This document shows, piece after piece, positions 1-46,623 of a DNA stretch of 46,623 bases (within the stretch, counting starts at the first letter, position 1; every line of letters starts with the position of its first letter). The stretch is from IMG/VR virus record IMGVR_UViG_3300047380_000622, positions 1 through 46,623 of that record. The stretch is one strand, 5' to 3'. The notes under the pieces were generated by a model. That model did no database searches and was not told where the DNA came from. It was given only the letters and a program-made list of their open reading frames with translations. The position numbers and the translations under genes were made by a program. The DNA comes from a virus.

Positions 1-340
1 GGAAATCGAGACGGAAGTAAGTTGGTTGTGAGAGGTTGTTCCGTATAGAAAAGGTGTTCCACACTGTTAAAGTCAATTAAGACGTGGCATATAATCGTGA
101 GGTGTGGATAGAATCCGAACAGAGAAGTACTTGAAATTTTTGACGAATTGGGAAAGTATGGTAAACGAATTTCTTTATGGTCACTACCTATTGACCTAGA
201 TAAAATTGGGGTAAGGCCTCACTAGAAGGACACGGTGTAAAGAATTGGGTTAATCCCCAAGACATTGAACGATTAGAGTTAACTTTGAAGGAAAGGATAA
301 TAAGGCATGATTCGGAAAGATGCAGTCCCAATTTAAAGAC
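1..340 (+). pseudogene. possible broken plus-strand coding remnant at left edge
   Basis: This stretch lies beyond the gp23 terminator and holds no intact gene. On the plus strand, coding-like peptides appear in alternating frames: ERLFRIEKVFHTV and REVWIESE in frame 3 (about 30-115), then EVLEIFDELGKYGKRISL with WSLPIDLDKIG in frame 1 (about 118-213), then ASLEGHGVKNWVNPQDIERL in frame 3 (about 216-275). Read in order they look like one protein interrupted by several single-base indels and stops. The product is not recognised. A gene here would converge on gp23 and share the terminator at 345-368. It may be a decayed gene, or an intact gene whose sequence near the contig end is poor. It starts outside the window. 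Confidence 0.4.
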
Positions 341-344
341 AAAA

Positions 345-368
345 AAAAGGGTCTCGAAAGACCCTTTT
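345..368 (-). terminator. rho-independent terminator after gp23
   Basis: A 10-bp perfect stem (core GGGTCT/AGACCC flanked by AAAA/TTTT) closes a four-base loop that reads TTCG on the minus strand. The minus-strand transcript then continues into U residues (the A run 341-344 on plus). It lies 20 bases past the gp23 stop and closes the late head operon. The A/T flanks make it able to work in both directions, which fits a convergent plus-strand gene on the left. Confidence 0.9.
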
Positions 369-387
369 AAATGAACTACTAAAATTC

Positions 388-1683
388 TTACAGAATGTTA
401 GAAACTGCCATTTTTCTGAAGTACTGGTTAGTACCTGCAGAAGCAAGACCATTTGGTGGTGTTGAACCAACAAAAGGATTACTTACCATACCATATCTAG
501 TTTTGAAACCGATTTTTGGTTGGAAAGTATTCTCACCGACTGCACGAACCATTTGTAATGGAACGTATGGGCAATAGAATAAACCAGCGTCATAAGGATT
601 TGAACCTCTGTAACCTACAGTCATGTAGTCTGAAGAAGCATATGGGTCTATATAGACTTTAACTCTTCCGTTTAATGTACCAGCAAAAGTATTACCAGTG
701 TCATCTACATTTAGTCCTGTATTAAGAGCAGGTGTATAATCTAATACACCAGCCATTGATAATGCAGAAGCAACATCAGAAGAACATAAGATAAAGTTAC
801 CTTTTCCTCTTCTTGTTTCTTTTGCGATTACGTTAGCTTCTCTTTCGATTTGGAACAATAATCCTTTGAACTTCTCAACAGACCATCTACCGTTAGCATC
901 AACATCTAAGTTGAATGTACCAGCAGCAGCAGTAGCAGCCGCACCAGTTTTAGCCTGGTTGTTAACTCCTCTGATTACTTCTCTGTTTATCTCTGCAAGT
1001 ATTTCACTTGAAAGAATGTTTGCAAGTTCTGACTCAGCGTCAAGACCATGAATTGCTTTAAGGTCTTGTGCAAGTTCTAATGTGTATTCTGCTTTTAATG
1101 CTCTGGAAACTGCTGTCACAGTAGCTTTTTCAATTGAGAAACTCATTTCTGCGAAATGATTGTCTGATGCATCACCTAAAGCTTCCGCTTCAGCTGTTGA
1201 CATACCTGTTTCTGTTTGAGAAGCGTAAGAACCGTTAAACGGGTCTCCACTGTGGTCTGTACCTACAGTCGTAGATTCTGTTTGTGGGTTAGCAGAATAA
1301 CCAGTTCTTGCTTCGTTGTGAAGCGCCTCTGATTCTGCTGTCCTAACAGCGTTTACGTCATCATGATATCTTGCCTTCATAGCAAAGATAAGACCTGTAG
1401 GGCCAGTCATTGGTTGAACACCACAAATGTCGTAAGCAACGAGATTTGGCATAGCACGTCTAACGAGACTGATTAAAATCGGGTCCCAGTTAGATATCGC
1501 ACTTCCAGTAGCATTTAAAGGTGCTGCTTCACCTAGAGTTGCTCTATCTTCTTTAAGAGCAATTTCTTGGTTTTCTAATATTACAGCAGTAACAGCCTTC
1601 TTGTAGTTATCCTCGATTTTTGGCAAATCGGAATGTTCTAGAATCGGACTCCACTTTTCTTGTAAGTTTTCTGATAAAAACAT
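388..1683 (-). CDS. gp23: major capsid protein gp23
   Basis: Major head subunit of the T4 family, 431 residues (T4 gp23 has 521). The N-terminal region (MFLSENLQEKW... with a conserved NATGSAISNWDPILI stretch near residues 57-71) and the following RRAMPNL and GVQPMTGPTGLIFAM segments are typical of marine T4-like gp23. The head protease gp21 cuts T4 gp23 after Glu in an (L/I)xE context; a matching LGE/A site occurs at residues 50-53, so the mature protein would probably begin at Ala53. An AAGGA ribosome site stands 8 bases before the ATG, and the scaffold gene ends 17 bases upstream. This is the last gene of the operon and is followed directly by a strong terminator. Identity is secure; the cleavage site is inferred. 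Confidence 0.96.
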   Translation of the reverse strand: MFLSENLQEKWSPILEHSDLPKIEDNYKKAVTAVILENQEIALKEDRATLGEAAPLNATGSAISNWDPILISLVRRAMPNLVAYDICGVQPMTGPTGLIFAMKARYHDDVNAVRTAESEALHNEARTGYSANPQTESTTVGTDHSGDPFNGSYASQTETGMSTAEAEALGDASDNHFAEMSFSIEKATVTAVSRALKAEYTLELAQDLKAIHGLDAESELANILSSEILAEINREVIRGVNNQAKTGAAATAAAGTFNLDVDANGRWSVEKFKGLLFQIEREANVIAKETRRGKGNFILCSSDVASALSMAGVLDYTPALNTGLNVDDTGNTFAGTLNGRVKVYIDPYASSDYMTVGYRGSNPYDAGLFYCPYVPLQMVRAVGENTFQPKIGFKTRYGMVSNPFVGSTPPNGLASAGTNQYFRKMAVSNIL

Positions 1684-1700
1684 ATTATTTTTCCTTTAAA

Positions 1701-3041
1701 TTAACCTAATGGTTTTAGTTTTGATAATGCGTTAGCATAAGTTGCGATTTCAGGTGCAAGTACTGGTTCGTCTGATTCTTCAGATATCACCCCTGTACCT
1801 TCTTCAACAACAGTATCTTCAACTAGTTTTTCACCTTCAACAGGGAAGTATGCATTCTTAACTTCTGAAACTTTCTCAGCGAAATCTTCAGCGTCTTTAA
1901 AGTCTACTCCTTCTGCAAGTGAAACTAGTTTCTCTGTTTGTGATTCAGTTAGGTCTTCGCAGGCCTCTGTTATCACATTTGCTCTTTTGAGTGTATCCAA
2001 CTCTTCAGTGATGTCCATGTTCTTAGTGACTTCACCGTCAAGTTTTTGTTCCATCTCATCCAAACGATTTGCGAGTTCATCAATAACATCATACTTATCT
2101 TCAGGGACATCAACATAATGTTCTACGAACAATGTTTTTAATCCTTCGATAAAGTTTTCAGTCATTTCTGACCTCAAACCTCTTTCTATCGCAAGTTCGT
2201 TTTCTTTCGTCCACTCTTCTGCACAATATGTTAAGTATTTGTCAACACCTTCCGAAAGGTCAGTTTTAACTTTCTCAACCGAGGTTTTTAATTCTTCGGA
2301 GTATTGAGACTCCAACTCTTCTTTAATCTCTGCAACTTTTGAAGTTACTGCAGCCTTAAAGATTGTTTTCGCCTTTTCAGCATTTTCTTCTGAAAGGTCT
2401 AAAGATTCTGAAATTTTAGATAGGTCGTCATCTATTTCGATTTCAACTAAAGAAGACTCAAGTTCAGTAGATACTTCTTCATCTACTTCTACTTCAACTT
2501 CTTCTTCAACTTCTTCGTCTTTCTTTTTAGACATTTTGCCATAAGTTTCAGTAACTTCTTCTTCTGTCATAGACTTTAAAGATTCTACTACTTTTCTAGC
2601 AACTTCTGCCTTTGTCAAACTTTCGTCAACTTCCTCTTCAGATATTGTTCCCAATACTGATTGGATTTCTTCCTTAGTCATTTCCTTCATGTTGTTGACG
2701 ATAGCCTTGATTGATTCCATTTTTGAAGATTTGACTTCGTCTTTTTTAGACTCTTCTTCATCTTCTGAAACCTTTTTCAATTTTGGTTGTCCTTCTGCCT
2801 TGTCTGCATTTTTTTGTTGTGCATCACCAGTTACTGGTTTCACATTTTCTGCAGATTTGATACTTGAGACTGCTTTGTCAACAGGATTTTCTTCAGGTTT
2901 GACGACTTCAACTTTTCCTGACTCTATTGACTCAGCATCAGATGAACCTTGTTTGACTGGTTTAGTGTCGCCTTTCTCAGCACCGTCATGAGGTTGTTTT
3001 ACCTCTTCGATACTTTCTAGGTTGTTTTCTAACTCTGCCAT
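1701..3041 (-). CDS. gp22: prohead scaffold (core) protein gp22-like
   Basis: Internal head-assembly scaffold, identified by position between the protease gp21 and capsid gp23 genes and by composition. The 446-residue product is extremely rich in Glu, Lys, Ser and Val, with long predicted helical or coiled-coil stretches (for example residues 85-260) and an acidic E/V run near residues 175-190. It is much longer than T4 gp22 (269 residues); the first 130 or so residues look like a disordered acidic extension. Family members are degraded by gp21 inside the prohead. The gene has its own late promoter (TATAAATA at 3081-3088), an AGGAG site just before the ATG and a leader of about 34 bases. Sequence similarity within this family is low, so the call rests on context and composition. 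Confidence 0.88.
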   Translation of the reverse strand: MAELENNLESIEEVKQPHDGAEKGDTKPVKQGSSDAESIESGKVEVVKPEENPVDKAVSSIKSAENVKPVTGDAQQKNADKAEGQPKLKKVSEDEEESKKDEVKSSKMESIKAIVNNMKEMTKEEIQSVLGTISEEEVDESLTKAEVARKVVESLKSMTEEEVTETYGKMSKKKDEEVEEEVEVEVDEEVSTELESSLVEIEIDDDLSKISESLDLSEENAEKAKTIFKAAVTSKVAEIKEELESQYSEELKTSVEKVKTDLSEGVDKYLTYCAEEWTKENELAIERGLRSEMTENFIEGLKTLFVEHYVDVPEDKYDVIDELANRLDEMEQKLDGEVTKNMDITEELDTLKRANVITEACEDLTESQTEKLVSLAEGVDFKDAEDFAEKVSEVKNAYFPVEGEKLVEDTVVEEGTGVISEESDEPVLAPEIATYANALSKLKPLG

Positions 3042-3080
3042 TTTTTTCTCCTGTTTAGTTTCTAATTGAACTACTTAATT

Positions 3081-3088
3081 TATTTATA
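3081..3088 (-). promoter_or_regulatory. T4-type late promoter box for gp22
   Basis: A perfect TATAAATA on the minus strand lies in the 49-base gap between gp21 and gp22. With T4 geometry, transcription would start near 3075, giving a leader of about 34 bases with an AGGAG ribosome site before the gp22 ATG at 3041. Confidence 0.8.
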
Positions 3089-3090
3089 TA

Positions 3091-3744
3091 TTATAGGTTC
3101 TCAACGAACTTTTTCCAAAGGTTTAACTTCGTTTCTTCTAAGTTATTTAGGGAAGCAGACTTTAGTTGTCTTTGCATCCTTTCCATTTCTACTGCCTTTA
3201 ATATACCATTCTCCATTACCCATTCTACTCCTTCCATGATACCTTCAACGAAGGCCTCGGGAGCAGAGGGGTCAGCAACGATATCACCTGCAGTTGCAAG
3301 TTGAAAATCGTCCTTCACATATTGAGCACCACCTTTTTGTTCTAGTGAACCTAGTCCACGAGATGATACTCCTAATTTAGCACCGTCATCTATCAAATTT
3401 CTTACAATTTGACCGTTTGGTGTACTTAAAATCTTTGCTTTACCCACATAATTGTTACCATCTTCTTCTAAAGATGTAATCATGTGTGATACTTTATCCA
3501 AATTAATTGTCGGGCCGTCAGGATGTCCTAACTCACCGAATGCACGTTTTTTCTCTACAAATTCTTTACAATAACGGTTAACTTCTTTTCTCATAACCTC
3601 TTTAGGATATACTCTACCGTTTCTGTTTTTAATTTCAGATTGCATAAAAATACCTTCTATGAAGTATTCTTTTTCACCCTTTTCGTTTTGTTCTATAATT
3701 ACAGGTTGAACTGCGTAATCATTAAACTCTGATATTAATTTCAT
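3091..3744 (-). CDS. gp21: prohead core protease gp21
   Basis: Head maturation serine protease of the T4 gp21 family, 217 residues (T4: 212). It digests scaffold proteins and trims gp23 inside the prohead. The visible signature is the His motif FGELGHPD (His74) followed by the nucleophile region KLGVSSRGLGS (Ser127/Ser128), in the order and spacing of this protease clan. The segment GIFMQSEIKNRNGRVYPKEV (31-50) is the typical early substrate-site strand. The start ATG overlaps the end of the upstream gp68-like gene by 23 bases, so translation is probably coupled. The gene ends just before the gp22 late promoter. Confidence 0.95.
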   Translation of the reverse strand: MKLISEFNDYAVQPVIIEQNEKGEKEYFIEGIFMQSEIKNRNGRVYPKEVMRKEVNRYCKEFVEKKRAFGELGHPDGPTINLDKVSHMITSLEEDGNNYVGKAKILSTPNGQIVRNLIDDGAKLGVSSRGLGSLEQKGGAQYVKDDFQLATAGDIVADPSAPEAFVEGIMEGVEWVMENGILKAVEMERMQRQLKSASLNNLEETKLNLWKKFVENL

Positions 3745-4021
3745 TGATAATTTCCTCTATCTTTGTATCCTTTTCAATCAAATCGTTCATAATAATACGG
3801 ATATTGTTAAATTCTTTCTCTGCTTCTCTTACACTTGTAAAAGATTCACTTAATTTGTTACCATCTATGATGATATTGAAGTCTTCATTAGTTCTAGTTA
3901 AGACTACATTAACTCTTTGTTCTCCTATTTCAACGAAGTTTCTTTTAACTTCAAATGCATTAAACGGAATATCATTACGAGATTCGTTTAATTCAGTTAA
4001 AACAGAAGAGAAACTTTTCAT
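3722..4021 (-). CDS. gp68: probable prohead core protein gp68-like
   Basis: A 99-residue protein in the exact T4 position of gene 68, between the gp67-like gene and the protease gene 21. The N-terminus MKSFSSVLTELNES resembles the start of small prohead core proteins, and the C-terminal half (EAEKEFNNIRIIMNDLIEKD) is a charged helix. T4 gp68 (141 residues) is a minor core component affecting head shape. The ATG overlaps the preceding stop (TAATG), and its 3' end overlaps gp21 by 23 bases, so all three core genes look translationally coupled. The family name rests mainly on gene order; sequence alone would not prove it. Confidence 0.65.
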   Translation of the reverse strand: MKSFSSVLTELNESRNDIPFNAFEVKRNFVEIGEQRVNVVLTRTNEDFNIIIDGNKLSESFTSVREAEKEFNNIRIIMNDLIEKDTKIEEIINEINIRV

Positions 4022-4200
4022 TACTCACCTGTTGGTTCAGTTGTTGGTGCATCTACCCAGTCTACTTGCATCTCAACTCTTTTCATATCAACTGCATCTG
4101 CAGCCTTTTGTTTAATACCTTGTGCAATACTTGTCTTTGCATCTTGCAGTTGACCATTTTCTATTTGGTCTACTATTTGTTTTGCAATTTCACTACTCAT
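4021..4200 (-). CDS. gp67: probable prohead core protein gp67-like (small)
   Basis: A 59-residue reading frame fills the gap between gp20 and gp68 and uses an ATG two bases after the portal stop. The peptide begins MSSEIAKQIVDQIENGQLQD, continues with a basic helix (AKTSIAQGIKQKAADAVDMK) and ends with an acidic, Pro/Thr-rich tail (DWVDAPTTEPTGE). T4 gp67 (80 residues) is likewise a small helix followed by a very acidic tail, sits at this locus, and is cut by gp21 into internal head peptides. The tail here is less acidic than in T4. The stop codon overlaps the next ATG (TAATG). Confidence 0.65.
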   Translation of the reverse strand: MSSEIAKQIVDQIENGQLQDAKTSIAQGIKQKAADAVDMKRVEMQVDWVDAPTTEPTGE

Positions 4201-4202
4201 TA

Positions 4203-5738
4203 TTAGAATCCTCCAAAGTCATCATTATCTTCATCTCCACCTTCATCTTTTTCGGTGTTGATTTGTTTATCAATTAATTTTATATCCTCATCTGATTGCA
4301 TTAAAACATATTTTCTAACCCAATCTTTAGAGTAATACTGTCCAACATACTCTGATACTTGTCCGAGAGTGTCTATTCTCTCCTTTAGTATCTCTGCATC
4401 TTTCAACTCTGTAAAGTGGTTGTCGGTTGCAAATTGAAACTGAACAAATTCTTTTACTGTACTATCATACTCTTCTGCATTGATTATCTCTTTTAGAACT
4501 AATTGTGTTCTAAGGATATCAATGAAAACCCTTGCAAACTTCTTCTGAAGTCTGTTAGTGAACTTATTAAACTTAAGTTCATCTCTATTAATCTCTGAAG
4601 CACGACCCATGTTAAATCCATTGTCGGCCTCCATTCTAGAAGCAGGTACATTAAGAGATTGATATAACTTCTTCTTGAAGTATTCTATATCATCTATGTC
4701 TGCAAGGTTTTGTCCACCAGGCAATGTACTAATCTCTGTTCCTCTACCACCCTCTCTTCTAGGTAACCAAAAATCTTCTAACATACTCATATGTTTTCTA
4801 TCATCTTTGATTTCACCAGTATCTGCATTGTAAACAAGTTTATTCTTATACTTGTTCATTGTCTCTGCAAGGTACTGTTCTGCCTTTGCCTTAGGTAAGT
4901 TACCTACATCAATATAAAAAATTCTTCTTTCAGGAGCCCTTGATATACGGTATATAACAAGTGCATCTTCCATCATTGATAACTGATTTGCAGTCTTCAA
5001 TGCCTTATGCAAATACCCGATTACAACATTCTTTGTGTAATCAAGTAGACCTGAAGTAGTATATGATACAGCCTCGGGTGCAATTTTAACTGTTGTTCCT
5101 TCTGTTGCAGAAGACTTATCGAATCCTCTGTCATTAAACATGTAGAACTCTTCCATCTTTTTGATTCGTTCTATACCTGTCTTAGGGTCTTTATCCTTTT
5201 CAACATGTCTAACTTTTTTAATTTTTAATGGGTCTACGTTCCTTAAGTCTACTATACCTAATTTAGGTCTTTTAGAGTCAACGACTTTATGGAAATATAC
5301 TCTTCCATCAACGTACCACTTTCTGAATATTTCATGAGAGTTCTGATTGAACTTCATCATCCCTAAGATGTGATTAAACTCGTCTTGTATCTTTCCTTTG
5401 ATACTATCAGAGAGTTTAACGTCTCTCAAGTCGAGTGTCACAATCTTATCTGAAACATCAGACGTGATACACTCATTAACTATGTCTTCGATTGCAGAGT
5501 CACACTCTGGCACCAAAGAAGTTTCACGATATCTACGAATGAGTTCTGCCTCATTTTTGATACCACCTTCCATGTCGACATAGGCACCATAAGCACCTCC
5601 TGCGACATAACCTGCCTGTTGAGCAATGACGGGTGTTCCATCATCATCAACTGGTGGCACGAATGACTTAGCATTCGGTGCCTCCGTATTCCTTAACTCG
5701 TCTTTTTTACGAGTAATTTCGTACCCAAATAATTCCAT
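4203..5738 (-). CDS. gp20: portal vertex protein gp20
   Basis: Portal protein forming the dodecameric ring at the head vertex through which DNA is packaged and the neck attached; 511 residues (T4: 524). The central region carries the family's typical segments: RYRETSLVPECDSAIEDIVN (69-88), MMEDALVIYRISRAPERRIF near 255-275, and PASRMEADNGFNMGRASEI near 365-383. The C-terminus is an acidic Asp/Glu-rich tail. The gene lies between tail tube gp19 and the prohead core genes. No convincing ribosome site lies close to the ATG: TATAAATA (5744-5751) ends six bases before it, so the late transcript may be leaderless. A GGTGG at 5752-5756 lies upstream of the predicted start of transcription. Confidence 0.95.
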   Translation of the reverse strand: MELFGYEITRKKDELRNTEAPNAKSFVPPVDDDGTPVIAQQAGYVAGGAYGAYVDMEGGIKNEAELIRRYRETSLVPECDSAIEDIVNECITSDVSDKIVTLDLRDVKLSDSIKGKIQDEFNHILGMMKFNQNSHEIFRKWYVDGRVYFHKVVDSKRPKLGIVDLRNVDPLKIKKVRHVEKDKDPKTGIERIKKMEEFYMFNDRGFDKSSATEGTTVKIAPEAVSYTTSGLLDYTKNVVIGYLHKALKTANQLSMMEDALVIYRISRAPERRIFYIDVGNLPKAKAEQYLAETMNKYKNKLVYNADTGEIKDDRKHMSMLEDFWLPRREGGRGTEISTLPGGQNLADIDDIEYFKKKLYQSLNVPASRMEADNGFNMGRASEINRDELKFNKFTNRLQKKFARVFIDILRTQLVLKEIINAEEYDSTVKEFVQFQFATDNHFTELKDAEILKERIDTLGQVSEYVGQYYSKDWVRKYVLMQSDEDIKLIDKQINTEKDEGGDEDNDDFGGF

Positions 5739-5743
5739 ACTAA

Positions 5744-5751
5744 TATTTATA
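5744..5751 (-). promoter_or_regulatory. late promoter box abutting the gp20 ATG
   Basis: A perfect TATAAATA on the minus strand lies in the 43-base gap between gp19 and gp20. The A of the gp20 ATG is six bases past the last A of the box, where T4 late transcripts begin. This predicts a leaderless gp20 mRNA from this promoter, in addition to read-through from gp18/gp19. Confidence 0.7.
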
Positions 5752-5781
5752 CCACCTAAATGTGGTGATATTCACAACTAT

Positions 5782-6279
5782 TTACTTAACTCTATCCCAA
5801 TGCGAGTATGAGAACGTAACTTCAAATGTTTCCAATGCAGAAGCCTCATCACTTGATAAAGAGATAGCGTTTATTGCATTTGGGAAAATATTAAAGAACT
5901 CATATCTAGCAAGGACGGAGTCGTCTTTATGTAACTGTTCAACATATGCACGAGAAAGTAAATAATCCGTGTTTGTTGATGCATCAGTTGTAGTCAATGA
6001 AGCAATATCTTCTTGCCATGCCTCTAAAGCAGTTCTAGAAGAAAATTCTACATCATTTATTAATGTGATTGTCCAGTCTTCAAAAGTCCTATCTCCTGCG
6101 AGTTTAAGATTTTGTCCTCTGAATGGTACACTAATAACATTTACACTAGCAGCAGGAATCTGAGCAGCAGAACATAAAAATTCTATCTTTTCTCCACTTC
6201 TAGGTATAAAGACTCTGTATCTGTTTGCCCTAGGGCCTCCACCTACAAGTTGTGCTTTAAATTGGTCTATTGTTGCCAT
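5782..6279 (-). CDS. gp19: tail tube protein gp19
   Basis: Inner tail tube subunit, 165 residues (T4: 163). The N-terminal part (GGPRANRYRVFIP, then FLCSAAQIPAASVNVISVPF and RGQNLKLAGDRTFEDWTITL) is typical of marine T4-like gp19. The C-terminal VTFSYSHWDRVK is the closing strand. The hexameric tube is surrounded by the gp18 sheath and conducts DNA. It directly follows the sheath gene, with an AGGAG site 9 bases before the ATG in a 13-base gap, so both are probably co-transcribed from the gp18 promoter. Confidence 0.95.
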   Translation of the reverse strand: MATIDQFKAQLVGGGPRANRYRVFIPRSGEKIEFLCSAAQIPAASVNVISVPFRGQNLKLAGDRTFEDWTITLINDVEFSSRTALEAWQEDIASLTTTDASTNTDYLLSRAYVEQLHKDDSVLARYEFFNIFPNAINAISLSSDEASALETFEVTFSYSHWDRVK

Positions 6280-6292
6280 TTATATACTCCTG

Positions 6293-8305
6293 TTATACTG
6301 CACTATAAATTTCTTCAAACTCAATCCCTGACCTTGCAGCCACGAAGTTAAGTGTAATGAAGTTGATTGATTTAGCAGGTTTTACAAAGATTGAACAAAC
6401 AAATTCGTTTCTATCAATCACTGAATCAGTATTGTTTGTTTCGTCACAAACTACTGAAAAGTCTACTAAACCTCTTCTGTTCTTAACATCTCTTAGGAAA
6501 GGTTCTACTGCACTTCTAAATTGAGCACGAGTGAATGCATCATTGTATTCAAATAATTGTGCTTTAGCGGCAGTTGCAATTGCCTTTTCTAGGACAATGA
6601 ATAGTCTTCTTACATTGACTCTATCGAATGCAGAAGGACTTGTTAATGCAGTTTTATCTCCGAACAATACTGTTCCTTGACCTGCAAATGTAACTATTGG
6701 GTTGATTCTTGCACGATATAAGTCGTCTCTTGAAGACTTCTTAGGATTAAATGCAAGTTTAGTAATACCTAAGTATTGACCTCTTGAGAATCCAGCAGGT
6801 GAGAACCATGCATCACTCAATAAGTCTGACCTTGCCATAATACCTGCAGTGTGTCCATTTCCTGGCACCCAACAGTATCTGTCGTTAAATCTGTCGTATT
6901 GGTATACCCAACCACTGTCTAATACTGCGTAAGAACTAGATGTCACGTTTGTGAAATCAGTCTTAACATTTTCAACTTGAGTAGATTCTAATGCGACATT
7001 AACTAGTGAACTTCTTCTTGGAGAAGCAACCAGCATACAGTCTTTTCTATCTTCACAAAGTAATACTAATTGATTTAAAATTGTGTTATGGTCTGCAATA
7101 GTGTCTTGTTCTGTTCCACTACCGTTATCTGTTCTTGTTGAACCAACTAAGACTAAAGAGATGTCTATTGTTTCTGCATCTCCGAAGTGTGTTGTGTAAG
7201 CGTCTGTTTTTTGTCCTGCAGTACCTAATCTTCCATCACTTCCACCACTAAATCCTGTTTGTAATGGTAATAAAGGTTGTCCGAATGCAGTTCCACCAGC
7301 AACTGTTGCAAGTGTTCTTGATTCTGTTGCAGATGTGTGAGTTGTAGTAGCGTTACCTGACCAATAAACATAGTCTGAACCTCTTGCGAGTACATCTCTG
7401 TAGTAGTTAGAACGACCTTGTTCATCTTTAGCATCTGATGCCATTGATAAGAACCCGTATGTTTCTAATACTTCGCCTGGAATTCCTGTTAATAGACCTT
7501 CTTCGTCTAAAACAACAATATGACACTCGTCATTTACTGCACCTACTTTAATTGCGTTTGCAGATGAGCCTGGTGCCTTATCGAATAAGTTGTGGAATTT
7601 CCAATATCTATCGATAGTAGTTCCATCAGGGACTGCAACTGTTAAACCTGTCTTTGTTGGTGTTCCTATAGTCTCAATTGTTAATGTTACTGCAGTCGGT
7701 GTTGTTAATACTTTATATTGTTGTGAGTGGTTTGCAAACTGTACTATGTCTCCAATTTGGAATACATTACTACCGTCTACCTCAACTGTTGTTGTTCCTA
7801 CTGCAAGGTCTACTGCAGAATCTCCTGAAACACTGTTAACAGCGGTTACTGCATCATTGTAATATGCATTTGAAGAAGCACATACTTCTACTGAAAGTGA
7901 ATTACCTAATGCTCCTGCATATTTTGATATAAATGTTCCTACCGTTGATGCTTGTGAACCGTCTCTATAATCTTCTATATATTGTTCATTATTTTTTAGT
8001 AGTTTAGACCCACCTAATGCGTTTGCAGAAAGTAATCCTGTTGAATTTAATCTTACCACTCTCAATGAAGAACCATATTTTAAGAAAGATTCTGCAGTAA
8101 AATAGTCTTCTGAACCTGCTTCTGTATTTGCAGGATTACCGAACACACTATTAAAACCTTTTGAATCTGAAACTGTTATTACTTCATCAACAGGGCCCCA
8201 TTGAAATGAACCAGCGAATGCACCAGTTGTGCTTGAAACTGCTGGTACAACATTTGTAAGGTCGACTTCTTTGACCTGTACGCCTGGTGATACTTGAAAT
8301 GCCAT
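6293..8305 (-). CDS. gp18: tail sheath protein gp18
   Basis: Contractile sheath subunit, 670 residues (T4: 659). The N-terminus (MAFQVSPGVQVKEVDLTNVV, then TGAFAGSFQWGPVDEV) forms the inter-subunit strands typical of the family. The C-terminal region (FVKPAKSINFITLNFVAARS) is the conserved core that contacts the tube. Residues of roughly 130-230 form a more variable, Thr/Val-rich outer domain. It has its own late promoter at 8347-8354 and an AGGAG site before the ATG, as expected for a very abundant virion protein. Confidence 0.96.
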   Translation of the reverse strand: MAFQVSPGVQVKEVDLTNVVPAVSSTTGAFAGSFQWGPVDEVITVSDSKGFNSVFGNPANTEAGSEDYFTAESFLKYGSSLRVVRLNSTGLLSANALGGSKLLKNNEQYIEDYRDGSQASTVGTFISKYAGALGNSLSVEVCASSNAYYNDAVTAVNSVSGDSAVDLAVGTTTVEVDGSNVFQIGDIVQFANHSQQYKVLTTPTAVTLTIETIGTPTKTGLTVAVPDGTTIDRYWKFHNLFDKAPGSSANAIKVGAVNDECHIVVLDEEGLLTGIPGEVLETYGFLSMASDAKDEQGRSNYYRDVLARGSDYVYWSGNATTTHTSATESRTLATVAGGTAFGQPLLPLQTGFSGGSDGRLGTAGQKTDAYTTHFGDAETIDISLVLVGSTRTDNGSGTEQDTIADHNTILNQLVLLCEDRKDCMLVASPRRSSLVNVALESTQVENVKTDFTNVTSSSYAVLDSGWVYQYDRFNDRYCWVPGNGHTAGIMARSDLLSDAWFSPAGFSRGQYLGITKLAFNPKKSSRDDLYRARINPIVTFAGQGTVLFGDKTALTSPSAFDRVNVRRLFIVLEKAIATAAKAQLFEYNDAFTRAQFRSAVEPFLRDVKNRRGLVDFSVVCDETNNTDSVIDRNEFVCSIFVKPAKSINFITLNFVAARSGIEFEEIYSAV

Positions 8306-8346
8306 ACTTTTCTCCTGTTAATGTAAAAAGTTTGTTTTACTTGATA

Positions 8347-8354
8347 TATTTATA
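8347..8354 (-). promoter_or_regulatory. late promoter box for gp18
   Basis: A perfect TATAAATA on the minus strand lies in the 77-base gap between terminase gp17 and sheath gp18. The predicted start near 8341 gives a leader of about 36 bases with an AGGAG ribosome site before the ATG at 8305. It allows high sheath expression independent of terminase. Confidence 0.8.
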
Positions 8355-8382
8355 ACTTTAATAACTCTAACAAATAAATTAA

Positions 8383-9969
8383 TTAAGAAATATTGAACCA
8401 TCTATCCCCTGTAGAATCTACAAAAGTCTCGGGTTCATCATAAGAACCACTACCAAAATGACCTGCTGGTAGAATATCATCTTCTATCATTTTCTGTTGT
8501 TCCGAATACAGTAAGTCTTTAACTCTAGTATCTGTTAAGTGACTAAAGTATTCAGTTGTTATAAACCATGCAAACAATACATTGTTCATAACCAAATCAT
8601 CATTATAACCTCTATCAGCCTCATATGAGTTACCTTTGATAACAAAGGTCATTAGTTCGGTTATAGTTGCTCTGTCTACTATATTTAGTCGATTCTCTTC
8701 TAGTATTTCTTTTAGAGTAGAACAACCAATTCTCTTAATTCTTTTATTCATTGTTACACCGATATCTTCTGCCTTAGTTTGTCCTTGTGTAAAGACACTA
8801 GGGTACTCTATATCATAGTGCAACTGTTGTGCAACCATTCCACCTTCAGCATTGTTTTCTATAATTACGAGTGCTTCGTTGTATGGTCTAACATATTTAT
8901 TAATTATGTCTGCCAACAACATAGGTGATGTTGTGTTATTCCTATAAACCAATACTTGTTCAAATGGTTGGGTTGATACATCAAATATTGTAAAGGTAGA
9001 ATAGTCCAATCCTTTACCTTGTGATACATCAACTGTACATATATAGTTATGATTTTCTATAGGTCTCTTATATAGACTTATTCCATCTTTAACCCAATCC
9101 GAATCTATAGATTTTAAACCTAGTAAAGTGTTTGAGTTAATAAGAGTCGACCCAGTTCCTAAGAATGAGTTACCATACTCCTGTTCAAACTGTGCTTCAG
9201 AAGTGTTTGCAATGGTCTCTTTCTTCCATGCTTCGTCTCTGCCTGGCACGTCATACCAGTTGATGGTGAATGATTTATATTCTGATTGGTCATGTATCGC
9301 ACTCTCATATATCTTATGGAACATGTTACCAACACCATTTGCAGTAGAGGTAATAATAACCTTAGAGTCCTTACCCGAGGTAACAACGGGATATGTTGCA
9401 GTATAGAATGTCTCTGCATCATCTACGAATGCAAACTCATCTAAGTATAGCAAGTTAATTGACATACCACGAATTGAACTTGAAGATGTTGCGGCCGCAA
9501 CGACTTTACTATCATTTGCAAATTCTATAGAACCTTTGTTAAGAATCTTAACTCCTGGCTGTAAAAAGAACGGAACAGATTCCAACATAGTAACAAGACG
9601 AGCAATCATCTCTCTTGCAATTGCACCTTTGTTAGCAAGGATTGCAACAGTCACTTCGGGGTGAAATAATAGAAACCATAATAGATATGCACAAGAAGTT
9701 ATTGATTTACCACTCTGTCTACTTGCAAGGACAACACTAAAACGAGAGTCGTTGTAGTGGTTAATTAACTTATCTTGATACCCACGAAGTTTGAAAGGAA
9801 CCATACCTTCGTCTAGTGAAATAATTTGTGTATAGTTTTCTATGAAATGACAAGGGTTTTTAGAACATTTTAGATATTCATCTAATTCTTCTTTTGCGTA
9901 TTGAGTTTCAATACCTGCTCTTTTGATAAGATTATTTCCAAGATAACCTTCATTCTTATTAACCGTCAT
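8383..9969 (-). CDS. gp17: large terminase subunit gp17
   Basis: DNA packaging motor ATPase and headful nuclease, 528 residues (T4: 610). The ATPase domain has Walker A SRQSGKS at residues 83-89, Walker B LLYLDE at 173-178 and coupling motif ITSTANG at 206-212. The nuclease domain begins with its first metal-binding Asp314 in CTVDVSQGKGLDYS and continues with VIIENNAEG, containing further acidic residues. Near the N-terminus, residues 40-72 (CHFIENYTQII, FKLRGYQDKLI) match the usual adenine-binding region. The ATG overlaps the gp16 end by 11 bases, implying coupled synthesis of the two terminase subunits. Confidence 0.97.
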   Translation of the reverse strand: MTVNKNEGYLGNNLIKRAGIETQYAKEELDEYLKCSKNPCHFIENYTQIISLDEGMVPFKLRGYQDKLINHYNDSRFSVVLASRQSGKSITSCAYLLWFLLFHPEVTVAILANKGAIAREMIARLVTMLESVPFFLQPGVKILNKGSIEFANDSKVVAAATSSSSIRGMSINLLYLDEFAFVDDAETFYTATYPVVTSGKDSKVIITSTANGVGNMFHKIYESAIHDQSEYKSFTINWYDVPGRDEAWKKETIANTSEAQFEQEYGNSFLGTGSTLINSNTLLGLKSIDSDWVKDGISLYKRPIENHNYICTVDVSQGKGLDYSTFTIFDVSTQPFEQVLVYRNNTTSPMLLADIINKYVRPYNEALVIIENNAEGGMVAQQLHYDIEYPSVFTQGQTKAEDIGVTMNKRIKRIGCSTLKEILEENRLNIVDRATITELMTFVIKGNSYEADRGYNDDLVMNNVLFAWFITTEYFSHLTDTRVKDLLYSEQQKMIEDDILPAGHFGSGSYDEPETFVDSTGDRWFNIS

Positions 9970-10369
9970 CTTTTTTACTTTCTTTCTTTAGGAACTTTTG
10001 AAGTTCTGAAGTAGAACCAACATATAAATGATTATGTTGTGTTTTAACACTTCCGTTTTCATCTTCTAACTTCTTCAATTTGGTTTGAACGTCTAGTAAC
10101 TTCTCTGCAGTTTCACCTACAGTTTTAATTAACTGACCTGCTACTTCATATGCACGAGGATTCTCTGTCTCTTTACATACATCTAGAATACCATCTATTG
10201 CATCTTGTCCTCTTTCTACAAGTCCATAAAGATTTTCTCTAGTGTACTTATAGTCCGTTTGGACATTATCAGCCTTAGGTGGGGATTTGATTACTTGAGT
10301 TGTTTCTTTCTTTATTTCTGAAGAAATATCAAGTACATCATTTAATTTTGAATCTATATCTTTTGCCAT
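9959..10369 (-). CDS. gp16: small terminase subunit gp16
   Basis: DNA-recognition subunit of the packaging complex, 136 residues (T4: 164). It is identified mainly by its place directly before and overlapping gp17, and by its helical profile. Residues 36-105 (ENLYGLVERGQDAIDGIL, AYEVAGQLIKTVGETAEKLL) are typical central helices of T4-like gp16, which assemble into rings. The C-terminus is charged (LQKFLKKESKKDDG). The ATG is two bases after the gp15 stop without a clear ribosome site, which suggests re-initiation by coupled ribosomes. Confidence 0.9.
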   Translation of the reverse strand: MAKDIDSKLNDVLDISSEIKKETTQVIKSPPKADNVQTDYKYTRENLYGLVERGQDAIDGILDVCKETENPRAYEVAGQLIKTVGETAEKLLDVQTKLKKLEDENGSVKTQHNHLYVGSTSELQKFLKKESKKDDG

Positions 10370-10371
10370 AA

Positions 10372-11424
10372 TTAACTTGCATCAGTCACTTTATCCTCTG
10401 TAAATGTAGAAGGAGCGCCATCATCATAAAATGTTACAGTTTCTGCAACAACAAAGGTGTCGCCTGGGTCTACTGAACCAACAAACTTGAGTGAAGTATT
10501 ACTACTAATAGTAACTGCATTGGACACTACTATTGATAGTTTGTCTTCTGCAATACTTGAAATAGTTGGATTGGTTGTTAAGTTTGTTCCAAATACTTCA
10601 TCACCCACACTTATACTATTATTTATTGCAGTTGAAAATGGTATTGTTGTGGAATCAGATACTGCAGTGGATGTCACTTCTGCGAATGCAGGTTCGTAAT
10701 GTTTAACTTCTTTTATTAGACCTGAATCATCTATTTGACTTGTTGTAAATAACCCACTTGTTGTATTAATATAATCTCTTTCAATAACATTCTTAATGAC
10801 TTTACCAGTATAAACAGGGCCAAAGTAGTTTAATTGCATTGTAAAACTTAGATTGTATTCTATTACTCGTCTTTCAGTAAAGTCCCCTTCATATGTATCT
10901 GCAAGTTCAACACTATTCAATACAATTGGTACATCTCTATAGTCGGTCATAGAATCAATCATCTTCATTGTGACTGTATATTCGGGTTGGAAATAAGGTA
11001 TTATCTGTTCCACTATCTGTAAAGCGTCACTCATATTCTTCGCTAGAATACTTAAAGTGAACGATAGGTTGTAAGGTGCAGGTTGGTATTGATATGCTCT
11101 GTTAGACGTGTCAGCGCTCTCTAGCGTCATTTTCTGATGTCTTATAAGTTTGTTCTGTTGTCTTGCTGGGTCATACTCATAACCACTAAGTTCAAATGCT
11201 ATACGAGGTAAACTAATTGCAGTTCTGTTATTGTCATTTAGATTTGGTTCTTCTGCAAGTCTTTGTAGGAATTTCTGTTTAGGGCCATATGAGATTGGGA
11301 CTTTCTGTTCTGTTATTACAGTACCATCTTCCTTTATCTTCTTTACTGTTAAATTATTAAAAAGAGTTCCAAATATAGATACTGCTCGTTTTGTTGTCTC
11401 ATTATAAAAGAATGTCCCAAACAT
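10372..11424 (-). CDS. gp15: tail sheath stabiliser / terminator gp15
   Basis: Tail-terminating ring protein that caps tube and sheath and joins the tail to the neck. The N-terminal 240 or so residues match the family (MFGTFFYNETTKRAVSIFG, then VPISYGPKQKFLQRLAEEPN and RIAFELSGYEYDPARQQNK). At 350 residues it is longer than T4 gp15 (272). The extra C-terminal segment, from about residue 245, is Ser/Thr/Val-rich with repeated short beta-like strands (AINNSISVGDEVFGTNL, TISSIAEDKLSIVVSN), resembling an added surface domain. Its ATG overlaps the gp14 stop (TAATG). Confidence 0.92.
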   Translation of the reverse strand: MFGTFFYNETTKRAVSIFGTLFNNLTVKKIKEDGTVITEQKVPISYGPKQKFLQRLAEEPNLNDNNRTAISLPRIAFELSGYEYDPARQQNKLIRHQKMTLESADTSNRAYQYQPAPYNLSFTLSILAKNMSDALQIVEQIIPYFQPEYTVTMKMIDSMTDYRDVPIVLNSVELADTYEGDFTERRVIEYNLSFTMQLNYFGPVYTGKVIKNVIERDYINTTSGLFTTSQIDDSGLIKEVKHYEPAFAEVTSTAVSDSTTIPFSTAINNSISVGDEVFGTNLTTNPTISSIAEDKLSIVVSNAVTISSNTSLKFVGSVDPGDTFVVAETVTFYDDGAPSTFTEDKVTDAS

Positions 11425-12278
11425 TATGTGACCTCACCGAATGGATTTGTTTCAGAGAAGTCTAAGTATTCGTCTGCTTTTGTTTCAAAGTCTGTATTTT
11501 GTGCAGAACCATCATTACTAAATGTCAATACATCTTCTATAGATTGAATAGTGTATTCTGCAGCTGAACTTGCACCAATTAAAACATCATTATCTGCAAG
11601 TGTTATTGTATTATCTTTTACGGATAATAAATGATTTTGTGGAGACCATGAAACCACTTCTCCAACAACAACTCCATCTTTAGTGACATTCTCATTAACA
11701 GTATAATTACCACTACCACTATTAAACATGGTTAATTTAACTTGATATGCTTGGTCTAGTTCTACTAAGTCTGCGTTTGTTCCAGTATCAAAATCTTCTC
11801 CACTGTATTCAAAGAGTTCACATTGCAATTTAAATACAAATAATTTACCTACTTGATAGAATGGATTCTCATGTTCTACGAATTTTATTTCGAACATTGA
11901 ACCACTAAGAGGGAAGTGTATTAAATCACCTTCGTTAGGTCTTAGAGATGTTGCAAGGTTAGAGTCTAATGATATGAATCTTTCCCATGTTCGTAAAGAT
12001 ATGACAAAGGTTGCAGTATCCCTTACTTGTACACCGAACTTACTAAAGAGGTCACCCTCTCCTTCAAAGCCATCAGTATTTTCTATATACATCTCTACAG
12101 AATATGCATCACCGAATGTTGATTGCACATCTTCACCAAGGATAGAATCTTCCTCTACAATTTCTCTTGGTAGATAGAATGTTTCGTGTCCATACATTCT
12201 TAACGACTCAACAACTAAATCCTCGTAAAGGTGTTGTTCAGTTGATACTGCATGGTTAAAAAATACATTTGTTGGCAT
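11424..12278 (-). CDS. gp14: neck (head completion) protein gp14
   Basis: Neck protein that with gp13 closes the filled head and makes the tail-docking site; 284 residues (T4: 256). The N-terminal segment MPTNVFFNHAVSTEQHLYED and the region YGHETFYLPREIVEEDSILG are well-known conserved parts of T4-like gp14. The C-terminal third (GNYTVNENVTKDGVVVGEVV) is a more variable beta-rich part. It lies between gp13 (three-base gap) and gp15 (TAATG overlap), so the three neck genes form a coupled block under the gp13 promoter. Confidence 0.94.
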   Translation of the reverse strand: MPTNVFFNHAVSTEQHLYEDLVVESLRMYGHETFYLPREIVEEDSILGEDVQSTFGDAYSVEMYIENTDGFEGEGDLFSKFGVQVRDTATFVISLRTWERFISLDSNLATSLRPNEGDLIHFPLSGSMFEIKFVEHENPFYQVGKLFVFKLQCELFEYSGEDFDTGTNADLVELDQAYQVKLTMFNSGSGNYTVNENVTKDGVVVGEVVSWSPQNHLLSVKDNTITLADNDVLIGASSAAEYTIQSIEDVLTFSNDGSAQNTDFETKADEYLDFSETNPFGEVT

Positions 12279-12281
12279 AAT

Positions 12282-13097
12282 TTATCCCATTAAGTCCATG
12301 ACTGGCATTTCAAAATTCAGTCTTGACTCTTCTTCTAATCTTGTAATCTCTTCTTGTGCTTCTGTTTTAATTTGTTGTGCATCAAGTGTAACCCCGCCTG
12401 GAAGTGCGATACCTTGGAACTTAGATAGATTCTCACCCCACTGATACTTAACAAGTGCAGTTGCATACTTCTTAAGGAACATATCGTTATATATGTCTGT
12501 AAAGTCTACAGGGTCTATTTTCCTATAACATTCTATTATTATGTACTCTCCAGCAGTTAACTTTGCAGTAGTATAATCAATATACAATCTATTTTGATGA
12601 GAGTTGTATCGTATTGGTATCTGTCCGACTAACATATCGTTTATTAATTTTATATGTTGTTGAACTTGTGAGTAGTATAGTACACTTGTTGATGTTAAAT
12701 CCCAAAGGTCATTTAGTCTCAACTGATACTGTATGTCAAACATACTAGATGTTTGTCCTGAATTAAATGGAAATATTCTTAGTACACTTAACACATGTTC
12801 GGGTAGTGTTACATAACTTTTACTCTCTTTGTAAGATTGATTTGAGATTGCCTGTGTTCCACTTGTAGAACCAGTAAGAGTGTCATCTGTTTTAAATGAA
12901 TCAATTTCTTCTTGTGTGATTTGGTGTTTTAAATACGTCTTAATGGAACCATTGTAATGATATTCATGAAAGTATTGTAATGCCTCATCAATTCTGTCAT
13001 CTAACTGGTCATCATCAACATTAATCTCTAATACTGGAGCTCCAAGTTTCCTCTTTATATAGTCTTTTAAGGTACTTTTTGATGTTGGTTCTGCCAT
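12282..13097 (-). CDS. gp13: neck protein gp13
   Basis: Head-completion neck protein, 271 residues (T4: 309). The start (TLKDYIKRKLGAPVLEINVD with DDQLDDRIDEALQYFHEYHY) and the middle region (TAGEYIIIECYRKIDPVDFT, then YATALVKYQWGENLSKFQG) are typical of the family in marine T4-like phages. It opens the conserved neck-to-capsid block and carries its own late promoter at 13129-13136, with an AGGA ribosome site before the ATG. Confidence 0.94.
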   Translation of the reverse strand: MAEPTSKSTLKDYIKRKLGAPVLEINVDDDQLDDRIDEALQYFHEYHYNGSIKTYLKHQITQEEIDSFKTDDTLTGSTSGTQAISNQSYKESKSYVTLPEHVLSVLRIFPFNSGQTSSMFDIQYQLRLNDLWDLTSTSVLYYSQVQQHIKLINDMLVGQIPIRYNSHQNRLYIDYTTAKLTAGEYIIIECYRKIDPVDFTDIYNDMFLKKYATALVKYQWGENLSKFQGIALPGGVTLDAQQIKTEAQEEITRLEEESRLNFEMPVMDLMG

Positions 13098-13128
13098 AGT
13101 ATTCCTGTAGTAAATTTGTGTCTACTAC

Positions 13129-13136
13129 TATTTATA
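13129..13136 (-). promoter_or_regulatory. late promoter box for gp13 neck operon
   Basis: A perfect TATAAATA on the minus strand lies in the 51-base gap upstream of gp13. The predicted start near 13123 gives a leader of about 26 bases containing an AGGA ribosome site. It separates the neck block from the accessory cassette upstream. Confidence 0.78.
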
Positions 13137-13148
13137 TGAATTTAGAAC

Positions 13149-13409
13149 CTATTCTTGGAAGTAAGTCTTAGATTGTAGACGGTCTATCTTCTCGTCTATC
13201 CTGTTCATAGTAGCGATTAGTCTTTCAGACACAATTTCCACTTCTTCACGAGTAACATATTCTTTTGCTAACTCTTCTCTTGTCTTATTGACAAGTATAT
13301 CTATTCTCTTCTGTTCGGATAAAAGGTTTCTTATTAGGAATCCTAAAGGTGCTAACACGAATGTTATCATAAGGTTCCAAAGAAGGTGAGTGTCTATTAC
13401 TATTTCCAT
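13149..13409 (-). CDS. small one-TM, coiled-coil protein of unknown function
   Basis: An 86-residue protein with one hydrophobic segment at residues 9-28 (LLWNLMITFVLAPLGFLIRN), followed by a highly charged helix (EQKRIDILVNKTREELAKEY and further, to RIDEKIDRLQSK) predicted to be a coiled coil. No signal-peptide cleavage motif is visible. Similar small membrane-anchored coiled coils occur in phages as holin/antiholin-like or membrane-associated factors, but nothing here proves lysis. The promoter box TCTAAATA (13415-13422) ends six bases from the ATG, with no ribosome site in between, so the mRNA could be leaderless. Confidence 0.75.
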   Translation of the reverse strand: MEIVIDTHLLWNLMITFVLAPLGFLIRNLLSEQKRIDILVNKTREELAKEYVTREEVEIVSERLIATMNRIDEKIDRLQSKTYFQE

Positions 13410-13414
13410 ACTAC

Positions 13415-13422
13415 TATTTAGA
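13415..13422 (-). promoter_or_regulatory. late promoter variant abutting the small membrane protein ATG
   Basis: TCTAAATA on the minus strand differs from TATAAATA at one position. The last A is six bases from the A of the ATG at 13409, the same spacing as at gp20 and at the gene starting at 24782. It lies just upstream of, or overlapping, the end of the neighbouring oxygenase gene. Confidence 0.5.
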
Positions 13423-13426
13423 ATAG

Positions 13427-14131
13427 CTAGTCGGTTGAAAGGTCTCCATTGGGATGAACATTATAAACAAATTCATCATCATTGTAGTTTGGTATGTCAC
13501 CACTATGACCACCTTCAGCAGGATATCTCATTTCTATATTAAATGATATTGAATATCTTTCTTTATCAGTTACATTTGGTTCTACCATATGCATAAGACC
13601 ACTTGGAAAAAGTATGAGTTTACCACCTTTGGGTTCAAATCCTTTACTCGTTGCAGTTCTAGGTGAGTTTGGAAAATCTGCGACAACTTTAGGATGTGTA
13701 TCAATCATTTCAATATGACCTTCATCTCCATCTGCTTTTATATAAAACACACCACTATACCAACAACCATTATGCAAGTGTGGTTTGTTCCATGCAAGAT
13801 GGTCGTTAATATTTGCCCAAGAATTTCCTATATGCATATTTGCTTTGTTACGGTCTAATCCATGGAAAGGCCATATCTCATCATAAAACATAGTTTGTAT
13901 TCTATTCATTAGTTTTTGGAATGCAGGATTAGATTCACAACCATCATGTGATTGCCAACCAGTGTATGCATTAGAAAGTCTTCTACCTTCGGGGTCTTTT
14001 CTTCTCATACCATCCATAGTATCAGTAAGAAGGTCTAAGTAATTTTGGTCTACACCTCTATTTGAATCTAAACTAGGGTCTAGTAAATCTCTCTCAAAGA
14101 TATATGTTGGGAAAAGTAATCTAACTGCCAT
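13427..14131 (-). CDS. 2OG-Fe(II) oxygenase-like protein (PF13759 / TIGR02466 type)
   Basis: A 234-residue protein with the profile of the 2OG-Fe(II) oxygenase family often found in marine phages. Starting at the ATG at 14131, candidate iron ligands are in NKPHLHNGCWYSGVFYIK (His118/His120) and SGLMHMVEP (His181), with Arg192 in ERYSISFNIEM as the probable 2-oxoglutarate anchor. The segment PKGGKLILFPSGLMHMV is the characteristic strand pair. A longer frame exists upstream but lies inside the preceding gene; the chosen ATG starts 11 bases inside the end of that gene and begins with the usual MAVRLLFPTYIFE. The substrate is unknown: free metabolite, nucleic acid or protein are all possible. 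It is the last enzyme of the accessory cassette, before a small membrane protein. Confidence 0.8.
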   Translation of the reverse strand: MAVRLLFPTYIFERDLLDPSLDSNRGVDQNYLDLLTDTMDGMRRKDPEGRRLSNAYTGWQSHDGCESNPAFQKLMNRIQTMFYDEIWPFHGLDRNKANMHIGNSWANINDHLAWNKPHLHNGCWYSGVFYIKADGDEGHIEMIDTHPKVVADFPNSPRTATSKGFEPKGGKLILFPSGLMHMVEPNVTDKERYSISFNIEMRYPAEGGHSGDIPNYNDDEFVYNVHPNGDLSTD

Positions 14132-15011
14132 CGAAATCAAACTCCAATTGTGTTTCTTCTGAAACTTCTTTGTTGTGAAAAGGACACTCGGGTGGTGGAT
14201 TCTCTTCTTTATAAAGTTTGCCTTTTGGTTTCCAATAACCCTGTCTACGGTATGCACCAAACTCTTTTACACTGTCTTCGTCAAATTCTACTAACTGACT
14301 CCACTCTTGCATAGATTTATTTGTAGAAACTGTTCTATCGAACTCTGATGTTCCTGTTCCACGATTATCAATCCAAGATTTATGTGTATTGACTTGATAG
14401 GAACCAACCCACTTCTCTCTTTTATATGGTATTATCTGACAAAGAGGAGTCCCTTTTGGTATTACAAATGAGTAATCTACTTTAGGATAAAAAATTATTT
14501 GTGCATTGTCCATACCCACATTAAAGTCGTCTGTATCTATGATACCTTGCCATGTTGCAAAATGATTATTCTGAAATAGGAATGGGTCTAGGTAAAAACA
14601 AGAATAGCCAGGTGGTGTTTTGATATTCCAAGGGTTTCTCATTTTAAATGCATCCTTAATTGGTTTACCACCACCTAAGTATTCAAATGCATCTAGTGTT
14701 TGTGTTGTTGGATGACTATTAGAATTGTAACCACCCCCATGTGGGTCAAAGGTTGCGAGAGTATCACTACCTCTATCGTCTCCACCAATTCCGTTTATAA
14801 CATGTATATCTCTATTTGCCAATAGTATCCAACCACTCTTTAACCAATCATCCATGGCTGGACAGGCACGAATGGTCTGTTGAACCGTACCATTTACTAA
14901 CTCACCTGCTTTTGCTTTCTTCCACCAATCAGGTGATATAGAACTTGCAAGGACTGGTTTAAAGTCTTTGAGTGTTTCTTTATTATATGTGTGAAATTCT
15001 ATCGTTGGCAT
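14121..15011 (-). CDS. DUF6065-like protein of unknown function
   Basis: A 296-residue protein of a family seen in cyanophages and other marine T4-like phages (DUF6065-like by recall). Recognisable pieces are SPDWWKKAK near 27-35, ACPAMDDWLKSGWILLANRD at about 49-68, NPWNIKTPPGYSCFYLDPF near 127-145 and KGTPLCQIIPYKREKW near 190-205. The fold looks beta-rich with one Cys-Pro near the front and another (CPFHN) near the end. No catalytic motif can be named. The ATG at 15011 lies 29 bases inside the end of the oxygenase gene, and its own end overlaps the next oxygenase gene by 11 bases. This tight coupling with two oxygenases suggests a joint role in modifying something. Confidence 0.7.
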   Translation of the reverse strand: MPTIEFHTYNKETLKDFKPVLASSISPDWWKKAKAGELVNGTVQQTIRACPAMDDWLKSGWILLANRDIHVINGIGGDDRGSDTLATFDPHGGGYNSNSHPTTQTLDAFEYLGGGKPIKDAFKMRNPWNIKTPPGYSCFYLDPFLFQNNHFATWQGIIDTDDFNVGMDNAQIIFYPKVDYSFVIPKGTPLCQIIPYKREKWVGSYQVNTHKSWIDNRGTGTSEFDRTVSTNKSMQEWSQLVEFDEDSVKEFGAYRRQGYWKPKGKLYKEENPPPECPFHNKEVSEETQLEFDFDGS

Positions 15012-15702
15012 CAAAAAACTCTGATTGGTCTACTAATCTTACTTCGTCCCCTCTCAAGACTAGTGACCTTCTGTCTATGTATCTTGCTGATGGAGTAGGT
15101 GCATCTGCACCATGAGGTATTCTACCATCAAACATTATTAATCTATTTGGTTTAAATTCTATTTCTGCAATCTGATGGTTGTCAATATGTTCTTGTCTTC
15201 CATCTAAACCTTGTTGCATCTTATTATATAGTCGTAACTTACCACCCCAATTTTTGTTCCAAAACTTATTGGTGTAGTATAGGAATGAAAGGTTCCAATC
15301 ATCTTCTTCTTGACAATCTGCATGGGTAGTTCCCTGCAATCCTTGTGTTTGTGAGTTTAAACCCATGTACTGAAATCGTTGCCACTTGAATCCAAATTCT
15401 GTTTGCAATCTTCTATTCATATAGTATGGAAAAAATGTATGAAGTTTATCCATATCCTTTTCCAACTCCATATCATTTCTATAGAATGTTGCACCCCAAA
15501 AACTATGATGTGGTAATCCTGTTGGACTTCCACTAGAAACTTGATTTGTTTTAGACCAAAGATTATGTCCAACTATATAGTCATCAAAATGGTGATGAAG
15601 TTCAGTTGCAAGATAGTTATCTAAAACATAAACATCTTTAAGTGGTAAGTCTTCTATTTTAAAGGGTTCATCTATATAGACAACCTTTATATCGTCATAC
15701 AT
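14983..15702 (-). CDS. 2OG-Fe(II) oxygenase (prolyl 4-hydroxylase-like)
   Basis: A 239-residue iron- and 2-oxoglutarate-dependent dioxygenase. The classical HxD...H triad is visible: His127 and Asp129 in GTTHADCQEEDDW, and His197 in LIMFDGRIPHGADAP. A basic residue for 2-oxoglutarate follows at Arg207 or Arg211/212 (SARYIDRRSLVLR). The double-strand core DWNLSFLYYTNKFWNKNWGG then GKLRLYN is typical of prolyl-4-hydroxylase-type domains. Known family roles include protein prolyl hydroxylation, nucleobase oxidation and small-molecule hydroxylation; the phage substrate is unknown. It starts three bases after the preceding small gene and overlaps the DUF6065-like gene, forming one translational unit with it. 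Confidence 0.87.
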   Translation of the reverse strand: MYDDIKVVYIDEPFKIEDLPLKDVYVLDNYLATELHHHFDDYIVGHNLWSKTNQVSSGSPTGLPHHSFWGATFYRNDMELEKDMDKLHTFFPYYMNRRLQTEFGFKWQRFQYMGLNSQTQGLQGTTHADCQEEDDWNLSFLYYTNKFWNKNWGGKLRLYNKMQQGLDGRQEHIDNHQIAEIEFKPNRLIMFDGRIPHGADAPTPSARYIDRRSLVLRGDEVRLVDQSEFFDANDRISHI

Positions 15703-15705
15703 GAC

Positions 15706-16263
15706 TTATCTTTCGTGGTCGGGTAATAAAGAAGCTTTTGGTAGTTGTACAACATACTCTTGTAATGGTTTAAGATAGTCTTCTCTAGTAGCGAAAATTT
15801 CATTTACAAGTTGGTCATATATTACATATTGTGAATCTGCAAATTCTAAAATTCTTCTTGCATTTGACCTATATGGATGGTTAGAACCCTCTCTACCAGC
15901 AAATGTTGCTTCTGATAAATCATCAAATCCATAGTTATCAGTAAACTCTGAAATGTTATTTTTAACTTCACCAATCAAGTCTTGTACATACTGATTGTTT
16001 AATGTGGTTCCAGCTGGTGGTTCAGAGTTATCTATGTAGTTTTCTATAATATCTTTTTCAGCACTAGTTATATCTCTTTTAATTTGGTCATCAAAACAGA
16101 GATTGTCATCCCATTTTTCAATTACAACTTCTATATCATCATATACAAGAACATCAAAATCGAATCCTAGTTCGGGTTGGTCTGTATTATCAAATTCATA
16201 TTGTAAACCATTTGGTTTTCTTACTATTAGTTTTTGGTCTTCTGTGTAAATTAGTGCGTTCAT
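15706..16263 (-). CDS. hypothetical phage protein, possible fibre assembly factor
   Basis: A 185-residue acidic protein, not assigned to a function. The first part (MNALIYTEDQKLIVRKPNGL, about residues 1-65) is beta-like and acidic. The second half is helical, with SNHPYRSNARRILEFADSQY near 130-150 followed by EIFATREDYLKPLQEYVVQLP. Proteins with this 'REGS..PYR..A' helix and a C-terminal 'VxxLP' occur beside fibre genes in marine phages and somewhat resemble fibre-assembly helpers, but this is only an impression. The ATG at 16263 is preferred over the upstream TTG because a GAGGT ribosome site lies about 11 bases before it, within the TTG-initiated extension. It sits between the glycosyltransferase and the oxygenases. 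Confidence 0.75.
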   Translation of the reverse strand: MNALIYTEDQKLIVRKPNGLQYEFDNTDQPELGFDFDVLVYDDIEVVIEKWDDNLCFDDQIKRDITSAEKDIIENYIDNSEPPAGTTLNNQYVQDLIGEVKNNISEFTDNYGFDDLSEATFAGREGSNHPYRSNARRILEFADSQYVIYDQLVNEIFATREDYLKPLQEYVVQLPKASLLPDHER

Positions 16264-16311
16264 ACTGTTATTATACCTCAATTTTATGTATTTTACAAGC
16301 GGTTTTCATTT

Positions 16312-17877
16312 TTATTTTTTCCACTTTCTATAATCTTCTAAGTTATTTATGTGACTAGAATCCATGTCATCTATCCACGGGCCTCCTCTAGTGTAGTGAA
16401 TACCAGTGTAATCCCATTTAACTTTAGGGTCGTCATATCCCTCAACAAATATGTATTTTTCGGGTATTGGACTTATCTTATCTGTCCACTCAAACTGATG
16501 TAACTGTTTTCCAGTCCAAGTGTTGACAACTTCGGGTGTTAGTTTCTTACAATCTTCATGTCCATTATTAAAAAACATCATTGAAGACCACAACTTACAT
16601 GGATAGTCTATATTCACTTCTCCATCAAATTTAGTTTCATCATGTTTTATTTGTGGATATTTAATACATGCAACTGCATCATCAGGATTTAGATAGTAAA
16701 ACATTGGTAGTATAGACTTGTTGAAAATAAAATCATCATCTATAAATAAACTAAATCCTTCATAGTTTTCTAAGTATGGGATTAAGAATCTACTATATGT
16801 GAATTCAGTAGATTGATTTGCATATTCTCTAGTATACTCGGAAATTTTAGACTTGTCAAGAAATTTAATTTCGGGTGTAAACTTATTATAGTTTACAAAT
16901 CTACCACCACCGATAGACTTTTGAATAGAATGTAATAAAGATTCTTTACATATATCTTGTAGGTCGTTGTGCCTACTATCATATCCTATGTAAACATTCA
17001 AGGGTTTACCTTTAGAAAGTTTAGTAACTTTCTCACTATGTTCCCAAACATATTTTCTAAAATCTACATTACTAAAGTCTGCCTGAAATTCTATAGTACC
17101 CATTGTCCATATTGCAGAGAGACCTTTATACTTTGGTTTTCTAACTCCATTACATACTTTGTCTTGCCAATACTCTAAACATTCCTTGACTGTTATAGGT
17201 TCTACTGGTATAATATCATGAGAGTCCCACAATAATAATTCATTAGTTGGGTCTTCCATCTCTTCAAAACAACCTGAACGAACAGAGCCAGGATGTATCA
17301 TTAATTGAACTTTATCACCCGTAGATTGAGTTACACCCTGTATGGGTGCCCAGAGTCCTTCTTCCATAATACTTTGAGTTAACCAATGTGCTTTTGCACT
17401 ATGATAATACATAGAATTTAATGAAACTGGAAAATCTTCAGCTTCAAAATCACCTGTTTCTAACTCATCACCAACGTAATCTTTTATCTCTACTATTGTA
17501 TCACCACTTGGTTCTGATACTGCAAATTTTGTAGAAGGCGCTCCATGTTCATTTATAGAACCTGATGTATAAACTTTTGGGAAGAATTTATGGTATGAAT
17601 TTGCCTGAAATCTAAGACCTTGCCATCCAAGTAGTTCACCACTTTTTCTTAGTGGGTCTAAGTCTGACCATTTGCATTTTTTGAGTGGTGGCATATTCTC
17701 AAACATGTATTCAAGAATTTTAAAGAATTCCGACTCCTCATCTATATTAGATAAGTCATCTAGTGAACCCAAATGCCATTGGTCTAACTCTCTTCTTGTT
17801 CTATGAGTTAGTTCTGTAAATGACTCGGGTATCTCTAGGAATTCTTTTGTTTGCTCTAGGGTTTTTAGTTTATCCAT
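16312..17877 (-). CDS. glycosyltransferase with an N-terminal domain of unknown function
   Basis: A 521-residue two-part protein. Residues 292-505 form a GT-A-type glycosyltransferase domain: PLNVYIGYDSR (292-302) is the nucleotide-sugar binding strand, EFTYSRFLIPYL precedes the metal-binding FIDDDF (379-383), and the closing HYTRGGPW (494-501) is characteristic of this uncharacterised GT8-like group. Residues 1-240 are a separate region: AHWLTQSIMEEGLWAPIQGV, then VQLMIHPGSVRSGCFEEM and LLLWDSHDIIPV, which loosely recalls ParB-like substrate-binding folds. The gene follows a Pro/Tyr-rich repeat protein and precedes the oxygenases, so a virion protein is one plausible acceptor; DNA or host surface sugar are alternatives. 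A promoter-like ACTAAATA and an AGAGGA site lie upstream. Confidence 0.82.
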   Translation of the reverse strand: MDKLKTLEQTKEFLEIPESFTELTHRTRRELDQWHLGSLDDLSNIDEESEFFKILEYMFENMPPLKKCKWSDLDPLRKSGELLGWQGLRFQANSYHKFFPKVYTSGSINEHGAPSTKFAVSEPSGDTIVEIKDYVGDELETGDFEAEDFPVSLNSMYYHSAKAHWLTQSIMEEGLWAPIQGVTQSTGDKVQLMIHPGSVRSGCFEEMEDPTNELLLWDSHDIIPVEPITVKECLEYWQDKVCNGVRKPKYKGLSAIWTMGTIEFQADFSNVDFRKYVWEHSEKVTKLSKGKPLNVYIGYDSRHNDLQDICKESLLHSIQKSIGGGRFVNYNKFTPEIKFLDKSKISEYTREYANQSTEFTYSRFLIPYLENYEGFSLFIDDDFIFNKSILPMFYYLNPDDAVACIKYPQIKHDETKFDGEVNIDYPCKLWSSMMFFNNGHEDCKKLTPEVVNTWTGKQLHQFEWTDKISPIPEKYIFVEGYDDPKVKWDYTGIHYTRGGPWIDDMDSSHINNLEDYRKWKK

Positions 17878-17895
17878 AATATATCCTCTTACACT

Positions 17896-17903
17896 TATTT
17901 AGT
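17896..17903 (-). promoter_or_regulatory. possible late promoter variant for the accessory cassette
   Basis: ACTAAATA on the minus strand matches six of eight bases of TATAAATA, with the core TAAATA intact. It lies in the 28-base gap before the glycosyltransferase gene. The predicted start near 17890 leaves a short leader with an AGAGGA ribosome site before the ATG at 17877. It could start transcription of the enzyme cassette 17877-13427. Confidence 0.45.
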
Positions 17904-17905
17904 GT

Positions 17906-18988
17906 TTAAGAAGATATAGGTGTTCCAGGCCACGTTTGTGATAAATTACCATCCCATCTAATAACAGGTGTTCTACCTTGTCTAGCATATGTGCCAGGTT
18001 GTCTATTTTGGTATGTAAACGGTGTTTGACCCTGTCTAGCATATGTGCCAGGTTGTCTATTTTGGTATGTAAACGGTGTTTGACCCTGTCTAGCATATGT
18101 GCCAGGTTGTCTATTCTGATAAGTGAATGGAGTCTGACCTTGTCTAGCATATGTGCCAGGTTGTCTATTTTGGTATGTAAACGGTGTTTGTGCATTAACT
18201 GGATTCTGATAGATACTAGGTTGTCTATTCTGATAAGTGAATGGAGTTTGTGCATTAACTGGATTCTGATAGGTACTAGGTTGTCTATTTTGGTATGTGA
18301 ACGGTGTTCTACCTTGTCTTGCATAGGTGTTAGGTTGTCTATTCTGATAAGTGAATGGAGTCTGTCCTTGTCTTGCATAGGTGTTAGGTTGTCTGTTCTG
18401 ATATGTAAACGGTGTTTGACCCTGTCTTGCATATGTTCCAGGCTGTCTGTTCTGATATGTAAATGGTGTTCTACCAGTTCTTTGATATGTACCAGGCTGT
18501 CTGTTACTATATGTAAATGGTACTCTGTAACTTACAGGGTTTCTGTATGTAAATGGTGACCTGTTACTATATGTAAATGGTACTCTGTAACTTACAGGGT
18601 TTCTGTATGTAAATGGTGACCTGTTCTGATAAGTGAACGGTAACTGATAACCTACTGGGTTTCTGTATGTAAATGGAGACCTTCTCTGATAAGTGAATGG
18701 TTGTCTAGCATTAGCAATATATGGAACCCTGTATGTAAATGGATTTCTATATGTAAATGGTTGTCTAGCATTCGCAATATATGGTACACGATAGGTAAAT
18801 GGGTTTCTGTATGTAAATGGTTGTCTAGCATTCGCAATATATGGAACCCTGTATGTAAATGGGTTTCTGTATGTAAAAGGAGACCTTCCATTAGCGATAT
18901 ATGGCACACGATAGGTAAACGGCACCCTATATGTAAATGGTTGCCTAGCGTTTCCTATATTAGGTACTTGATAATTTCCTATTGCCAT
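17906..18988 (-). CDS. Pro/Tyr/Arg-rich repeat protein A (18-residue period)
   Basis: A 360-residue protein that is almost entirely tandem repeat (residues 16-341) between a short N-terminus (MAIGNYQVPNIGNARQ) and a unique tail (VIRWDGNLSQTWPGTPISS). The first half uses RQPFTYRNPFTYRVPYIANA units of 20 residues; the second uses units such as PFTYQNRQPGTYARQGQT of 18 residues. Pro residues alternate at 8 and 10 spacing, with a Tyr three residues after most of them. There are no Cys residues, no membrane segment, and almost no acidic residues in the repeats, so the protein is strongly basic. The function is unknown. Position among fibre genes suggests a virion or adhesin role. An AGGA site precedes the ATG. 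Antisense and shifted frames stay open only because the repeat is stop-free. Confidence 0.82.
   Translation of the reverse strand: MAIGNYQVPNIGNARQPFTYRVPFTYRVPYIANGRSPFTYRNPFTYRVPYIANARQPFTYRNPFTYRVPYIANARQPFTYRNPFTYRVPYIANARQPFTYQRRSPFTYRNPVGYQLPFTYQNRSPFTYRNPVSYRVPFTYSNRSPFTYRNPVSYRVPFTYSNRQPGTYQRTGRTPFTYQNRQPGTYARQGQTPFTYQNRQPNTYARQGQTPFTYQNRQPNTYARQGRTPFTYQNRQPSTYQNPVNAQTPFTYQNRQPSIYQNPVNAQTPFTYQNRQPGTYARQGQTPFTYQNRQPGTYARQGQTPFTYQNRQPGTYARQGQTPFTYQNRQPGTYARQGRTPVIRWDGNLSQTWPGTPISS
17966..18943 (-). repeat. tandem coding repeats in repeat protein A
   Basis: A coding array of 54- and 60-bp units. The leftmost units are near-identical: the block beginning TCTAGCATATGTGCCAGG on the plus strand recurs at 17981, 18035, 18089 and 18143, exactly 54 bp apart. 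Further units keep the amino acids but change codons (PFTYQNRQ is written with at least two clearly different codon sets). Confidence 0.92.
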
Positions 18989-18999
18989 TTATATTTTTC

Positions 19000-19302
19000 C
19001 TATACTACTTCTATTAAAAGAGAACCGTAATGTCCTGTAAGAGTTCTCATATTATCAGGTACATCAATATCATCAGGATATGGAAGAACGTAAGACATTG
19101 AGATAATCTCGGTGATTATATTGTTTTCCACAATCTGTAAAAAGTTATTACAAGCCTCATCATCTACAGTAGTTCCTACCGTAAATTCACTTTCATTTAC
19201 ATTAACATCTACTTGATAGTCTACACCATCAATAGTTACCTCTTTTAGAGGATTACTCTTTCTATGTTTTATTCCGTTTTTTAAAAATGTTGTTGTTGCC
19301 AT
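19000..19302 (-). CDS. hypothetical small protein between repeat proteins
   Basis: A 100-residue protein of unknown function between two repeat-protein genes. It starts MATTTFLKNGIKHRKSNP, continues with a beta-rich acidic middle (EVTIDGVDYQVDVNVNESEF) and ends in GHYGSLLIEVV. It has no repeats, transmembrane segment or recognisable motif. AGGAG lies 8 bases before the ATG, and the spacing to both neighbours is short (15 and 11 bases), so it is co-expressed with them. A structural adaptor or small chaperone would fit the setting, but there is no direct evidence. Confidence 0.7.
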   Translation of the reverse strand: MATTTFLKNGIKHRKSNPLKEVTIDGVDYQVDVNVNESEFTVGTTVDDEACNNFLQIVENNIITEIISMSYVLPYPDDIDVPDNMRTLTGHYGSLLIEVV

Positions 19303-19317
19303 GTTATTTTCTCCTCA

Positions 19318-20952
19318 TTATAAAATTGCTAAACTGTTTGGTGAACCACTAGGTGCGACATAAAAAGCAGCACCATTAATGTTTACTGTTTTGTAACAGT
19401 AAGTGTCGTTGTAAGGGTAGAATGTAAACCCTGCAAAAGGATAATCATTCTGACCAGCAGGGGTTATTACTCTAAATTTTGTTGCCGGTGAAGCAGGTAA
19501 ACTAACATATGCACCACTTATATAGAACTGACCAAGGGTTACTGTACCATTTGGACTAGTGCCTGGTGTAAATATTGTAAATTGTTTCCCTGTATTCTCT
19601 GACCATGGTATAGTTGGGTTTTGAGGCCAGTTACCGTTAGTTCCCAACGGATTATTTCCTGTAGGAGCAAACGGAGATTGACCAAAGTCAAAACCATTTT
19701 TCAATGAACTATACCCATAGCCAGGGTAAATAGTAGCTGAAGTTGACGTGAATGGCCCAGCAACTAATGGGTCGGGATACGGATATGTACCTGGCGTTCT
19801 AAATGAATATGTAAATGGTGTCTGTCCATTTGCAGGATATCTTGCATTCGCAGGATATCTAGCACTGTAAGTAAAAGGTTGTCTAGCATTACTAGGTGAT
19901 TGAGCATTCGCAGGATACCTAGCATTGTAAGTAAACGGTGATTGTGCGTTACTAGGTGATTGAGCATTCGCAGGATACCTAGCATTGTAAGTAAACGGTG
20001 ATTGTGCGTTACTAGGACTCTGAGCGGCAGCAGGATACCTAGCATTGTAAGTAAACGGTGTTTGACCATTCGCAATAACTGGTTGTTGTGCAGATACTGG
20101 GTTTCTATAACCTCTTGGAGTTCTAGCATTCGCAATATACGGTTGTTGTGCAGATACTGGGTTTCTGTATCCTGCAGGTTGTCTAGCGTTAGCAATATAT
20201 GGTTGTTGACCGTTTACAGGGTTTCTATATCCAGCAGGTTGTCTAGCGTTCGCAATATATGGGGTCTGACTGTTAGCAATATAAGGATATGGTTGCTGAG
20301 CGTTAGCGATATAAGGCGTTTGACTGTTTGCAATATACGGATAAGGTTGTTGTGCAGATGCAATATAAGGCGATTGACTATTCGCAATATATGGATACGG
20401 TTGTTGTGCATTCGCAATGTAAGGACTCTGACTATTAGCAATATACGGATAAGGTTGTTGTGCAGCTGCAATATATGGTGTTTGTGCATTTACTGGATTT
20501 CTGTATGTACTAGGTTGTCTTGCATTCGCAATATAAGGTGTCTGAGCGTTACTAGGATTTCTGTATGTACTAGGTTGTCTAGCATTTGCAATGTAAGGTG
20601 TCTGACTATTTGCAATGTACGGATATGGTTGCTGAGCATTTGCAATGTAAGGACTCTGACTGTTTGCTATGTACGGATATGGTTGTTGTGCATTTGCAAT
20701 ATATGGAGTCTGACTATTAGCAATATAAGGATACGGTTGTTGAGCGTTAGCGATATAAGGAGTTTGACTATTTGCAATATACGGATACGGTTGTTGAGTA
20801 TTTTGTTGACCTGATGCATTATTCCACCCTGTAGGTGTTTTTACATATATTTGGTCTACAGCCTTCCACGTTGTAGAACCTGTTTTAACCCATCCACCTT
20901 GAGTTGAACTCCAACCCGAAGGTGTTTTTACCTTTTGTGACCCTGTTGCCAT
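19318..20952 (-). CDS. Pro/Tyr/Asn-rich repeat protein B with conserved C-terminal domain
   Basis: A 544-residue three-part protein. Residues 1-50 carry two copies of a short beta motif (KVKTPSGW and YVKTPTGW with AVDQIYVKTP). Residues 53-387 are repeats, mainly QQPYPYIANSQTPYIANA of 18 residues, then NPVNAQ/NPSNAQ-type and SPFTYNARYPANAQ-type units. The C-terminal domain begins at YPDPLVAGPF and contains PGYGYSS, SPFAPTGNNPLG, WPQNPTIPW and FTIFTPGTSPNGTV; a homologous domain ends repeat protein D (29452-30834). It is probably a virion-surface fibre or adhesin. An AAGG ribosome site is present. Pro spacing is again 8/10, as in protein A. Confidence 0.82.
   Translation of the reverse strand: MATGSQKVKTPSGWSSTQGGWVKTGSTTWKAVDQIYVKTPTGWNNASGQQNTQQPYPYIANSQTPYIANAQQPYPYIANSQTPYIANAQQPYPYIANSQSPYIANAQQPYPYIANSQTPYIANARQPSTYRNPSNAQTPYIANARQPSTYRNPVNAQTPYIAAAQQPYPYIANSQSPYIANAQQPYPYIANSQSPYIASAQQPYPYIANSQTPYIANAQQPYPYIANSQTPYIANARQPAGYRNPVNGQQPYIANARQPAGYRNPVSAQQPYIANARTPRGYRNPVSAQQPVIANGQTPFTYNARYPAAAQSPSNAQSPFTYNARYPANAQSPSNAQSPFTYNARYPANAQSPSNARQPFTYSARYPANARYPANGQTPFTYSFRTPGTYPYPDPLVAGPFTSTSATIYPGYGYSSLKNGFDFGQSPFAPTGNNPLGTNGNWPQNPTIPWSENTGKQFTIFTPGTSPNGTVTLGQFYISGAYVSLPASPATKFRVITPAGQNDYPFAGFTFYPYNDTYCYKTVNINGAAFYVAPSGSPNSLAIL
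19790..20796 (-). repeat. tandem coding repeats in repeat protein B
   Basis: The array encodes about 335 residues of 54-bp units (two PYIAN half-units) and related variants. Each PYIANA copy is spelled with different third bases (for example CCATATATTGCGAATGC against CCTTATATCGCTAACGC), while the amino acids hold. This indicates an old array kept by selection on the protein, not a recent slippage product. Confidence 0.9.
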
Positions 20953-20984
20953 ATTCTATATTACCTTATAAAGTTAAAAATTAA

Positions 20985-21003
20985 ATACTCTTACTAAGAG
21001 TAT
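20985..21003 (-). terminator. perfect 19-bp palindrome across a fibre stop codon, weak terminator candidate
   Basis: Two 9-base arms (ATACTCTTA and TAAGAGTAT) flank one central base and span the TAG stop of the 910-residue fibre gene. On the minus strand an AT-rich stretch with five T residues follows. The stem is A/T-rich and the loop would need some opened pairs, so termination would be partial at best. Confidence 0.35.
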
Positions 21004-23726
21004 AAAACCCATAAATCACCAACTGCACCATCACTACCTGTAGGAGATGAAGTTGATTGATATATGTTTCTCACATATCCACCCGAGTTCGAAGTGTTAC
21101 TAGTTGTTATTGTTCCTAGTGTTGCATTAGAACCACTCTCATATTTAGTGTTTAAGGCAGTCTGTAGTCCGTCAACATTTGCAATTGTGTGATTATGCGA
21201 ATCGTCTGCAACTGCAGCTGAAATTGTAATATTACCAGTTCCATCAAATGATGCAGAACCTGATAAGTCTCCACCCAATGCAATTGTTCTTGCAGTAGTT
21301 AACTTAGCAGCACTAGATGCAGTAGAAGCGTTTCCTGTTAATGAACCTTCAAAAGAAGATGCCTTAACATTATGTGAACCAAATGTCCATTCGTCTTCTG
21401 ACTCGTCCCATGTCAATGAAACATTAGCAGAAGTTCCTCTTTCAACTTCAATACCTGAATCCTGTGAAGGTGTTCCAGTAACATCATTGTTAAGTGTAAT
21501 GATATTATCAGATACATTAAGCGTTGCAGTGTTAACAGTTGTTGTAGTTCCGTTAACAGTCAAATCACCTGAAAGTGTAAGGTCTGCGAATTGAACATCA
21601 CTAGTTGTTGAAACTGCCTGTCCAATACTAATTGCACCACCACTGAATCCAACACCAGTACCTGCACTTAAATGAGCACGAGTCTCAGCAGCACTTGGGC
21701 CTGTATATGTTATCACACCAGTACCACTGTTATATGCAAGTGAACCATCTCCACCTGAATCTGTTACTGATAGTTTACCTCTTACTTGTGAATCACTGAT
21801 ACCTGAATATGTGATTGCACCAGTTGAAGAGTTGTATGATAGCGAACCATCTCCAGCGTTATCTGTTACCGATATTAGTCCTCTTACTTCTGCATCTGTT
21901 CTTTCTGTGAATGAGAAAGCACCAGTTCCACTGTTGTATGATAAATCTCCACCAGCAGATAATAAACCTCTAATACTTCCATCTGATAAACCAGCAAGTG
22001 TAAGTGTTCCAGCAGTATCGTCATATGTAGAAGTGATGTTTGTTCCACCAACTACTAAACCATTTACGATATCTTCGATTTCTTCTTCAGTTTTTCCTGA
22101 AGTGTTAATTGTAAGTGTTCCAGCAGTGTCATCATATGATGTTGTTATGTTAGTACCACCAACCAATAATGCATTTACTCTGTCATCAACTCTTTCTGAA
22201 GTATGATATAAGTTACCATTTTCTGAAATATCACCAGTGTCTAGTGTTACTGAAGAACCTAATGCAGTTGAACTTCCGTTAACTGTTATTGTTGAGTTCG
22301 CAAGTTTATTATTTGCGATTGAACCTGCAAGTTTACTTTGATTGATTGAACCTGCCAACATAGCATTAGTAATACCTGATGCCTTAACCTGAACTGTATC
22401 TGTATCTATTTCTAATGAACTGTCATCAACATTTACGTTTAAAGTTACATCACCTGAAGTTCCACCACCAGTTAAACCAGTACCAGCAACTACGGATTCT
22501 ATATCACCAGCATCATTTGTGAATGATATTACACCACTAGTAGAGTTATATGATAAATCACCACTAACACTAATCGCACTTCTTGCCCTTGCAGCAGTAT
22601 GATAAAGGTTATTCGAACCTTCTGTAATTTCGTCTGAATTGTCTTTAGTAGCAACTTGAGCATCAACATATGCCTTTACGGATTGCTGTGATGGAAGTTT
22701 TGTAGCACTATCAGAGACCATGTTGTCTTCGTCTATTAATGCATTAGTAATTCTTGCATCTACTCTTGCAGATGTGTGATAAAGGTTAGTTGAACCTTCA
22801 GTGATTTCGTCTGTATTGTCTTTACCTGCAACTTGTGAGTCTACATATGCCTTTACGGATTGTTGTGAAGCAGCGTGAGATGCACTGTTTGATGTCATAT
22901 CATCTTCATCTTTAAGGTCTAAGTTTACAGTAACAGCACCTGAAGTTCCACCACCAGTTAAACCTGTTCCAGCAACTACAGATTCTATATCACCTGCATC
23001 ATTAGTAAATGATATTACACCAGTTGAACTATTGTATGATATATCACCACTTGCAGATAGAGCAGCTCTTGCTCTTGCATCTGTAAAGTAAAGATTGGAA
23101 CCTTCTGTAATTTCGTCTGTATTGTCTTTACCTGCAACTTGTGAGTCAACGTATGCTTTTACTGACTGTTGACTTGGAAGTTTAGTAGCACTATTTGATG
23201 CCATATTATCTTCATCAACTAATGCATTTGTAATTCTAGCATCTGCTCTTGCATCTGTAAAGTAAAGGTTACTTGAACCTTCTGTTATTTCATCTGTATT
23301 GTCTTTTGTTAGAATACTTGCATCAACATAAGCTTTAATTGATTGTTGTGATGCAGCGTGAGATGCACTGTTCGAAGACATATCGTCTTCGTCTTTAAGG
23401 TCGATTGCAATGTCATCTGCGTTTACAGTAATACCTGTACCAGCACCAATGTTTAATGTTGCATCACCTGAAGTTGCAGTACCAGTTAAACCAGCACCAG
23501 CATTTACTCCTGTGATATCTCCAACATTACCTGTGATTGTTAATGTGTTAGCAGAATCATCATATGATAATCCAATACCAGCACCAGCAGTTAGTAACGA
23601 AGCAACTCTATCGTCAATAGTCTCACTACCAATAGCAGCACCAGTAATAGAACCACTAGAGTCTATAACCTCTACACCACCAACGGATAGACCATTTTTA
23701 ATATTAAAATTCTTTTCTCCAGCCAT
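20994..23726 (-). CDS. large modular tail fibre protein
   Basis: A 910-residue fibre built of modules common in marine T4-like phage fibres. The N-terminus MAGEKNFNIKNGLSVGGVEV is shared with the short upstream protein (23726-23956). Residues about 30-500 repeat units containing NLYFTDARA, DEDNMASNSATKLPSQQSVK and TGLTGGGTSG, including a 162-residue (486-bp) duplication. Further on, SYNSGTG and DLTVNGTTTTVNT modules appear, then a C-terminal region ending SSPTGSDGAVGDLWVLYS. The final G-x-LW strand resembles the end of the 608-residue fibre (30836-32662). Fibres of this type bind host receptors, generally as trimers. The ATG overlaps the upstream stop (TAATG), with GGAGG before it. Confidence 0.87.
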   Translation of the reverse strand: MAGEKNFNIKNGLSVGGVEVIDSSGSITGAAIGSETIDDRVASLLTAGAGIGLSYDDSANTLTITGNVGDITGVNAGAGLTGTATSGDATLNIGAGTGITVNADDIAIDLKDEDDMSSNSASHAASQQSIKAYVDASILTKDNTDEITEGSSNLYFTDARADARITNALVDEDNMASNSATKLPSQQSVKAYVDSQVAGKDNTDEITEGSNLYFTDARARAALSASGDISYNSSTGVISFTNDAGDIESVVAGTGLTGGGTSGAVTVNLDLKDEDDMTSNSASHAASQQSVKAYVDSQVAGKDNTDEITEGSTNLYHTSARVDARITNALIDEDNMVSDSATKLPSQQSVKAYVDAQVATKDNSDEITEGSNNLYHTAARARSAISVSGDLSYNSTSGVISFTNDAGDIESVVAGTGLTGGGTSGDVTLNVNVDDSSLEIDTDTVQVKASGITNAMLAGSINQSKLAGSIANNKLANSTITVNGSSTALGSSVTLDTGDISENGNLYHTSERVDDRVNALLVGGTNITTSYDDTAGTLTINTSGKTEEEIEDIVNGLVVGGTNITSTYDDTAGTLTLAGLSDGSIRGLLSAGGDLSYNSGTGAFSFTERTDAEVRGLISVTDNAGDGSLSYNSSTGAITYSGISDSQVRGKLSVTDSGGDGSLAYNSGTGVITYTGPSAAETRAHLSAGTGVGFSGGAISIGQAVSTTSDVQFADLTLSGDLTVNGTTTTVNTATLNVSDNIITLNNDVTGTPSQDSGIEVERGTSANVSLTWDESEDEWTFGSHNVKASSFEGSLTGNASTASSAAKLTTARTIALGGDLSGSASFDGTGNITISAAVADDSHNHTIANVDGLQTALNTKYESGSNATLGTITTSNTSNSGGYVRNIYQSTSSPTGSDGAVGDLWVLYS

Positions 23727-23956
23727 TATAATGTCCCTCCATCAATCTGAACATTTGCCAGAGTTTTAGATGTAGATGCATCTGAAAGATGCGTATCTAC
23801 TAATGAGTTTGCGTAGTACTTAGCGGAACCTTCTGCAAGATTATCAGTAGTTAAATCTGATATTGCAGCTGCAACTATCTTACCTGATGAATTGATTACT
23901 TCGGTGGTTCCAACACTGACTCCGTATTCTACTACAAATTTGTTTTGTGTTGCCAT
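23726..23956 (-). CDS. short fibre-module protein
   Basis: A 76-residue protein resembling an isolated N-terminal fibre module. Its start MATQNKFVVEYGVSVGTTEV parallels the start of the downstream 910-residue fibre, including the following 'INSSGKIVAAA' strand. It ends in NVQIDGGTL, an ending also found, with Phe, in two other fibre-like proteins of this window. It may be a fibre piece cut off from a larger ancestral gene or an independent cap/adaptor. An AGGA site precedes the ATG, and the stop overlaps the next gene by one base. A TCTAAATA box lies at 23999-24006. Confidence 0.75.
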   Translation of the reverse strand: MATQNKFVVEYGVSVGTTEVINSSGKIVAAAISDLTTDNLAEGSAKYYANSLVDTHLSDASTSKTLANVQIDGGTL

Positions 23957-23998
23957 TTTTTCGTGTGTCCTATTTGAAAAATTACTTTATCTACATAC

Positions 23999-24006
23999 TA
24001 TTTAGA
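23999..24006 (-). promoter_or_regulatory. late promoter variant upstream of the 76-aa/910-aa fibre pair
   Basis: TCTAAATA on the minus strand lies in the 82-base gap between genes. The predicted start near 23993 gives a leader of about 37 bases containing AGGA before the ATG at 23956. A TTTTTTT/AAAAAAA tract lies about 30 bases upstream of the box. Confidence 0.5.
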
Positions 24007-24038
24007 AGATAGTGTTCTTCATAAAGTACGTTTTTTTA

Positions 24039-24782
24039 CTAAACTTTTAATAAATTTCTACTTATTTTGAATGCAGTAGAGGATGCTGAAGCAGGAGTTA
24101 CTCTTAGTCTAACATTTCCTGAATTTGTGTCAACCGACAAACTAAAAAGTGAATTGTTTGTATAGATATCCCCAAATTGAGAGAAGAAAGCATTAGTAGA
24201 ATTGTGTATTACCATAACTTCTGTTGCATGGTAGTTAGTTCCTTGTGATGCTTGTATATGATACTTTGCACTTCTATAACTTAATAGTGGAAATGTATCT
24301 AAATTAACTTCCGTAGTTGCAGTTGTTGTTAAATTTTGGTCTGCGTCCATTCTCAAATTACTTAAAGAGAGTGGGCCTACTGCAGTTAACTGACCTGTTG
24401 CTTCTATATCACCAGCTTTAAAGTCTGCATATGCATAACCTGTTCCACTAATGTTTACTGTATTTCCTGGCTCGACTTCTAATCCATCAAAAAGTTTCCA
24501 AGTTGAATCACTTGCATCTCTGAAAAGACCTGTATATTCACTTGACCCGTCTGATAATCCATCATCATAGTTTCCATATACACCTATATCTAATAAATCA
24601 CTTGTAGTGTTTCCACTTGCAAGTTCAAACATAGAATCAGTAACTGAAACTGTTGTTGAGTCGATTGTTAAACTACTTCCTTGAACCGTAAAGTTACCAG
24701 TGACTGTTAAGTCACCATCTACGGTACTGTTGTCTAAGGATTGAAACCCTAAATCTGTAAAGAACTTAGTTTTAGTTGCCAT
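24039..24782 (-). CDS. fibre protein with shared C-terminal domain (copy 1 of 3)
   Basis: A 247-residue fibre-type protein. Residues 15-145 follow the common marine fibre module (DGDLTVTGNFTVQGSSLTID, then VSVTDSMFELASGNTTSDLL, a FRDASDSTWKLFDG strand and GDIEATGQLTAVG). Residues about 150-247 form a domain shared with the two preceding genes: TTATTEVNLDTFPLLSYRSA, HATEVMVIHNSTNAFFSQFG and SGNVRLRVTPASASSTAFKI. The role is probably a distal or side fibre component; no chaperone or enzyme motif is seen. The late promoter box TATAAATA at 24788-24795 ends six bases from the ATG, with no ribosome site in between, and a terminator hairpin lies just upstream. Confidence 0.82.
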   Translation of the reverse strand: MATKTKFFTDLGFQSLDNSTVDGDLTVTGNFTVQGSSLTIDSTTVSVTDSMFELASGNTTSDLLDIGVYGNYDDGLSDGSSEYTGLFRDASDSTWKLFDGLEVEPGNTVNISGTGYAYADFKAGDIEATGQLTAVGPLSLSNLRMDADQNLTTTATTEVNLDTFPLLSYRSAKYHIQASQGTNYHATEVMVIHNSTNAFFSQFGDIYTNNSLFSLSVDTNSGNVRLRVTPASASSTAFKISRNLLKV

Positions 24783-24787
24783 AATAC

Positions 24788-24795
24788 TATTTATA
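24788..24795 (-). promoter_or_regulatory. late promoter box abutting a fibre gene ATG
   Basis: A perfect TATAAATA on the minus strand ends six bases from the A of the ATG at 24782, where T4 late transcription would begin. It directly follows a terminator, so the gene depends on this promoter, and the predicted mRNA has no leader. Confidence 0.75.
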
Positions 24796-24803
24796 CAAAA
24801 AGA

Positions 24804-24826
24804 AAGGGGGACTTAATGTCCCCCTT
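24804..24826 (-). terminator. rho-independent terminator between fibre genes
   Basis: A 9-bp stem (AAGGGGGAC/GTCCCCCTT) with a five-base loop is followed on the minus strand by TCTTTTTG. On the plus strand the hairpin is followed by an A/T tract with seven T residues (24832-24838). It ends transcription after the gene 24849-25259. The core (GGGGAC-loop-GTCCCC) recurs as a hairpin at 39556-39572. Confidence 0.85.
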
Positions 24827-24848
24827 AAAGATTTTTTTAAAATCCGTT

Positions 24849-25259
24849 CTAAGCGTCTACTGTAGTCCTATCGAACTTAATAACTGTAGATGATGTACTT
24901 TCGGGTGTAACTAATAATCTTAGGTTATCCCCTGAAATATCAGCATCAAATGAAGCCAGGTTACTAGATTTTAAAGTACCATATTGAGTTAACGTAACTG
25001 CAGAACCATCATGAACCACAACAACTTCAGTAGAGTGGAAATCACTTCCACTAGACATTGCAACTATGTATCTTGCAGCCCTATACGTTGCGTGAGCAAA
25101 TGTATCGAGTGCAACTTCTGTAGTTGCAGTTGTTGTTGTATCATTGGACACTCTGTCAGCAGATTGAATTTTCTTTGTAGTAGTGATTTCATCATTTGCT
25201 ACATCAAATTGGATTCCACGAATTAACTCAGCAATTTTAAATGCATTTGTTTTTGCCAT
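24849..25259 (-). CDS. fibre protein with shared C-terminal domain (copy 2 of 3)
   Basis: A 136-residue protein consisting of a short lead (MAKTNAFKIAELIRGIQFDV) and one copy of the domain found at the end of its two neighbours: TTATTEVALDTFAHATYRAA, HSTEVVVVHDGSAVTLTQYG and DNLRLLVTPESTSSTVIKFD. The KIAELIRGIQFD lead is also a common start in short marine phage fibre proteins. It is probably a minor virion or fibre-tip protein. An AGGAG site stands before the ATG, and the upstream neighbour ends nine bases earlier. A strong terminator follows it. Confidence 0.8.
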   Translation of the reverse strand: MAKTNAFKIAELIRGIQFDVANDEITTTKKIQSADRVSNDTTTTATTEVALDTFAHATYRAARYIVAMSSGSDFHSTEVVVVHDGSAVTLTQYGTLKSSNLASFDADISGDNLRLLVTPESTSSTVIKFDRTTVDA

Positions 25260-25268
25260 GTTTTACTC

Positions 25269-26093
25269 CTATTGTAATCTGATTTGGAATGTCTTTAATG
25301 TTGTATTTGTATTAGAAGGTGTTACTAACAATCTCATATTTCCACTATCTATATCCGAAGATAAAGCAAATAATGAAGAACTTGAGAATGCATCACCATA
25401 CTGTACAAAGTATGCATTAGTGCCATCGTTAATTAATAATACTTCAGCCGCATGTGTACCAGCAGTAGCGTGAGATGCCATTATGACATATTTCACAGCT
25501 TTATTGCCGACAGCATTAGAACTCAATACTTGGTCTGCTGTAGTAGCAGTTAGTGCAGAAGTTGTAAAGAACCCCTGAACTAAATTTGATATTGAAGTCT
25601 GAGCGACTATCTCTAGTACATCTCCTGAAACTGCAGTTGCCTGTAGTGTTATTGTAGAAGTGTTTGTTCTTGCATAGTCGTCTCCGACAACAAGTTTAAC
25701 ACCATTTAGGTATACCTGTTCTAATCCAAGTGTGTACGATAAGGATGCTCCATTATCGTCACTACCTGAAAAAGCAGTAGTATTACCTGTAACACTATAA
25801 GTAAATGTAGTAACACCAGTTGAAGGTGCATCAGTGAAACCTATGGTTCCACTTCCGTCTGTGGATAATAATTGTCCACTTGTACCATCACTAGTTGGAA
25901 ATGTAACTGCATCATTTATGGTTAGTGTAGAAGGGTTTGACCCGACTTCTACTACAGCAGCAGACCCATCATTCTTTTCAGTGTAAAACCTACCGTGGTA
26001 AGTATTTACAGCAAGCTCCCCTAGTGATAAATCACTAGTCGCAGGAACTTGATTTTGAGTAGAACTTCTTTTAAATTGGATTACTGTTGCCAT
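25269..26093 (-). CDS. fibre protein with Mtd-like N-terminus and shared C-terminal domain (copy 3 of 3)
   Basis: A 274-residue fibre-type protein. The N-terminal 45 residues (MATVIQFKRSSTQNQVPATS, DLSLGELAVNTYHGRFYTEK) match the small beta domain that starts many phage receptor-binding proteins. The middle (about 90-165) contains TFTYSVTGNTTAFSGSDDNG and LEQVYLNGVKLVVGDDYAR, a strand pair also typical of fibre shafts. The last 95 residues are the domain shared with the next two genes (HAAEVLLINDGTNAYFVQYG, GNMRLLVTPSNTNTTLKTFQ). AGGAG precedes the ATG. It is expected to take part in host contact. Confidence 0.83.
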   Translation of the reverse strand: MATVIQFKRSSTQNQVPATSDLSLGELAVNTYHGRFYTEKNDGSAAVVEVGSNPSTLTINDAVTFPTSDGTSGQLLSTDGSGTIGFTDAPSTGVTTFTYSVTGNTTAFSGSDDNGASLSYTLGLEQVYLNGVKLVVGDDYARTNTSTITLQATAVSGDVLEIVAQTSISNLVQGFFTTSALTATTADQVLSSNAVGNKAVKYVIMASHATAGTHAAEVLLINDGTNAYFVQYGDAFSSSSLFALSSDIDSGNMRLLVTPSNTNTTLKTFQIRLQ

Positions 26094-26130
26094 TTTACTC
26101 TCCTATTGAATTGGTTAATCGGACTATTAA

Positions 26131-27762
26131 TTAAAATGTTCCACCGTCAATAGCAGTAACTGCTACAGCACCTGAAGTAACTGTAAAGTTATCTGAAGCA
26201 AAACTTGCAATACCTTTTACTGAAGTAGTAGCATCTTTAATAGATACAGCACCTGAAGATACGTCAAATATTGCAGAAGCAAAACTTGCGATACCTTTAT
26301 TAGATGTTGTAGCGTCTTCTGCAGACAATGTGATTGCACCGTCAGCATTAGTTACGTCAAGACCTTCACCTGCAGTTAAAGTTGCAAGTTCCATATCTCC
26401 GTTAGTACCGTTTCCAATCATCAACTGACCAGCAGTTGGAGCAGAACCGTCTATAGATGTTATTGAACCACTTAAAGCAAGACCAGCACCTGATAAGTTA
26501 CCAGCAGTTGATAGACTTCCTACTGTTAATGCACCAAATTCTGCATCACCAACACTTCCACTGAAGACTGAAGATGTATCTGTCGCATCTTGGATAAATT
26601 TGAATTTACCATCAGAGTCGTCCATACCAAAGAAACCAACTTTTGCAGCTGAACCATTGTGCCAGTTGAATTTGATACCTCTGTCTAAGTTATCGTCTGA
26701 AGTTCCTTCACCGATTTCAAATACAGGGTCATCAATTTCTACTGTTGTAGAGTTAACTGTTGTTGTTGTTCCGTTTACTGTCAAGTTTCCTGAAACTGTT
26801 AAGTTTCCTGTTGCAGCTATGTTTGTAGATGTGATGTCATCAGATGTAAGTGTTCCATCAACGTCTAAGTTGTTGAAAGTTACGTTATCTGTTGTACCTA
26901 CTGCCTGACCAATAGCGAAAGTTGCCGCTTGTCCTGAAACAGAAGTTGTTACACCAGTTCCACCAGTAAATGTGATTGACTGTGAGTCTAAGTCGACTGC
27001 ACCAGTTCCTGAATCACCAGCAAGGTCTAAGTCCTGTGCTGTTACTTGTGAATCTACATATGCTTTTACAGATTGCTGAGAAGGAACTTTAACTGCAGAG
27101 TCTGAAGCCATATTGTCTTCGTCTACTAAGAAGTCGATTTTTCCTACTGTTACATTACTGTCTGCAATCATTGCTGTTTCTACAGCGTCGTTTGCGATTG
27201 TTACAGCACCACTAGATGCCATAGTAACGTCACCACTCATTGATACGTTGTCAAAAGAATTACTTCCGTCATGAACAAGTAGTTGTCCACCTGTTGGAGA
27301 AGAGATATCTGAATCCGTTGCACCTGCTAGTGTTGATGTTGTTGATAAGAATGATAAGTTTCCACTACCGTCTGTACCAATTACTTGGTTAGCAGAACCG
27401 TCTGCAGTTGGAAGTACGAATGTTGTTGAAGCACCTAATGTATCAGCAGCTTTCAATGCAACGAAGTTTGTTCCGTTGTCTGAATCTTCTAATAATTGTA
27501 CACTTGCACCAGCAGTTGAACCATTACCAACCTTAAGGTTAGCTGGAGTTGCTTTTGCACCGTCCAAGATGTCCGTGTAGTATTTACCACCGACTTCGTG
27601 AATAGCTGCAGCTCCTAATGAGTCTACTGATTCTATGTATAACTTAGCACTTGCACCGTCATTCGACCTATCCTGAACGTACGCCAATTCACCTTCTGAT
27701 AAATCAGATACTGCAGGAGCAGCGGAACCCGTACTTCTTTTAATTTGAATTACTGTTGCCAT
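26131..27762 (-). CDS. tail fibre protein, modular
   Basis: A 543-residue fibre. The N-terminus MATVIQIKRSTGSAAPAVSD plus LSEGELAYVQDRSNDGASAK is the same start domain as in the 274-residue neighbour. The middle holds DEDNMASDSAVKVPSQQSVK, shared with the 910-residue fibre, and the well-known DLTVSGNLTVNGTTTTVNST module with EIGEGTSDDNLDRGIKFNW and GFFGMDDSDGKFKFIQDATD. The C-terminus carries two copies of an ATTSxKGIASFAS repeat and ends in VTAIDGGTF. The IDGGTF ending occurs again in the short protein upstream. Its long leader (27763-27890) contains several inverted repeats. AGGA lies 11 bases before the ATG. Confidence 0.87.
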   Translation of the reverse strand: MATVIQIKRSTGSAAPAVSDLSEGELAYVQDRSNDGASAKLYIESVDSLGAAAIHEVGGKYYTDILDGAKATPANLKVGNGSTAGASVQLLEDSDNGTNFVALKAADTLGASTTFVLPTADGSANQVIGTDGSGNLSFLSTTSTLAGATDSDISSPTGGQLLVHDGSNSFDNVSMSGDVTMASSGAVTIANDAVETAMIADSNVTVGKIDFLVDEDNMASDSAVKVPSQQSVKAYVDSQVTAQDLDLAGDSGTGAVDLDSQSITFTGGTGVTTSVSGQAATFAIGQAVGTTDNVTFNNLDVDGTLTSDDITSTNIAATGNLTVSGNLTVNGTTTTVNSTTVEIDDPVFEIGEGTSDDNLDRGIKFNWHNGSAAKVGFFGMDDSDGKFKFIQDATDTSSVFSGSVGDAEFGALTVGSLSTAGNLSGAGLALSGSITSIDGSAPTAGQLMIGNGTNGDMELATLTAGEGLDVTNADGAITLSAEDATTSNKGIASFASAIFDVSSGAVSIKDATTSVKGIASFASDNFTVTSGAVAVTAIDGGTF

Positions 27763-27907
27763 TTTTTATTTTCCTATAAAAAAGTTATGTTATTTTAAAT
27801 GACCCGTCACTATCTGGGCCGTGATTTCATAATATATTTCTGTCCACTCACAATGTGGGTCGTTGTCTCAATGTCGACAACCTTGATTTGTATTAGTATT
27901 TAGACAA
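27763..27907 (-). promoter_or_regulatory. late promoter variant plus structured leader of a fibre gene
   Basis: This is a 145-base gap, unusually long for this operon. TCTAAATA lies at 27897-27904 on the minus strand, predicting a start near 27891 and a leader of about 129 bases. The leader holds inverted repeats: GTTGTC/GACAAC at 27863-27882, CCAC...GTGG at about 27843-27857, and GGCCC/GGGTC at about 27800-27820. An AGGA ribosome site and an A-rich stretch end it. It could be a regulatory leader or simply a spacer. Confidence 0.45.
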
Positions 27908-28153
27908 TTAAAATGTTCCACCATCTATAGAAGTGGTAGTTGTCCATTTATCAGAAGAGGCATCATATGAAAGAAGTCCGTCATCTGTTTCTGTTGCATT
28001 TACATCTGCAAGTTCGTTTAAATTTTTAGTTGATATATCTGTAGTAGTAGATGCATTTCCTATCGCAACCTGTTTTGCACGAAGGTTGCCTTGTCCTTGT
28101 ATTCGTCCACCGATAGTTGCAACTCTACTTAATGTTCCTTTTATGTTGCTCAT
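27908..28153 (-). CDS. short fibre-module protein ending IDGGTF
   Basis: An 81-residue protein. It begins MSNIKGTLSRVATIGGRIQG with QGNLRAKQVAIGNASTTTDI, and contains LNELADVNATETDDGLLSYD, a fibre module widespread in marine T4-like phages ('..LADV....DG.LL.YD...DKW'). It ends in TTTSIDGGTF, the same terminal hexapeptide as the 543-residue fibre. Its start overlaps the upstream stop (ATGA), so it is coupled to the 110-residue protein. It is probably a short structural connector between larger fibres. Confidence 0.78.
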   Translation of the reverse strand: MSNIKGTLSRVATIGGRIQGQGNLRAKQVAIGNASTTTDISTKNLNELADVNATETDDGLLSYDASSDKWTTTTSIDGGTF

Positions 28154-28482
28154 CTTGTCACTCCTGGCGTCACAATTGCCTGACCTTCAACAACTCTAGT
28201 TTTGTTTCCTCCACCACTGGTGACTGTCATATCATAGACATATCTACCAGCTTCTAATGCTGTTGTTTGTGTGTCTGTTAATGCCATGGTAACTTGCCCA
28301 CTTGATTCTTGTACGGTGCATGTGAATGTTCCACTTGCAGTTGAAGAAGAATATGTTTTTCTTATTTGTGCAGCTGCAGAGTATCCTGACATGTTTAATA
28401 CATCACCTGAAGAGTCTGTAACATCTACAGTGATTGAAAAGTCAGCACCTTGGTCGATAAATATGTTTGCAAGTATAGCCAT
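28150..28482 (-). CDS. small beta-sandwich-like structural protein
   Basis: A 110-residue protein starting MAILANIFIDQGADFSITVD and continuing with DSSGDVLNMSGYSAAAQIRK, VTMALTDTQTTALEAGRYVY and DMTVTSGGGNKTRVVEGQAI. The pattern resembles the N-terminal Ig-like domain of baseplate upper proteins (BppU-type), which hold receptor-binding subunits on the baseplate. This match is from pattern memory and is moderate. The late box TATAAATA at 28489-28496 ends seven bases from the ATG without a ribosome site, so a leaderless or nearly leaderless mRNA is predicted. It is coupled to the next gene by ATGA. Confidence 0.75.
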   Translation of the reverse strand: MAILANIFIDQGADFSITVDVTDSSGDVLNMSGYSAAAQIRKTYSSSTASGTFTCTVQESSGQVTMALTDTQTTALEAGRYVYDMTVTSGGGNKTRVVEGQAIVTPGVTR

Positions 28483-28488
28483 ATATAC

Positions 28489-28496
28489 TATTTATA
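28489..28496 (-). promoter_or_regulatory. late promoter box seven bases from an ATG
   Basis: A perfect TATAAATA on the minus strand lies between repeat protein C and the 110-residue gene. With a T4-like start point, the mRNA would begin one base before the ATG at 28482. Confidence 0.72.
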
Positions 28497-28501
28497 CCTT
28501 T

Positions 28502-29452
28502 TTAAGTCTTGTTAAACTGGCCAGTAGGAACTGACTGGTGAATTTTCTCTACAGTTCCACTATCATTGACATATATCTCATCAACCTTTTCAACACTTCC
28601 ATTATTGTTTCTGAATACACCTTTAACTTTTGCAATCGGGCCAACTGTTCTAGTTGTTGTATATGGTTGTTGGAACGTATACGATTGTTGGTATGAGTAT
28701 GGCGCCTGATAAGGTTGTCTTGTAGTACTAGGTTGTCTAGCATTAGCAATATATGGAATCGTATATGTAAACGGATGACGGTAAATAGAAGGTTGTCTAT
28801 TTTGATATATTACTGGTGTCCTTGCAGGAGTTGGAGTCGTATATGTCGCTGGATGTTGATATGTAAACGGTGTTCTACCTTGTGTAGCATATGTACTAGG
28901 TGACCTATTCTGATAAGTGAATGGACTTTGTGCATTTGCTTCATATGTAGCAGGTTGTTGTGCATTCGCAGTATATGGATAGGGTTGTTGATGGTCATAG
29001 TTTACTATAGATTGTCCATTCGCAATATACGGATAAGGTCTTTGTGCAGATGCAATAGGTCTTGTTGCTGGAGTTTGTCCAGCAAATGGATATGATACCG
29101 TTCCTTGATTTATAAATGGGTAGGGAGTTTGTGCATTCGCAGTATATGGGTAAGGCCTTTGTGCAGTTGCAATAGGTCTTGTTGCTGGAGTTTGCATATT
29201 AGCAGGATATGGAACCTGAGCAATAGCAGGGCCTCTAGCAGAGTATTGTGCATTTGCAATAAAAGGTACTTGATATTGTGCATTATTTTGTGCATTTGCA
29301 ATAATGGGTACTTGATATTGTGCATTATTTTGTACATTTACCTGTCTTATTGCAGGAGCCTGATGAGAGTAAAATCTTGTTGCAGTATACTGAACATTGA
29401 CTGGAGTTCTTGCAGGAGTTATGTAAGGTTGTTGTGTTTGTCCTATTGCCAT
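28502..29452 (-). CDS. Pro/Tyr/Gln/Asn-rich repeat protein C
   Basis: A 316-residue protein of the repeat family. Residues about 10-262 are irregular repeats: NAQYQVPIIANAQNNAQYQV, ATRPIATAQRPYPYTANAQT, SPFTYQNRSPSTYATQGRTP and a Gln-rich TYR/TYQ region (PYSYQQSYTFQQPYTTTRTV). The last 50 residues are a unique small domain (VKGVFRNNNGSVEKVDEIYV, NDSGTVEKIHQ). Its IYV strand also appears near the N-terminus of repeat protein B. The start overlaps the stop of repeat protein D (TAATG), so C and D are made together. Function is unknown; a virion-surface or fibre role is inferred from position. Confidence 0.8.
   Translation of the reverse strand: MAIGQTQQPYITPARTPVNVQYTATRFYSHQAPAIRQVNVQNNAQYQVPIIANAQNNAQYQVPFIANAQYSARGPAIAQVPYPANMQTPATRPIATAQRPYPYTANAQTPYPFINQGTVSYPFAGQTPATRPIASAQRPYPYIANGQSIVNYDHQQPYPYTANAQQPATYEANAQSPFTYQNRSPSTYATQGRTPFTYQHPATYTTPTPARTPVIYQNRQPSIYRHPFTYTIPYIANARQPSTTRQPYQAPYSYQQSYTFQQPYTTTRTVGPIAKVKGVFRNNNGSVEKVDEIYVNDSGTVEKIHQSVPTGQFNKT
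28666..29425 (-). repeat. degenerate coding repeats in repeat protein C
   Basis: Units here are less regular than in A and B. They include a near-duplicate segment at 29271-29337 (ATTGTGCATTATTTTGTGCATTTGC-like on plus, encoding NAQNNAQYQVPIIANAQ units) and two copies of ATRPIA(T/S)AQRPYPYTANAQ-type units (29037-29190). Codons differ among equivalent residues. Confidence 0.8.
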
Positions 29453-30834
29453 TAGTACATCTCCACTTTTTGTGTTCCATACGCACTAGCAACATAATAA
29501 CCTGCACCAAATACACTCACTGACCAATACCAAGTATGGTCAGCTGGAGAACCAGTAGAAGTTCCTTGTGAAGTACTCAATGTAGAGGTCTGTTCATTTG
29601 GTCGTCCAATATTGGTAGTACATTTCATATATTGAATGTCAACTCCTACATTACCTGTTGGGCCTCCACCACTCTCATCTGTCAAATCATAGTAAGTACC
29701 ACTTGGTGTTCCCTTATACACATGTCCAATATAGACTGTACCAGTTGGATTAGTGCCTGGTGTAAAGATACTGTAATGTACACCTGAATTTAATGCCCAT
29801 GGTATATTTGGATTTTGAGGCCAACCATTATTTCCACTATCTGATGGATTACCATTAGCACCCAATGGTCTACTCCCAACTGGTGCAAAAGGAGAACCGT
29901 TTCCTTTAAATCCGTTTAGAGATGAATTGTACCCATAGCCAGGATTTACAGTATCAACTCTAGAGAAAAACGGCCCTAATACAATTGGGTCGGGATAGGT
30001 ATATTCAACAGGTCTTCTTGCACCAACACTAGAAGGTTGTTGTGCAGTACTTGGGTGTTGATAAGGTTGTGCTACAATAACAGGTGTATTATACGGCTGT
30101 GAAACAGTCGTTGGATGCTGATACGGTGCAGGTTGTTGATGCTGATATGTCGTTGGATGCTGATACGGTGCAGGTTGTTGATGTTGATATGTCGTTGGAT
30201 GTCTATATGTAACCTGATAATTTCCAGTAACCTGATGGGTATATGTTGAAGGAACCCTATATGATTGTTGGAATGAGTAAGGTTCACTCCCCTGTCTTTG
30301 ATATGTAGAAGGTTGACGACCAGTATCATTGAATTCATAAGGTTGTTGACCTTGTCCAGTATATGGGTTCTGATAACTTTGTTGAAAACTATATGGTTCT
30401 TGACCCTGTCTTGCATATGTAAATGGCTGTCTCGTTGTTGCAATAACAGGAGAAGTTCCCTGTCTCTGATATGTGAAAGGGTTTCTTGTATTTGCCTGAT
30501 ATATGGAAGGTTGTCTAGCATTCGCAATATATGGAGATTGTGCATTCGCAATATAAGGATAAGGTTGTTGTGCAGACGCTTGGTAAGTATAGTTTCTTAC
30601 TGTTTGAACTATAGATGGTACTTGTCTGTTTGCATTATAAGGTGTCTGAGCGTTACTAGGTTGTCTAGCATCTGCAGGTTGTCTGTTCTGATAGGTAAAC
30701 GGTGTTTGTACATTGACAGGTCTTCTAGCAATATACTGCGCCTGTGCAATAGGTGTAGTACCTTGTGCAACCCCTTGTCCTTGGTAAGGTTGTTGGAACG
30801 AAGTTCCTATATTTACATAAATTTCATCAGACAT
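29452..30834 (-). CDS. Pro/Tyr/Gln/His-rich repeat protein D with conserved C-terminal domain
   Basis: A 460-residue protein. The N-terminus MSDEIYVNIGTSFQQPYQGQ leads into repeats (about 15-277): QTPFTYQNRQPADARQPSNA, QQPYPYIANAQSPYIANARQ, ARQGQEPYSFQQSYQNPYTG and a His-rich HPTTYQHQQPAPYQHPTTYQ block of 15-residue copies. The C-terminal domain begins YPDPIVLGPFF and shares PGYGYNSSLNGF, SPFAPVGSRPLGANG, WPQNPNIPW and YSIFTPGTNPTGTVYIG with repeat protein B. It then has its own ending with YVASAYGTQKVEMY. The ATG overlaps the preceding fibre stop region with no strong ribosome site. It is the first of four repeat-family genes in transcription order. Confidence 0.82.
   Translation of the reverse strand: MSDEIYVNIGTSFQQPYQGQGVAQGTTPIAQAQYIARRPVNVQTPFTYQNRQPADARQPSNAQTPYNANRQVPSIVQTVRNYTYQASAQQPYPYIANAQSPYIANARQPSIYQANTRNPFTYQRQGTSPVIATTRQPFTYARQGQEPYSFQQSYQNPYTGQGQQPYEFNDTGRQPSTYQRQGSEPYSFQQSYRVPSTYTHQVTGNYQVTYRHPTTYQHQQPAPYQHPTTYQHQQPAPYQHPTTVSQPYNTPVIVAQPYQHPSTAQQPSSVGARRPVEYTYPDPIVLGPFFSRVDTVNPGYGYNSSLNGFKGNGSPFAPVGSRPLGANGNPSDSGNNGWPQNPNIPWALNSGVHYSIFTPGTNPTGTVYIGHVYKGTPSGTYYDLTDESGGGPTGNVGVDIQYMKCTTNIGRPNEQTSTLSTSQGTSTGSPADHTWYWSVSVFGAGYYVASAYGTQKVEMY
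30003..30792 (-). repeat. coding repeats in repeat protein D
   Basis: The array encodes several unit types, including a 45-bp duplicated unit (TATGTCGTTGGATGCTGATACGG-like on plus at about 30103-30190) that encodes HPTTYQHQQPAPYQ. The other units are single diverged copies of PFTYQNRQ, PYPYIANA and PYSFQQSY types, which are also seen in proteins A, B and C. Confidence 0.82.
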
Positions 30835-30835
30835 A

Positions 30836-32662
30836 TCATATCACAAACCATAAGTGTCCAGTAGACGTACCACCCACTTGAGTAGGTGCAGAACTAACGG
30901 TCTCATAGTCTAACTGAACAGAATTACTATTAATCGTTATTCCATCACTTGTATTTAGGTCGATTGTAATTGTTCCATCTAGGGGGTCATCAGCACCACC
31001 ATTTGCATTATCAACATATGTTTTTACAAGACCTGATGAAGATGCAACATCTATAATTGCATTCATTCTGTCATCTGAAAAATACTTATTATTGGAACCT
31101 TCTGAAACATTGTCTGTAGTATTACTTGGGTCTACAGGTTCCCAATATCCTGCACTAGCATCCCATGCAAGTATTTGACCTGCAGTTGGGTTTGTAGTGT
31201 AATTAATATCACTTAAATCATCTGCAGTGTTATTTGCAAGGTTGTCTTCTGTTGCAGATAATCTTAACTCATCACCAACTTTACTTACGGTAATGTTAGT
31301 ATGATTAGAGTGATTTAATATAGTGTCTGTTCGTGTTGATACTCTTGCATCAGTAAAGTATTTGTTACTGCCTTCTGATAAATCATCAGTATCTTTAGTT
31401 GCAAGTCTTGTATCAAAAGCAGAGTTTACTCTTGTATCAGTATAATACAAATTAGACCCTTCTGTCAAGTCTCCTGTATTATGATTTGATATATCTGAAA
31501 CTGTACCAGTGACATCACCAGTTAAGTCTCCTGCAAAGTTTGTACTTGCAGTAATTAATGTACCAGTAATTGCAGCTGCAGTTGAACTACCGATTACTGT
31601 ACCGTCTATATTACCACCATTAATGTCCACTGTAGTCAATGTGGAGGTGCCTGTTGCATTCAAATCTGTTGAGTATAGAGTTGACCACCTTTTACTACTA
31701 GACCCTAAGGCACGAGTATTATTCGTATCTGATATTATATCAGAATCTACTGAACCTGTCAAGCTAATCGTATCACCACTGGCATTACCTAAATCAACAT
31801 TACCATTAACTGTTAAGTTTGCAGTGGTAGATAAATTACCTGTAAACGTACCTGTTGTACCTGAAACTGCAGAAGAGAATGTACCTGTTGTACCTGAAAC
31901 TGCAGAAGAGAATGTACCTGTTGTACCTGCAACATCTCCTGAAGAAGTAAGTGAACCAACTGCAACATTACCACTGAATGAACCAGTTGTTGCACTCGTT
32001 ATTGCACCACTATTAATAGACATAGTTCCGTCTGTAAGTGTTGGTGCAGTCAATGTTTTACCACTTGCAAGTGTTACATTATCTTGGTGATATACATTTC
32101 CATCAAATTCAATCTTTGCACTTGTTGAAAGTGTAGTTGTCGCATTGATAGAAGTTTCATTAAATATGATACCACTATCGTTGTTATTGTAAATTACATT
32201 TTCTGAAGTTTGGTTAAAGAATCCTGTTGCAACACCTGAATCTGCAACTCCTAAATATGAACCAGTGTATGAATATACAGTAATCTTATCACCTGCAGTT
32301 GCACCACTAGTAAGTGTAATCTGACTATAAGTGTTAGCACTCAATACACCAAATCCACCGATAGTATAGTCATCATCTTTTAATTGGTGGTCTCTTTGTA
32401 TATAAACCTGTAATCTGTCTTTTTTATATTCTAATTCATTTCCATTAATATCTAAACCCGAGAATACTTGTTGACCCGAAGTTGCAATGAATATAAATTC
32501 TTGGAAGAAGAATGATTTATCCTCAATACTATTAACTGCATCTACAAGAGTTCCTTGACTAGTAGTTCTAAGCCCACTTACATCGCCAACGTCTGTAGAA
32601 ACCTGATTAAAGGTTTCTCTGAAGTTCTCTAAAGTACTGAATTGGTCTACTTGTTTAGCCAT
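30836..32662 (-). CDS. large tail fibre protein
   Basis: A 608-residue fibre placed directly after the baseplate giant and a small coupled gene. The N-terminal attachment-like domain (MAKQVDQFSTLENFRETFNQ, then FFFQEFIFIATSGQQVFSGL and DDDYTIGGFG) is a common start of marine T4-like phage fibres. The shaft contains a 33-bp exact tandem repeat (GTTGTFSSAVS units), LTVNGNVDLGN, the SSKRWSTLYSTDLNATGTST strand and repeats with EGSNLYYTDTRV/EGSNKYFTDARV. It ends in SSAPTQVGGTSTGHLWFVI, similar to the end of the 910-residue fibre. It probably attaches to the baseplate and reaches the host surface. A weak GGAAA ribosome site is present. Confidence 0.88.
   Translation of the reverse strand: MAKQVDQFSTLENFRETFNQVSTDVGDVSGLRTTSQGTLVDAVNSIEDKSFFFQEFIFIATSGQQVFSGLDINGNELEYKKDRLQVYIQRDHQLKDDDYTIGGFGVLSANTYSQITLTSGATAGDKITVYSYTGSYLGVADSGVATGFFNQTSENVIYNNNDSGIIFNETSINATTTLSTSAKIEFDGNVYHQDNVTLASGKTLTAPTLTDGTMSINSGAITSATTGSFSGNVAVGSLTSSGDVAGTTGTFSSAVSGTTGTFSSAVSGTTGTFTGNLSTTANLTVNGNVDLGNASGDTISLTGSVDSDIISDTNNTRALGSSSKRWSTLYSTDLNATGTSTLTTVDINGGNIDGTVIGSSTAAAITGTLITASTNFAGDLTGDVTGTVSDISNHNTGDLTEGSNLYYTDTRVNSAFDTRLATKDTDDLSEGSNKYFTDARVSTRTDTILNHSNHTNITVSKVGDELRLSATEDNLANNTADDLSDINYTTNPTAGQILAWDASAGYWEPVDPSNTTDNVSEGSNNKYFSDDRMNAIIDVASSSGLVKTYVDNANGGADDPLDGTITIDLNTSDGITINSNSVQLDYETVSSAPTQVGGTSTGHLWFVI
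31848..31913 (-). repeat. 33-bp perfect tandem duplication in fibre gene
   Basis: The unit starting GTACCTGTTGTACCTGAAAC on plus occurs twice without a mismatch (31848-31880 and 31881-31913), followed by a partial third copy. It encodes two copies of TFSSAVSGTTG-type shaft residues. It is in frame, so copy number can change without breaking the gene. Confidence 0.95.
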
Positions 32663-32867
32663 TTATCTTTTCCACTAGTTGATTAAGCATGTCTTTTATA
32701 TCTCTCATGTCATCCTTAATATTATTTATTTCATCTACCTGTTTTTTATAGTTATCTTTTCTAAGTTTATGTAATCTCCAAGCACTAACATCAGTACTTA
32801 CTATTGCAGAAGATTCGGAATCCCTTAATAGAGATGTATGTCCTTCTACTTTATAGTACTCTGACAT
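32655..32867 (-). CDS. small coiled-coil protein coupled to the baseplate giant
   Basis: A 70-residue protein, MSEYYKVEGHTSLLRDSESS onward, whose second half is a charged helix (NNIKDDMRDIKDMLNQLVEK) with heptad-like spacing. A slightly longer frame exists upstream, but the ATG at 32867 overlaps the giant gene's stop exactly (TAATG), so it is the likely start. Proteins with an '..GH.SL.RD..S.AI...D..A' front are common small genes beside structural genes in T4-like marine phages; their role is unknown. Its end overlaps the next fibre gene by eight bases, again suggesting coupling. A small fibre or baseplate helper is plausible. Confidence 0.78.
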   Translation of the reverse strand: MSEYYKVEGHTSLLRDSESSAIVSTDVSAWRLHKLRKDNYKKQVDEINNIKDDMRDIKDMLNQLVEKING

Positions 32868-35800
32868 TATGCAAGTCCTAAACATCTTAATGCAGATACC
32901 ATAGGAACCACTGAACTATTAGAACCTTTACCTACAATCTTAATCGCAAATGCACTGAACTCGGGTAGGTCGTCTATAGTCCATTCATACTCTTTAAAGT
33001 TTCTTGCATCTGCCTCTGTTGTTGTATCGGGTGTTCCATAGTCATTAAAGTACTCCCAATTTAAATCGTCAAAAGGTGTAGATTCATCATTTTTAAGAAT
33101 CTTATATAACACTTGAACATTTGTTGTTGGTGGTCTAAACACATCTGCAATAACTTTAAGTGTTGATGCAGGAGTTTTTAGATTTACCTTTCTAGTGCAA
33201 TATACCATTGCGTTGTTATCTCCATCAGGTTCTGTTGATGCAGTATAAACTGTTCCTGTAGGTACATCTGCATTGGAATCTATGTTGTTGATTCTATTTC
33301 CTATACCTATCGCACCTATTGTACCCACATCTATAACTGGAGATACATTTGAGTTAACTGATTGTAACTGAAGTGTGCATGTGAATGATTTCTCTGATGA
33401 CATCTCATTAGTTTCATTAATAGGAGATGCAATAACACTAGGAGAATCAAAGAACACATTATCATTTAGTGTTACAAATTTACTTGTATTGTTCTTAGTA
33501 TATGCAGTACCATTACTATATCCTTCAGGTGAATTCATAGGTGTTGTTAATACACTTGCACTAATTCTAGTTAAAGCATAGTTTAAACTTGGAATGAGTG
33601 TGTGAATTGCATCAAAGTAATAGTTTCTTGTTGATGTTGCATTTTCTCCACCACCGACTGTTGAGTCATTTGATGAGTATGTTGTTTTAACATCAAAACT
33701 AGATAGGTCGGGTAATACTGTAAAGGAGTCTATTCCTATGTTTGCAATAGAAGTGAATGAAGAATTCAATGAAGATACTGGAATACCACCTAATGTTTCT
33801 CCAGTTGTATCAACATCTATTGTCAAGTCTGCAGTTCCACCGTCAAAGTTTACTGCACTCAATGTATCAGTTGTTGCATATCCATAGCCTGGGTCGGTAA
33901 TGAATACTGTAGTTATTGCATTATCAACAACTGTAAATTCTGCAGTTGCACCTGCACCTGTACCGCCAGTTAAGGATACATTAAATGTTCCATTGTTAGG
34001 TGTCCCACTTACTGAAGGTGTTGCAACGGTTAATACGCAATCTTCTTTATCACCTCTAATACCTGAAAGTGTTACATTTGAGTTTGTCGTATACATACCA
34101 TGCATGTAGTTATAAACTTTAACATACTGTTGTCCACTGAATGTTTCTAATGCATTACTTTGTAATTTAGAAGTGGTCAAAGGAGAATTCTCAAATTTTA
34201 ACACTGGTGTTTTTGAAGTGTCAAATTGAGCAGTCTTCATGTGGAATTTCAAGTCATCTTCTTGTGTTGCAGTCCATGTGGATGCATTTTGTGATAAGAA
34301 TAATGAACCAGCATACGGTTGACCTGCAATTGTCTGATTTGTTGCAAGGTCTTTCTCACCCATTCTTGAAATAAATGTTGTAAATTCATTTGAATTGGAG
34401 TATACTACGAATGAATATTCATGGTCTTCTTCTAAGAATACTGGAGATTCAAATGTAAATGTTGTTGCAACTGAACCATCAGAAGATGTATTGACATTCG
34501 CTGGATTTATTGTTACAGTAGAGAATGGTATAACATTCTGGCCTGGATATCCATTTATCATATTTCTAATTTCAACAGAAACTGGTAGTGTTGAGTCTTT
34601 CTTCTCAAAGAATAAGTCTATAGATGTTACAAACATACCACCTGACCTATCAACCAAGAATGATTGTGCAAGTGGGTCTCCCCAACCTCTGTCTAGTGGG
34701 AAATCGAAGAATCTTCTATCCTCAACCACTCTAAAGTCCATATTCCTAGTAGTAGGTATTAACATTGGAGGTGCAATAAATGGTGGTGGCTCAGGTAGTG
34801 GGGGTAATTGTGGTGGTGCAATTACTCTTGAAAATGGAGGTGGTACTTCAATTGGTACAGGGTCTTGTATAATATCGGGTATTACTGGTAACTCTGCAAC
34901 AGGTGGTATTGGTGGTGCAGTCTCATCAAATACTTGTGCATTTATTCTCTCACCAGCCCTAGTTATTTGTCTAGAACCAGTACTCCTTTCTGTAATTACT
35001 CTACCATTTCTTGTAGATGTAATCTCTGTTTGGTTAGATTGTAGTAGTCCTTGTGCCTGATATATTCCACTTGCCTGTGAGCCTGGGTTATTCAAGTCAT
35101 AAAAACTAGACGTTAATCTAAGTTCTCTTTGTCCTGTAGGGAAACTTTGTTTACTTGTGTTTGGTAACTCAAAGAAACCTCTTAGTCTACCATTACCATC
35201 TGACTTAAGTCCTGAAGTAACTGTTGTTCCACCGTCTTGTGAATACGTTGCATTTAAAGGTCTTACATATTCATCTACTCTGATTCCATCAAAGAAGAAG
35301 TAATGGTTTGAATTTGGTTTTAAATTAGTTGCATCTAACTCAATAGTTCTAGACCTCATGAAAGGTACTATTGTTATACTTACAACTCTATCGTTTCTTG
35401 TTTCTACGAAGTCTTCAACAACACTTGTTGTAACACCTGTTCTTGTTTGAGTCTCAACTGTTTCTGTAATTTCTCTTGATACTTGTAAACCAGCAACCCA
35501 TTCTCCACCTTGTGCTGGGTCTCCACTCCAAGAACCATTAGAAGTGGCCTGCACTTCTGTTGATACTGTATTAGGTTCACCAACCCATGTTGTTTGCCAT
35601 GAGTTCCAAACCGTTCCTAGTGAGTTTGTATTTTCAGAAAGAACTGCATCATAGTTTCCTTCTCTGTTCATTCTTACTTCGGGTAATTGTTCTGTATCAT
35701 TCCATATATCAGTTTCGGGTGATAACTTAACTGTACCAAAGAAATTGAATACATGGTATGGGTTAACATTAATAGTTCTTGATGCCTTATCTTGATTTAC

Positions 35801-38800
35801 ATATGTTTGAGAACTATAAGGTAGAGTAATTAAATCTCCAGTCTTCTGATAATTAGAAGATATAGCAGTATTAAAGTCTATGTCAAAGAATTGTGAATAA
35901 GATTGTGGTCTCATTGCACCAAGTTTTGTATCTACACTTATCTGATAATCGGGATGATTCACATCTCCAACTCTATGTCCTCTGAAGTTGTCTACTAAGA
36001 ACCCTGACTTAAATCTATCGAATCCATCAGCATCTAAAATTTGTTTAGACTGTGTGTCTCTTTCTAGTAGAGACAATGCAGTGATTCTTTCTAGGTTTGT
36101 AACACGATTATTAATCTTACCAATATCCTTCATGGTAAATCTACGGTGGTCTTGTGTTCTAACTCTTACGTTTTTTAAACTTTTAGTATATGCAGGTATC
36201 TGTACTTCGAATAATTCTATTGCATCATCAACAGCCTTAGGTTTAGTCGGTGATAGTGAAGGAATACCAGCAGATGTTTGGAATGAACCCGACTTATGTA
36301 AGAATACTTTGTCTATTCTTCCAACGTAGAATGCAATGTCCCCAACAACACTTGAACCTGTTACTGGTGTGTCGTTTGAACTTGCACCTGTACTTGAAAT
36401 TCCAGTTCTTGATTGACTGAAATCTCTACCAGTGTCATATCCAAACGGTGCATAAACAGAACCCTCTGTAGAATTTGATAAGTTTACTGGGTTAGTTGGG
36501 TCTTGAGTGTTTGTTGTTCCAAATGTTGATGTACCAATAATTTGTCCTACGACTGGTCTAAAGTCAACACAATCTGAAAGTTCAAATGTTCCATCAGGTT
36601 CTAAACCACCTAAGTCTACTCTACTTGGTGAGAACACTGGAATTTCGTCATATGGTACTGATGCATATGATTCAACGTCAAAGAAATCTCCACCATCTGA
36701 AGTGAAGTAGTCAAATACAACTAGTATTTTTCCTGACGGGGTTGGTTCTCCAACCTTTCTTGTAATTTTTGCAAGGTCATAATATCCATCTCTCTGACCA
36801 TTATCAAAGAAGAATCTAGACTTGATATCGGGTGAACCTTGTGATACACTAGTAATTGTTGCGACTGCAAGTGAAGTCTGACCGACAATACTTTCACCTT
36901 CTATAAATGTTCCTGATACCATTCTATAATATGAAGTTGCAAGTGAGCCACTATATGTAATCATAACAGCACGAGCATCTGAAGTTTGACCTATGATTGT
37001 TTCGTATACTTGGAATGTTCCACTGTCTACTGAAAAATATGATGAAGGTGGTAGAGGTGTTGTTCCTCCTACTCCTTCATATATTGCATGAATTTTATGA
37101 ACGTCTGCAACACCTAAAGTAATTTCTTTATCATCATATGCAGTACCATAGAAACCACCAGCACTTCTTGCACTTTCAACACCAAGTAATCTTGATTTTC
37201 TTAATGTCTTATTTCTAGAATCAGGATTAGTTCTATTTACTGTAAATGTAATTTTAAGTTTTGCACCATTATTATTTGGTATACTTTTAGTAAGAGTTTG
37301 TCCTGTCCCACCATCTGTTGAAGGGTCTCCTGAAAAATCTTCTATATTAAGTAGGTCACCTAAATCATATGCATTTGCATCTGAAGATTCATCAACAACT
37401 GCAATCGTAAAGTTATCTGTATTGACTGCACCGAATGTTGCATTTGAACCAGTACTAATAGTGAAAGAACCACCTGATACATCAACAACTTGTTGTCTTC
37501 TTACCTGAATAGAATCACATGAATGTGTTTTTACCCAGTCTCTTGGCCATGCAAAGATAGATGCAGTTTGGTCTTGGTCATATAGTTGTGTTCGTCTTCT
37601 TGTTACATTACCAGTGTATGAATTTCCAGCATTTCCTGTAAGTGTAAGAGTCGTGTCATCTGTAACACTTGCAACTACTAACTCAAATGATGCAACATCA
37701 TTAGCAGGGTTTACTATTATGTCACCTTCTTTTAATTCAGTTGTAAATGAAGTTGCAAAACCAGTAACAGTTGTAGAACCATCTGTATATGTAACTGTAC
37801 CGATTAGAGTTCTAGATGCATCTACTACAGTGTTTGCAGTAAATGTAGTTGAACCTGAATCTTGTGGGTCTTGTGAAACTCCTCTAACACGGTCAATGTT
37901 ATAGTTTCGAACTGCAGTAACTGTTGTTGTTCCACTAGTTGTACCGTTAGTTGTGATTGCATCATTAACTACGAATGTACCTACTACGTCATGAACAAAT
38001 AACTGACCAGTTGTAGTATATGAAACAATACCAGTTGCACCTGAAGTACCACCAATTACTTGGTCTCCTTCCGTAAAGGTTCCAGCCAAAGTTCCACTTA
38101 TTTTTGTTAACATCTTGATATCAAATAGATACAAGTTCCATTGTGATGAAGCGTTATACTCTTGTGAAGATGCAGAACCACTTTGTAAATCTATGTTTCT
38201 TAATCTTGCAAAACCAATCTTTCCACTTGAAGGTTCTGTTCCACTACTTGATATTGTAGTATCCCAAAGAGTAACTTCTTTAAATGGTGTGACTGTTGCA
38301 TCTCCAGTTTCATTACCAAATTCGGGTAATGAATGGACATTAGTAATTCTTAATTTATTACCAATCCTTACTGGGGTGTTTGTGTTGTTCAAAGATACTG
38401 TAGACCTTGCCTTACTGAATGATATTGGTGTTGTACCAATCTTATCGATTTCATATCCTTTAACGTATCCTTTACCAGGCGATACCTGCATGATGAACTT
38501 ATCGTCATCACCACCATTAGCAGAAGTATAATAACCTCTGTTTGTAGTGTCGTCCAAATGTTCTCTTAAACTATGTGTGAATTGTCTAACAACAAAGTCT
38601 CCATTAGCATCAAATGTTCTTCGTGCCATAGAGTTTTCAATCTCATTGTATATTGGTCTTGTTATCTTAAGTTCTATTATACCCTGATTAACTCTGACAA
38701 GTTCTATAAAGTCTACATCATCTGTAGTATCAAGTGTGTACTTAGATAGTACAAAATCTAACTTAAGTCTATCAGCACCAGCTGCATTTTCATTTGTTGT

Positions 38801-39538
38801 ACCTGAAGAGTTATCTAAAAGACTTGTATCATCTGCAGAGGATACTAGGTCTTCTGCAATTGTTAGACCAACTCTGTATGTTGGTTTACCTGAATACTTT
38901 TCAAGTATGAGTTCTTGTTTGTCAACTTTACAAAAGAATCCTCTTGCAAAAACTATACCTTCTGATATACTTGCAATAGAAGAACGACCAACTGGACTAT
39001 CTGTTTTTGGTTTTACTGTGAACTCATTATTATTAGCACTGTTTACAGTAACTGTTCCATCTTCACCCAATGTACACTCTTGTAGTTCTTCACCTGAATA
39101 GAATACTACAGAGTTACTTGCATCAGTTCCTTGTGAATGAAATTTAACAAATAATGTTATAGGGTCATCTGTAGTTTCTGCAGCTGAAGAGAAAACTTTA
39201 CCGACAACACCTGATGATTTACCTCTTAGGAATTTATCATGAAAAGTTTTTCTATATTCTTCTGTATTTGCATCTCCACCAGCGTTCGGGTTTGCAGAGT
39301 TTACTTTTACATAGAATACTTCTAAATCTATATCTGATTCTGCACCAGTAACTAAAGACCCCTCCTCAAACATATGAGAACCAAATCTTTCAATTTGATT
39401 TTGTAATATGGATTGGGTTTGAGTTATTTCTCTAGACTGTAGTGGACGACCTGCTCTGAACAGAACTTTATTGAATTTCTTATCTTCCGAAAAGTCATCA
39501 TAATACGGTGCTATATTTAAATCAGTTTTTTCTGGCAT
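32867..39538 (-). CDS. giant baseplate/fibre structural protein (DUF4815-type)
   Basis: A 2223-residue virion protein of a type found in nearly all marine T4-like phages, where it takes the place of T4 baseplate genes such as 9/10. The N-terminal domain (DLNIAPYYDDFSEDKKFNKV, LFRAGRPLQSREITQTQSIL, QNQIERFGSHMFEEG) is the DUF4815 signature. The middle contains several GExIxGxTS modules. A Pro-rich linker lies at about residues 1537-1597, followed by DPLAQSFLVDRSGGMFVTSI and SVEIRNMINGYPGQNVIPFS, a conserved beta-sandwich block. The C-terminus carries a GYGYATTDTLSAV-type module and a YTARK-like jelly-roll end. It is probably a baseplate component that carries fibres. AAGGA precedes the ATG, and a hairpin lies upstream. 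Confidence 0.87.
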   Translation of the reverse strand: MPEKTDLNIAPYYDDFSEDKKFNKVLFRAGRPLQSREITQTQSILQNQIERFGSHMFEEGSLVTGAESDIDLEVFYVKVNSANPNAGGDANTEEYRKTFHDKFLRGKSSGVVGKVFSSAAETTDDPITLFVKFHSQGTDASNSVVFYSGEELQECTLGEDGTVTVNSANNNEFTVKPKTDSPVGRSSIASISEGIVFARGFFCKVDKQELILEKYSGKPTYRVGLTIAEDLVSSADDTSLLDNSSGTTNENAAGADRLKLDFVLSKYTLDTTDDVDFIELVRVNQGIIELKITRPIYNEIENSMARRTFDANGDFVVRQFTHSLREHLDDTTNRGYYTSANGGDDDKFIMQVSPGKGYVKGYEIDKIGTTPISFSKARSTVSLNNTNTPVRIGNKLRITNVHSLPEFGNETGDATVTPFKEVTLWDTTISSSGTEPSSGKIGFARLRNIDLQSGSASSQEYNASSQWNLYLFDIKMLTKISGTLAGTFTEGDQVIGGTSGATGIVSYTTTGQLFVHDVVGTFVVNDAITTNGTTSGTTTVTAVRNYNIDRVRGVSQDPQDSGSTTFTANTVVDASRTLIGTVTYTDGSTTVTGFATSFTTELKEGDIIVNPANDVASFELVVASVTDDTTLTLTGNAGNSYTGNVTRRRTQLYDQDQTASIFAWPRDWVKTHSCDSIQVRRQQVVDVSGGSFTISTGSNATFGAVNTDNFTIAVVDESSDANAYDLGDLLNIEDFSGDPSTDGGTGQTLTKSIPNNNGAKLKITFTVNRTNPDSRNKTLRKSRLLGVESARSAGGFYGTAYDDKEITLGVADVHKIHAIYEGVGGTTPLPPSSYFSVDSGTFQVYETIIGQTSDARAVMITYSGSLATSYYRMVSGTFIEGESIVGQTSLAVATITSVSQGSPDIKSRFFFDNGQRDGYYDLAKITRKVGEPTPSGKILVVFDYFTSDGGDFFDVESYASVPYDEIPVFSPSRVDLGGLEPDGTFELSDCVDFRPVVGQIIGTSTFGTTNTQDPTNPVNLSNSTEGSVYAPFGYDTGRDFSQSRTGISSTGASSNDTPVTGSSVVGDIAFYVGRIDKVFLHKSGSFQTSAGIPSLSPTKPKAVDDAIELFEVQIPAYTKSLKNVRVRTQDHRRFTMKDIGKINNRVTNLERITALSLLERDTQSKQILDADGFDRFKSGFLVDNFRGHRVGDVNHPDYQISVDTKLGAMRPQSYSQFFDIDFNTAISSNYQKTGDLITLPYSSQTYVNQDKASRTINVNPYHVFNFFGTVKLSPETDIWNDTEQLPEVRMNREGNYDAVLSENTNSLGTVWNSWQTTWVGEPNTVSTEVQATSNGSWSGDPAQGGEWVAGLQVSREITETVETQTRTGVTTSVVEDFVETRNDRVVSITIVPFMRSRTIELDATNLKPNSNHYFFFDGIRVDEYVRPLNATYSQDGGTTVTSGLKSDGNGRLRGFFELPNTSKQSFPTGQRELRLTSSFYDLNNPGSQASGIYQAQGLLQSNQTEITSTRNGRVITERSTGSRQITRAGERINAQVFDETAPPIPPVAELPVIPDIIQDPVPIEVPPPFSRVIAPPQLPPLPEPPPFIAPPMLIPTTRNMDFRVVEDRRFFDFPLDRGWGDPLAQSFLVDRSGGMFVTSIDLFFEKKDSTLPVSVEIRNMINGYPGQNVIPFSTVTINPANVNTSSDGSVATTFTFESPVFLEEDHEYSFVVYSNSNEFTTFISRMGEKDLATNQTIAGQPYAGSLFLSQNASTWTATQEDDLKFHMKTAQFDTSKTPVLKFENSPLTTSKLQSNALETFSGQQYVKVYNYMHGMYTTNSNVTLSGIRGDKEDCVLTVATPSVSGTPNNGTFNVSLTGGTGAGATAEFTVVDNAITTVFITDPGYGYATTDTLSAVNFDGGTADLTIDVDTTGETLGGIPVSSLNSSFTSIANIGIDSFTVLPDLSSFDVKTTYSSNDSTVGGGENATSTRNYYFDAIHTLIPSLNYALTRISASVLTTPMNSPEGYSNGTAYTKNNTSKFVTLNDNVFFDSPSVIASPINETNEMSSEKSFTCTLQLQSVNSNVSPVIDVGTIGAIGIGNRINNIDSNADVPTGTVYTASTEPDGDNNAMVYCTRKVNLKTPASTLKVIADVFRPPTTNVQVLYKILKNDESTPFDDLNWEYFNDYGTPDTTTEADARNFKEYEWTIDDLPEFSAFAIKIVGKGSNSSVVPMVSALRCLGLA

Positions 39539-39555
39539 ATTCCTTAACCTGTTGT

Positions 39556-39572
39556 GGGGACATTAAGTCCCC
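39556..39572 (-). other. intergenic hairpin without U tract
   Basis: A 6-bp stem GGGGAC/GTCCCC with a five-base loop lies in the 39-base gap between gp8 and the baseplate giant. The loop and stem match the core of the terminator at 24804-24826. There is no T run after it on the minus strand, so it is more likely an RNA-processing or stability element, or a decayed terminator, than an active terminator. Confidence 0.6.
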
Positions 39573-39577
39573 GATAA

Positions 39578-41041
39578 TTACATTTCTATAATTAATTTAA
39601 TATCTTCGATTTGGTCTGCAGCCCTAGTTACAGCACCCCTGTTTTCAACATACAGGATGTTACCTGTAAATCTTTCTACTTCAGGGAAATTAGCATCTAG
39701 TGAATCTGCATTACCGATTGTTGTACCACCTTTGTAAACAGTATCATCTTGTGCAAAGTTTACATATCCACCTTCACTATTTACAATAGGTTGATGTGAT
39801 ACCACTGAACCATTAATTGATATGATTCTTGACACTGCCACTCCAGCACCATCTGATGATGCATTACGAATAATATCATCTACTGATAGTCCTGAAACAC
39901 TTGATAATGTCATCTTATTATATGCACCAAGTGTTGTTGCAGTTGCAACTGTTGTTGTTCCTGCAGTGAATGGGTCTTGTAGTAACCCTATTCTTCTGAA
40001 ATCGTTATCTGTTGGGAAGTCACCCGAACCTTCGTTAAACTCAAATCTTGAGTTTACAATTATATAGTTTCCACCTAGTTCTTCAACTGGGTCTGCACCA
40101 TGTCCGTTCATAGGTGATATAATTGGTGTTAATACTGCACTTGAACCACTTCCGATTCCTGATATACCTGCAACATCAATAGATGCACGTTTATAACCTG
40201 AACCATATGCAGATGTAGTAACTGAAACAGATGTGATACCACCGCCAGAACCAACAGTTACTGAACAAGTTGCACTTGAACCGTCACCGTCTATAGCAAC
40301 ATTAGTATATGTTCCAGGCGTATAACCTGAACCAGCATTATCTACTCTTACATGGTAGATTGCACCTGAAGTTGCAGAGTTTTCTACATCCCATAGTGAA
40401 GAGGAGTCGTTTGTTGCAGTTGAACCCAACTGACCATTTGTTCCTGTACCTGCAACAGCAGTTTTTGCACCTAATGATTTAACTGGTAAAAAGTCTGAAG
40501 TCACATACTTAATTGTATCAGCAGCAGATACTGTATACATGTACTTCCAAATATATCCTGCAGCTGCACCAGTGTCCGAGGTATACACTAAGGCTGTTGC
40601 ACTTGTTCCAGTTGGTTTTACAGTTGATTCAACCGTAACACCTGAACTATTTCTTCCAGTTCTTATACACTTATAGACATTGTAGTCATCAGTGATGACA
40701 AAAAACTTAGAATCAAATAGATTATTTGCAGATGTGCTTGATGAAGTGTTTGAAGAACTTATATCATGAGAATATTCGTCATATTTAGTTCCTGTTGTCC
40801 AGTCGTATCTTTGTATAGCATGTGATACATCAGAAGATGAAACTTTCTTCATAGAAAGCATATCTGAAAATGAATCCATCTCCTCACTTGTTCCATTTAC
40901 TGGAACTGGTGGAGAAGTGTCGTCTGTCCATGGGAATGAACGACCTATAAAGATATAAGTTGATGAGGCACTTTCACCGAAGTCCTCTTTAAATTGTTTC
41001 GCATTATGTGTACGAAACTTTTCTGTAATTATTGCTGCCAT
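39578..41041 (-). CDS. gp8: baseplate wedge protein gp8
   Basis: Baseplate wedge subunit of the T4 gp8 family, 487 residues (T4: 334). The N-terminal third has the family signature: FIGRSFPWTDDTSPPVPVNG, VSHAIQRYDWTTGTKYDEY, FFVITDDYNVYKCIRTGRNS and AGYIWKYMYTVSAADTIKYV. The extra length comes from inserted beta modules near 225-290 (AGSGYTPGTYTNVAIDGDGS, AYGSGYKRASIDV). The family conserves the end region YVENRGAVTRAADQIEDIKL. Its own late promoter (41072-41079) and a GAGGAG site precede the ATG. Confidence 0.9.
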   Translation of the reverse strand: MAAIITEKFRTHNAKQFKEDFGESASSTYIFIGRSFPWTDDTSPPVPVNGTSEEMDSFSDMLSMKKVSSSDVSHAIQRYDWTTGTKYDEYSHDISSSNTSSSTSANNLFDSKFFVITDDYNVYKCIRTGRNSSGVTVESTVKPTGTSATALVYTSDTGAAAGYIWKYMYTVSAADTIKYVTSDFLPVKSLGAKTAVAGTGTNGQLGSTATNDSSSLWDVENSATSGAIYHVRVDNAGSGYTPGTYTNVAIDGDGSSATCSVTVGSGGGITSVSVTTSAYGSGYKRASIDVAGISGIGSGSSAVLTPIISPMNGHGADPVEELGGNYIIVNSRFEFNEGSGDFPTDNDFRRIGLLQDPFTAGTTTVATATTLGAYNKMTLSSVSGLSVDDIIRNASSDGAGVAVSRIISINGSVVSHQPIVNSEGGYVNFAQDDTVYKGGTTIGNADSLDANFPEVERFTGNILYVENRGAVTRAADQIEDIKLIIEM

Positions 41042-41071
41042 TTTATTTTATCTCCTCAAGATATTTAATAC

Positions 41072-41079
41072 TATTTATA
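41072..41079 (-). promoter_or_regulatory. late promoter box for gp8
   Basis: A perfect TATAAATA on the minus strand lies between the gp7-like stop and gp8. The predicted start near 41066 leaves a 25-base leader with GAGGAG before the ATG at 41041. Confidence 0.78.
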
Positions 41080-41082
41080 ACA

Positions 41083-44000
41083 CTATGCAGACTTTATGTA
41101 TGCACTATATGTAATATTTGTTCTTTTTAACTCCCTTTTTTCAAATTCGGGAATGAATAGGTTAGAATAGTAATCATTTAGGTCACCAATTCGTAAGCCT
41201 TCGGGTTTGGACTCTTCACTTAGAATATTTCCATACCCATCTTCTAATAATATATCATCCTCATCAGTTTCATCCTTTAAGTAATATGATATATCATATA
41301 TTCTTTGTCCTGTAATGGTATTTAGGGATTTAAAGTTCGTTCCAAATGATGCAAATGTTGTAGAAGGTACAGAAGAGTCTGATGATTGTTCATCAATCAT
41401 TGCACTATTGTCCTCAAATACAATTCTATCCCCATTTTCAAATAGAGTAAACTTATCATTTAAGTCGGGGTTCCTTTCTGATACAAAAAACTGTATCTCT
41501 TCTGTAGTTGTTGCAGTTTCTAATCTTAATAATGTCTCACCATCTTCAGATATTATTCTGTCTCCTGCTTCACCCTTAACTTCTGCAAATTCTCTTTCTT
41601 CAAACCTCATAAAGGATGGTTGTTCTTCAAGTTCTATCCTATTACCATCTTCCATTACTAAAACTTCTTCAGTTGGTTGATATAAATCTACAATTTTACC
41701 TTGGTCGGCTGCAACATACTTTCTATTATGATAATCTAACGTGTCTTGATTATCCATTAAGTTTAGAGAACCTATAGAACGAACAACACCTCTTGCATTT
41801 CCTATATTAAGTGAAGGTATAGATTTATTTACAATCTTCAGAATGTTCATATGACGACTTCTCATCATAGAGTCACCATATTCTGTATTAGGTTCAGTTA
41901 TTGCACCACCAGTTCTAGGGTCTGTATTATATACAGGTTGTCCTGCTTCGTCAAGCGTTAATAGACCAATACCACCTTCAGGGCCTGTTGCAGTCATATC
42001 TGCATGTAGTAAATATGTTCTTAATGAATTTGCAAATGCATTTGTTACAGAAAGAACAGGTTCCATTACCATAATAATTGTTGGTTGGAACTTAGAAGTT
42101 CTTGTCTGACCAGTAATTGTATTTTCTAATGCAACTTCACCAAAGAATATATGTCCTGCTGGATGTAGAAGGTCTTTAACTGTAGACCTATATTTGTTAA
42201 TTGATTCTCCAACCTTAATAACGTATGAATGAGTTTGGTAATATCTACCATCTTGTATGTTAGATGCGGCTGCATTTACATGTCCCTTATCTGTTAGGAA
42301 CTGTTCTTGCATTATACCCTCACCACCAAACTTACCTCTTGCATTATATGGGTTAGATTTCATAACCTCAAATTGGTCGGTGTTTTGATATGTGACAACT
42401 TCGTCTATTAGGAAATGTCCATTTAAATTTGTATACTTTAGTATGTGTCTATCTGCATCATAGTCGACAACTTCTGCAGTTGTACCTGATGCTTGACCTG
42501 TAATGGTCACACCTTTATTCAAGGTATTAGTTGGTGTGGTAATCAACATGGGGAATACAGATTTGTCTGATACTACGGAATCATATATGTAATCATTACC
42601 CTGTTCAATAAGGTTAATTGAGTTAACACCACCAATCTCATTTGAAAAACAGAATATCTTACCACCTGTTCCACTCGTAACTTTTACTAAAGTATTGGTA
42701 CGTTGTGTTAAAGATGTTCCAGCATTGATTACTTCACCAGTAATAAATGCACCAGTATCAGTAGGTAATCGTTTAACTACTAGTCGTTTCTTATCAGTCT
42801 CTATTCTTAAAATAGTAGCAGTTGCATTAGATGTCTGACCAGTAACTACTTCATTAACTTGATAACCTGATAGGTCATCCATATAGATATAACCGCCAGG
42901 GAATGCAGTAGGGACTGATTCGTAACCACCACCACTACTTAAAATTTTAACACTTCTGATATTACCAACAGTAGTTTCTAAGTTAATCTCTTGTCCGTCT
43001 TCGTATACTAACTGATTAAACTCTGTGTACATGTCGACTCTCTGACCAGCAGAAAGTGCATCAGTAAATACAACTCTATCGTTTTTGTGTGAATAGTCTC
43101 TTTCAGTATATGATGTGTTTGGTGTTTGTAATACATCATCAACAAATACTTTAAGTGTATTGTCATTGAATATAATTAGATTTCCATTGTCATCTCTAAC
43201 ACCAGGCCCACCCACTAGGGTTTGACCTGCAGTTGCAGTAACTTCATAGTGACCAAATGTTGACCCACCTTCTAGTAATACTTCATCTCCAACAGAACCG
43301 ATTACCGCTTCTGCACCACCACCTGATGTTCCAGTGTTGTCAAATACAATTAAGTCTTCACCTTCATAGTCTTGACCACCAGTCTCAATGAAAATTTCTG
43401 TAATACCACCCTTAGATAAACCGTCAACTCTTGCTTGACCTTCTGTTGCATTTGTGTTATCCTTACTACCTGCAAAGAATAATTTATCATTGAATGAGTA
43501 TAATGAACCTACGGAAGATTCTTCCAGTAGTAAACCACCACCTGTTTCTAATAATATGTCTCCACTATCATTGTGTGATATGTAAGTAGAAGATGATTCG
43601 TCTGAAACCCCATTAACAACACCTAGTACAGTTCCAGTATATTCGGTAATACCATCACGGTCTATAAATGTTACGGTAGAGCCTTGAGTAAATTCTCCAA
43701 TATGATTGTCTGTTATTTCTAATGAATACTTTCTATCCTCAACAGAATCTACAAATACATTTTCTACGACTGATTCTGCTTGTACTTTTTTAGTTCCACT
43801 CTCAAACTGTATAACTCTGTCTGTTGCTTGTGGAGGTGCAGATAGAATTTGCACTCTCATCCTTCTTACTTGACTGTAATCAGACTGGTTTAGATATAGT
43901 GTTTCATTGTCGGGATATCTAATGGTTGCATCTTGACCATATAACAATCTCATTAAGAACTGTACAGACTCTGCAGTTCCTTTTGTCTGATATAAATCTT

Positions 44001-44595
44001 TAATGTGTTTTATAGTTAACCTTCGGTCAACTGTAGAACCTATATCCAAAGATGGTATAAAGTCGTTCTGAAAATACTGTAAGAATTCTTCAGATGTTTT
44101 ATCGACATCAGAATAATCTAACAGTTTATTATTTGCAAGAACAGAGTTTTGTTTAAAACTTCCTACAACACCTGTCTGTTTAGATTCTCTACCAGTAATC
44201 GTCTCTCCTTTTAAGAAACCATTTCCTGATATTGTTTCAACATAAATCTTATCACCAATTACAATATCAATTTTTGCAACGGATTTAGATTTAGTACCAA
44301 CAACAAACTCCCCTTTAGTAAATGGAGAAGCAAGTAAAGTTGGATTTAAAATTGATTGTTCTGTAATAATTTTAGATGAAAAAGAAGTGTCGGATTCCAA
44401 TAGTAGGTCTCCGACACCATCTTCCAAACTTAAATTATCAAGAACTGATTGCGAAGATAATGTGATTATCTCCGACTCTAAGTATTCGAAATATGATTTT
44501 ACAAATGCCTCAAGTGCAGGACTTTCCTCTCTTACAAATTCAGGTAAGAGACTTGGAAGTCTAGAACTTAGACTATCTGTTGCATATTCCTTCAT
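41083..44595 (-). CDS. gp7: baseplate wedge initiator gp7-like protein
   Basis: A large baseplate protein of 1170 residues in the position of T4 gene 7 (1032 residues), between gp6 and gp8. The N-terminal 230 residues are the best-conserved part in marine relatives: LLPEFVREESPALEAFVKSY with FEYLES, the region FIPSLDIGSTVDRRLTIKHI, and KDLYQTKGTAESVQFLMRLL with YGQDATIRYP. Short acidic strands of the type LLLE(D/S/T)G recur (for example ILLETGGGLLLEES, ILLEDGYGNILSEE), as do GExITGxxSxxT modules. The gp7 name follows gene order and common annotation of cyanophage homologues; sequence similarity to T4 gp7 itself is not visible. The start lacks a clear ribosome site and follows the upstream stop by eight bases. 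Confidence 0.78.
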   Translation of the reverse strand: MKEYATDSLSSRLPSLLPEFVREESPALEAFVKSYFEYLESEIITLSSQSVLDNLSLEDGVGDLLLESDTSFSSKIITEQSILNPTLLASPFTKGEFVVGTKSKSVAKIDIVIGDKIYVETISGNGFLKGETITGRESKQTGVVGSFKQNSVLANNKLLDYSDVDKTSEEFLQYFQNDFIPSLDIGSTVDRRLTIKHIKDLYQTKGTAESVQFLMRLLYGQDATIRYPDNETLYLNQSDYSQVRRMRVQILSAPPQATDRVIQFESGTKKVQAESVVENVFVDSVEDRKYSLEITDNHIGEFTQGSTVTFIDRDGITEYTGTVLGVVNGVSDESSSTYISHNDSGDILLETGGGLLLEESSVGSLYSFNDKLFFAGSKDNTNATEGQARVDGLSKGGITEIFIETGGQDYEGEDLIVFDNTGTSGGGAEAVIGSVGDEVLLEGGSTFGHYEVTATAGQTLVGGPGVRDDNGNLIIFNDNTLKVFVDDVLQTPNTSYTERDYSHKNDRVVFTDALSAGQRVDMYTEFNQLVYEDGQEINLETTVGNIRSVKILSSGGGYESVPTAFPGGYIYMDDLSGYQVNEVVTGQTSNATATILRIETDKKRLVVKRLPTDTGAFITGEVINAGTSLTQRTNTLVKVTSGTGGKIFCFSNEIGGVNSINLIEQGNDYIYDSVVSDKSVFPMLITTPTNTLNKGVTITGQASGTTAEVVDYDADRHILKYTNLNGHFLIDEVVTYQNTDQFEVMKSNPYNARGKFGGEGIMQEQFLTDKGHVNAAASNIQDGRYYQTHSYVIKVGESINKYRSTVKDLLHPAGHIFFGEVALENTITGQTRTSKFQPTIIMVMEPVLSVTNAFANSLRTYLLHADMTATGPEGGIGLLTLDEAGQPVYNTDPRTGGAITEPNTEYGDSMMRSRHMNILKIVNKSIPSLNIGNARGVVRSIGSLNLMDNQDTLDYHNRKYVAADQGKIVDLYQPTEEVLVMEDGNRIELEEQPSFMRFEEREFAEVKGEAGDRIISEDGETLLRLETATTTEEIQFFVSERNPDLNDKFTLFENGDRIVFEDNSAMIDEQSSDSSVPSTTFASFGTNFKSLNTITGQRIYDISYYLKDETDEDDILLEDGYGNILSEESKPEGLRIGDLNDYYSNLFIPEFEKRELKRTNITYSAYIKSA

Positions 44596-44603
44596 ATTCT
44601 ATT

Positions 44604-45077
44604 TTACTGTACTGTTGCACCGAAAACAGAAATTGGGTACCATAAAGAACCGTCCCAAATACAAATCACAGCTTCACCTTGTGAATCAAGTACTATTTCA
44701 GTACCTGAAGTTGATGAATAACCCCATGAATCAACATTTATATTTGCACTGTATGAACCTGCTGGTTCAGTTTTTGCATAAATGATTTTAATTTGACCAA
44801 CGTCTGTTCCATCATCTAAAGTAAATGCAACTGAGCCACTAGCACCTGACAAGTCAATCGCTGATACGAATGATGATGCAAGGTTTGCTGCTGTAGCAGT
44901 CAAAGTTGTAATATCATCTACTGCAAGGTGAGTAGGGATATTTTCAAACAATTGACCAATTGTCATTTTCTTGTTGACGGGTGTTCCGCCTGGGTTGTCT
45001 ACGATATGCAATAAATCATCAGCACCGATTTCTGAATCTGCGACTGCTGTTAAAGCACTTATTTTTTTATCTGCCAT
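44604..45077 (-). CDS. small structural (fibre/baseplate-associated) protein
   Basis: A 157-residue protein. The N-terminus MADKKISALTAVADSEIGAD, then DLLHIVDNPGGTPVNKKMTI, is a well-known front module of many marine phage tail and fibre proteins. The rest is a small beta domain (SGASGSVAFTLDDGTDVGQI, then GEAVICIWDGSLWYPISVFG). Its ending, 'W.....YP', looks like a short receptor-binding or decoration head. It lies between gp6 and gp7-like genes, and AGGAG precedes the ATG. Such proteins are probably virion structural, but the exact place in the tail is unknown. Confidence 0.8.
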   Translation of the reverse strand: MADKKISALTAVADSEIGADDLLHIVDNPGGTPVNKKMTIGQLFENIPTHLAVDDITTLTATAANLASSFVSAIDLSGASGSVAFTLDDGTDVGQIKIIYAKTEPAGSYSANINVDSWGYSSTSGTEIVLDSQGEAVICIWDGSLWYPISVFGATVQ

Positions 45078-45152
45078 TTTAATTTTACTCCTATAAAATC
45101 CAAATTAATGGGAAACTACTCGAGGGACTCTCGACCACTTTCTTCATAACAA
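45078..45152 (-). other. intergenic gap with small hairpin
   Basis: A 75-base gap follows the gp6-like gene. A 5-bp stem TCGAG/CTCGA with a five-base loop lies at 45120-45134, without a clear T tract after it. The AGGAG site of the 157-residue gene lies at the left end. No late promoter box is seen. Confidence 0.5.
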
Positions 45153-46623
45153 TTAATAACTACTGGAAGAGGTTGATGTATAACCAACTCCAGCACTTGA
45201 TTCACCACTTGCAATGGTGTCTATTTCACCTTTAACCACAATAGATTGTTGGTCGATATCAACTAGATTACCTCTAGTTGCAACCACATCCAAACTATTA
45301 GGGATAACGGTAAAGTCAATCGTACTATCTACATTTACTAATGAAGTAAAGAAAATGGTATTGATTGAAATCTTTCCAGTTGAATAATCTACAGTACCTG
45401 CAGAATTATCTTGATAGATTCTTGTTGACCCCGATAGATAGTATCTTCTTAGATTACCATTACCGTCATCATCAAAATACTGTGTATTTATAGAATCACC
45501 TGAAACTTTAAAACCAGTAGTGGATACTATACCACCACTAGCCTTTGCATGACCTACATGTGGGTTGTAAAGTCCATTACCGAACTCAACAACTACACCT
45601 CTTGTAGTGTCTGTAAAAACTTTTTGAGATTTTTTCAATCTAATGTTTGTTGTATTAGATAGAATTGCATTGTTAGAACTGTCTATGAATTGTATCAATC
45701 TAGAGTGTCTAAAGATTGAATCAAAGTTACTTAGATTAGTATTATCAAACTCATTGATTGCATTTGTTACTACAGTCTCCATCTCACCTTGTGACAATGT
45801 TGTTTGGTTTGCATTGTACTTGAATGTAGTAGAGATTAATATTTTTATAATCTCGGGGTTTACAATAGTAGGTCTAACAGTTAACATGTTAAGTGAATTT
45901 AACTTCTTAATAACATTACTTTTTTCTGTGTCTGATAAGTAATCAGAGTTTTTAGGTTTAAGAGCAACAAATATCTTTCCATACTCGGGTGGATTGTTGT
46001 CTTCACCACCCCATACTGCAACTGCATCTGCATTCGGATAATACTCACTGACCTTTGCCTTGTAGTCATTCAGTGTGACTAGTCTGTTTTGTGAAGTATA
46101 GAACTTATTCGCTTTAAACTTGATAGAATCTATAGACTCTTTTTCTGCACCACCTTGAGCAACTGAAGTTGCAGTTATTTGTGCATTTGAAAATCCATTA
46201 ATGTTGTTTAACATTGAAAATGTTCTAGCACCATTTGCATGGTTCTTATCTACTATAATATACGTTATAGATATAATGTCACCATCTAATAGTTGTTTAC
46301 CTAATACACCATCTCCAAAGTATATTTCTCTAAACCCATCTTCGTTTTCTTGTTCATAGAAAACCGTAGACTCTGTTGTTATTGTTGAGATATTAGTTGA
46401 TAATGCATAGGTTGATGAAACACCATTTGAGTTTACACTTACTTGTAGTCTCGATTTATCAGCTCTGTTGTTAGTCAATACAAATTTAGGATTAGATAAT
46501 TGTGAATCATATACGAAAGTATCACTTGCATATATTCCTTGAACTAAGTTTACCTGATTGTAAACATAAGAATCACCATTTTGTGTTGGTTTTATTGTAG
46601 TTGGACATACAAAAGAATATGTT
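45153..46623 (-). CDS. gp6: baseplate wedge protein gp6 (5' end missing)
   Basis: C-terminal part of the baseplate wedge protein gp6 (T4: 660 residues). The frame is open from the stop at 45153 to the right edge, giving about 490 residues. A TTG near 46478 is internal, not the start. Family marks are EIYFGDGVLGKQLLDGDIIS with the following ANGARTFS, and the central LVTLNDYKAKVSEYYPNADA with VAVWGGEDNNPPEYGKIFVA. Near the visible front, YNQVNLVQGIYASDTFVYDS also matches the family. gp6 dimers make the wedge ring that opens on contraction. The gene continues beyond the window. Confidence 0.9.
   Translation of the reverse strand, partial: TYSFVCPTTIKPTQNGDSYVYNQVNLVQGIYASDTFVYDSQLSNPKFVLTNNRADKSRLQVSVNSNGVSSTYALSTNISTITTESTVFYEQENEDGFREIYFGDGVLGKQLLDGDIISITYIIVDKNHANGARTFSMLNNINGFSNAQITATSVAQGGAEKESIDSIKFKANKFYTSQNRLVTLNDYKAKVSEYYPNADAVAVWGGEDNNPPEYGKIFVALKPKNSDYLSDTEKSNVIKKLNSLNMLTVRPTIVNPEIIKILISTTFKYNANQTTLSQGEMETVVTNAINEFDNTNLSNFDSIFRHSRLIQFIDSSNNAILSNTTNIRLKKSQKVFTDTTRGVVVEFGNGLYNPHVGHAKASGGIVSTTGFKVSGDSINTQYFDDDGNGNLRRYYLSGSTRIYQDNSAGTVDYSTGKISINTIFFTSLVNVDSTIDFTVIPNSLDVVATRGNLVDIDQQSIVVKGEIDTIASGESSAGVGYTSTSSSSY

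Follow-up and report, generated by a model that had tools for sequence, protein, structure and literature searches.

Repeat-protein genes and an adjoining glycosyltransferase–oxygenase block in the tail-fibre cluster of a marine T4-like phage: a candidate fibre-modification cassette

Gene content and predicted transcription of the locus

The window, that is the whole stretch of DNA analysed, comprised 46,623 nt of IMGVR_UViG_3300047380_000622 (positions 1 to 46,623). The phage is an uncultured marine T4-like phage and the region is the end of its tail-fibre (‘host recognition’) cluster. A cluster extending from VrlC to the neck genes has been described (PMC7029224), and in the window a phrog_358 protein (32867–39538) and gp13 (12282–13097) were found with fibre genes in between. 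The former is presumed from its size and position to be VrlC. The block runs between VrlC and the neck gene gp13, with all genes on the minus strand and in the order repA, a 100-aa ORF, repB, GT, u190 (190 aa), ox1, d6065 (phrog_7084), ox2, an 86-aa ORF and gp13. The features are as follows.

32867–39538, minus strand: VrlC-type 2223-aa protein, bordering the host recognition cluster on its upstream side (phrog_358, E 0)
29452–30834, minus strand: repD, Pro/Tyr repeats and a C-terminal globular domain resembling that of repA
28502–29452, minus strand: repC, Pro/Tyr repeats and a conserved C-terminal VKGVF..VEKIHQS domain
24788–24794, minus strand: predicted late promoter core of the T4 type, TATAAATA, preceding the fibre genes (motif match)
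20994–23726, minus strand: 910-aa tail-fibre-like structural protein (phrog_697, E 2.8e-43)
19318–20952, minus strand: repA, repeat fibre protein with N-terminal anchor, even-register repeats and variable C-terminal tip
19000–19302, minus strand: 100-aa ORF between repA and repB, no assigned function (27/146 loci)
17906–18988, minus strand: repB, 359-aa repeat protein adjoining the GT (44/45 Pro–Pro spacings even)
16312–17877, minus strand: GT, two-domain (GT-A model, invariant D380/D382)
15706–16281, minus strand: u190, 190 aa, conserved, no assigned function (in every intact cassette)
14983–15702, minus strand: ox1, 2OG-Fe(II) oxygenase of the P4H-like type (PF13640, E 4.6e-9)
14121–15014, minus strand: d6065, phrog_7084 protein (E 7.5e-33)
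13427–14131, minus strand: ox2, 2OG-Fe(II) oxygenase, 2OG-FeII_Oxy_5 (PF13759, E 6.7e-19)
13149–13409, minus strand: 86-aa ORF with hydrophobic N-terminus, conserved, no assigned function (phrog_462, E 1.2e-7; 143/146 loci)
13129–13135, minus strand: predicted late promoter core TATAAATA of gp13 (motif match)
12282–13097, minus strand: gp13 neck protein, downstream border (phrog_211, E 6.4e-49)

The gene calls of a first-pass annotation, made from the sequence alone, held at or near their coordinates, all on the minus strand. It had placed the GT directly after repA, a position in fact separated from repA by the 100-aa ORF (19000–19302) and repB (17906–18988), and its gene list omitted u190 (15706–16281) between GT and ox1. 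The ox2 reading frame extends to 14260, with the conserved start being the ATG at 14131. The frames of ox1, d6065 and ox2 overlap, which suggests that the three are translated jointly.

Of the 12 ATAAATA sites on the minus strand, 9 were followed by a gene start within 80 nt (P 3e-9). No perfect late promoter core was found between the one at 24788–24794 and gp13, and the enzymes are therefore predicted to be co-transcribed with the fibre genes, placing repeats and enzymes together in a predicted late fibre transcription unit.

Repeat register and enzyme families

The repeat units are of the P-F/Y-x-Y type. Among the repeat proteins of the group, 98.2 % of 8,227 Pro–Pro distances were even; adjacent prolines accounted for only 9 of the 8227 spacings and there were no poly-proline runs. 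Even spacing reached 88 % in repA and 98 % in repB compared with ~46 % in shuffled sequences, far from chance, and was also seen for 34/42 spacings in repD and 30/33 in repC. Tyr and Phe fall on the parity opposite to Pro, giving an alternating register in which one side carries Pro, Thr, Ile, Arg and Gln and the other Tyr, Phe and Ala. Judged from sequence, this register is beta-type, unlike the three-residue polyproline-II/extensin type. In plant extensins, Pro hydroxylation is followed by glycosylation on polyproline-II repeats such as SPPPP. The likeness to them, known here from genes alone, lies in Pro/Tyr-rich repeats near hydroxylase-like and GT genes, whereas the even Pro spacing, the beta-type register and the lack of poly-Pro set the phage proteins apart. 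The sequence part of the extensin logic that had been put forward for these repeats finds no support in their strict two-residue register without poly-proline runs.

The N-terminal anchor of repA is conserved (KVKTPxGWxSTQG..VDQIYVKTPTGW) and its C-terminal tip is variable. The 359 aa of repB contain no Lys, Cys or Glu, its C-terminal tail TPVIRWDGxLxQxWPxTPISS is kept in 68 distinct sequences, and the gap between repB and GT is 28 nt. AlphaFold prediction for repA with 8 sequences did not yield a model of the repeats that could be used (pLDDT 41, pTM 0.30); a trimeric fibre may be beyond a single-chain structure model. A tblastn search of repA against reference phages returned no match, for which the low-complexity filter is possibly responsible. 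Weak Pfam matches of the repeat proteins (RhaB_D2, SplA and others) were dismissed as composition noise, and an apparent even-Pro ORF in Syn33 was an antisense artefact. N-glycosylation at sequons was rejected given just 3–4 NxS/T per repeat protein, as was lysyl hydroxylation of repB given the absence of Lys.

The N-terminal part of the GT (about residues 1–285) is an HPG..R-type domain that exists elsewhere as a stand-alone protein, and the C-terminal part (about 290–520) is a GT8/GT24-like GT-A domain in which D380 and D382 of the DDD motif form an invariant DxD. The AlphaFold model had a pLDDT of 76 and a pTM of 0.82, with parts of the GT-A domain at pLDDT <50. Its Foldseek matches included LgtC, GlyE, the PBCV-1 capsid GT and UGGT (E 7e-5 to 1e-3), with modest TM-scores of about 0.5 by target. 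Protein-glycosylating enzymes among the fold neighbours were the PBCV-1 capsid GT, GlyE, UGGT, LH3 and mimivirus R699 (for R699 activity, see PMC9546862). The earlier GT-A assignment stands on the structural model, which matches the GT8/GT24 type, and falls short in Pfam, where Glyco_transf_8 (PF01501) scored 19.3 bits vs the 24.3 required; a PDB sequence search using the GT profile found nothing. The GT relatives in reference phages are without the extra N-terminal domain, with alignments beginning near residue 270–290, and in Mosig the related GT sits outside the fibre cluster, amid methyltransferase and sulfotransferase genes.

For the oxygenases, the metal/2OG residues H127-x-D129, H197 and R211-x-S213 of ox1 and H123-x-H125, H186 and R197-x-S199 of ox2, with HxH instead of HxD, were each invariant in 19 relatives. 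Both PF13640 (ox1) and PF13759 (ox2) were above the Pfam cut-off, which together with the invariant active-site residues confirmed the annotation of ox2 as a second 2OG oxygenase. The prolyl-4-hydroxylase-like label of ox1 agrees with its Pfam family; a prolyl 4-hydroxylase was its best PDB profile match, a weak one at only E 8e-4 over 55 residues, with the rest at 0.17 or worse. No characterised enzyme close to ox1 or ox2 was found in the PDB profile searches. Because ox1 carries 2OG oxygenase motifs, the ‘DNA endonuclease V’ annotation (phrog_274) that PHROG assigns to it and to cyanophage relatives was rejected.

The label DUF6065 for d6065 is weak: PF19541 gave 0 matches for the window protein and sub-threshold matches for 3/19 relatives (best E 0.026), and the protein belongs to phrog_7084 instead. 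For u190, no family was matched at a meaningful E-value.

Conservation and co-occurrence

The gene order repeat–gt–u190–ox1–d6065–ox2–orf86–gp13 was constant in every retrieved locus whose contig spans the block. Co-occurrence, a check proposed with the first-pass annotation, was determined within the clade. The GT set comprised 89 distinct GTs, which fell into 58 clusters at an identity threshold of 90 %. For the 82 with enough upstream sequence, a repeat ORF was counted within 3 kb; an even-register repeat ORF was present in 82/82, less than 75 nt away in 78. The genes ox1–d6065–ox2 were downstream in 76/76 distinct GTs. Co-occurrence had initially been noticed among similarity-ranked matches, a biased set, and the check was therefore repeated on an independent sample chosen by a repeat DNA motif and on a sister clade. 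In the repeat-motif sample, GT and ox1 were present in 27/27 contigs reaching gp13, and the 80 loci of the sister clade had neither the enzymes nor the repeats. That repeats and enzymes form a genuine, conserved unit is supported by this co-occurrence inside the clade, and the predicted late promoters place both in the late fibre transcription unit.

The cassette carriers form a single clade (support 94/95), so that the repeat–enzyme association goes back to a single event and was inherited thereafter. All carriers being of one origin, the association is without an independent replicate. Genes of the ox1 and ox2 families and phrog_7084 relatives adjoin tail-fibre genes in Syn9 and P-TIM40 without these repeats, as do oxygenases of the ox1 and ox2 families in Mosig.

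Candidate functions of the cassette

Modification of the virion fibres is the likeliest reading of the cassette, and we regard it as an even call. In its favour are the constant gene order, the co-occurrence counts, the lack of both repeats and enzymes in the sister clade, the invariant active-site residues, the protein-glycosylating fold neighbours of the GT and the predicted transcription with the fibre genes. Against it stand the single origin of the carriers, the related oxygenases and phrog_7084 proteins beside tail-fibre genes that lack these repeats, the distance of ox1 and ox2 from characterised enzymes and the poor repeat model. Under this reading, repA and repB, plus repC and repD upstream, would be fibrous virion proteins with a two-faced alternating register, and would be modified during assembly by the GT together with ox1, ox2 or both. 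The chemistry could be O-glycosylation of Tyr or Thr with side-chain hydroxylation, and the fibres might as an outcome be stabilised, shielded or adhesive. We infer the presence of the repeat proteins in the virion, the action of the enzymes on them and the modified residues and sugars. Extensin-like hydroxylation then glycosylation on the same residue is possible. The virion ‘coat’ first suggested as the target is better read as fibres.

The main rival, which we consider unlikely, is modification of the host surface, in which the GT8-like GT would alter the O-chain or another surface glycan, blocking superinfection or freeing progeny; the oxygenases would have that role or some other metabolic one, and the enzymes would lie next to the repeats only because both belong to the host recognition cluster. 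GT8 glycosyltransferases found in this cluster in pelagimyophages have been interpreted in this way (PMC7029224), and the reading is consistent with LgtC, an LPS galactosyltransferase, as the best PDB fold match and with the location of the Mosig relative. However, the pelagimyophage cluster is reported to be hypervariable, whereas here the GT keeps a constant place immediately behind one type of repeat gene (82/82) and carries an N-terminal domain missing from its reference-phage relatives. Predicted late transcription with the fibre genes would also be late for changing the host surface.

Rather improbable is a set of separate functions on a shared transcript, in which small molecules, host proteins or the level of 2-oxoglutarate would be the targets of the oxygenases, and perhaps of d6065, and the GT alone, or nothing, would act on the repeats. 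For the numerous 2OG oxygenases of cyanophages, an influence on 2OG and nitrogen signalling has been proposed (PMC3037559), and the relatives of the oxygenases and phrog_7084 that exist without these repeats fit such a view. Against it, ox1, d6065 and ox2 never leave the repeat–GT block in the clade (76/76), and their overlap would favour joint translation. An oxygenase and a GT are also a known pairing in DNA hypermodification (TET/JBP-type oxygenases and DNA glucosyltransferases in other phages). That the cassette hypermodifies phage bases is nevertheless very improbable, as the Pfam scan puts the oxygenases in P4H-like/Oxy_5 families rather than TET/JBP, the GT is GT8/GT24-like and the genes are in the predicted late fibre unit rather than a replication module.

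Returning to fibre modification, we suggest tentatively that the locus might encode a new kind of phage fibre, a strict dipeptide code decorated by a dedicated co-transcribed GT and two 2OG oxygenases. If true, this would be a bacterial-virus counterpart of hydroxylated/glycosylated collagen, extensin and mussel foot protein, providing a phage-encoded pathway by which the phage hydroxylates and glycosylates the fibres that it makes, and a repetitive protein material of a new kind. In marine T4-like phages, 2OG oxygenases are among the commonest unexplained genes and are usually filed as auxiliary metabolic genes. In this clade, two of them and a GT are locked to a defined, unusually regular repetitive candidate substrate, which makes a direct test possible.

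A viral 2OG hydroxylase and GT, together with viral repetitive fibrous proteins, are also features of mimivirus collagen modification (L230 lysyl hydroxylase/glucosyltransferase and R699 glucosyltransferase), and R699 is among the fold matches of the GT, the action of the present cassette on the repeats being a proposal. Mimivirus differs in its collagen Gly-X-Y repeats, Lys acceptors, other oxygenase families and eukaryotic host; repB has neither Lys nor Gly-X-Y. The chlorovirus PBCV-1 likewise has a P4H plus protein glycosyltransferases such as A064R, and its capsid GT matches the GT-A domain fold, but it concerns the capsid, not fibres. We know of no comparable gene block in PBCV-1. Its prolyl 4-hydroxylase is active, yet hydroxyproline was not detectable in purified virions (PMC7019647), an observation that counts against fibre modification. 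The pelagimyophage/cyanomyophage host recognition cluster shares the genome position, tail fibres, GT8-type GTs and 2OG oxygenases (PMC7029224). That cluster is hypervariable and the members compared are without these repeats, whereas the enzyme block described here is fixed and constant in order.

Genomic setting and gene order

The window, a 46.6-kb IMG/VR virus record, carries a T4-like myovirus structural module on its minus strand. The module includes baseplate genes of gp6 and gp8 type, a gene for a 2223-aa protein of phrog_358 and a fibre region, followed by gp13 to gp23. From the 2223-aa gene as far as gp13, the region corresponds to the "host recognition cluster" that pelagimyophages carry between VrlC and their neck genes (PMC7029224). 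Against the listed reference phages, top terminase identity was 54.6% (C48C1, Kyanoviridae). Full-length or near-full-length relatives of the glycosyltransferase (GT) were found on MAG contigs L286 and L287, binned as Sphingobacteriales and Flavobacteriaceae, a weak hint of Bacteroidota hosts. A 910-aa fibre gene contains a 483-nt tandem duplication of about 80% identity (22437-23402).

The reading order is repA, a 100-aa ORF, repB, GT, u190, ox1, d6065, ox2, an 86-aa ORF and gp13. The 100-aa ORF and repB thus separate the GT from repA, which the first-pass annotation had taken to be adjacent. Features on the minus strand were:

28502-30834, minus: repC and repD, further repeat proteins upstream of repA
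16312-17877, minus: GT, two-domain glycosyltransferase
15706-16281, minus: u190, 190-aa protein, no family assigned
14983-15702, minus: ox1, 2OG-Fe(II) oxygenase
14121-15014, minus: d6065, phrog_7084 protein
13427-14131, minus: ox2, 2OG-Fe(II) oxygenase
13149-13409, minus: 86-aa ORF with hydrophobic N-terminus, conserved in almost every relative, where it lies between ox2 and gp13

Intergenic gaps from repA through the d6065 start were 15, 11, 28, 30, 3 and -32 nt. The d6065/ox2 overlap was 11 nt, counting ox2 from its conserved ATG (14131), and the 86-aa ORF was separated by 17 nt from ox2 and 51 nt from gp13. Of 12 coding-strand T4-type late promoter cores (ATAAATA), nine had a gene start no more than 80 nt away (P 3e-9). 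Because perfect TATAAATA copies were located ahead of the fibre genes (24788) and of gp13 (13129) with none between, late expression together with the fibres is predicted for the repeats, GT and oxygenases. For u190, a start might be provided by an imperfect copy at 16344.

Repeat proteins and associated enzymes

Even Pro-Pro distances predominated in repA (60/68), repB (44/45), repC (30/33) and repD (34/42), relative to a shuffled-sequence mean of about 0.46. Among 8,227 distances from 224 distinct relatives, 98.2% were even, chiefly 6, 8, 10 and 2. By parity, Tyr, Phe and Ala occupied odd offsets; most Pro, Thr, Ile, Arg and Gln residues were at even ones. The sequence alternates strictly with a period of two residues, the pattern that a two-faced, extended beta strand would give, whereas polyproline-II and collagen have a three-residue rhythm. 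AlphaFold gave no usable model of the repeats. In repA the N-terminal anchor is conserved and the C-terminal tip varies, an arrangement typical of receptor-binding fibres, and repB carries a conserved C-terminal tail (RWDGxLxQxWPxTPISS). In one repA relative (L204:3280-4728), a Hint/intein-like domain (CFIAGTQILMADNN...VLVHN) lies downstream of the repeats, so this tip may undergo self-cleavage or splicing.

The GT is a fusion whose C-terminal half resembles GT-A enzymes of GT8/GT24 type, matching LgtC, GlyE, the PBCV-1 capsid GT and UGGT (E 7e-5 to 1e-3), with D380 and D382 of the DDD motif invariant. The N-terminal half (residues 1-285, HPG..R motif), which may bind or position substrate, also occurs as a stand-alone 274-aa protein in related phages (L414, L415, L416) and is missing from reference-phage GT relatives. 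Both oxygenases have invariant active-site residues. Ox1, described in the first-pass annotation as prolyl-4-hydroxylase-like, resembles prolyl hydroxylases only remotely; ox2 has only remote similarity, to uncharacterised solved structures. The DUF6065-like label scored below threshold. By family, d6065 is a phrog_7084 protein, and it has relatives in Syn9, P-TIM40, Sf-CH8 and haloviruses.

Co-occurrence and interpretation

Loci were gathered using GT, repB, repA and d6065 as queries, and proteins were counted as distinct (89 GTs, forming 58 clusters at 90% identity). Block order was fixed except where contig ends cut loci. An even-register repeat ORF was present within 3 kb upstream in 82/82 distinct GTs with enough upstream sequence, within 75 nt in 78 of these, and ox1-d6065-ox2 followed in 76/76. 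Since protein searches rank by similarity, a second sample was selected by repeat DNA motif alone (40 contigs tested, 35 new and five met before); gp13 was reached in 27, all with GT and ox1 (27/27). In the C48C1 sister clade, the 80 nearest loci held no repeats and none of the four enzymes. In the gp13 tree, all 37 cassette lineages formed one clade (support 94/95), requiring one change. The proposed co-occurrence of repeats and enzymes is therefore borne out within the clade, and complete linkage with a single origin argues for a maintained unit rather than repeated independent assembly.

The best-supported reading, with roughly even chances of being correct, is a fibre-modification cassette. 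The main rival is that the GT8-like GT modifies the host O-chain, as already interpreted for GT8-type enzymes of the same cluster (PMC7029224). The specific extensin logic is weaker than general fibre modification, given non-polyproline repeats and PBCV-1, whose prolyl hydroxylase is active yet whose virions contain no detectable hydroxyproline (PMC7019647). In Mimivirus, a hydroxylase/glucosyltransferase and additional GTs act on the virus's own collagens (PMC9546862), and virion glycosylation in mycobacteriophage is cited by PMC10955285; the present case differs from both in the type of substrate, the enzyme families and the linkage of the genes. No earlier description of these repeats or the cassette was found in the literature searched, most subscription journals being outside its scope.

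Related modules in other phages

Related oxygenases follow tail-fibre genes in Mosig, Syn9 and P-TIM40 without window-type repeats, so such modules may have fibres of any type, or something other than fibres, as their target. Their neighbours are heme/bilin enzymes or two Trp halogenases, and phrog_7084 relatives also lie behind the tail-fibre genes in Syn9 and P-TIM40. In Syn9 (L285) and P-TIM40 (L411), two tryptophan halogenases precede the phrog_7084 protein and 2OG oxygenases, a block that looks like a further kind of fibre-side modification module. Mosig EXVC030M (L150, 4724-9809) encodes several 2OG oxygenases, ferrochelatase, heme oxygenase and PcyA between tail fibre and neck genes; one of its genes is annotated 'DNA endonuclease V', apparently a wrong label propagated via phrog_274. 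In the same fibre region, C48C1 (L148:20961-31052) has a 3364-aa ORF rich in Tyr-Thr-Arg repeats (TYTRTRNSSYVRSRVSAY...), a repeat protein of another sort from those in the window, Tyr-rich and poor in Pro.
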